This document shows positions 1-34,503 of a stretch of DNA of 34,503 nucleotides, in pieces. The notes beneath the pieces were generated by a model. It was given only the letters and a program-made list of their open reading frames with translations. It made no database searches and was not told where the DNA came from. Source of the stretch: Microcoleus sp. LEGE 07076 (GTDB lineage: Bacteria; Cyanobacteriota; Cyanobacteriia; Cyanobacteriales; Microcoleaceae); NCBI RefSeq assembly GCF_015207455.1, contig NZ_JADEWV010000053.1:1-34503 (forward strand), read 5' to 3'. The position numbers and the translations under genes were made by a program. Every line of letters starts with the position of its first letter. The stretch's first letter is position 1.

Positions 1-28
1 GTTTATATTAGAAAGAGAGACAAAGCGA

Positions 29-105
<77 letters not shown>

Positions 106-112
106 AATTTAA

Positions 113-156
113 TCAAATAAGCCCCAGCAACCAAAAAGTTACTGGGGCTTATTTGA
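113..156 (+). terminator. Hairpin terminator after tRNA-fMet
   Basis: A perfect 15-bp inverted repeat (arms 113-127 and 142-156, core AAGCCCCAG/CTGGGGCTT) starts 7 nt after the tRNA. The AT-rich outer stem ends in TTATTT. Its position and strength fit a factor-independent terminator of the tRNA transcript, although there is no long separate T-tract. Confidence 0.75.
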
Positions 157-174
157 TCGGAAAATTCAGAAAAT

Positions 175-196
175 AGGGACACATCACTGTGTCCCT
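175..196. repeat. Short GGGACACA hairpin
   Basis: AGGGACACA (175-183) and TGTGTCCCT (188-196) form a 9-bp perfect hairpin with a 4-nt loop. It lies in the otherwise empty stretch between the tRNA terminator and the DUF2949 gene. I see no gene in 197-359. Confidence 0.5.
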
Positions 197-359
197 ACCG
201 CATACTTGTGTTTTTCCCAAAGGAAAAAATCAAACAGACCCTCAACCTGAACACTCAACCCCATACTTTTTTTCAACGCCCGTTTGTGCAAGCTTTATGT
301 ATCAAAAATCTGCAATCGGCAATCTGATATCAATCTTTTCAACTCTCAATTTTAACTTG

Positions 360-557
360 CTAAGCCGATTGAGCTTGCAGCCAGTCAAAAATCGTGTTTA
401 ACTGTTCCAGCGAAATTAACCCGTACTGCCACAGAACCATCGGCAGTTGGCTGGCATCTTGTTCCCCGTGTCTGAGAGCAACGGCGATCGCACAATTCGA
501 GATCGCCAACTCCCCCCGCAAATAATCGATCAATTGAGCCTTTCCCATCACCTTCAC
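360..557 (-). CDS. DUF2949 family small protein
   Basis: This 65-residue protein matches the cyanobacterial DUF2949 family, which is usually about 60 residues long. Recognisable segments are LIDYLRGELAIS near the N-terminus, ALRHGEQ in the middle, and the diagnostic MVLWQYGLISLEQLNTIFDW at residues 40-59. It is soluble and has no signal peptide or membrane segment. The family function is unknown. The start could be Met1 or Met4, and neither has a strong Shine-Dalgarno sequence. It stands alone, with no close co-directional neighbour. I am confident of the family but can say nothing of the role. Confidence 0.85.
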   Translation of the reverse strand: MKVMGKAQLIDYLRGELAISNCAIAVALRHGEQDASQLPMVLWQYGLISLEQLNTIFDWLQAQSA

Positions 558-782
558 CGCCAGTTTCGCGCGCTATTGTAAAGATATGTAGCCGATCGGA
601 CTGAATCAGAAGTTTAATAGTCCCAATTATCTGTTGAGAATCGGGGATGCGGTGTGATGGAAAGCGCAAGAAACTTGTGATCAAACTCAGAAAAAAAGGC
701 GATCGCAGTCACAAGATATCCCAGCCCCAAAAATAGAGTTCGGCGATCGCTCGATCGACATCAATCAATTTATTTAAAATGG

Positions 783-1166
783 CTAAAGTCCTAGCTGAAG
801 CTGAACTCCCGCTTCTGTGCCGCTGTCGCTGGGTTTGATCGGCAAAGGATTTCCTTGCCTCCCGGCATCGGAAGGAGTAGTGATAAATTCCAATTCCGGG
901 CCAATTTTGAGGCGAAATGTATCTCCCAAACTGCGTTCCCTTCTAGCAGAATTAGCCCCCGTTTCTGATTCGCCAATCAAGTTTTGGTAGTCCGAGTCTA
1001 CGGTTCTGTCCTCCACACTTCTGAGGGAATCCCCAGATAAAGTCGTTTCCGAATTTTGGGGCGCTGGTTGGAGTCTTTGTTGGGCGAGAACCGCCGGGGT
1101 GAAACCGATAAAAATTGAACTCAGTCCCACAACAGTACCAAGATTAGCCATAACTGCATTCATCAT
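783..1166 (-). CDS. Small exported protein of unknown function
   Basis: The protein has 127 residues. I chose the ATG at 1166 because GGAGG (complement of 1172-1176) sits 5 nt upstream, although the frame is open for 72 more codons. With this start the N-terminus is a good Sec signal peptide: a hydrophobic stretch around residues 10-28 ending in TPAVLA, with probable cleavage before QQ. The mature part of about 95 residues is polar, rich in Ser, Asp and Glu, and ends in a possible beta-type segment, AGVQLQLGL. No catalytic motif is visible and I do not recognise a family. The product is probably periplasmic or outer-membrane associated, which is inference from the signal peptide only. Confidence 0.6.
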   Translation of the reverse strand: MMNAVMANLGTVVGLSSIFIGFTPAVLAQQRLQPAPQNSETTLSGDSLRSVEDRTVDSDYQNLIGESETGANSARRERSLGDTFRLKIGPELEFITTPSDAGRQGNPLPIKPSDSGTEAGVQLQLGL

Positions 1167-1790
1167 CCGTGCCTCCGCTAGCTGCATCCTACTATGCTGA
1201 TTGTATCCAGCCGGAATTAAGTTGCGCTCTATCAAAAGTAGCTGGTTGTGGAAGCTACCGCCATCAGGTATTGTCTGTGATTTTTGATGGGAGAGCGAGA
1301 GAAGCAGAGAGGGGCAGAGAATTGGCAAGAACGAGGGCGATCGCATTTGTAGTAGGCGCTGTAAAAAAAATGCTTTTTGCAAAGCCGGAGATGTTCCGGG
1401 AGAATTGGACTGTTTGAGGAATAGAAATCAACAAATAGATAGAAACCAGGCCAGAAAGCGGGTTCGCAAAAATACGCGTTGTAGCCGGCCCAAACCCTAA
1501 AAAAACTCGGTTTCTCATACCAGGTTGAAAAAAGTCTGTCCCGAACTCAAATCTTCAATGGGAAAATAGTACGATCGTCCCAGAGCACCTCGAAGAGTCA
1601 TCTCGATCGCCCTCCCAAAGTTCCAAATCGCGCTAAGATGGCAGTGGCAGCCGTTAAAAAATCAATTACCAGCAGATTCCGAGTTCTTAACAGCAGTTTG
1701 CCTACTCAAACAATCTCAACTTTCAAAATCTGCGCTCATCAGGTTGTACTTTACTTAAATTTTGTGAAGTCGTAATATTTCTGCTCGATC
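1167..1790. other. Intergenic region, no gene seen
   Basis: These 624 bases hold no convincing coding sequence. The short open frames on both strands lack ribosome binding sites and protein-like composition. A degenerate relative of the AAACCGGGTTT repeat (AAACTCGGTTTCT) lies near 1503-1515. The region presumably contains the promoters of the exported protein (leftward) and of the histidine kinase (rightward), but no clear -35/-10 pair stands out. Confidence 0.5.
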
Positions 1791-4700
1791 ATGCCAATTA
1801 AATATCTGACAGATCCGATTTTAAGAATGTCGGGCAAAGTGCCACTTCGCATCGTCCTTGTGGTACCTTTTGCCCTCCAGACTTTCGCTGCGGTAGGGCT
1901 GACGGGGTGGCTGTCGCTGCGGAACGGGCGCATAGCCGTCAACGACGTTGCCACCCAACTGCGGGCGGAAGTGACATCGCGCATCAAGCAACACATTCAC
2001 AGTTATATCGAAACGCCACACCAAATCAATCAACTCAATCTCAATGCCATCCGTCTCGGCATTTTGAACGTGCAGGATTCCGCTAGTTTGCGGAACTACT
2101 TCTCCAAGCAAATCAAAATCTTTGATAAAATTAGCTACATTCAATTCGGCTCCGAACAAAAAAGTTTTATGGGAGTTGAACGCCTCGACAACGGCAAGTT
2201 GCAAGTTCGGATTTCTAATCAATCTACTGGCTATAACTTTTACAGCTACGCGCCCTCTGAGTTCGGGGAAGCAACCAAGCTCTTAAAAACTACTCCTAAC
2301 TACGACCCCCGCCTGCGACCTTGGTACACAGCTCCGGTGCGGGCCCGTAAACCTACCTGGAGTAAAATTTATACTTATTTTGACACTCCCAAACTGGCGA
2401 TTACGGCTGCACAACCAGTTTACGGCAACCGAGGAGAACTGATTGGAGTTGTGGGTACAGATTTGCTACTTTCCCAAATCAATCAATTTTTGGGAAGTCT
2501 AAAAATTGGTAAGTCTGGCAAAACTTTTATTATAGAAAGATCGGGGCAATTGGTGGCAAATTCTACTTCGGAACCGTCATTTATTGTCAGCAACGGCGTT
2601 CCCAAACGGATTGCCGCAGTCAGCAGCCAAAATGTTCTAATTCGATCGACAGCCCGCTATTTGATACAGCGCTTTGGCGATTTGAGCAAGATTGACAGCA
2701 CTTACCAGCTAGATTTTGCTCTCGGCGGACAACGGCAATTTCTACAGGTGACACCCTTCTCAGACAGCAGGGGCCTCGACTGGTTGATTGTGGTGGCGGT
2801 TCCCGAAGCCGATTTTATGGAAAGGATTAACGCCAACACTCGCCATACAGTGTTGCTGTGTTTCGGTGCTTTGGTGGTGGCGACGGCTATAGGGTGTCTG
2901 ACTTCGAGGTGGATTGCGATGCCGATTCGACGACTGAGCAAGGCTGCGGAGGCTTTGTCGCGGGGAGAATGGGACTCGATGGCGATCGATCCCCGCTTGA
3001 TGGCTTCTGTAGAGCGGGAGGATGAGGTGGGTGTTCTGGCTCGCTCTTTTAATACAATGGCCGCTCAATTGGAAGATTCGTTTACTACTCTCGAAAAACG
3101 GGTGGAAACTGCGCTCGCCGACAAAAATCAATTAATTATTTCCCTGAAACAATCGCAGCAAAAACTGGCTCTCCATCTTCACCAAACTCCTTTGGGGGCG
3201 ATCGAATGGAATCTAAACTTTGAAGTAGCAGACTGGAATTTGTCAGCCGAAAGAATTTTTGGATACAATCGCTTGGAAGCAATGGGACGGCACGGAGTCG
3301 ATCTAATAGTTCCTGAAAGCGATCGGGAGTATGTCAGGCAACTATCTATTACTTTGCTCGCCAATCAAGGAGGAGTTACCAGCATTAACAACAATCTTAG
3401 AAAGGACGGGAAAATTATTATTTGCGAGTGGTACAATACTACTTTGGTTGATGCTGATGGCAGCATCATTGGTGTGGCATCGCTGATTCAAGACGTGACC
3501 GAGTTTCACACTGCTGTGGAGCAGTTGCGGGCTAGCGAGCAGCGGTTTCGCCAGTTGGCTGAAAATATTCATGAGGTATTTTGGATTAGAGAACCCCATC
3601 AAAAGCAGCTCGTTTATGTCAGCCCTGCTTGCGAGAAAATATGGAATTTGAGCTATCAGAGTTTGCTGTCAGAACCGGAGGCTTTTTGGAATGCTATTCA
3701 CCCGGAGGATCTCGATCGCGTCAAGGCTGCTTTTGACAAACAAGTGCGGGGTGATTACGATCTGGAGTATCGGGTAGTGCGATCCCCCACGGGGGCTACG
3801 CCAACGGAACGTTCAGTTTGCTGGGTGCGCGATCGGGCTTTTCCAGTCCGCAACGAAACCGGAGAAATTTACCGCATCGTCGGCATTGCTGAAGACATTA
3901 CCCAGCGCAAATTAGCAGAAGAATTCCAAAAAGTTGCTCAAACCGCTCAAGCTGCAAGCCAAGCCAAAAGCGCTTTTTTAGCCAATATGAGCCACGAATT
4001 GCGTACTCCCCTCAACGCCATCATCGGTTACAGCGATATGCTCGAAGAAGACGCACAGGATTTAGGCTACGAAGATTTTATCCCCGACTTGCACAAAATT
4101 CAAACTGCGGGCAAACACTTGCTGTCTTTAATTAGCGACATTCTAGATATTTCTAAAATTGAAGCTGGGCGGATGGAACTTTACTTAGAAACTTTCAACG
4201 CGGTTAATTTAATTGACGAGGTAGTTTCTACTGTCAAACCATTGGTAGATAAAAATTATAATAAGTTTGAGGTTAATTGTGCTAGCGAGTTGGGAGTGAT
4301 GTATGCTGACATTACCAAAACTCGTCAAATATTGCTCAACCTGCTGAGCAATGCAGGCAAATTTACGGAAGGCGGCACGATTAAGCTGTCCGTTGAAAGA
4401 GTTAAACAGCACAGCTTAAAAACTCAAGAAATAACTGAATATTCCGACTTAATAATTTTCCGCGTAGCTGATACTGGCATTGGGATTCCGGCGGAAAAAA
4501 TGCAGCATTTATTTCAAGCTTTTATGCAGGGCGACTCCTCAACTACCCGCAAGTACGGCGGCACGGGTTTGGGATTGACTATTAGCCGTCATTTTTGCTT
4601 GATGATGGGCGGCGATATGCAAGTTCAAAGCCAGTTAGGTTGCGGTTCCATTTTTACTGTGTGCTTGCCGGCTCGCGTTGAATTACATAGAGAGGACTAA
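1791..4700 (+). CDS. Membrane sensor histidine kinase (dCache-HAMP-PAS-PAS-HisKA-HATPase)
   Basis: The protein has 969 residues. Membrane segment 1 is at about residues 18-44. It is followed by a periplasmic sensor of about 300 residues with dCache-like features (RPWYTAPVRA, then VGVVGTDLLL-type strands). Membrane segment 2 is at about 350-370, then HAMP (MPIRRLSKAAEALSRGEWD) to about 425. Two PAS domains follow at about 455-575 and 580-710. The dimerisation domain carries the H-box MSHELRTPLNAIIGY, with phospho-acceptor His735. The ATPase has DTGIGIP at 894-900 and GGTGLGL at 923-929. It should autophosphorylate in response to an extracytoplasmic ligand and pass phosphate to a separate regulator, but no receiver domain or response-regulator gene is nearby. 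The stop codon falls inside a 75-bp dispersed repeat. Confidence 0.93.
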   Translation: MPIKYLTDPILRMSGKVPLRIVLVVPFALQTFAAVGLTGWLSLRNGRIAVNDVATQLRAEVTSRIKQHIHSYIETPHQINQLNLNAIRLGILNVQDSASLRNYFSKQIKIFDKISYIQFGSEQKSFMGVERLDNGKLQVRISNQSTGYNFYSYAPSEFGEATKLLKTTPNYDPRLRPWYTAPVRARKPTWSKIYTYFDTPKLAITAAQPVYGNRGELIGVVGTDLLLSQINQFLGSLKIGKSGKTFIIERSGQLVANSTSEPSFIVSNGVPKRIAAVSSQNVLIRSTARYLIQRFGDLSKIDSTYQLDFALGGQRQFLQVTPFSDSRGLDWLIVVAVPEADFMERINANTRHTVLLCFGALVVATAIGCLTSRWIAMPIRRLSKAAEALSRGEWDSMAIDPRLMASVEREDEVGVLARSFNTMAAQLEDSFTTLEKRVETALADKNQLIISLKQSQQKLALHLHQTPLGAIEWNLNFEVADWNLSAERIFGYNRLEAMGRHGVDLIVPESDREYVRQLSITLLANQGGVTSINNNLRKDGKIIICEWYNTTLVDADGSIIGVASLIQDVTEFHTAVEQLRASEQRFRQLAENIHEVFWIREPHQKQLVYVSPACEKIWNLSYQSLLSEPEAFWNAIHPEDLDRVKAAFDKQVRGDYDLEYRVVRSPTGATPTERSVCWVRDRAFPVRNETGEIYRIVGIAEDITQRKLAEEFQKVAQTAQAASQAKSAFLANMSHELRTPLNAIIGYSDMLEEDAQDLGYEDFIPDLHKIQTAGKHLLSLISDILDISKIEAGRMELYLETFNAVNLIDEVVSTVKPLVDKNYNKFEVNCASELGVMYADITKTRQILLNLLSNAGKFTEGGTIKLSVERVKQHSLKTQEITEYSDLIIFRVADTGIGIPAEKMQHLFQAFMQGDSSTTRKYGGTGLGLTISRHFCLMMGGDMQVQSQLGCGSIFTVCLPARVELHRED

Positions 4701-4834
4701 AGTCCTCACTACAAACTTATTTAAATTTTTAATTTCTCGTTTTTGTCGTCCCCGGTAAGACATAGAGAGGACTAAAGTCCTCACTACAAACTTATTTAAA
4801 TTTTTAATTTCCCGTTTTTGTCGTCCCCGGTAAG
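4685..4834. repeat. 75-bp tandem repeat, two copies, with GAGGACTAAAGTCCTC hairpin
   Basis: Two head-to-tail copies (4685-4759 and 4760-4834) differ at one base (TCTCG versus TCCCG). Each contains the palindrome GAGGACTAAAGTCCTC. The first copy overlaps the 3' end of the histidine kinase and supplies its last five codons and stop. The hairpin followed by an AT-rich tract may double as a terminator. Near-identity of the copies points to recent duplication. Confidence 0.9.
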
Positions 4835-5260
4835 TGCTTAGGTTGCAGGCTACAATTCATACCAAATCAGGTTGTATCACAATGACATAGCAGGAGGCAG
4901 GAGGCAGCAGGAAGAGGTAATAATAGCAATGATTTGGGTACTCGAAAATGCCCGGTCGCATTGTGGCGGTTGGTATAACTAATAGGTGGTAAGGAATCAG
5001 AATTAAATAACTTACCATTTTTATTGTTCTTGTGGGATGGGCGTCCCGCCCAGGACGGGCTCTCCCGCCCATCCCACAATTATGTGTAAATTATTTAATT
5101 AGTGATCCTAAGCTCGAATGAACCGCTTTCGGCCAAGCCGTTCCCATTCCCCGCAGGGGTTCGGTGAAGGGTAGGGTAGGAAAGAAAGAAGAAGATGTAC
5201 GTCCTTCCTTCGCGGTTTAATCATTCCGATGCTACCGGATTTGATATAATTCTTATTATT
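4835..5260. other. Intergenic region with a hairpin element
   Basis: These 426 bases have no convincing gene. They hold a purine-rich imperfect repeat of AGGAGGC type (about 4889-4917) and the nested inverted repeat described separately at 5001-5100. Small open frames on the minus strand run through the hairpin and are not credible proteins. Confidence 0.5.
5001..5100. repeat. Nested inverted-repeat element
   Basis: The outer arms AATTAAATAA (5001-5010) and TTATTTAATT (5091-5100) are a perfect 10-bp inverted repeat. The inner arms TGTGGGATGGGCG (5031-5043) and CGCCCATCCCACA (5066-5078) are a perfect 13-bp inverted repeat. Between them lies a third, smaller hairpin (GCCC AGGAC GGGC). The arrangement resembles a small non-coding mobile repeat. 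It could also act as a bidirectional terminator for the converging kinase and rhomboid genes. Confidence 0.7.
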
Positions 5261-5854
5261 TTAGTTTTTTATTTCCCGTTTCTGCCGCCCCAAAAGTTGA
5301 GCTGCTAATACCCCGCCGACAAAGCCAAAGAAATGCCCTTGCCAGGAAATTCCCGGCTGCTGCGGCAAAACTCCCCAAATTAAACCACCGTAGAAGAAAC
5401 CGACAATTAAAGATACCAAAATAGAGGTAAAGCTGCGTTCAAAATAGCCTCGCAGCAGCAAAAAGCCGAAGTAACCAAAGATTAATCCGCTGGCACCAAT
5501 GTGAACGGAATTGGGCGCGCCTGTCAGCCAAACTCCCAATCCGCTGACGAGCACAGTGACGGCACTCACGATAAAAAAGTCGCTGATTTCTCGCAGCATT
5601 ATCAACCAACCAAATGTCACAAACGGGAGGGTATTGGCTGCTAAGTGAGCAAAACTGCCGTGCAGAAACGGCATGAATATGATGCCTTCAAGCCCTTCGA
5701 TGCTGCGGGGGCGGACTCCGTAGGAATTCAGCGCTCCTCGGAACAAAAATACATCGACAATCTCGATCATCCAAAGGAGGGAGACGAAGCCGCCGAGAAT
5801 GGCGGCGTGGCTTTGCAATTCGCGGGTGATAGCTTTGGTTTCTGGGTTGCTCAT
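5261..5854 (-). CDS. Rhomboid family intramembrane serine protease
   Basis: This 197-residue polytopic membrane protein cleaves membrane-spanning substrates inside the bilayer. The catalytic serine is in the GxSG motif HIGASGLIFG (Ser122), and the catalytic histidine is in WQGHFFGFVGG (His174). HGSFAHLAANT at residues 65-75 is the conserved second-helix region, with the Asn that helps form the oxyanion hole. About six hydrophobic segments are visible, as expected for the bacterial core fold without extra domains. The C-terminus is a short basic cytosolic tail. It converges with the histidine kinase across the repeat region. No adjacent substrate candidate is evident, so its target is unknown. 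Confidence 0.93.
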   Translation of the reverse strand: MSNPETKAITRELQSHAAILGGFVSLLWMIEIVDVFLFRGALNSYGVRPRSIEGLEGIIFMPFLHGSFAHLAANTLPFVTFGWLIMLREISDFFIVSAVTVLVSGLGVWLTGAPNSVHIGASGLIFGYFGFLLLRGYFERSFTSILVSLIVGFFYGGLIWGVLPQQPGISWQGHFFGFVGGVLAAQLLGRQKREIKN

Positions 5855-6329
5855 GGGTTGTGAGGGCGGTGATCTCGGTTATTTCTAATTGTAGGAGTTT
5901 CTGCCCGATCGCACGAATCTACACTTGGCGCTGGGTTTCAGGGCTTTTTGCAGCGCCGTGATTATTTAAAACAATTATAACCTTCATTTAAAATTCCGCA
6001 TTTTCACGTATGGAATAATTCGCCTCAATGAGTCAGAATGATAAATGAACTGCACGAGGAGAGTCAACGAAAGGTTGAACCTAGAACCTAAAGTCTAGAG
6101 TTTCTACCGTCTAGATCCATACTCGGGCTGGCAATGAGGACACTTTTGCGATCGCACACCGTCTTTCAAAAAAACTCAGGAACTACTTTTTTCGGATCGA
6201 GTCATTAATTCAAGAAGTTTCATCCGGTAAAGCAAAACGAGCTGCTGTAGGTACTTATTGTAGACAAAATCTCCTATAAGCTCTACAAAGAGTTCTTGGC
6301 ACCTCGTTGTAAAAGAGGAACAGAGAAAT
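5855..6329. other. Intergenic region, no gene seen
   Basis: These 475 bases separate the divergent rhomboid and Mo-nitro_C genes and presumably hold both promoters. One HIP1-like site and a short TCTAGA-rich patch near 6095-6117 are visible. No coding frame with a plausible start or composition was found. A weak AGAGGAA ribosome site lies about 13 nt before the next start. Confidence 0.45.
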
Positions 6330-6707
6330 ATGAACGTATTTGAGAATACACAGTCCCATCGAATTCTGCCAATTTGGGTATGGCATGGCAAAGAAGAAAC
6401 TCCTGTTAGTGTCGCTACAAATCCTCAACCTTACGGCAATAAGCCGCGCTTTGACTTGTTGCATCCGCTGAAACAGTGGCTTGACAATACTGCAATTAAA
6501 AGTCAAAAGTTAGCTCGGTTTCTCTGCAAGTTTATTCCCAGCCAGTGTCCGTTTGAGCGGGAAGTCAAAGTTGGCGATCGCACTTTATTTTCCATTCCGC
6601 CGCTTTGCAAGTTAAATCCGCTTTACGAGCAAGTGGTTGGGATTCGCTTTCGTGCTCTGTGTTATTTGGCTGACGAGTGTGGCGTGGATGTAACTCCCTA
6701 TTGTTAA
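6330..6707 (+). CDS. Mo-dependent nitrogenase C-terminal domain protein (Mo-nitro_C)
   Basis: This 125-residue protein matches the cyanobacterial Mo-nitro_C family, named for a weak resemblance to nitrogenase C-termini. Diagnostic segments are the Cys-containing CKFIPSQCPFEREVKVGDRT, then FSIPPLCKLNPLYEQVVGIR and FRALCYLADECG at the C-terminus. It is cytosolic, without membrane segments, and contains several conserved cysteines. Family members occur in non-diazotrophic cyanobacteria too, so a role in nitrogen fixation should not be assumed. No nif genes are in the window. The function is unknown. Confidence 0.85.
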   Translation: MNVFENTQSHRILPIWVWHGKEETPVSVATNPQPYGNKPRFDLLHPLKQWLDNTAIKSQKLARFLCKFIPSQCPFEREVKVGDRTLFSIPPLCKLNPLYEQVVGIRFRALCYLADECGVDVTPYC

Positions 6708-6816
6708 TTTTCCAAAAACCTAAATTTCTAACTCTATTTTTACCTTCCCTTTTCCTTATTGGGGAGGGTTTCTTATTTTCAGATCGTTCGGTGGTTCAAA
6801 CCGCTAGTGCACAAGT

Positions 6817-6920
6817 TCGGCGGTTGAAACCTGTTGACCTCAAATTCGTATGTGGCGAAGCGCCCGTCATACGAATTCGAGGTCAAACTACAAAAACAAA
6901 GTCTGCCTTCGCAGACTAAG
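6817..6920 (+). repeat. CGGTTGAAACC dispersed repeat, copy 1 (with insertion)
   Basis: The ends match two other copies in this window (26634-26685 and, inverted, 30423-30473): CGGCGGTTGAAACC on the left and a hairpin GTCTGC-CTTC-GCAGAC followed by TAAG on the right (6901-6920). Between them the copy carries an extra palindrome at 6836-6884 that the other copies lack. The terminal hairpin may serve as a terminator of the Mo-nitro_C gene. Confidence 0.7.
6836..6884. repeat. 49-bp palindrome nested in the dispersed repeat
   Basis: GACCTCAAATTCGTATG (6836-6852) pairs with CATACGAATTCGAGGTC (6868-6884), with one mismatch in 17 bp. The loop is 15 nt. It interrupts the dispersed repeat between AAACCTGTT and AACTACAAAAAC, so it looks like a separately mobile small palindrome. 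Confidence 0.75.
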
Positions 6921-6942
6921 ATAGCGCGATCGCATTTAAAGA

Positions 6943-7244
6943 CTAGAGAGAGCGAATTACTCGTTGTTCGAGAATGCGTTTGCCGTTTTTATAAATACTG
7001 AGGCTAGCTCCTGTAACAATGTAATCCTAGGCGCCATTTTTGGCAACGTAACCCGTCCCCTCTTCAGTTTCATGGTTGATTCGTCTTTGAGGGCGATCGC
7101 TGTTTTGCTTTTTTTGCCCAATCTCTGAACGTTTATTTTGTCAACTGTTATGACTGTGAACAGGCGATCGATCGCTTCATTTTCTGATTGAATTGATTGA
7201 ATACGATACAAAATGTAGCTAGTGATGCATGAGTTAAGCTTCAC
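6943..7244 (-). pseudogene. Possible decayed coding sequence
   Basis: A 95-codon open frame runs from 7244 to 6957 but does not look like one continuous protein. From about 7072 leftward a different frame reads convincingly (EEGTGYVAKNGA, stop, DYIVTGASLSIYKNGKRI and on to a stop at 6943-6945), interrupted by one TAG. This suggests an old gene with a frameshift and an internal stop. It abuts the truncated DUF6544 gene, overlapping its stop by 4 bases. I do not recognise the family. It could be chance. Confidence 0.25.
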
Positions 7245-7675
7245 CGATAAATTGCATCATCAATCGTGGCGCCGAAAAACTCGCCCTCCGACTCAAACCG
7301 ATCAGAGCCAAAGTACCATCCAACCCATAAACGAGTTGGAATGGTGTAGCCGCTGAATGTGCTCTCTTCTTCTAAAATTCCACCGAAGTCCACATAATGG
7401 AACTCAGCACCTTCTGGATTGCCCCAGCGTGGTAGCTTGCAGGTTTTAAGACGACCCGTTTGATCAATGGTAAAATCTAGTTCGGCTCTCTCATCTTGTA
7501 CGACAAAACTGAAATGCAAAGAGTCTAGATGCGATGAATCTGGGCTTGTCCAGGAAACGTTATCGACGCAGAATACAGACGGTAAGCAGACTGACTCTGA
7601 TTGGAGGCGACCAATAGCCGACCGCGTAATATCCAAACCACTCTCTGTCATTACAGGAAATAATCCTAAAAGCTT
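7241..7675 (-). pseudogene. 5'-truncated DUF6544 (formerly DUF6920) family gene
   Basis: An ATG-started frame of 136 codons begins at 7651, but the same frame is open upstream to 7675, and those extra residues (KLLGLFPV) also look like family sequence. The protein ends with the family C-terminus: LPRWGNPEGAEFHYVDFGG, then SGYTIPTRLWVGWYFGSDRF and EGEFFGATID. Full-length relatives have roughly 270-290 residues as I recall them, so about the first half is missing. The break lies between 7676 and the actin gene on the opposite strand, so the loss may be linked to the arrival of the actin segment. The function of the family is unknown. The family assignment is from memory of the motif pattern. 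Confidence 0.6.
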
Positions 7676-7782
7676 TCACTTGAGGTGAGGTCAGTGAATT
7701 TTCGTTAAAATAGTTACTTTTTTAAAATGTACTAGGCTGTAGTCTGTTATTGAATTTAACCTCGTTTTTGCAGAATATAATC

Positions 7783-8919
7783 ATGTCAGATGGTGACGAA
7801 GATACAGTGGCACTAGTCATTGACAATGGCTCAGGCACGATAAAAGCTGGTTTTGCTGGGGATGATGCACCCAGGGCTGTTTTTCCCTGTATAGTCGGCA
7901 GGCCACGTCATCAAGGCGTGATGGTTGGCATGGGGCAAAAAGATTCTTATGTTGGGGAGGAAGCCCAAAGCAAGCGAGGTATCCTCACTCTCAAAAATCC
8001 CAATGAACATGGCATTGTGACCAACTGGGATGATATGGAGAAGATATGGCATCATACCTTCTACAAAGAACTCAGAGTTGCTCCAGAGGAACATCGCGTT
8101 CTGCTGACTGAGTCACCTCTAAACCCGAAAGCCAATCGGGAGAAAATGGTTCAGATCATGTTCGAGACGTTTCGTGTCCCGGCTCTATATATTGCGATCG
8201 CCCCTGTATTATCACTCTATGCCAGTGGTCGTACTACCGGAATCGTTCTTGATTGTGGCGATGGTGTTAGCCACACAACTCCCATTTATGAAGGGTACGC
8301 GTTGCCCTATGCCACTATCCGTCTAGATTTGGCAGGACGCGATCTGACGGATTATCTGATGAAAATTATGACCGAAAAGGGGTATAGCTTTACTACTACA
8401 GCGGAACGAGAAATCGTGCGAGATATCAAAGAGAAATTATGTTATGTCGCTCTTGATTTTGAGCAGGAAATGCAAACAGCAGAACAGGGTAGTTCCCGTG
8501 AAATGTCATACGAATTACCTGACGGTCAAGTGATTACCATCGGCAATGAACGTTTCCGTTGCCCTGAAACCTTGTTCCAGCCAGAATTCATTGGTATGGA
8601 GTCGGCGGGAATTCATGAAACACTGTATAAATCTATTATGAAATGTGATGTGGATATTCGTAAGGATATCTATGCGAACATAGTCCTGAGTGGTGGCACT
8701 ACCATGTTCCCTGGTATAGCTGATCGGATGCAAAAAGAAGTATCGGCTCTTGCTCCTCCCAACATAAAAATCAAAATTATTGCTCCTCCAGATCGAAAAT
8801 ACTCCACTTGGATTGGTGGTTCAATACTTGCTTCTTTATCGACTTTTGAACAAATGTGGATTACTAAGCAGGAATATGATGAAAGTGGCCCCTCCGTTGT
8901 TCATCGGAAGTGTTCCTAA
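7783..8919 (+). CDS. Eukaryotic-type actin
   Basis: This 378-residue protein is a conventional actin, not MreB, ParM or FtsA. Compared by hand with human cytoplasmic actin from memory, it aligns without internal gaps at roughly 84% identity, with a 3-residue longer acidic N-terminus. Present are the phosphate loops DNGSG (14-18), DCGDGVSH (157-164) and GGTTMF. The DNase-I loop [11 protein letters not shown] is unchanged, His76 (actin His73) is kept, as are the Lys213/Glu214 region and RKYS. The C-terminus is HRKCS, so the last Phe is Ser. Ala140-Pro141 replaces actin Gln137-Ala138, and that Gln positions the hydrolytic water. I chose the ATG at 7783 because MSDGDED fits actin N-termini, although a TTG at 7750 is in frame. 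No Shine-Dalgarno sequence precedes it. An actin was described in the cyanobacterium Microcystis aeruginosa PCC 7806. No profilin lies here. Confidence 0.97.
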
Positions 8920-9162
8920 AGACAAATAAACTTGCTATAGCGTGCGTTCCCTTCAGCCGATAAATTGTTGGCAACGCACTCTGCTCATAAATATCTTGGA
9001 GTCAGCGATCGCCTAATAATCACGAATCACAGGAATAGCGATCGCTTTAGGGTGAGTTAATGAAATGTAACGCTCCTTATTTTTGTTTGAATGAAAGCAT
9101 TCTGTTCGGAGCAGTTTCTGGTCAGTTATAATGTGAGATAAGGATCGAGGAAATTCACAATC

Positions 9163-9435
9163 ATGGTAGTTCGTCAACCCCGCTATAGCAAAGAAGAATT
9201 TGCCCAACGTGGCGATCTAATTTATCAAACGCAAATACGCCCAAAAGTCGAAGCAGGTAATCACGGGAAGATTGTGGCGATCGACCTTGAAACTGGAGAC
9301 TTTGAAATTGATGCGCGTGAAATAGCTGCTTGCACTAGGCTAGAAACCCGTCATCCAGATGCTCAAATCTGGATTGTTCGAGTTGGTTCTCGCCACGTTC
9401 GACGATTTGGTGGACGAACAAAGAGAACTGTATGA
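9163..9435 (+). CDS. Small cyanobacterial protein partnered with aspartic protease
   Basis: This 90-residue cytosolic protein contains YSKEEFAQRGDLIYQTQI, then IRPKVEAGNHGKIVAIDLET and ETGDFEID. The pattern is found in many cyanobacteria immediately upstream of a clan AA aspartic protease, as here. The C-terminus is basic (GGRTKRTV). GAGGA lies about 11 nt before the ATG. The stop overlaps the next start (ATGA at 9432-9435), which indicates translational coupling. Because such pairs are small, widespread and patchy, a toxin-antitoxin-like relationship has been suspected, but the sequence does not prove it. Confidence 0.75.
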   Translation: MVVRQPRYSKEEFAQRGDLIYQTQIRPKVEAGNHGKIVAIDLETGDFEIDAREIAACTRLETRHPDAQIWIVRVGSRHVRRFGGRTKRTV

Positions 9436-9809
9436 TCTCAGGAAGTGTTAACGCAGATTTTGAGGCGATTATCTCGCTTTCGATATGTGGCTCTGATGGA
9501 AAAATTTACACACAAGATGCGATCGTAGATACAGGCTTTAACGGTTGGCTTTCATTGCCGCCAGACCTGATAGAGCGGCTAAATCTGAAATGGAAAAGAA
9601 GAGGACGTGCTATTCTTGGCAATGGTAGTGAATGCGTTTTTAATATTTACGAAGCAGTTGTATTTTGGGATGGACAGTATCTAACAATTCCAATTGATGA
9701 AGCGGATTCAGAACCTCTAGTTGGAATGTCACTAATGGAAGGCTATCAACTCATGGTTCAAGTCTTTGAGGACGGCAGCGTAGAAATCAGCAAAGTAAAA
9801 TCAGTCTAA
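9432..9809 (+). CDS. Clan AA (retropepsin-like) aspartic protease
   Basis: This 125-residue single-domain protein has the aspartic-protease active-site motif AIVDTGFNGWLSLP (Asp33-Thr34-Gly35) and the later hydrophobic segment PLVGMSLMEGYQL that forms the second half of the retropepsin fold. Such proteins work as homodimers that share one active site. The ORF overlaps the preceding gene by 4 bases, so the two form an operon. There is no signal peptide, so it acts in the cytosol. Natural substrates are not known. The 90-residue partner is the obvious candidate for a substrate or regulator, which is inference. Confidence 0.82.
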   Translation: MISGSVNADFEAIISLSICGSDGKIYTQDAIVDTGFNGWLSLPPDLIERLNLKWKRRGRAILGNGSECVFNIYEAVVFWDGQYLTIPIDEADSEPLVGMSLMEGYQLMVQVFEDGSVEISKVKSV

Positions 9810-9878
9810 CTTCGCACCGTTAGACTGTGAAATCTCAGAACTGTGAATCTTGAGGCTAATCTCAACCAATTCTCATCC

Positions 9879-10793
9879 TTATTTCTGGCTATCGAGAATT
9901 TCCTTCGCCTTTAAAAGTTCCTGATGTTGCTCTTTGCTAACCTCGGGATATTTTAGATTCAGTTCCTTTAACTGCGTGTAAATGATACCCGCCACAACCA
10001 GACGAGTAAACCATTTGCGATCGGCGGGGATAATATACCAAGGAGCATATTCTGTACTGGTGTGATTAAACATATCCTCATAGACGGCCATATAGTCATC
10101 CCAAAAGGCACGCTCTTTCGCATCATTCACAGAAAATTTCCAATTCTTTTCAGGGCGATTAATCCTTTCTAGAAAACGTTCTTTCTGCTCCTCTTGAGAT
10201 ACATTGAGGAAAAACTTGAGAATGATCGTTCCATTATTGACCAGATGCTTCTCAAAGTTGTTGATTTCTTCAAAGCGGCGCTTCCAAATATCATTATCAA
10301 TTATACTAACAGGGAGCGGTCGCTGCTCTAGGATTTCTGGATGCACTCTTGTTACTAAAACTTCTTCGTAATAAGAGCGATTAAAAATTCCAATTTTTCC
10401 TCTTTCGGGTAAACGCTTAGAACATCGCCACAAATAGTCATGATTTAACTCTTCCGCAGATGGAGCTTTAAAGCTGTGCACCTGACATCCTTGAGGATTA
10501 ATCCCAGACATAACGTGCTTGATGGTACTGTCTTTACCAGCCGCATCCATCGCCTGAAAGATGATTAGCACAGCATGGGTGTTTTGGGCATAGAGAACAT
10601 CCTGATATTTAGCTAATGCCTCAATACCTTCCTTTAATTGACCTTTAGCTTTCGACTTTTTGAGGCGATCGGCTTTGTAGGCTGGGTCATAGTCTTTGGC
10701 AAGAGAAATTTTTCGTTCTGGTGGCACAATAAAAGGACGAATCAAATCGTCAAGGTTTTCGATGGGAAATGGGTTTAAGGATGAATGTGTCAT
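9879..10793 (-). CDS. ppk2: Polyphosphate kinase 2 family (PPK2)
   Basis: This 304-residue cytosolic enzyme transfers phosphate between polyphosphate and nucleotides, usually making NDP or NTP from polyphosphate. The Walker A-type loop is [12 protein letters not shown], with Asp83 and Lys87. [13 protein letters not shown] (135-147) is the conserved central segment, with its Arg. The lid region is [12 protein letters not shown] (210-221). A single PPK2 domain with an N-terminal extension of about 70 residues is the usual one-domain architecture. It stands alone on the minus strand, converging with the protease pair. Class (I, II or III) and substrate cannot be decided from the sequence by eye. 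Confidence 0.93.
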
Positions 10794-10901
10794 ACTTTTA
10801 ATTCTACCCTATTCAGGTAATGTCTTGACATAAGCGAGCGCGTCAGCTTGTCATGAATGTTTTGTATAGAACCCATTTGGAATCTTAGATATTGAGGTAA
10901 G

Positions 10902-11314
10902 ATGAATTCGCAAGTGATTATTGAAGTTTGATCGAACTCTACAAAAACTTGCGCTCGCAGGGATAAATTTAAATTTTATCAAACAATTCCAACATTGCAA
11001 GAGTATATTCTGATTTACCAATCTCAGGTTTATGTAGAACAGTAAGCTGTTCGACATCTAAATTTCATTTTTTGTGCGGGCGGGACACCCCACAAGAACT
11101 TTATCAAGTTTTGACTGTGCAGTTTAAATGCAGAACAGCTTATTGTAGATTGGCAAACAAGCGGTGGTCGTATCGTCACTACGATCAGGAGGATGCGGCG
11201 CTAGTTTTTAATTTATTTCAAGTAGAAGTGCCGCTGCCAGATGTCTATTAAAAATTAGATTTTGATGCGGGGAATGAGCGTAAAAATGAGAGTGGAGAGA
11301 ACAAAGAGGAATAA
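10902..11314 (+). pseudogene. Uma2 family pseudogene, split by a MITE
   Basis: The frame parallels the C-terminal half of the intact Uma2 gene that follows: NSQVIIEV, stop, SNSTKT, RRDKFKFYQTIPTLQEYILI, and then VEQ at the insertion. After the MITE it resumes with NKRWSYRHYDQEDAALVF and VEVPLPDVY. There are three lesions: a TGA after IIEV, the 96-bp insertion at 11045-11140, and a TAA in place of a Lys codon at 11249-11251, after which KLDFDAG continues to a stop at 11312. The N-terminal half, including the first catalytic region, is missing. The tandem position and similarity suggest an old duplication with the next gene. Confidence 0.85.
11045..11140. mobile_element. 96-bp TA-flanked MITE
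   Basis: The ends are AGCTGTTCGACATCTAAATT and the inverse of CAGTTTAAATGCAGAACAGC, plus a final T. The first 8 bases are perfect and 16 of 21 match in all. TA dinucleotides flank it at 11043-11044 and 11141-11142. Removing 11045-11142 joins the two halves of the Uma2 pseudogene exactly in frame. TA target duplication is typical of the IS630/Tc1-mariner superfamily. It has no coding capacity. The centre contains GCGGGCGGGACACCCC. Confidence 0.85.
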
Positions 11315-11409
11315 GGGCGATCGCTTTATTGGGAATCTGCGTTATCATTTAAGTGAGCGATCGCATTCAAAAAAGTATTTGTTCAACATCCTACTGGGAG
11401 AATATTTTA

Positions 11410-12027
11410 ATGACAACCACCTTGCAAACAACCGAGCCACGTTTCTTCACAGAGGAGCAATATTTAGCAATGGAAGAAACAGCAGAGTACAAAAGTGAAT
11501 ATCTCGACGGAGAAATTATTCCTATGACAGGCGGATCTACCAATCACAATCGAATTACAGGAAATGTTTACATTGCTTTAAAGTTGGCTCTTCCAGAACA
11601 AGAGTATGATGTCTTCATCGGTGATGTGCGTCCGTGGATACAAAAAGTGCGACTCTACACTTATCCCGACGTAATGGTATTTTTTGGAGAACCTGAGTAC
11701 CGCAACAATCGCACAGACAGGATTACCAACCCTCAAGCGATTGTGGAAGTTTTATCAAAGTCTACTAAGAATTACGATCGAAGTGACAAGTTTAGCTTTT
11801 ACAAAACTCTTCCTAGTTTTCGAGAATACATTCTGATTGACCAAACAAAAATTAAGGTCGAGCAGTATTCTAAAACTGAGAATAAAAGATGGTTGTATAG
11901 CGAGTATGACGAGGAAGATACGGCTTTAGTGTTTAATTTCTTTGAGGTAGAAGTTCCTCTATCTGATGTTTATAAGAAAGTGAATTTTGAGCAAGTTGAG
12001 CAAGAAGATAGTCAAAATGAGGAGTGA
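11410..12027 (+). CDS. Uma2 family putative endonuclease
   Basis: This 205-residue protein is of the Uma2 (DUF820) family, which is greatly expanded in cyanobacteria and has a PD-(D/E)XK restriction-endonuclease fold. The N-terminal box FTEEQYLAMEETAEYKSEYL leads into DGEIIPMTGGST. The acidic core is YPDVMVFFGEP followed by AIVEVLSKSTKNYDRSDK and the strand FREYILIDQTKIKVEQY. I preferred the ATG at 11410, which has GGGAGA 8 nt upstream, over a GTG at 11353. The cellular role of the family is unknown, and some members are suspected to be linked to mobile DNA. It follows a decayed copy of itself. Confidence 0.88.
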   Translation: MTTTLQTTEPRFFTEEQYLAMEETAEYKSEYLDGEIIPMTGGSTNHNRITGNVYIALKLALPEQEYDVFIGDVRPWIQKVRLYTYPDVMVFFGEPEYRNNRTDRITNPQAIVEVLSKSTKNYDRSDKFSFYKTLPSFREYILIDQTKIKVEQYSKTENKRWLYSEYDEEDTALVFNFFEVEVPLSDVYKKVNFEQVEQEDSQNEE

Positions 12028-12075
12028 GGGCGATGATCGCACTTTGTTTGAAAAGGGAGCTCGCCCTCGCTCCTC
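12019..12075 (+). terminator. Hairpin overlapping the Uma2 stop codon
   Basis: GAGGAGTGAGGGCGA (12019-12033) and TCGCCCTCGCTCCTC (12061-12075) pair with one mismatch in 15 bp. The left arm includes the last two Glu codons and the TGA of the Uma2 gene. There is no T-tract directly after, so the terminator role is likely but not certain. Confidence 0.55.
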
Positions 12076-12231
12076 CTAATTCTTATGCAAACTTTGCTCT
12101 GGAATGTAAGATATAGCTTGCGCGCACAGAAGTTAGGACAAATTCTGGTAGGAGTGAATAGCATTCGCCCGCAGTAAGCGGATTGACTGTCCTGTAATCG
12201 CTCTCAACTGATTGGGTTTTAGAGGTAGCCT

Positions 12232-13371
12232 ATGTTCGATCGCGCACTGGCAGTGTTAGGCTTGAATGTCGAGTTACCGGATACCGCCACCAGCACTGCA
12301 ATTGTGATGGTGCTGCTGAGTATCATTTCTCTGTTAACCATCGTCCTGATTAAGGGGATTTCCTATGTGAAGCTTCCAAAAATCCTGGATTCGCTTGCTC
12401 GTCAGTTTGATTCGGTGGAGTCTAAAGATATTTTTCAAACGCTGATTAAGCCATTTCAGGGTTGGTTAATTTGGGTTGTAGTTGCCACGGTTATCGATCT
12501 GATAGTTTTGGCTATTCCCACACCATCCTGGCTAGTATTCTTGGAATTTCCCTTGAGCTTCCTGTTAGCGCTTAGTACCACCGGGCTAGGATTCAGGCTC
12601 TTTGAAGAACTCTTCGATCGGTATTTGCTGGGAACTGCATTAGAAGATGATAGCAAAATTAATACTGAACTGATCACACTTGGCAAGTTTTTGACCAAGG
12701 TTTTCATCGTTCTGATTATTGTCTTTTGCTTTGCCCAAGCTCATCAATTTAATGTGATTGGTCTAGTCGCCAGTTTGGGAGTGGGAGGATTTGCGATCGC
12801 TTTTGCCTCCCAAAAAGTGGTCGAGCAAATTCTCTGGAGTGTTGTTCTCTACATCGATCGTCCTTTTACCGTTGGGGATTATATCCATTTGCCCGATCGA
12901 ACTCTCGGTCGGGTTGAGTCGATCGGGTGGCGTTCTACCAAAATTCGCCTGTCTGGGAAAAATACTTTGATGGTGGTTCCCAACAGTAACTTAGCACAGA
13001 TTAGTATTGAAAATCTGAGCAATGCGCGGCGTCTGATTTCGATGGTTACGCTTACCTTTTTTAGAGCGATATCTGAAGAGGAAAAAGCACTGCTCCAACA
13101 GCTTTTGTTGGACAGCACTCGTGATATTCTGGGAATAGATCGTCAACTAACCCAGGTTAAATTTCAGGATATCGCCGATGAATCAGGTCAATATTACCCG
13201 CAGGCACAGGTCATTTTCTTTATTTTAGGGGCAACGGAGACATCTATGGAATTACGCAAAGGTCTGCTGGGGATGGCTCGTGAAAATATCATCAAACGAC
13301 TGGAAGAATATGGAATTAATTTTGACATTAAAGAGAGTATTGTTGATGTCAGTCAGCCCATGAATATTTAA
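12232..13371 (+). CDS. MscS family mechanosensitive ion channel (first copy)
   Basis: The protein has 379 residues. Three hydrophobic regions occupy about 20-41, 82-130 and 150-205. The last is the pore helix GLVASLGVGGFAIAFASQ, with the Gly/Ala packing typical of MscS. The beta domain follows, with DRPFTVGDYIHL and then GRVESIGWRSTKIRL. The MscS signature PNSNLAQISIENLS leads into the C-terminal alpha/beta domain. It opens under membrane tension to release small solutes in hypo-osmotic shock. GAGGT is 6 nt before the ATG. A second MscS gene follows 133 bp later, separated by a MITE. Confidence 0.93.
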   Translation: MFDRALAVLGLNVELPDTATSTAIVMVLLSIISLLTIVLIKGISYVKLPKILDSLARQFDSVESKDIFQTLIKPFQGWLIWVVVATVIDLIVLAIPTPSWLVFLEFPLSFLLALSTTGLGFRLFEELFDRYLLGTALEDDSKINTELITLGKFLTKVFIVLIIVFCFAQAHQFNVIGLVASLGVGGFAIAFASQKVVEQILWSVVLYIDRPFTVGDYIHLPDRTLGRVESIGWRSTKIRLSGKNTLMVVPNSNLAQISIENLSNARRLISMVTLTFFRAISEEEKALLQQLLLDSTRDILGIDRQLTQVKFQDIADESGQYYPQAQVIFFILGATETSMELRKGLLGMARENIIKRLEEYGINFDIKESIVDVSQPMNI

Positions 13372-13376
13372 TACTA

Positions 13377-13485
13377 TATAGCAATACTTGCAGGATTTGT
13401 AAATTTTTACCCCACCCCAATCCTCCCCGAACTCTCCGGGAGGGGGTAAGAGATAAATTTCACAAATGATGCTAGGATTGCTATA
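13377..13485. mobile_element. 109-bp MITE with TATAGCAAT ends (copy 1)
   Basis: The left end TATAGCAATACTTGCAGGAT and the right end, read inverted, TATAGCAATCCTAGCATCAT agree at 9 terminal bases and at 20 of 24 overall when extended. The same terminal sequence bounds the element at 16492-16660. The centre holds a C-rich/G-rich hairpin (CTCCGGGAG region). It lies between the two MscS genes, just after the first stop codon. Confidence 0.7.
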
Positions 13486-13504
13486 GTTAGCGTTACGAAA
13501 GCCA

Positions 13505-14632
13505 ATGTTGGAAGTGATACCAATCGAATCAGAAATACTTCAATATGTCTTGGAACTGATGGCGAGGTTAGGGCTGTTTTGCCTGATAGTCATTGTCTCG
13601 CCGTTTGCTGGGCGCTTTTTGCTTAAGCTCATTCGTCAGGGACTCCAGCTACTTGAGTCATGCGGCATAATCAACGGTCAGACTGCTTACCATCGAGCGC
13701 TAGAGTCGTTTCAGACATCACTCTCATTAACCGGGACGTTTCTGGCGATCGCAATTGGATTGACTTTACTCATCAAGTACGAGGATCTTTATAACTTTAT
13801 TAGTATTTTTGTCTATTCAGTATTGTCGGTTGGGATTGGCTGGTTTGCATCTAAAATTGCTCACCAAGTCATCCATCGATCGGTGATCGGTTTAGTGCAT
13901 CGATGGTTTGGAAAAGTTAATGAAGTTGTACTCATTTTTGAGACTCTGATCTATGTTCTGATCGTTCTCATGGCTGTGGTGGTTTTTGCCATCGGACTGC
14001 GGATTAATTTGGTGACTCTCGGAGCCAGCTTGGGGATTGGCGGTGTGGCGATCGCCTTTGCAGCCCAGCAAGCCCTCGGACGGCTTTTCGGCACTCTAGA
14101 ATTATATCTCGATCGCCCTTATATTTGTGGAGAATACATCCGAGTTAACTTTAATCCCTACGGTGAAGATGTCTACGGTAGGGTAGAAGCCATTGGCTTA
14201 CGTTCAACTAAAATTCGGATTGTTGCTCAAAATACAATGATGATCGTGCCGAATTCGACGATGGCTAGCAAAAATATTGAAAACGTGAGCCGGGGTAAAA
14301 AGATTATGGCGATGCTGTGTTTGGACTTTGCCAAATGCCTGAAAAAGGACGAACAAGCCCTCGTCACTCAAACAATCGAGGCGGAAAGTCGATTTTTTTG
14401 GGGTTTTGATAAAGCCAGTACGCGAGTACAGTATGAAGAAGTCGAGAATGCCTCAGCAACCCGCGCCCGAGTGTTCTTTTTCATTACCAGTCCGAGTGAA
14501 AACTCGCTAGAACTACGCAAGCGACTTCTGGAGTTAGCCAATCAGGCGATTGCCAAAAAACTAGCTGTCCAAAATCTTAGATTCATTGTTCCAGAACCCA
14601 CGATTTATATTGATTCACCGATGTCTCTCTAG
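13505..14632 (+). CDS. MscS family mechanosensitive ion channel (second copy)
   Basis: The protein has 375 residues and is clearly paralogous in plan but diverged from its neighbour. Hydrophobic segments lie at about 13-42, 75-92, 95-115 and 145-195. The pore helix is LVTLGASLGIGGVAIAFAAQ. The beta domain has LDRPYICGEYIRV, an insertion NFNPYGEDVYGRV not seen in the first copy, and GLRSTKIRIVAQNTMMIVPN. The C-terminal domain is complete. No strong Shine-Dalgarno sequence precedes the ATG at 13505. It may share a transcript with the first channel, unless the intervening MITE terminates it. Confidence 0.92.
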   Translation: MLEVIPIESEILQYVLELMARLGLFCLIVIVSPFAGRFLLKLIRQGLQLLESCGIINGQTAYHRALESFQTSLSLTGTFLAIAIGLTLLIKYEDLYNFISIFVYSVLSVGIGWFASKIAHQVIHRSVIGLVHRWFGKVNEVVLIFETLIYVLIVLMAVVVFAIGLRINLVTLGASLGIGGVAIAFAAQQALGRLFGTLELYLDRPYICGEYIRVNFNPYGEDVYGRVEAIGLRSTKIRIVAQNTMMIVPNSTMASKNIENVSRGKKIMAMLCLDFAKCLKKDEQALVTQTIEAESRFFWGFDKASTRVQYEEVENASATRARVFFFITSPSENSLELRKRLLELANQAIAKKLAVQNLRFIVPEPTIYIDSPMSL

Positions 14633-14704
14633 CAACCATACTGTATTGATTTTCAGAATCTAAGTCTAGATTTAGTTTGAAGCCTTTACTTCCCCGCAGA
14701 TCAA

Positions 14705-15190
14705 ATGAATACTCCATCCCCCTCTGAATCTAACCCCCCCGCTCAAACCAGCACGGATCGGGAACTTTCTCTAGAAATGCTTCAGGAGCAACACCTCAAC
14801 CTCAAGGTTAGCGTTGAAGAACTCTACGCGCGGGTCAATCAAATCCGCGGGTTACTTCAAACCCTTGTCATGGGTCTGGCGATCGCCATTTTACTGGCAA
14901 TTGGGATTTCTGGCTGGTTTGCCTACCGCCTGCTGGTACAAGAACAAATTATGCGGCGCGACACGGAACAAGCAGCGGCAACCAATGCCAAAATACTCGA
15001 ACAACTCGAACAGGTGGAAACTCAGTTGCAGCGCCAGAAAGACCAAATACAAACCTTCCGAGAAGAAGTGCCAGACGAATTCAAGACTCTGACAGATACA
15101 GTCCAAGCTAATCAGCGACAGTTGCAGATTTTACGCGATCGCATCAAGCAAATCGAACCGAAACTATCGCCATCTAATCGCACCCAATAA
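14705..15190 (+). CDS. Small membrane protein with coiled coil, unknown function
   Basis: This 161-residue protein has a Pro/Ser-rich start and a short amphipathic helix (about 22-50). One membrane segment (about 53-75, LVMGLAIAILLAIGISGWFA) is followed by a long charged heptad-type coiled coil (about 80-155, rich in Gln, Glu and Lys). It lies 72 bp downstream of the second MscS channel on the same strand, so the products might act together at the membrane, which is inference. I do not recognise a named family. The tail ends in the polar SPSNRTQ. Confidence 0.7.
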   Translation: MNTPSPSESNPPAQTSTDRELSLEMLQEQHLNLKVSVEELYARVNQIRGLLQTLVMGLAIAILLAIGISGWFAYRLLVQEQIMRRDTEQAAATNAKILEQLEQVETQLQRQKDQIQTFREEVPDEFKTLTDTVQANQRQLQILRDRIKQIEPKLSPSNRTQ

Positions 15191-15322
15191 ATCCAATTAT
15201 TATGTTTGCTTCAACTCTGCAAAAAATTGGCAATTAATTCTCTGTTTGAGAAAGGCGATCGCTCCCACAAGAGTGTTAAACTGAATCTAGCGGTCGTGTT
15301 AAGCAAGGAAAAAATAGCCGTG

Positions 15323-15616
15323 ATGCGTATCCAAGAACAAATTGTTGACAAACTGAAAAACTTCTCTGAAATCGAACTGCAAGAAATCCTCAAGTTTGCG
15401 GATTTCCTGTTATGGCAGCGGAGAAACCAAGAAGTAGCTTCGCCATCCGATGAAACTGGCAACAGCCAACCAGCAAATATGGATGAAGAGTGTGAGGTTC
15501 ATTATGTTGGTGGAGTCTTAGTAGTCAAAGCATCAGCAGTAAAAACTGAAGAAGTAATTAATTGGGATACAATTATTTACGAGATGCGCGAAGAAAGAAT
15601 CGGGAAGTTTATCTAA
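15323..15616 (+). CDS. Antitoxin-like protein upstream of PIN remnant
   Basis: The protein has 97 residues from the ATG at 15323, where AAGGA lies about 14 nt upstream. The frame is open further back, but that part is not protein-like. The N-terminal helix IQEQIVDKLKNFSEIELQEI followed by LKFADFLLW is the DUF2281-type antitoxin signature. The C-terminal half (HYVGGVLVVKASAVKTEEVI, then MREERIGKFI) is typical of cyanobacterial antitoxins paired with PIN toxins. A toxin start codon follows one base after the stop, but that toxin gene is broken. The antitoxin therefore looks orphaned. Confidence 0.75.
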   Translation: MRIQEQIVDKLKNFSEIELQEILKFADFLLWQRRNQEVASPSDETGNSQPANMDEECEVHYVGGVLVVKASAVKTEEVINWDTIIYEMREERIGKFI

Positions 15617-15617
15617 A

Positions 15618-15698
15618 ATGAACGTTTTATTTGATACATCCGTTCTGATAGCAGCGTTGATAGAAGATCGTCCCAGTCACTCTCAAAGCTTATCTTGA
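15618..15698 (+). pseudogene. PIN-domain toxin, 5' fragment
   Basis: Twenty-six codons begin with MNVLFDTSVLIAALIEDRPS, the first strand and first catalytic Asp of a PIN-domain ribonuclease (VapC-like), including HSQ. A TGA then ends it, whereas full PIN toxins have about 130-140 residues. A second frame briefly continues (AYLDWSEFDRLN) before a stop, which suggests a frameshift followed by deletion. Its position one base after the antitoxin stop is the normal VapBC order. Confidence 0.75.
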
Positions 15699-15757
15699 TT
15701 GGAGCGAGTTCGATCGCCTCAATTAGTTTAAAGGCTCGGAGGGCAGTTTTTCGATGG

Positions 15758-16018
15758 CTATTTTCCATTCTGAATTACCCGATGCACCTCTGCTAACGGC
15801 AGTTCTAAAGATTCTGCAATTTGTTCGACACTCAAACCCAGTTTTGCCAATTTCGGAACTGCTTCTAACTTAGCTTTGCGTTCGGCTTCTTCTAAAAGTT
15901 TTTGATAATTTGGATGTTTTTTGACATCATTATCACTTTTATTGTCTGATTCCGATCGTTCTGACGAAAGTGATTCAGATTCTTGTGCGGGATTTTTGTA
16001 CAAAATTAATATGCCCAA
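15758..16018 (-). pseudogene. Remnant of an Rpn/PD-(D/E)XK nuclease-family C-terminus
   Basis: The open frame of 86 codons has no ATG (it would begin at a TTG) and overlaps the neighbouring gene in another frame. The sequence HPNYQKLLEEAERKAKLEAV, then PKLAKLGLSVEQIAESLELP, closely resembles the C-terminal tail of cyanobacterial Rpn-type transposase-like nucleases. The nuclease domain itself is absent. It is probably a fragment fused by deletion to the HTH gene just upstream on this strand. Confidence 0.6.
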
Positions 16019-16310
16019 TTTGTACAGGACTTCCCATACTTGAGAAGTTTGCTACTCCCCATCTTTCTACCGTAGCGCGAAAGTTTGATTTGTTAATGTC
16101 TGCGCCCAGTACACTTGAGAGTAACTGCCATAGCTCATAGCTAGCATCCCTTACATGACCCTGACTACAGTGATATTCTTCCGCAAATTGCGCGTATTTA
16201 CGATTATTAAAGACTCCCTTGAGGATTGCTACTTGCAGGGTGTCGAGGTGTTTGCCAATCTTGGCAAACACTAGCTCATCAATAGAGTTTAAGACATCTT
16301 GGTTATCCAT
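15975..16310 (-). CDS. Orphan vMAP-type N-terminal HTH domain protein
   Basis: The protein has 111 residues from the ATG at 16310. Residues about 10-85 match the N-terminal helix-turn-helix domain of vWA-MoxR-associated proteins (vMAP). That domain leads many large cyanobacterial conflict or signalling proteins with NACHT/NB-ARC, caspase or WD40 parts. Visible motifs are IGKHLDTLQVAILKG, YAQFAEEYHCSQGHVRD and WQLLSSVLG, ending in NKSNFRATVER. The effector part is missing and the last 25 residues are unrelated, reading into the Rpn remnant. It is most likely the stump of a truncated gene. It might still be expressed as a small DNA- or protein-binding module. Confidence 0.7.
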   Translation of the reverse strand: MDNQDVLNSIDELVFAKIGKHLDTLQVAILKGVFNNRKYAQFAEEYHCSQGHVRDASYELWQLLSSVLGADINKSNFRATVERWGVANFSSMGSPVQIGHINFVQKSRTRI

Positions 16311-16491
16311 CAATATATCTGAATACAACACTATTTTAGTATAACCCGTTTTTTTTCGACTTTATCCGCTTTTTTCCGACTTGTCAAAGCTGCGATTAGT
16401 TGACATTATAAGTAGTATCAAGTTGCTTAAATTACTTACCAAATTTATCAATGGGTATATTTGGAGCGTCAGCCACAATACCGAATTGATA

Positions 16492-16660
16492 TATAGCAAT
16501 CCTAAATGATTTTCAATAACTGGTTCCCAGGCTCTACCTGGGAACCGATGTCAGCGAGGCTCTGCCTCGCCTGCGAAAATGGAGGCAGAGCCTCGCCTAT
16601 CTGCGTTACCAGGCTCTTCCTGGTAACGAGTAACGAGTATAATCATTTAGGATTGCTATA
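16492..16660. mobile_element. 169-bp MITE with perfect 20-bp ends (copy 2)
   Basis: TATAGCAATCCTAAATGATT (16492-16511) is an exact inverted repeat of 16641-16660. The outermost TA on each side may be the target duplication. The interior holds three hairpins: GGTTCCCAGG/CCTGGGAACC at about 16522-16546, GCGAGGC/GCCTCGC at about 16554-16570, and GTTACCAGG/CCTGGTAAC at about 16605-16627. There is no coding capacity. The ends are related to the element at 13377-13485. Confidence 0.85.
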
Positions 16661-16689
16661 GCCAACAGCTATTACTTCACTTTGTCAAT

Positions 16690-17163
16690 ATGAACAAGTT
16701 ATTTCCCTTCGTTTTCCTCTCGTCTGTTCTCCTCCTTGCTACAACTCAAAGCACTTTTTATAAAAGTGTTAACGCTCAGTCATTCCAACGCAATCGCCCA
16801 GATTTAAACGGTCTGCTAATTAGAAATCCGGGTAATAGTATGATTTTCTGGGTTGACCGTGGTCAGCGCCGCCAGATCGCAGATCCCAGTGTATATGGAA
16901 GATTGTTTGTACCCAACCAGCGAGATTATTTAGACACCGATGCCGTTGAACCCAGACCATCTATAACAAATGATAACAGACTTGTTCGTTGTGGAGAAAA
17001 CGGACATCTTTTGAAAAACCGTATATACCTTTTAGACCAGGGTACAAAAAGGTACGTCACCTCTTCAACTGTTATGGATAAGAATAACTTTAACTGGAAA
17101 GGGGTTAATACTATTGATTGTCCGGTTCTAGCTACGATAAAAGACGGAGATCCTATCCGGTAG
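16690..17163 (+). CDS. Secreted protein with repeated beta motif
   Basis: This 157-residue protein has a clear Sec signal peptide: the hydrophobic stretch FPFVFLSSVLLLATT, with cleavage near VNAQS at about residue 30. The mature protein has two related units: LLIRNPGNSMIFWVDRGQRR, then QIADPSVYGRL; and HLLKNRIYLLDQGTKRYVTS, then STVMDKNNF. The pattern 'short strand, xxG, KR, hydroxylated residue, V' recurs in bacterial exported and cell-wall proteins. A pair of Cys residues (about 107 and 146) may form a disulfide. Function unknown. Its start lies 30 bp after the MITE. Confidence 0.65.
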   Translation: MNKLFPFVFLSSVLLLATTQSTFYKSVNAQSFQRNRPDLNGLLIRNPGNSMIFWVDRGQRRQIADPSVYGRLFVPNQRDYLDTDAVEPRPSITNDNRLVRCGENGHLLKNRIYLLDQGTKRYVTSSTVMDKNNFNWKGVNTIDCPVLATIKDGDPIR

Positions 17164-17257
17164 AGTAGTCAAAAAGAAGCAAAGGTTGCAGATTTCATAA
17201 CTGTCATTCTTCGCTGAACCTTTTAGCTACCACTAGAATAGCGATCGCGCATTTCTT

Positions 17258-17749
17258 TCAGGAAACCTCAACAGTCTTTAAACCTTCAACTTTATCGCCA
17301 ACTGAATTGCGCCGCTGACCTCGACGCTCCAAAAGTGCATCTATACCAGGATTAATCACTTCCTCAACCTCTCCATTATCACCATAAATTACTACCTCAA
17401 GCCATTGCGCTTTCGCTATTCCTACTGCATATTTAAGCGCAGCTTCCTGACTGGGAAATACTCTCTCAACTGACTCAACACCTCCCTCAGTTACAACCCA
17501 ACCATCTTGATGAGGTGAAACGTGGAACTTATGATTTAATTCCTTCTCAACCCGTTGTCGCAAACCCATTATAGTAATGCCGACAATCGTTTCACTATCC
17601 TCATTGTAACGGGCAATTACGCTATCACTAATATCTAAAGCTACAGCATCTCGTGGTTCTCCTAATGAAAGATATAGAACATCAGCTTCCCGATCGTAGA
17701 AACCTGTAATATTTGTGGAATCTTCCAGAATTTTTACTTTTGTGTCCAT
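17258..17749 (-). CDS. DUF2283-DUF2188 fusion protein
   Basis: The protein has 163 residues. The N-terminal part (about 14-66) has the DUF2283 pattern FYDREADVLYLSLGEPRDAV, then ARYNEDSETIVGITIMGLRQ. The middle (about 76-125) has the DUF2188 pattern HVSPHQDGWVVTEGGVESVE, then VFPSQEAALKYAVGIAK. The tail is basic and low in hydrophobics. Both are small beta-rich domains often found in suspected toxin-antitoxin or mobile loci. The start overlaps the end of the upstream gene by 16 bases, so the two are co-translated. A role as antitoxin for that gene is inferred from the arrangement. Confidence 0.7.
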   Translation of the reverse strand: MDTKVKILEDSTNITGFYDREADVLYLSLGEPRDAVALDISDSVIARYNEDSETIVGITIMGLRQRVEKELNHKFHVSPHQDGWVVTEGGVESVERVFPSQEAALKYAVGIAKAQWLEVVIYGDNGEVEEVINPGIDALLERRGQRRNSVGDKVEGLKTVEVS

Positions 17750-18072
17750 ATTATTCGCTTATTTGATGATGGCTGTTTTCTAAGGTAAGCTGTTGTAATA
17801 AATCCATCAGAGTTACTTACTTCCAGATACACTACAACTACAAACTTCCTACTATCAGGAATTAGGGAATAAAATCGCAGAGCTAGCAACCCACCTGTAA
17901 CGTCATCAATTTGAATTAGATCCGGGCTATCTAAAGTTTCTAAAACCCGCTCGTATTGATCTTTCATTTCTGGGTGTTCTTTCAATATATGCTCCCACCT
18001 TTCTTTCGTGAGGCGGATAGGAACATTATTGAATGAATAGCCACTCCAAAGTAGATTACTATTCTGTGTCAT
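17734..18072 (-). CDS. Putative RNase-fold toxin partner
   Basis: This 112-residue cytosolic protein contains IRLTKERWEHILKEHPEM (about 19-36), a segment with the invariant-looking ERWxHI-xxHPE, and the strands FVVVVYLEV and GFITTAYLRK near the C-terminus. This order resembles barnase/EndoU/RelE-like (BECR) small nucleases of unknown target, but I could not confirm the family. It is the first gene of a two-gene unit, with the DUF2283-DUF2188 gene overlapping its end. Sizes and overlap fit a type II toxin-antitoxin pair. It could equally be an uncharacterised regulatory pair. Confidence 0.5.
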   Translation of the reverse strand: MTQNSNLLWSGYSFNNVPIRLTKERWEHILKEHPEMKDQYERVLETLDSPDLIQIDDVTGGLLALRFYSLIPDSRKFVVVVYLEVSNSDGFITTAYLRKQPSSNKRIIWTQK

Positions 18073-18098
18073 TTTATCTTAGATTTTATAGATAAGCA

Positions 18099-18121
18099 AG
18101 GGCATCCACAACAGATGCCCT
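18099..18121. terminator. Hairpin between chlB and the small-gene pair
   Basis: AGGGCATC (18099-18106) and GATGCCCT (18114-18121) form an 8-bp perfect stem with a 7-nt loop. It starts 15 bases beyond the chlB stop codon and probably terminates chlB. No strong T-tract is present. Confidence 0.5.
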
Positions 18122-18135
18122 CACCCCAATCCTAA

Positions 18136-19662
18136 CTACGCGCCGACAGCTTCCTTGGCCGCGTACAACACCTCAGCATTAATCTTCTCAATCCCCCGCT
18201 CGCGCGCAAACTTCTCAGTGTTCCGCTTCACCTTACCGCGCACAAAACCAGGGATTTTATTCAATTCTGCCTGTCCATCCTTCGTCCAATTCATATCAGA
18301 ATCTGCCGAAATACCCTTGGTAATTACTTCCTTAGTATCGTGGCCGCCGAAGATTTCCAGCAAGTGGTCTTCCATTCCCAAAGTAAAGGAATTGTAGACC
18401 AAATCTACGCACTGATTTGTGCCTTCATAACCCAAAAATGGCTTGTAGCCGATCGGGAAATTTTGGACGTGAATCGGCGCAGCAATCACACCGCACGGAA
18501 TATCAAGCCTTTTACCCACGTGGCGTTCCATTTGCGTGCCGAAAATCGCCGAAGGTTCCGCTTTGGCGATCGCATCTCCGATCGCCCCATGATCCTCCGT
18601 CACCAGCACTTCATCACAATAACCTTTTACCTCTTCCCGGAACCAGTCAGCATCGTGTTTGCAGTAGGTTCCTGCCCACACAACGTGGATTCCCATCTCG
18701 CGAGCCAAAATCTTCGTCATCGCCGCTGCGTGGGTGTTATCGCCAAATACGACGGCTTTTTTGCCGGTTAAGTTTTGGCAGTCGATCGACCTTGAGAACC
18801 AAGCAGCCTGAGACACAAACCGCGTTTGTTGGTCAATAAAATCTTCATAATCAACATCCGCACCTTGAGCATTCAAAACTTGCTGAATCTTGCGAATACA
18901 GCGCGCCGTTTCCACTACACCCATCGGCGTAATATCCACCATCGGCGTACCGAATTCTTTTTGCAAATACTCCCCGGCCATCATCCCCAATTCCCGATAA
19001 GGAACCAAGTTAAACCAAGCCCGCGGCAGTCTTTTTAAGTTGTGAACCGAAGCACCTTCGGGAATAACTTCGTTGACTTCAATTCCCAAATCTGCCATCA
19101 AACGCTTCAACTCGGTGCAGTCGTGCTGGTTGTGAAAACCCAGCGTAGACATCCCGATAATATTCACCGATGGTTTTTCGCTTTTGGCTTCTACTAAATC
19201 GCCTTTTTTGCGAGCTTTGTTAATGTAAAATTGCACGATTTGATCTAAAGTGCGATCGGCAGCTTGGAGTTCGTTGACTCGATAATGGTTAACATCCGCC
19301 AGCAAAACATCGCCTTTAGCATCCAATTGAGCTCGTTCCACGAAGTTTTCCAAGTCTTCTTGCAGAATGCTGGAGGTGCAAGTCGGGGTGAGCACGATTA
19401 AATCTGGGTGCTCTTCTCTATCTTTGCGGGTGATATTGTCCACCACCCGTTCCTGGGAACCGCGGGCGAGTACGTGTCTGTCAACGACGCTGGTTGTGAC
19501 TGGAGTAAAGTCGCGTTCCCTTTCCAACATCGAGCGCATGACGTTAAAATAGTCGTCTCCAATCGGTGCGTGCATGATTGCGTGGACGTTTTTGAAGGAA
19601 GTGGCCACGCGCAAAGTGCCGATGTGGGCTGGGCCTGCGTACATCCAATAAGCCAATTTCAT
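18136..19662 (-). CDS. chlB: Light-independent protochlorophyllide reductase subunit B
   Basis: This 508-residue protein is full length. ChlB with ChlN forms the nitrogenase-like catalytic component that receives electrons from ChlL and reduces protochlorophyllide in the dark. The start [20 protein letters not shown] is diagnostic. Further conserved segments are [36 protein letters not shown] and [34 protein letters not shown] and the C-terminal helical region with [20 protein letters not shown] are also present. AGGA lies about 10 nt before the ATG. chlL and chlN are not in the window, so the subunits are encoded apart. A 12-bp palindrome GCCCGATCGGGC at 19693-19704 lies upstream. Confidence 0.98.
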
Positions 19663-20191
19663 AGGTATTTTTCCTGGTGTTGGTTGAGATTTGCCCGATC
19701 GGGCGATTACTGCTAAATTTTAAGGTTGTTTCCGATTTTCTCACCGGATGAATCCTTTAGAAATAGTAACTTTCTGAAAACTTACAGATGACAAAAAAGC
19801 TCAAACCCTTTTACTGGTTCGGCTTTTACTCGCAATTCCCACAATTTTACCTTTGTTTTATGGCAATAATTCTTAATTTATTGTCAAGTTTCGTTAAGAA
19901 ACCGACAAATCCGAGCCGCCGAGGCTGCACCTGAAGCGCCTCACACCTAGATATCTGCCAAAATTTTCGCAATATGGTAGTTATTGACTTTTTAGCCAAC
20001 TCACAATAAACTATTAATTGATCCACTATTTCCCGGCAGCGTTTTACAAGAAGCGGGGGAGATATTTGCGTAGCCAATACAGATTCCACCGAACTCAGTG
20101 GCAGTATTGAATCCCCAAAAATTGCGACAAGCTCCCAACCAATTGCTATCATGCCTGTAGATTCCCAAATTGCTAGCGCGATCGGATACAA
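19663..20191. other. chlB upstream region, no gene seen
   Basis: These 529 bases hold no convincing gene. An open minus-strand frame of 114 codons begins at TTG, has no ribosome site and matches nothing I recognise. The chlB promoter should lie here. The palindrome GCCCGATCGGGC (19693-19704) is 31 bp before the chlB start and could be a regulator site or a chance extension of a CGATCG core. Confidence 0.45.
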
Positions 20192-20311
20192 CTGACATCT
20201 TGCACTATTTTCAATAAGCTCTTAAAAACCGGGTTTCTGAACGAGAGATATAGGTTGTGATGCGGTTTTTGCGGTCATAAACCCGGTTTTTGCCACAGGT
20301 GCAAGATGTCA
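20192..20311. repeat. 120-bp double palindrome with AAACCGGGTTT (unit A)
   Basis: The outer arms TGACATCTTGCAC (20192-20204) and GTGCAAGATGTCA (20299-20311) are perfect. So are the inner arms AAAAACCGGGTTT (20224-20236) and AAACCCGGTTTTT (20279-20291). It is the longest member of the AAACCGGGTTT repeat family seen six times in this window. The right arms overlap the start of the KTSC gene. Confidence 0.85.
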
Positions 20312-20532
20312 GATACAACCAACAAAACCAAGTTTTGCAAATACAATTTAGCAGCGGGTCAGTCTATCAATACACCCATGTAGAACCAGAAATTTGGGAA
20401 TCTCTGCAAGATACTGATTCTACAGGCAGATTTTTTCACTCCCAGATTAAAGGTTATTATTCGAGCCAGCCCGTAGATGACGAGAGTCTAAATGCAAACG
20501 GTAGTTTCAACCACCAAAATAAAACAACCTAA
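20290..20532 (+). CDS. KTSC domain protein, start within a repeat
   Basis: The protein has up to 80 residues. It matches the KTSC domain: VRYNQQNQVLQIQFSSGSVY, then YTHVEPEIWESLQ and DSTGRFFHSQIKGYY. KTSC domains are small and of unknown biochemical role, sometimes attached to lysyl-tRNA synthetase-like or phage proteins. No ATG exists: the possible starts are TTG at 20290 and GTG at 20299, both inside the right arms of the palindromic repeat. A few N-terminal residues usual in the family seem missing. The gene may therefore have been clipped at its 5' end by the repeat, or may use the GTG. Confidence 0.6.
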   Translation: MPQVQDVRYNQQNQVLQIQFSSGSVYQYTHVEPEIWESLQDTDSTGRFFHSQIKGYYSSQPVDDESLNANGSFNHQNKTT

Positions 20533-21056
20533 TTTTCAGCGCCCGTTACTCAACCCGCACTCCTGGGGTGAGAGTTAGACTCGCAGGGCCGTTTCAACCG
20601 CCCTGTCTCCTAAAAGCTGATATTGTTTTTGAGTCAGCCGCGCGATCGAGCATCATAACCTGTTGCAGCATTTAAATTATCTGTCAATAAACAATCAAAC
20701 AATCCGTGGGGCCGACTCGCCACCGCCCCGAATATCCAATTTAAACCCCCAATAGCCTAGCAAATCCTCACAAATCCTTTATTTGTGGTGGTGTTCGCCT
20801 AAATGCTGAGCTGACAAAAGCCCAGCGCGCTTTTGTCAGCAACTCTTTACTGTCAAGCCGTGTCTTCCCACACACCCCAAAAGATAGCTCTTGAGCGATA
20901 ATGAAGGATAACATAGGATTTACCAAAAACCCGGTTCATACGAAAAAATCTGGGGTTTGTCAACGACTAGCAACAAAAAAACCGGGTTTCTAGCCCGCCG
21001 CGCGTAGTAAGTCCTGTAGTATTGACCAAGCACACCTAATTTGAGAGAAGCCAACT
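20533..21056. other. Intergenic region with two palindromes
   Basis: These 524 bases have no gene. They hold a perfect 11-bp hairpin GCTGACAAAAG/CTTTTGTCAGC (20810-20820 and 20830-20840), a partial CCGTTTCAACCGCC repeat motif near 20590-20603, and AAACCGGGTTT unit B at 20925-20991. The promoter of the hybrid kinase should lie in the last part, but no clear hexamers stand out. Confidence 0.55.
20925..20991. repeat. AAACCGGGTTT palindromic repeat, unit B
   Basis: Bounded by AAAAACCCGGTT (20925-20936) and AAAAAAACCGGGTTTCT (to 20991). It is the same family as units A, C, D, E and F, but with both copies of the core motif in switched order. Confidence 0.75.
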
Positions 21057-24000
21057 ATGATGGCAATTCCCGGCGTTGCAGTTCTCGCTCTCATTTATGA
21101 AAGCAGCACTTCCCTCGTTTACCGCGGCCGCAACGAGCAAGACAACCAACCTGTTATTATCAAACTTATCAAAGAAGACTATCCGACTCCAGACGAACTG
21201 AATAGATACAAGCGCGAATATGACATTACGGCAAACTTAAACTGCCTGGACGGAGTTGTTAAAGTATACAAGTTGCAGCAGGTTAGAAATAGTCTGGCAA
21301 TGATTTTAGAAGATTTTGGCGGCGAATCTTTGAAAATATTTATGGCTTCCCAAAAATTTACCACTTTAGGATTTTTGACCACAGCCATCAAAGTTGCTGA
21401 AACTTTGGGAGAGATTCACGCCAAAAACGTAATTCATAAAGATATCAACCCCTCTAATATAGTTTTCAATCCCGCTACCGGACAAGTTAAACTCATAGAT
21501 TTTAGCATCTCAACTGCATCCAACCAAGAAAACGTTTCCAATAAAAATCCTAATTTTTTAGAAGGCACTTTAGCCTATATGTCGCCGGAACAAACCGGCA
21601 GAATGAACCGGGTAGTCGATTACCGCACCGACTTTTATTCCCTCGGCGTCACCTTCTATGAAATCCTATCAGGACAGCTCCCTTTTCCCACTACCGATCC
21701 GATGGAGTTAGTTCACTGTCACATCGCCAAACAGCCAGTACCTCTCGCTGAACTTTCACCAGAAATTCCTAAAGCTGTTTCAGATATTCTAATGAAATTG
21801 TTAGCAAAAACTGCTGAAGATCGCTATCAAAGTGCTTGGGGACTCAAAGCAGATTTGGAATCCTGTTTGTTTCAGTTGCAAACATCTGGGATTATTTTTG
21901 AGTTTGCTCTCGGCAGCCAAGATATTTCCGACAAATTTCAAATCCCTCAAAAACTTTACGGCAGACAGCGAGAAGTTGAAACTCTTTTAGCAGCATTTGA
22001 ACGAGTAGCAGCAACAAATAATCGAACCCACCGCCTCGATCAATCGCAAATTTCTGTCATCAAGAAAGAACTCAAATCTAAAAAAGAAAGTGCCCTGTCA
22101 GTGCTGGCGAGAGGACAGCATAAATCCCGCAGCGAGATGATGCTGATTGCTGGTTATTCCGGCATTGGCAAATCTGCAATGGTGAAGATTTTAGACAAAC
22201 CCATTACCCGCAGGCGCGGCTATTTTATTTGGGGAAAATTTGACCAGTACAAGCGGACTATTCCTTACTCTGCCGTTGTCAGCGCTTTTTCGGAATTAGT
22301 GCGGCAACTGTTAACTGAAAGCGAAGCTCAATTGTCAGTTTGGCGCGAAAAACTCCGCACTTCTTTCGGTCAAAACGGGCAAATTATTATTGATGTAATT
22401 CCAGAAGTTGAACTAATTGTCGGATCTCAATCTCCTGTCGCTGAATTGGGGCCGACAGAATCTTTTAACCGCTTTAATTTAGTCTTTCAAAATTTCATTC
22501 GCGTATTTTGTCAGCCAGAACACCCGCTGGTGATTTTTCTCGACGATTTGCAGTGGGCAGATTCTGCGACTCTCAAGCTGATCGAATTGATGATGACAGA
22601 TGAAGCGACACAATATCTGTTTTTAATCGGCGCTTATCGGGATAATGAAGTCAGTCCCACTCATCCTTTAATGATGACTGTGGAGACGCTGCGAAATCAT
22701 GAAGCTATCGTCAATCAGATTGCTTTGTTACCGCTGGGAGTTGACAACATCACTCATTTGATTGCCGAAACTTTGCACAGCGATCGCGAATCTGTCAAAC
22801 CTTTAGCTGAACTCGTTGTCAGCAAAACAGACGGCAATCCTTTTTTTGTCAATCAATTTCTCCAAACATTGTATCAAGAGAATCTGCTAGTTTTTCACCC
22901 GCCACAGTCGGGTAGCAAGGGCGGCTGGCATTGGGATATGACTCAAATTGAGCAGTGTGCTATCACTGACAATGTAGTAGATTTGATGGTACAAAAGTTG
23001 AGAAAACTGCCGACTACCACGCAGCAGGTTTTGCGTTTGGTCGCTTGTTTGGGCAACGAATTTGATTTAAATACTCTTTGTTTAATTAATGAGAAAGAAG
23101 CGTCGGAAACTTTTTCGCAGTTACTGCCGGCGATCGAGTCTGGACTGATCCTGCCAACTTCGGAATTGGAAAGCAAGTCACTAGATTACGTGATGTTTCC
23201 GCTGTTAATTCTGAATTATAAATTTTTGCACGATCGCGTGCAGCAAGCCGCTTACGCTCTGATCGACGACTCGCAAAAAAAAGCTGTCCACCTGAAAATA
23301 GGCAGGCAAATCCTCGAAAACACTCCGGCTGAGTATCGCGCTGACAGAATTTTTGAATTAGTCGATCACTTGAATGTAGCTCGATCGCTAATTACAGACG
23401 AGCGAGAACTAATTGAACTGGGAACGCTGAATTTAGACGCCGCCCGCAGAGCCAAAGATGCCACAGCTTATGTTGCAGCCTTGCAGTATTTGACCGCAGG
23501 TATGGACGGTTTGACGGCCGATATTTGGGATTTTCACTACGACTTAGCCTTTGCTCTGCACATGGAGCGGGCAAATGTTGAGTATCTAAACGGCTATTTC
23601 GAGCATTCAGAAGAATTTATCAACATAACTTTGGAAAAAGCGCGATCGCCCTTAGAAAAAGTAGAAATTTACAACCTGCTGATCGTGCAGTACACCCTCC
23701 GAGCCAAGTACGAAGAAGCCGTTAAAGCCGGAATCCAAGCTTTGAACTTGCTAGGAATTGACTTGCCGCTAGACGGACTGCAAAAAGTCATCTCCGAAGA
23801 ATTTGCAGCAGCCACAAATAGTTTAGCAGGAACAGAAATAGCTTCCTTGATTGACGCACCAGAAATGACTGTACCCGACAAAAAAGTTGCAGTCAAATTA
23901 ATCACAAACTTATTAACATCCGCTTACCTAAACAATCCAGACTTGTGGAAAGTCAGCGTATTAAAAGGAGTCAATCTCTCTCTCACCTACGGTTTAGTAC

Positions 24001-26570
24001 CCGAAGCATCTCTCTGCTACGCGGGCTACGGTATGTTCTTAAACGCTGTTTCGGGAGATTACAAAGCAGCTTATCAATTTGCCATGCTGTCGCTGAATTT
24101 GAGCGAAAAATCCGGAAATATCGGCTTGAAATGCAGAGCTTGTTCGTCGCTCGTAAGTATTTTTTATTACTGGTTCAACCATATCAAAGATTCCCACGCG
24201 ATTAGCAATGAAGGATATCAAGCTGCCTTAGAATCAGGAGATTTAGAATACGCAGGTTATATTCTCTCCAACCGCATAGCCAATTACTTTTTTCAAGGCA
24301 AAGAAATCTCGCTAATTCTAGAAGACACCAGCAGGTATTTACAGTTCAGCCAAAAAACCAAAAATCAGCTCGTAACCGATACATTATTAGGGGTAGAGTT
24401 AACCCTCCGCAACTTGAGCCAACTCACCCCTGAAAAATTTGTATTTGAGAGCGAAGATATCACCGAAGCTGAATACGTACACAACTGTCAAGCCCATCAA
24501 AATTTGTACTCGCTCTGCCTTTATCAAATTCGCAAATGCCAAGTAATGTACTGGTACGGCAACTTCAACGAAGCGCTGCAACTAGCATTGGAAGTAGAAA
24601 AGCAGCTATCTTTCATTACCGGAGCGATCCCCGCTACCGAGTGGAATTTTTTCTTTTCTCTAGTTTTAGCTGCCGTTTTTCCAAATGTTTCAAAAAGCAA
24701 ACAAAAACAATACTTGGAAAAGTTAGAAGCCAATCAAAAACAGATGAAAATTTGGGCAGACAACTGTCGCGAAAATTTTCTGCACAAGTACCTGTTAGTA
24801 CAAGCAGAAATAGCTAGAATTTCCAAGAGAGATTCAGAAGCTGTTGAACTCTACGATTTTTCTATCAATTTAGCCCAAGACAGTGAGTTTGTCCAAAATG
24901 AAGCCCTGGCGAACGAACTAGCAGCCAAGTTTTGGTTGAGTAAAGGTAAATATCAATATGCCAAAATCCATTTGCGCGAAGCTCACTCGTGCTACTTGCG
25001 CTGGGGCGCAGTCCGCAAAGTACAAGATTTAGAACAGAAGTATCCGCAGTTGCGAGAAATGACACCGCTCAACGGAAGTTTTAACAACAGTCAAACTACA
25101 ACAACTATTCATACTTCTACTGGTAGCGATGCGAGAGTGCTGGATTTAGCCACTGTAATGAAAGCATCTCTGGCGATTTCCAGCGAAATTGTTCTAGACA
25201 AGTTGCTGGCTTCTTTGATGAGGATATCGCTGGAAAATGCGGGCGCACAATCCGGTTTTTTAATCTTGGTGAGAGATGGAAAACTGTTAATTTCCGCTCG
25301 AGCGTCAGTAGTTGCTGAAGATGTAGCGGTGCTGCAATTTACGCCTGTTGAAGAATGTCAGGATTTACCTGTGACCGTGATTAATTTTGTGGAAAGAACT
25401 CGCTCGGACGTGGTGTTGAGCCATGCGGTGGCTGAGGGGCGATTTACGGCAGATCCTTACGTGGCAAAACACCAGCTCAAATCTCTTTTGTGTACGCCGA
25501 TCGTCAATCAACGCAAATTAATCGGCATTCTTTATTTAGAAAATAACTTAACTCTGGGAGCGTTTAATGCCCACAGATTGGAAGTTTTAAGGCTGCTTTC
25601 TTCGCAAGTAGCTATTTCTTTAGACAATGCTCTGCTTTACAATTCTGTGGAGCAGAAAGTGCAAGAGCGGACGCAGGAGTTAAATGAAAAAAACGAGCGT
25701 TTAGAACAAACTTTGCGCGAGCTTAAACTCACTCAAGCTCAATTAATTCAAACTGAAAAAATGTCTAGCTTGGGGCAAATGGTGGCTGGTGTAGCTCACG
25801 AGATTAATAATCCTGTAAGTTTCATCTACGGTAATCTCAATCCGGCTAGCGAATACGTGAAAGATTTGCTGAAATTGATCGAGCTTTACCAGCAAAATTA
25901 TCCCGAACCTGCTGATGAAATCTTGGAAGAAATAGAAACAATTGAACTGGAATTTTTGAGCGAAGATTTGCAAAAGCTGTTGGATTCGATGAAAGTGGGA
26001 GCGGAAAGAATTCGGGATATTGTGTTGAGTTTGCGGAATTTCTCGCGCCTCGACGAAGCACAAATGAAGTCGGTTGATATCCACGAAGGCATTGACAGTA
26101 CGGTGATGCTGCTGCAACCGCGTCTGAGGAAAGAGGGCGGACGTTTGGGAATTGAGGTGATTAAAAATTACAGTAAGCTGCCGCTAATTACTTGTTATGC
26201 GTCGCAGTTGAATCAGGTATTTATGAATATTTTGACAAATGCGATCGATGCGCTCCTCTTGGCGAGGGATTGTCCGTCTAATTCTCAAAACAATCCTACT
26301 ATTACGATCGCAACAGAGGTGACAGACCGCAATTCTGTTATCATTAGAATGGCTGACAACGGCCCTGGGATGAGTACCGAGGTGCTGCACAAGATATTTG
26401 ACCCGTTTTTTACAACTAAGCCGGTGGGTTCTGGTACTGGTTTGGGGCTGTCTATTTCGCACTCAATTGTTGTTAGTTCTCACGGTGGGAATTTGACTTG
26501 TGTTTCTGCACCGGGAGAGGGTACGGAGTTTGCGATCGAGATTCCGATCGCCCCGCGGCAAGTTTTGTAA
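21057..26570 (+). CDS. Hybrid Ser/Thr kinase - AAA ATPase - GAF - histidine kinase
   Basis: The protein has 1837 residues. An N-terminal Hanks-type kinase (about 8-275) has the catalytic loop HKDINPSN (Asp129) and DFS at 148-150 in place of DFG. A long AAA/predictor-like ATPase follows, with Walker A AGYSGIGKSA (Lys372) and Walker B LVIFLDDLQWAD. Helical TPR-like repeats extend to about 1345. A GAF domain lies at about 1375-1515, then a coiled coil, then a histidine kinase with SSLGQMVAGVAHEINNPVSF (His1581). Its ATPase has DNGPGMS (1767-1773) and GTGLGLS. The order matches the HstK class of Anabaena and other filamentous cyanobacteria, which couple Ser/Thr and His phosphorylation. No membrane segment is present. 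No response regulator is adjacent, so the partner is unknown. Confidence 0.94.
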   Translation: MMAIPGVAVLALIYESSTSLVYRGRNEQDNQPVIIKLIKEDYPTPDELNRYKREYDITANLNCLDGVVKVYKLQQVRNSLAMILEDFGGESLKIFMASQKFTTLGFLTTAIKVAETLGEIHAKNVIHKDINPSNIVFNPATGQVKLIDFSISTASNQENVSNKNPNFLEGTLAYMSPEQTGRMNRVVDYRTDFYSLGVTFYEILSGQLPFPTTDPMELVHCHIAKQPVPLAELSPEIPKAVSDILMKLLAKTAEDRYQSAWGLKADLESCLFQLQTSGIIFEFALGSQDISDKFQIPQKLYGRQREVETLLAAFERVAATNNRTHRLDQSQISVIKKELKSKKESALSVLARGQHKSRSEMMLIAGYSGIGKSAMVKILDKPITRRRGYFIWGKFDQYKRTIPYSAVVSAFSELVRQLLTESEAQLSVWREKLRTSFGQNGQIIIDVIPEVELIVGSQSPVAELGPTESFNRFNLVFQNFIRVFCQPEHPLVIFLDDLQWADSATLKLIELMMTDEATQYLFLIGAYRDNEVSPTHPLMMTVETLRNHEAIVNQIALLPLGVDNITHLIAETLHSDRESVKPLAELVVSKTDGNPFFVNQFLQTLYQENLLVFHPPQSGSKGGWHWDMTQIEQCAITDNVVDLMVQKLRKLPTTTQQVLRLVACLGNEFDLNTLCLINEKEASETFSQLLPAIESGLILPTSELESKSLDYVMFPLLILNYKFLHDRVQQAAYALIDDSQKKAVHLKIGRQILENTPAEYRADRIFELVDHLNVARSLITDERELIELGTLNLDAARRAKDATAYVAALQYLTAGMDGLTADIWDFHYDLAFALHMERANVEYLNGYFEHSEEFINITLEKARSPLEKVEIYNLLIVQYTLRAKYEEAVKAGIQALNLLGIDLPLDGLQKVISEEFAAATNSLAGTEIASLIDAPEMTVPDKKVAVKLITNLLTSAYLNNPDLWKVSVLKGVNLSLTYGLVPEASLCYAGYGMFLNAVSGDYKAAYQFAMLSLNLSEKSGNIGLKCRACSSLVSIFYYWFNHIKDSHAISNEGYQAALESGDLEYAGYILSNRIANYFFQGKEISLILEDTSRYLQFSQKTKNQLVTDTLLGVELTLRNLSQLTPEKFVFESEDITEAEYVHNCQAHQNLYSLCLYQIRKCQVMYWYGNFNEALQLALEVEKQLSFITGAIPATEWNFFFSLVLAAVFPNVSKSKQKQYLEKLEANQKQMKIWADNCRENFLHKYLLVQAEIARISKRDSEAVELYDFSINLAQDSEFVQNEALANELAAKFWLSKGKYQYAKIHLREAHSCYLRWGAVRKVQDLEQKYPQLREMTPLNGSFNNSQTTTTIHTSTGSDARVLDLATVMKASLAISSEIVLDKLLASLMRISLENAGAQSGFLILVRDGKLLISARASVVAEDVAVLQFTPVEECQDLPVTVINFVERTRSDVVLSHAVAEGRFTADPYVAKHQLKSLLCTPIVNQRKLIGILYLENNLTLGAFNAHRLEVLRLLSSQVAISLDNALLYNSVEQKVQERTQELNEKNERLEQTLRELKLTQAQLIQTEKMSSLGQMVAGVAHEINNPVSFIYGNLNPASEYVKDLLKLIELYQQNYPEPADEILEEIETIELEFLSEDLQKLLDSMKVGAERIRDIVLSLRNFSRLDEAQMKSVDIHEGIDSTVMLLQPRLRKEGGRLGIEVIKNYSKLPLITCYASQLNQVFMNILTNAIDALLLARDCPSNSQNNPTITIATEVTDRNSVIIRMADNGPGMSTEVLHKIFDPFFTTKPVGSGTGLGLSISHSIVVSSHGGNLTCVSAPGEGTEFAIEIPIAPRQVL

Positions 26571-26600
26571 GGAAGGAAAAAGAATATAGAGGGCATATAG

Positions 26601-26640
26601 AGGAATATTCGGCGAATATTCCGGCGAATATTCCGGCGGT
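26601..26640 (+). repeat. GAATATTCCGGC triple repeat
   Basis: Three tandem units of GAATATTC(C)GGC sit 30 bases after the hybrid kinase stop. Each unit contains the palindrome GAATATTC, so they can fold in several ways. They merge into copy 2 of the CGGTTGAAACC repeat. Confidence 0.7.
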
Positions 26641-26685
26641 TGAAACCAGGTTTACACAAACAATGTCCGCCGGACGCCGACTAAG
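26634..26685 (+). repeat. CGGTTGAAACC dispersed repeat, copy 2
   Basis: This 52-bp copy reads CGGCGGTTGAAACC, TACACAAAC, a GTCCGCCGGAC hairpin and CTAAG. It shows the uninterrupted form of the repeat whose copy at 6817-6920 carries a nested palindrome. Confidence 0.7.
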
Positions 26686-26836
26686 AAAATTTTACTGGGC
26701 GGTATAAATCGGCGATCGCAATTTCCACACCCACCGAAACTTCGCCATCCAAATATTCGTAGCGTTCTTCTTGGGTGGGTTCCCAAGCTAGGTATTCTTC
26801 TGCGCTGATCAATGGGCGATCGGGTAAAGCAACCAT
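26681..26836 (-). pseudogene. Uma2 gene remnant with central deletion
   Basis: Fifty-one codons from the ATG at 26836 start with a normal Uma2 N-terminus (PDRPLISAEEYLAWEPTQEE, then RYEYLDGEV). They then jump directly to a Uma2-like C-terminal end (VEIAIADLYRPVKF). About 130-150 central residues, including the nuclease core, are missing without loss of frame. The stop codon lies inside the repeat copy at 26634-26685. Confidence 0.7.
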
Positions 26837-26978
26837 AATTGCGATCGGGCAAGAAGTCTGTTTTTTATCATAGCTCAAAAAGGGCGATCGCTTTTTAGAG
26901 AAAAAGTTGAATAAGTGCGATCGGCAATGAAGCTGAGTTTTGCTAAAATGTAACAATGGAACTCGCGCATCAAAATCC

Positions 26979-27044
26979 AAGAAACCGGGTTTTTTCGTGT
27001 TTCTGCAAGCTGTGACGAAGTATCTAGCCAAAAACCCGGTTTCT
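26979..27044. repeat. AAACCGGGTTT palindromic repeat, unit C
   Basis: AAGAAACCGGGTTTTTT on the left and AAAAACCCGGTTTCT on the right surround 30-odd bases containing TGTGACGAAGTAT. Unit F (30525-30591) shares that centre, so these two are the closest relatives. It lies upstream of the intact Uma2 gene. Confidence 0.8.
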
Positions 27045-27098
27045 AACCACCCGTGCGTCCAAGACTAAATAAATAAGCTAAAAAGCAAGCAGATAGCC

Positions 27099-27743
27099 AT
27101 GACAGCCACCCTAATTCAAAGTCAAACTTCTGGAGTTGTGCTGAAAAATATTAGCTGGAAAACTTACGAATCCCTAGTAAATGAGCTAGCAGAACAGGCC
27201 GGAATTCGTTTAACTTACGATCGCGGAACATTAGAAATTATGACTCCCTCAGCACCCCATGAAGGTAACAAACAAATCCTAGGACGTTTTGTAGAAACAG
27301 TAACGGAAGAGTTAAATGTAGAAATTCGCAGCTTGGGTTCTCTAACTTGCAGGCGCGAGGATTTAGAACGCGGGTTAGAACCGGATCAATGCTACTACAT
27401 CGAGAATGAGGAAAATGTCCGCAGCCTCAATCAAATCAACTTGAATCAAGATCCGCCACCGGATTTAGTAATTGAGATTGACATTACTAGCAGTTCTATT
27501 AACCGCATGGAATTGTATGCAAGTTTGGGCGTCCCAGAGGTTTGGCGTTATGACGGTTCGCGTTTAAGATTCTATCAGTTAGAAGGTCAGGAATATGTGG
27601 AGCGGGAGGTTTCTCCTCACTTCCCTTTTTTGTCGCCTTCTGAGATTATGGGATTTGTGGAAACGCAAAAAGATGTGGGGGAAACATCGATGATTCGAGG
27701 GTTTCGGCAGTGGGTGAGGAGTCAGATTCAGTCAGGGGAATGA
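27099..27743 (+). CDS. Uma2 family putative endonuclease (second intact copy)
   Basis: This 214-residue protein is of a different Uma2 subgroup from the gene at 11410. Segments are ISWKTYESLVNELAEQAGIR, LTYDRGTLEIMTPSAPHEG, PPPDLVIEIDITSSSINRME and GVPEVWRYDGSRLRFYQLEG. The acidic core (Asp in DLVIEID, Glu following) and the Arg/Tyr-rich strand fit the PD-(D/E)XK fold. A short C-terminal helix (MIRGFRQWVRSQ) is typical. The ATG at 27099 is the only sensible start. It sits between two clusters of palindromic repeats and 262 bp from a Uma2 remnant on the other strand. Confidence 0.87.
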   Translation: MTATLIQSQTSGVVLKNISWKTYESLVNELAEQAGIRLTYDRGTLEIMTPSAPHEGNKQILGRFVETVTEELNVEIRSLGSLTCRREDLERGLEPDQCYYIENEENVRSLNQINLNQDPPPDLVIEIDITSSSINRMELYASLGVPEVWRYDGSRLRFYQLEGQEYVEREVSPHFPFLSPSEIMGFVETQKDVGETSMIRGFRQWVRSQIQSGE

Positions 27744-27766
27744 AACGAAAAGCGCACTTGGATTGG

Positions 27767-27935
27767 GGGCGGGGTTCAGAAACCGGGTTTGTTCGGAAAA
27801 TCTCATGAGGATGCGTAAATTATCGTAGAAACCCGGTTTCTTGGATGGTTGGGCGGGGTTCAGAAACCGGGTTTCTTCGGAAAATTTTATGAGGATGCGT
27901 AAAATTATCGTAGAAACCCGGTTTCTTGGATGGTT
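27767..27935. repeat. AAACCGGGTTT palindromic repeats, units D and E in tandem
   Basis: Two direct copies of 84 and 85 bp (27767-27850 and 27851-27935) each begin GGGCGGGGTTCAGAAACCGG and end with AAACCCGGTTTCTTGGATGG. They differ at only a few bases (GTTCGG/CTTCGG, TCTC/TTTT, one extra A). The duplication must be recent. The rest of the 27744-28102 stretch has no gene apart from the terminator at 28015-28046. Confidence 0.88.
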
Positions 27936-28014
27936 GGGCGTGGAGGCTGTGGGATTAATTTACCCACAATCGCCAAAAATATCGCATTGATTTCGTCGGA
28001 AATCCTGTAATCAT

Positions 28015-28046
28015 AAAAAAGGGTGTAAGCATTTAGCGCTACACCC
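28015..28046 (-). terminator. Factor-independent terminator of the RTX gene
   Basis: Read on the minus strand, GGGTGTA and TACACCC (28046-28040 and 28027-28021) form a 7-bp G/C-rich stem with a 12-nt loop, followed directly by six T (28020-28015). It lies 56 bp after the RTX stop codon. Confidence 0.8.
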
Positions 28047-28102
28047 GATCGCAGGTTTCCAATCTTGCGGAAGATACTATTTGTTGTAGACGCACAAGCA
28101 AG

Positions 28103-28636
28103 TTAAACAAACTTAAAGTCGCGACGAGAAGATGTTGGATTGAGGTTGAGGTCAGTCACATTTTTGACAATACCCAGCGTATCTCCGCCCGTAGTTTGTA
28201 TGAGCGTGTCATTGCCCTCACGGGTGAGGCGATACTGACTGGCATTACCGCGCAACTGGATATAATCATCGCGGAAGTTGTAGTCTACAATAGTTGCCTG
28301 ACCGGTTCCTAGGTAGAACATTCCCTGGCGTGAGTTTCCCAACACAAAGGTATCTGCCCCCGCTCCACCTTCGAGAGTGTCTAAATCGGGGCTATTGGGT
28401 CTGCTGGAATAGCCGTCGAGGTAGTCGTTACCTGCACCACCATTTAGGTAATCGTTACCGCCTTCACCATAGAGGGTGTCGTTGCCATTTTGTCCGTATA
28501 GTTTTTCATTGGCACCAGAACCAGTCAGGGTGTCGTTACCAGAAGTACCATTAATGATGTTATCTCCTTGCGTTGGTAGCTTCGGATTGCTACCACCTCC
28601 ATTATTCAACTGCGAATAAGCTTGGAGCGGACTCAT
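28103..28636 (-). CDS. RTX-type calcium-binding repeat protein
   Basis: The protein has 177 residues from the ATG at 28636. The centre (about 25-75) has four to five nonapeptide RTX repeats ([34 protein letters not shown]) that bind calcium in a parallel beta roll. A second cluster, [11 protein letters not shown], follows. The C-terminal 90 residues resemble the closing domain of cyanobacterial hemolysin-type proteins ([15 protein letters not shown]). It should be exported by a type I system, which is not in the window. The frame is open upstream through 28675 into the end of an insertion sequence, so the N-terminus or promoter may have been lost by insertion. Confidence 0.8.
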
Positions 28637-28660
28637 TGTTTGCTGCTTCAAGAGAGCGAT

Positions 28661-30013
28661 TTCAGGGGGCGACAACGAGGCTAAAGCGGTTGCTCTATGA
28701 GCTTTCTAGCTCTTAGCCCCCTCCGGTAAAATGACTGCTTATTGCGAACTCAACTCATCATGGACTCTACCCACTCCCAACAGCAGTCATTGGCAATTAA
28801 CCAATTTTCGCCAGATAAACCAATCCAAAACTTGCTATGTCTTCTTCTATTCCTACCTTTTTCTTGAGGACGACACACATATTTTTCTTGTCCTTGAAGC
28901 TGAGTTCTTTTCCCTTTTAACCATGCCGAAGTCATCGCCAAAGCGATTACAATCATTAAAGCAATCAATTGATCCGGTGATGCTTGACACCCCTCTAGGT
29001 TATATCCTCCGGTCTTACAGTCTTTAAACATTGCTTCGATACCGTAACGTTTGCTATAAACTCCGTAGCTTGCGGGGCGGTACGCCATCGCACTTTTCAA
29101 ATCTGGCAGATTAGTTAACAGATACCAAGGTTCATCTTCTTGTTTGCCTCGATATTTACCTTTCCAGGAAGCGACCAAGTTAAATCGAGAAAAACCTTTC
29201 TTTTGAGTAAAATCAACCTTCGGATAAAACAGATGAATTCCCGGTTGAACTGGAATGCTATCTAGGGGTTGAAAAGGTTGTCTTTTTTCTCGAAAAGTCG
29301 TACTGCATTTTTGACGGAGGACCAAACTCAAATGCTGGCGGTGCAACCATTGCGCCAGCTCGATGCTGTGAAATTCGCGAGCGCCAATAATGATTAGTTT
29401 ATATCTTTTCAAGAGCCGAATTACTGGGCGCAATACTTGTTGCTGTTCGGCGAGATTAGAAGCCCCTTTTTTGTCGAGCAGCGTCCAGAATATGGGAAAC
29501 GCCCTTTTTTGAACGAGATCACTTACCATTAAAACATTATACTCTTTCCACTGGGTTCTATCCAATGCAATGATTAATTGACTTCCAGGTTTGAGCTGAC
29601 GGGAGATCACTTCTTTGACTATCGGGAACCACAGCACCAATATGCTGAGTGCTTTAATCTGTAAAAATCGTTGTATGTGACGGCGGCGACTACTTTGTAA
29701 TATGCGTAATTGTAGGGTGGCAGCTAATCGTTCTATTCTCACTTGTTTTTGAGACTGTAACAACCACACTAGCATTTGAAGGGTAAGTAATTGTGCGGGA
29801 GTCAGATATTTTTCAAGTATCGAGTGATAGAATAAGGGCAACATATTATTGGTTTTGGTCTTGTGGTATTAGCAGGACCCTTCTTTTTGATCACAACTGG
29901 GTATTCTTTTCCCTCAAGAGATTATTTTGTCAATAAGCCGAAATTTTTGCCGAGGGTCGATCGCGCGAAAAGCTTTGCCTGTAACAGTTCAGGGGCGCTT
30001 GTCGCCCCCTGAA
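28661..30013 (-). mobile_element. IS4-type insertion sequence
   Basis: The 1353-bp element is bounded by the perfect 15-bp inverted repeat TTCAGGGGGCGACAA (28661-28675, and inverted at 29999-30013), with one transposase gene. The right end has an extra internal hairpin (TTCAGGGGCG arm). The flanks (AGAGAGCGAT on the left, GTTTATGGG on the right) show no target duplication, so the insertion was followed by rearrangement or the ends come from different events. A truncated TPR gene begins immediately to the right. Confidence 0.7.
28750..29844 (-). CDS. IS4 family transposase
   Basis: This 364-residue protein is a complete DDE transposase of the IS4 type. The first catalytic Asp is in LIIALDRTQWKEYN, the second is expected near IIIGAREFHSIELAQWL (where the usual Asp reads Glu or lies adjacent), and the Glu is in the Y-(2)-R-(3)-E-like signature YGIEAMFKDCKTGGYNLE. 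The N-terminal part is helical and basic for DNA binding. No frameshift or stop interrupts it, so it could be active. The start at 29844 lies about 170 bp inside the right inverted repeat. The apparent change at the second acidic position is a by-eye reading and needs alignment. Confidence 0.88.
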   Translation of the reverse strand: MLPLFYHSILEKYLTPAQLLTLQMLVWLLQSQKQVRIERLAATLQLRILQSSRRRHIQRFLQIKALSILVLWFPIVKEVISRQLKPGSQLIIALDRTQWKEYNVLMVSDLVQKRAFPIFWTLLDKKGASNLAEQQQVLRPVIRLLKRYKLIIIGAREFHSIELAQWLHRQHLSLVLRQKCSTTFREKRQPFQPLDSIPVQPGIHLFYPKVDFTQKKGFSRFNLVASWKGKYRGKQEDEPWYLLTNLPDLKSAMAYRPASYGVYSKRYGIEAMFKDCKTGGYNLEGCQASPDQLIALMIVIALAMTSAWLKGKRTQLQGQEKYVCRPQEKGRNRRRHSKFWIGLSGENWLIANDCCWEWVESMMS

Positions 30014-30017
30014 GTTT

Positions 30018-30401
30018 ATGGGTCTAACCTATAAAAATTTAGGAGAACCTGACAAATCTTTTGAAATGTTTCGCCAAGCGATCGCATTTGCCGAAAAAAG
30101 TCACTACACTCAGGTTAAGGCTAAAGCTTTAACTGGTTTAGCAGAGCTTTATCGAGAACAATCCGATTTTACAACAGCGCTTTCCCATCATTCAGAATCG
30201 ATCGCACTTCTAGACAAAATCGGCGCTAAATGCGATCTAGCCGAGGCTAATTATCAGTTTGCCTTAACTCACCAAAAGATAGGTGATGCCGAAAAGAGTC
30301 AGATTCATTTTCAAGAGGCGATTCGACTCTTCAAAGAAATGGAAGCACCTAACCAAGTTGAGAAAGTCCGAAAGGCCATAGGTAAGAGCGATGAAGTTTA
30401 G
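30018..30401 (+). pseudogene. TPR-repeat protein, 3' fragment
   Basis: A frame of 127 codons begins four bases after the insertion-sequence end and starts in the middle of a TPR unit (GLTYKNLGEPDKSFEMFRQA). Two further units follow (LTGLAELYREQSDFTTALSH and ANYQFALTHQKIGDAEKSQI), then a short tail. Normal TPR proteins of this type are longer and would have more units upstream. No ribosome site or capping N-terminus is present. It is most likely the 3' end of a gene cut by the insertion sequence. Confidence 0.7.
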
Positions 30402-30422
30402 TTTTGGATATACAAATACCCT

Positions 30423-30473
30423 CTTAGTCCGCGGAGGCGGACTTCGTTTGTGTAGACGCGGTTTCAACCGCCG
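30423..30473 (-). repeat. CGGTTGAAACC dispersed repeat, copy 3
   Basis: Read on the minus strand it is CGGCGGTTGAAACCGCGTC, TACACAAACGAAG, a GTCCGCCTCCGCGGAC hairpin and TAAG. It is the same order as copies 1 and 2, in inverted orientation. It lies just after the TPR fragment. Confidence 0.75.
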
Positions 30474-30524
30474 AGTCATAAAGAAGATAAATTTCCCCAG
30501 ATTTAGTACCGCGCACTCCGACCA

Positions 30525-30591
30525 AAGAAACCGGGTTTTTACCAAATCTTTCAACTGCGACGAAGTATTCTCAAAAAAACCCGGTTTCTGG
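30525..30591. repeat. AAACCGGGTTT palindromic repeat, unit F
   Basis: AAGAAACCGGGTTTTT on the left and AAAAAAACCCGGTTTCTGG on the right surround a centre with TGCGACGAAGTATTCTC, closest to unit C. It is located between the TPR fragment and the end of rph. Confidence 0.8.
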
Positions 30592-30608
30592 ACTCCGATG
30601 CGTAAATC

Positions 30609-31328
30609 TTACTCACCCAAAGTCCGCCGCTGAGCCTCCAACAATTCCTGAATCCCAGTTTCTGCCACATCCAAAATTTGATTCAACTGACTCCGGCTGA
30701 AACTTCCCTCTTCCGCAGTTCCCTGAATTTCGATGATATTCAAATCTCCATTCATCACTACGTTACAATCAATTTGGGCCGCCACATCTTCCAGATAATT
30801 CAAATCTAAAAACAATTCACCTTCCAAAAGTCCCACAGATACGGCTGCCACTTGGCGAATTAAGGGCGATCGCCCTAAATCACCTTTTTGCACCAACTTG
30901 TTCAAAGCATCCGCCACAGCCACAAACGCGCCATTAATAGAAGTCGTGCGAGTCCCCGCATCCGCTTGCAAAACATCAGCATCCACCAGAATCGTGCGAT
31001 CGCCCAAAAGCTGCATATCCAAACACGATCGCAAACTGCGCCCAATCAACCGCTGAATCTCTTGAGTGCGTCCCGATAACTTCATAAATTCCCGCTCTTG
31101 ACGCTGCGGCGTAGCCCCCGGTAACATTCGGTACTCCGCAGTCAGCCAACCTTTGCCGGTATTCTCCAGAAACCTAGGCACTCCCGGCTTAATCGTAACG
31201 CTGCACAGTACCTGAGTGTCACCACTTTTCGCTAGCACTGAACCGCTAGCAAATTTCGTAAATTCGCGATCGAAACTAATCGGACGAAGTTGATTTGGCT
31301 GTCTGCCATCGGCACGTTTTCTGGACAT
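30609..31328 (-). CDS. rph: Ribonuclease PH
   Basis: This 239-residue cytosolic enzyme uses phosphate to trim tRNA 3' ends. The start [20 protein letters not shown] is canonical. Phosphate-binding and active-site segments are [18 protein letters not shown] (83-100) and [20 protein letters not shown] (115-134). The C-terminal [16 protein letters not shown] is conserved. The length is normal. No Shine-Dalgarno sequence precedes the ATG; the leader instead consists of heptanucleotide repeats. The adenylate-kinase-like gene lies upstream on the same strand, 142 bp away. Confidence 0.97.
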
Positions 31329-31337
31329 AATTTGTTT

Positions 31338-31386
31338 GTTATTTGTTATTTGTTATTTGTTATTTGTTATTTGTTATTTGTTATTG
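31338..31386. repeat. GTTATTT heptanucleotide repeat in the rph leader
   Basis: Six perfect copies of GTTATTT (31338-31379) and a partial seventh begin about 10 bases upstream of the rph ATG. On the transcript this gives an A-rich AAATAAC tract where a ribosome site is normally found. Heptad repeats of this kind are known as STRR sequences in cyanobacteria, and copy number may vary. Confidence 0.9.
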
Positions 31387-31412
31387 GTAATAATCAACAA
31401 ATAACAGCTACT

Positions 31413-31482
31413 GCCAACTACCAACTGCCAACTGACTACTGACTACTGCCAACTACCAACTGCCAACTGACTACTGACTACT
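31413..31482. repeat. 35-bp tandem repeat built of heptads, two copies
   Basis: Each 35-bp unit is five heptads: GCCAACT, ACCAACT, GCCAACT, GACTACT, GACTACT. Two exact units lie at 31413-31447 and 31448-31482. The last codons and stop of the adenylate-kinase-like gene lie within it. Confidence 0.9.
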
Positions 31483-32025
31483 GACCATTTTTAGAATATC
31501 TTGCTGGACTTTTTCCGGGGATCGATCGCCGTTGATAGTTAACAGCTTTTTGCGATACTCGTAATAATCTAAAATCGGGAGAGTTTGCTCCTCGAATAAA
31601 TCAAGCCGGCGCTGCAAAATTTCTGGACTATCGTCCGATCGATCTCGTTCGATCGATCGACTCAACAACACCTCAGTCGGAACCTTCAACCAAATCGCCC
31701 AATCTAGCTCTTGTGCCAAATCAGAGAGCAAAAAATCCAATTCCTCAGCTTGAAAAGCCGTTCGCGGATAGCCCTCCAACACCCAGCCATTAAACACATC
31801 CCACAGCAGCAGCCGGCGGCGAAAGAATTGAATCATAGTTGCGTCGGGAACTAATTCCCCTTTTTCAACATAAGACACCGCCAACTTCCCCAAATCTGTA
31901 TCATCTGCGATCGCCTCCCGCAGAATATCCCCCACAGCCAGCAAAGGAATGCTCAAATTGCTGCACAGTAGTTCAGCCTGAGTTCCTTTTCCCGCTCCAG
32001 GCCCTCCCAGAATCACTAATCTCAC
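31471..32025 (-). CDS. Adenylate kinase-like nucleoside monophosphate kinase
   Basis: The protein has 184 residues. The P-loop GGPGAGKGTQ is at 7-16, the NMP-binding segment VEKGELVPD at 53-61, and EGYPRT at 84-89, where most adenylate kinases read DGFPRT. The LID is short, as in small bacterial enzymes, with Arg-rich RSIERDRSDDSPEILQRRL closing the site. It interconverts AMP, ADP and ATP or a similar nucleotide trio. The start is GTG at 32025 with AGGAGC about 10 nt upstream. Cyanobacteria often carry a ribosomal-operon adk plus a divergent second copy. The EGYP variant and context suggest this is the second copy, so I withhold the symbol. Confidence 0.88.
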   Translation of the reverse strand: MRLVILGGPGAGKGTQAELLCSNLSIPLLAVGDILREAIADDTDLGKLAVSYVEKGELVPDATMIQFFRRRLLLWDVFNGWVLEGYPRTAFQAEELDFLLSDLAQELDWAIWLKVPTEVLLSRSIERDRSDDSPEILQRRLDLFEEQTLPILDYYEYRKKLLTINGDRSPEKVQQDILKMVSSQ

Positions 32026-32249
32026 TGTGTCTTGCTCCTAGTGCCGCGACATTCAAAGTTTACCTGTTATTGAGATCGATCGCCCAAAATAGCTGCGATC
32101 GTCACTGCCGCTAGCTTTTGACAACTTGTACATCTAGCGTTCGATCCGATGTGCGATCGGCCAAGTACACTATATATTGTTAAGCCGGCTCGATCCATCC
32201 CAAGATCCGAGCCGCAGTCAAGACTTAGTTACTAATTGAATATTGCCCT

Positions 32250-32786
32250 ATGGTTGCTCAGTTACAAACCCCTACACTCAATTTAACCCACAGCTTGCCC
32301 TACAGAGTTGAAGGGCTGGTGCAAGTTTTTACAGCCCCGCACCGCTGCTTTTTTACCAGTGTCATGGCAGGATCTCTCAGAATTGCAGGACAGGGATCTC
32401 GCGTGTTGGCGGTACAGTTCCTCAAAGGGGGAATCAATCAAGGGCATCAGCATCCGGTGCGGCTGGGGCAGAATTTAGATTGGGTGCGGTGCGATTTGCC
32501 CCGCTGCATTGACAAGGCAGATTTAGATGAGCTCGAAATGCGATCGGTCGAACAATTGTGGCAGTATGTTCAAAATACGGTGCGCGAGGGCTGTTACGCC
32601 TTAGTTATTCTCGACGAATTGAGTTTAGCGGTGAATTTAGGCTTAATTCCTGAAGCAGAAGTGCTGGCATTAATTGATAGCAAACCCCACAATTTGGATC
32701 TTATTTTGACAGGGCCTTCGATGTCGGCCGCATTTTTGGATGTTGCCGACCAAGTTACTGAAATTCGCCACAGTCTAGGACAGTAA
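32250..32786 (+). CDS. CobA/CobO-like P-loop protein with degenerate Walker A
   Basis: The protein has 178 residues. It aligns with the ATP:cob(I)alamin adenosyltransferase (CobA/BtuR) fold: LRIAGQGSRVLAVQFLKGG at 43-61 and the Walker B-like ALVILDELSLAVNLGLI at 117-133. LILTGPSMS and DQVTEIRHSLGQ complete it. The expected Walker A (GKGKGKTT) is replaced by TAPHRCFFTSV at 28-38 and lacks the Gly-Lys-Thr. ATP binding in the usual way is therefore doubtful. Such divergent copies are common in cyanobacteria as 'P-loop NTPase family' proteins of unknown role. No cobalamin genes are adjacent. Confidence 0.75.
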   Translation: MVAQLQTPTLNLTHSLPYRVEGLVQVFTAPHRCFFTSVMAGSLRIAGQGSRVLAVQFLKGGINQGHQHPVRLGQNLDWVRCDLPRCIDKADLDELEMRSVEQLWQYVQNTVREGCYALVILDELSLAVNLGLIPEAEVLALIDSKPHNLDLILTGPSMSAAFLDVADQVTEIRHSLGQ

Positions 32787-32794
32787 TTTAATTG

Positions 32795-32818
32795 GCGATC
32801 GCCCGCGCGGGCGATCGC
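32795..32818. terminator. 24-bp perfect palindrome of two HIP1 sites
   Basis: Two GCGATCGC octamers flank CCGCGCGG to give a perfect 24-bp palindrome nine bases after the CobA-like stop. In RNA it would form a very stable GC-rich hairpin, so it probably terminates that gene. TTATGTT follows rather than a T-run. Confidence 0.65.
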
Positions 32819-32988
32819 ATCTTTATGTTAATTTTTATTTATGTCAAAAAACAGGCGATCGCAGCACATCAATTTAGCAGCGACATTACCTTGGAACTAA
32901 CGGATCGAACACAACATTCAACCGATCGGCCGGAACCATTCGTTTGAGAATTTGCAAGTGACCCTCTGCATCCGACCAACTGCGAAAC

Positions 32989-34183
32989 GGGAGCATCCCA
33001 CTTTTTGACTAAGCAGAAACACCTAGCTTGATGTCATTATTTAAATACGCACATCTCAGTCTTAAAATTTGAGGCACATTTTTTTCGTTCCACTGTGCAC
33101 CTACAATCTTAATTCTTGCTCCAATCTGTTTTATTAAAGACTCTACAGCTCCCGAACCAATGTCAATGCCAAGATGTTGATAATTTTGGTAATCTGGGAT
33201 TCTTGACTGATGTTTTCGCAGATATTTCTGGAACTTTTCACTTCCTTACTAGCAACTCCTGTAAATTCAGCTATAGCTTCTAGTGTTGCTCCTTGCCATA
33301 GTTGGTTTTGCGCTCTCCTCAGTCGTTTCAGCGAACCTCCTACTTTATGTAAATTTTCTATTCCCCTGATAGCAATCTAGTACCTCTCTTCTTTGCTCTA
33401 TAGTCCCAATTTGCTTAAACAGATTCCACACTCCATCATGACCATCTCCCAAACAAGTTATTGCTTCACTCTTGATTTGGCTATTTACCCACGCCACTAA
33501 ATCTGCATTATTTTGAAAGAAGGCTGCTGCTACTTGATCGTGCACCTTAACTGCCTTATAATTCCTCCAGACACTTTCTTCTCCTTCCTGAGTTCTTAGT
33601 CTGACGTTTCCTCCGTCTATACTCAATGCTTCTACTTTCTCGGTAGTTTCAGGCTCAGGGAATTTGTAACGCTCTAGTAGCCGATGTTGTGTACTGTGGG
33701 GTACATAAATTCCTGTCAACATTTTGAGGTCTCTCTCGGCATTGGCAAAAGACTCATTTCCCACTAATAATAAACAACATTTTTCCAGATTAGGACTCAG
33801 GCGACTTCCCTTCTTCACTCCCAATCTTTGAGCTTGCTTACTCGATAGAGTTATTTCTCCTACACAACTTTTTAGAGTTCTTTTTCTACCCGAACCTTTT
33901 CCACCCGCCGAGTTAAAAAAAAACCACTAATTTCTGGTGCTACTGTTTCAATTAAATGTTCCCTCACACTCAGTTCTACAGATTCAAAGTCTTGTAGATT
34001 GTTTACTGGGGTATTTTTATAAAGGATCTCTGCTATTTCTTGGAGATTTATTTTGATCTTCTGCTGTTCTTCTGGGGTCATACGAACTTGGATTATGGTA
34101 ATTTATTTGCTTTCTATTATGCTATCAACTTAGCCAGACAATTGTCTGAGTATTTATACTGATTGCCAAAGTGGGATGCTCCC
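32989..34183 (-). mobile_element. ISKra4-type insertion sequence, 1195 bp
   Basis: The inverted repeats GGGAGCATCCCACTTT are perfect over 16 bp (32989-33004 and, inverted, 34168-34183). The 9-bp direct duplication CTGCGAAAC flanks it at 32980-32988 and 34184-34192. It carries only a broken transposase. The clean duplication shows that the insertion is a simple transposition, older than the decay of its transposase or made by another copy in trans. Confidence 0.92.
33009..34081 (-). pseudogene. ISKra4 family transposase, frameshifted
   Basis: The N-terminal piece (34081-33872) begins MTPEEQQKIKINLQEIAEIL. The middle piece (33824-33345) has the diagnostic VEALSIDGGNVRLRT and ITCLGDGHDGVWNLF with the catalytic Asp residues. 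The last part is read in two more frames: ENLHKVGGSLKRLRRAQNQL, then YQHLGIDIGSGAVESLIKQI and QILRLRCAYLN, and it stops at 33009. At least three frameshifts separate these pieces. The element cannot make its own transposase but may be mobilised by relatives. Confidence 0.85.
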
Positions 34184-34347
34184 CTGCGAAACTGACCCAC
34201 AACCACCTTTTCCACATTCGGGAGCGATCGAACTACAGTCCACAGCTTGAGACATTTTTCTGGCAACATAGTACAGATATCTCCTTAGTAAATTGGACAG
34301 GACTTATACCCATTTCATAAAGTTATGCTGCTACCGAAAGTTTGACT

Positions 34348-34369
34348 CCCCCCCGAAATCGCGGGGGGG
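34348..34369. repeat. C7/G7 hairpin
   Basis: Seven C (34348-34354) and seven G (34363-34369) form a strong hairpin with an 8-nt loop GAAATCGC. Similar C-run/G-run hairpins are common dispersed repeats in cyanobacterial genomes. An open plus-strand frame passes through it and is not a credible gene. Confidence 0.65.
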
Positions 34370-34400
34370 TTGGGGGCTGACAGGTGTAGGTTTTTTACAA

Positions 34401-34503
34401 TTAGGAGGAGTTACAAGCATAAAAGGCATCCACAGGAGTTTCAGGGAAAGAGCTCCAACGCTCAAGATGTATAGGAATATTGTTGAGTAGATTAGCCATC
34501 AGA
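34401..34503 (-). CDS. Possible 3' end of a gene running off the window
   Basis: On the minus strand a frame is open from the window edge to a TAA at 34401-34403. It reads LMANLLNNIPIHLERWSS and then FPETPVDAFYACNSS. The composition is protein-like, but only 33 residues are visible and no family is recognised. It could be a partial gene or chance. Confidence 0.3.
   Translation of the reverse strand, partial: LMANLLNNIPIHLERWSSFPETPVDAFYACNSS

What the first reader, a model, noticed from the sequence alone, without database searches (positions are those of the whole stretch)
7783..8919. Full-length eukaryotic-type actin gene in a cyanobacterial chromosome
The 378-codon uninterrupted frame encodes a conventional actin, collinear with eukaryotic actins and far from MreB/ParM/FtsA. 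It has the intact DNase-I loop, phosphate loops and C-terminus. My hand comparison with remembered human cytoplasmic actin gives roughly 84% identity, which is approximate. Flanking genes and HIP1 sites are cyanobacterial, so it is a transferred gene and not eukaryotic contamination at the window scale. Only Microcystis aeruginosa PCC 7806 is known to me as a cyanobacterial precedent, and that one had a profilin neighbour; none is seen here. Purifying selection seems to have kept the reading frame.
Basis: partly seen in the sequence, partly recalled or inferred. Interest (0 to 1): 0.95.

Follow-up and report, generated by a model that had tools for sequence, protein, structure and literature searches.

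The report
Eukaryote-type actin in a cyanobacterium
A filamentous cyanobacterium carries an intact gene for actin, the cell-skeleton protein of animals, plants and fungi, with its fuel-burning site altered; related actin genes, some cut down and some next to animal-like actin-binding proteins, turn up in a dozen other cyanobacteria, which makes borrowed actin much less of a one-off than it seemed.

Summary
Window 7783-8919 encodes a 378-aa conventional actin (PF00022 E=7e-147; 85% identical to a PDB beta-actin). Flanks on both sides are collinear with a one-contig genome of the same genus, with the actin in a variable segment between them. Contamination is very unlikely; reads were not available.

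(2) This gene shares 5' leader DNA with a Spirulina copy and an interrupted copy in a third genome, and its synonymous divergence from both is far below that of a control gene: it moves between cyanobacteria. (3) Catalytic Gln137 is Ala, inside a HIP1 octamer; 11 of 15 bacterial actins tabulated have lost it. (4) Some relatives have beta-thymosin or profilin next door; none was found in this genome. (5) Five relatives lack subdomain 4, or 2 and 4.

Best reading: a transferred actin kept by purifying selection, probably forming slow-turnover filaments, like ActM of Microcystis. Expression and function are untested; mechanism is inference (0.55).

The parts
7783..8919 (+). actin CDS, 378 aa plus stop
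7737..7782 (+). 5' leader aligned with the Spirulina copy (46 nt) and, for 27-28 nt, with the interrupted copy in G522; holds a tract (CGTTTTTGCAG) that resembles a eukaryotic 3' splice site (by eye only, weak)
8113..8115 (+). codon for actin residue 108 (Ser, Ala in the eukaryotic rows), Pro-rich loop at the ATPase cavity
8194..8201 (.). HIP1 octamer GCGATCGC inside the CDS; it covers the codons of actin residues 135-137 and so encodes most of the Ala codon (8200-8202) that replaces catalytic Gln137; same arrangement in L062
9006..9045 (.). dispersed HIP1-bearing repeat just downstream; a 92.5%-identical 40-nt copy lies behind the Spirulina actin
6779..9816 (.). variable segment that holds the actin gene; the left match ends at 6774-6779 in 5 of 7 same-genus genomes aligned (7016 and 7069 in the other two); the right match in G203 starts at 9817
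7241..7651 (-). left neighbour, match to the C-terminal part of DUF6920/DUF6544
9163..9809 (+). right neighbours, two small ORFs without Pfam match; similar DNA occurs elsewhere in several same-genus genomes
9879..10793 (-). PPK2 polyphosphate kinase

Best explanation
A conventional eukaryotic actin gene entered cyanobacteria and then moved between cyanobacterial families; this copy sits in a variable stretch of the chromosome of a Microcoleus-like cyanobacterium (genus inferred). It is kept as a working protein. Most nucleotide and filament-contact residues tabulated (D-loop, hydrophobic plug, Tyr169, D11, D154, H161) are preserved, so it should bind ATP and polymerise. The ATPase cavity is changed (Q137A, A108S, A138P); in muscle actin Q137A alone slows hydrolysis without stopping assembly. 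With neither profilin nor beta-thymosin found in the genome, the filaments should turn over slowly and act as a static scaffold, comparable with the shell of ActM in Microcystis. Shown: gene, linkage in the assembly, relatives, movement between cyanobacteria, constraint, residue changes. Inferred: polymerisation, slow turnover, scaffold role.
For: Family and identity. Flanks collinear with one-contig genome G099 and with G394. Leader shared with L005 and L062, 3' repeat with L005. Clade WIN+L062+L005, support 89/84. Actin dS 0.39 to Spirulina and 0.48 to G522, against chlB saturated (pS 0.765) and 1.77. dN/dS 0.13 (window-L062); 0.04 (window-L058, dS near saturation, rough). Residues; HIP1 over codons 135-137. 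Q137A actin polymerises and hydrolyses slowly: PMC10062479 and PMC9646518 (passages). The top PDB hit, 8gt4, tied in score with a beta-actin, is that Q137A mutant. ActM forms ribbons and a shell: PMC3254629 (introduction, discussion).
Against: No expression data. The promoter scan of 7400-9300 is at chance (3 sites, 4.4 expected; none of them just before the gene on its strand). 1 of 29 same-genus genomes searched has the gene. dN/dS window-Spirulina is 0.42. Q137A may reflect the forming of a HIP1 octamer and not selection on turnover. H173, T324, M325 and F375 differ too. The G522 copy is broken. A proposed salt-tolerance role of actM was not borne out: two salt-tolerant Microcystis strains lack it (PMC5996124, passage). 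The structure model from 7 sequences was poor (mean pLDDT 49) and supports nothing.
Confidence: 0.55

Rival explanations
1. A passenger gene: recently moved in, transiently intact, with no function in this host.
For: 1 of 29 genus genomes. The G522 relative ends after about 170 residues beside a transposase-like ORF (ORF named by eye). Catalytic Gln lost. dN/dS 0.42 to Spirulina.
Against: 378 intact codons and dN/dS 0.13 to G522 at dS 0.48 (160 codons); about 0.08 in two comparisons within genus g41.
Confidence: 0.22
2. A bait or effector aimed at eukaryotes: actin that ties up actin-binding proteins of grazers or parasites.
For: Reduced relatives keep mainly subdomains 1 and 3, where profilin binds actin (recalled). 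A bacterial actin with a Tat-like leader exists (L010).
Against: The window protein begins like cytoplasmic actins, without a leader by eye. A bacterial profilin beside actin in G097 and G432 points to an internal partner. Nothing shows release.
Confidence: 0.13
3. Eukaryotic contamination or a chimeric contig.
For: Draft of 495 contigs; reads not available. Some hits look like eukaryotic contaminants (L006 and L009: gene split over two frames).
Against: Collinear flanks; leader and repeat shared with other cyanobacteria; HIP1 in the CDS; codon-usage correlation 0.66, inside the range 0.59-0.90 of seven window genes; relatives in genomes of 1, 3 and 5 contigs.
Confidence: 0.03
4. Same gene, but ordinary dynamic actin: Q137A is a side effect of HIP1 formation and filaments turn over normally.
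For: GCGATCGC covers codons 135-137 in the window and L062. D154 and H161 are kept, and Q137A slows but does not abolish hydrolysis (PMC9646518).
Against: 9 further bacterial actins in the table lost Q137, and none of these 9 coding sequences holds a HIP1 octamer. A108 and A138 changed too.
Confidence: 0.07

Closest known systems
ActM/PfnM of Microcystis aeruginosa PCC 7806 (PMC3254629; PMC2442094)
   Same: Eukaryote-type actin in a cyanobacterium, patchy distribution, on a genomic island.
   Different: ActM is given as 65% identical to eukaryotic actin and lies by a profilin gene; this one is 85% identical and no profilin was found. G097 (64-65% to the window, profilin 289 nt downstream) may be ActM or an ortholog, but its profilin scores only 45 bits at best against PDB profilins, while the paper gives 84% identity for PfnM, so this is open.
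   Same: Same clade, shared 5' leader, A108S and loss of Q137; L005 also shares the 3' repeat.
   Different: Spirulina copy 73% identical over 367 aa, residues 39-44 of the D-loop missing, Thr at 137; the G522 copy ends after about 170 residues.
Conventional eukaryotic actins (PF00022)
   Same: Full length, collinear; D-loop, D11, K18, D154, H161, C374.
   Different: Q137A, A108S, A138P, H173Y, F375S; no profilin or beta-thymosin found in the genome; gelsolin search without a positive control; cofilin not tested.
MreB, ParM, FtsA and other bacterial actins
   Same: Same fold superfamily (established knowledge).
   Different: About 14% identity to eukaryotic actin by PMC3254629 (introduction); Pfam lists Actin alone for the window protein.

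Membership tests
Conventional actin (PF00022) | Pfam Actin match over the whole length above the curated cut-off | tested here: met
   489.7 bits against a cut-off of 27, residues 7-378
Conventional actin (PF00022) | Nucleotide-binding residues D11, S14, K18, D154, D157, H161 present | tested here: met
Conventional actin (PF00022) | Catalytic Gln137 | tested here: not met
   Ala; inside a HIP1 octamer. Not a condition for belonging to the family, but it changes the expected enzymology
Conventional actin (PF00022) | Polymerises into filaments with ATP | not testable with these tools
   needs purified protein
ActM/PfnM system | Eukaryote-type actin in a cyanobacterial chromosome | tested here: met
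   (assembly level)
ActM/PfnM system | Profilin gene next to the actin | tested here: not met
   no profilin match in G000, while G097 and G432 have one beside actin
Actin plus beta-thymosin pair (relatives L058, L060, L002) | Beta-thymosin ORF behind the actin | tested here: not met
   none near; no match in G000; 3 of 340 genomes positive

The most novel reading that the evidence does not exclude
Cyanobacteria, and perhaps several other bacterial phyla, hold a mobile, repeatedly acquired kit of eukaryotic actin with or without profilin or beta-thymosin. Inside bacteria it is remodelled in parallel: loss of the catalytic Gln137, and in five cyanobacteria loss of subdomain 4 or of subdomains 2 and 4. 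The last leaves inner-domain actins of 249-265 residues, of which at least one pair evolves under constraint (dN/dS 0.215). Such a protein lacks most of the outer ATP clamp, so it would be a new kind of actin: a binding or capping body, not a filament motor. The window gene would be an early, full-length stage of this path.
Probability: 0.5. Interest if true: 0.92.

Novelty: new variant of a known kind. Interest (0 to 1): 0.82.

Why it matters
A 2012 paper describes eukaryote-type actin in bacteria as found solely in one Microcystis strain (PMC3254629, introduction). Here it is a recurrent feature, with natural replicates that differ in partners, ATPase residues and even subdomains. That makes an old question testable: is actin so conserved because of its own mechanics or because of its many partners? 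Bacteria that lack those partners have run the experiment several times.

Tried and rejected
Contamination was tested first and is rejected at assembly level. Viral origin: one scan of the viral collection with the window protein, which reaches close relatives only, gave none. Tree with eukaryotes: no donor resolved; 14 of 20 inner branches open, 1 starred by the tool's summary. Donor by profilin: at most 45.1 bits against PDB profilins, so no donor is named. Gelsolin in 12 actin-bearing genomes: 0 hits, but nothing rang in the controls either, so nothing follows. AlphaFold: mean pLDDT 49, discarded. Five orphan-profilin loci searched for hidden actins: none at a meaningful E-value. Promoter and terminator scan: at chance.

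Papers: beta thymosin + bacteria + horizontal gene transfer + actin gave 0 papers, and actin gene + cyanobacterium + eukaryote-to-prokaryote + gene transfer gave 0. The other searches returned ranked, cut lists (20 of 80; 2 of 2; 3 of 3; 10 of 12; 8 of 12; 10 of 346; 8 of 65). From titles and abstract starts only the Microcystis papers looked to the point; PMC6906331, on a planctomycete and naming ActM, was listed but not opened. Read: PMC3254629 outline, introduction, discussion and passages; PMC2442094, PMC5996124, PMC10062479 and PMC9646518 passages only.

Rows set aside: L004 and L059 (same contig, near-identical to L058) left out of tree and residue table; L008, L011, L012-L014 (fragments) and L107 left out of the tree. 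The cardiac actin row is the engineered Q137A mutant 8gt4 and is not counted as a natural eukaryotic actin. Blast rows under 60 bases were dropped.

Full report
WHAT WAS CLAIMED AND WHAT IS THERE. The frame at 7783-8919 runs from ATG to TAA without a stop and encodes 378 residues. Pfam lists Actin alone, E=7.3e-147. The 60 PDB sequences shown, of 135 matched, are actins. Identity is 85.3% over 374 residues to a PDB beta-actin and 80-86% to worm, Dictyostelium, maize and yeast actins. It is the only PF00022 match at E<=0.001 in a genome of 6.79 Mb in 495 contigs, completeness 99.6%, contamination 0.19%. The window is a whole contig.

LINKAGE. Blast of the window against stretches of up to 20 kb from seven same-genus genomes (rows of 60 bases or more) shows collinearity on both sides. 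In G099, a single contig of 6.70 Mb, window 1598-4685, 5273-6778, 15245-15717, 18132-19899 and 20759-26258 lie in the same order within 15.4 kb; nothing between 6779 and 15244 has a match in that stretch. In G394 matches run to 7069 and resume at 10901. In G203, 9817-11044 and 18122-20033 match in order on one contig. The actin gene therefore lies in a variable part of a cyanobacterial chromosome. The genus is probably Microcoleus: G394 has six contigs and a 7,479,014-base chromosome, which I recall as that of Oscillatoria nigro-viridis PCC 7112; no call names it.

HOW COMMON. 1 of 29 genomes of the genus and 3 of 61 of the family have such actins (E<=1e-30). In the order it is 12 of 388 at E<=1e-20, and 13 of 368 at E<=1e-6 with an alignment of reduced forms. 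In an even draw of the phylum it is 2 of 386 at E<=1e-40. Outside the phylum, one search found relatives on MAG contigs with neighbours that look bacterial: L007 (Aureispira, 63%), L002 (Alteromonadaceae, 77%), L003 (Myxococcales, 70%; GC3 0.85) and L010 (unnamed bacterium, 52%, beside ATP-synthase-like ORFs) (neighbours judged by eye). These are MAGs, so misbinning cannot be excluded. L006 and L009 have the gene split over two frames and look like eukaryotic contamination.

MOVEMENT BETWEEN CYANOBACTERIA. The window copy, the Spirulina copy (L005) and an interrupted copy in G522 (L062) share leader DNA directly before the ATG: 46 nt between the window and Spirulina, 27-28 nt with G522. They form a clade (89/84; not a starred one). 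A 40-nt HIP1-bearing repeat follows the gene in the window and in Spirulina. Synonymous divergence of actin is 0.39 (window-Spirulina), 0.48 (window-G522) and 0.33 (G522-Spirulina). For chlB of the same genomes it is saturated (pS 0.765), 1.77 and 1.71. The gene thus moved between families after those lineages split. One control gene was used.

SELECTION. Nei-Gojobori dN/dS is 0.13 for window-G522 (160 codons), 0.42 for window-Spirulina (367), 0.40 for G522-Spirulina (149), 0.04 for window-L058 (375, dS near saturation), 0.07 for window-L061, and 0.078 and 0.077 within genus g41. Constraint is clear but weaker towards the Spirulina copy.

THE ATPASE SITE. In actin numbering the window has Ala at 137, Ser at 108 and Pro at 138. 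Gln137 positions the attacking water; in muscle actin Q137A slows hydrolysis but allows assembly (passages of PMC10062479 and PMC9646518). Of 15 bacterial actins in the table, Q137 is kept in 4 (L058, L060, L061, L003) and lost in 11 (Ala 2, Thr 2, Gly 3, Arg 2, Asn 1, Asp 1); the 7 natural eukaryotic or eukaryote-like rows keep it. G498, aligned separately, has Asp. In the window and in L062 the codons of residues 135-137 read GCG ATC GCC, which contains the HIP1 octamer, so the change to Ala may have come about as a HIP1 site formed. The coding sequences of the other nine have no HIP1 octamer.

PARTNERS. A beta-thymosin ORF follows the actin by 61 nt, behind a Shine-Dalgarno-like sequence, in L058 and in L060, which lies in the one-contig genome G488, and by 71 nt in L002. 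The L004 peptide matches PDB thymosin beta-4 and beta-9 (E=4e-18 for a chimera with thymosin beta-4, 3e-14 for beta-9). In the order, 3 of 340 genomes have beta-thymosin, all three with actin (Fisher p=3e-5 if the 12 actin genomes lie in that sample). Two of the three (G480, G491) are near relatives, so that test is generous. Profilin occurs in 7 of 388, next to actin in 2 (G097, G432) and in 5 genomes for which no actin match was listed (Fisher p=0.017). G000 has neither.

REDUCED ACTINS. G427 encodes 303 residues lacking actin residues 189-263, most of subdomain 4 (181-269, recalled). G510 and G105 (265 aa each) lack about 34-63 and 188-268; G432 (257 aa) lacks about 34-67 and most of 177-268. 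G498 (249 aa, more distant) lacks about 35-63 and 188-268. Frames are intact; dN/dS between the G510 and G105 genes is 0.215. In G432 profilin lies beside such an actin. The losses fall near subdomain boundaries and arose on at least two, probably three lines (tree; support is weak for G432 and G427).

VERDICT. The gene and its transfer are solid at assembly level. The most likely working is a filament-forming actin with slow ATP turnover and no partner found, used as a static scaffold, by analogy with ActM (PMC3254629). No step of function has been shown here. The wider set of relatives is the more surprising result. In the library searched I saw no paper on it (most of them cut lists); many subscription papers and preprints are not held.

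Noticed in passing
L058:9009-9143 (+), L060:7031-7147 (-), L002:2216-2335 (+): Beta-thymosin-like peptides directly behind bacterial actin genes; one lies in a genome of a single contig (G488).
   Followed up: partly
L056:5799-6710, L057:5147-5920, L063:7424-8221, L064:7331-8128, L107:6984-7733: Actins lacking subdomain 4, or subdomains 2 and 4, as intact frames.
   Followed up: partly
   Followed up: no
L012:7347-8483, L013:7116-8165, L014:7179-8279: Proteins of unnamed and Polyangia MAGs with leader-like N-termini (by eye) that carry short actin pieces: the DNase-I loop (twice in L014) and, in L012, also residues 242-284. Pfam sees only a sub-threshold actin piece in L012 and nothing in the others.
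   Followed up: partly
L010:1613-2857: A full-length actin (52% to the window) with a Tat-like leader (SRREFLALTAGGLLAAPLLARG, by eye), beside ATP-synthase-like ORFs in a bacterial MAG.
   Followed up: partly
L071-L075 (G483, G412, G408, G434, G360): Profilin genes in five cyanobacterial genomes with no actin found in the stretches read and no actin match listed; in L075 the profilin is at the contig edge.
   Followed up: partly
window 8194-8201 and L062: A HIP1 octamer lies over the catalytic-glutamine codon of actin, a possible case of a genomic repeat changing an active site.
   Followed up: partly
L062:6457-7455 and L060:8338-9081: Transposase-like ORFs (by eye) touch the actin gene: one at the broken end in G522, one overlapping the start of the long frame in G488.
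   Followed up: no
G480:C161 and G491:C98: Two genomes held as different species have actin contigs of 121,003 and 121,002 bases, 97.4% identical over the 2.7 kb compared; they may not be independent.
   Followed up: no
window 28103-28675 and 28750-29844: An ORF with calcium-binding-like GGxGxD repeats and a transposase-like ORF (both by eye) at the right side of the window.
   Followed up: no
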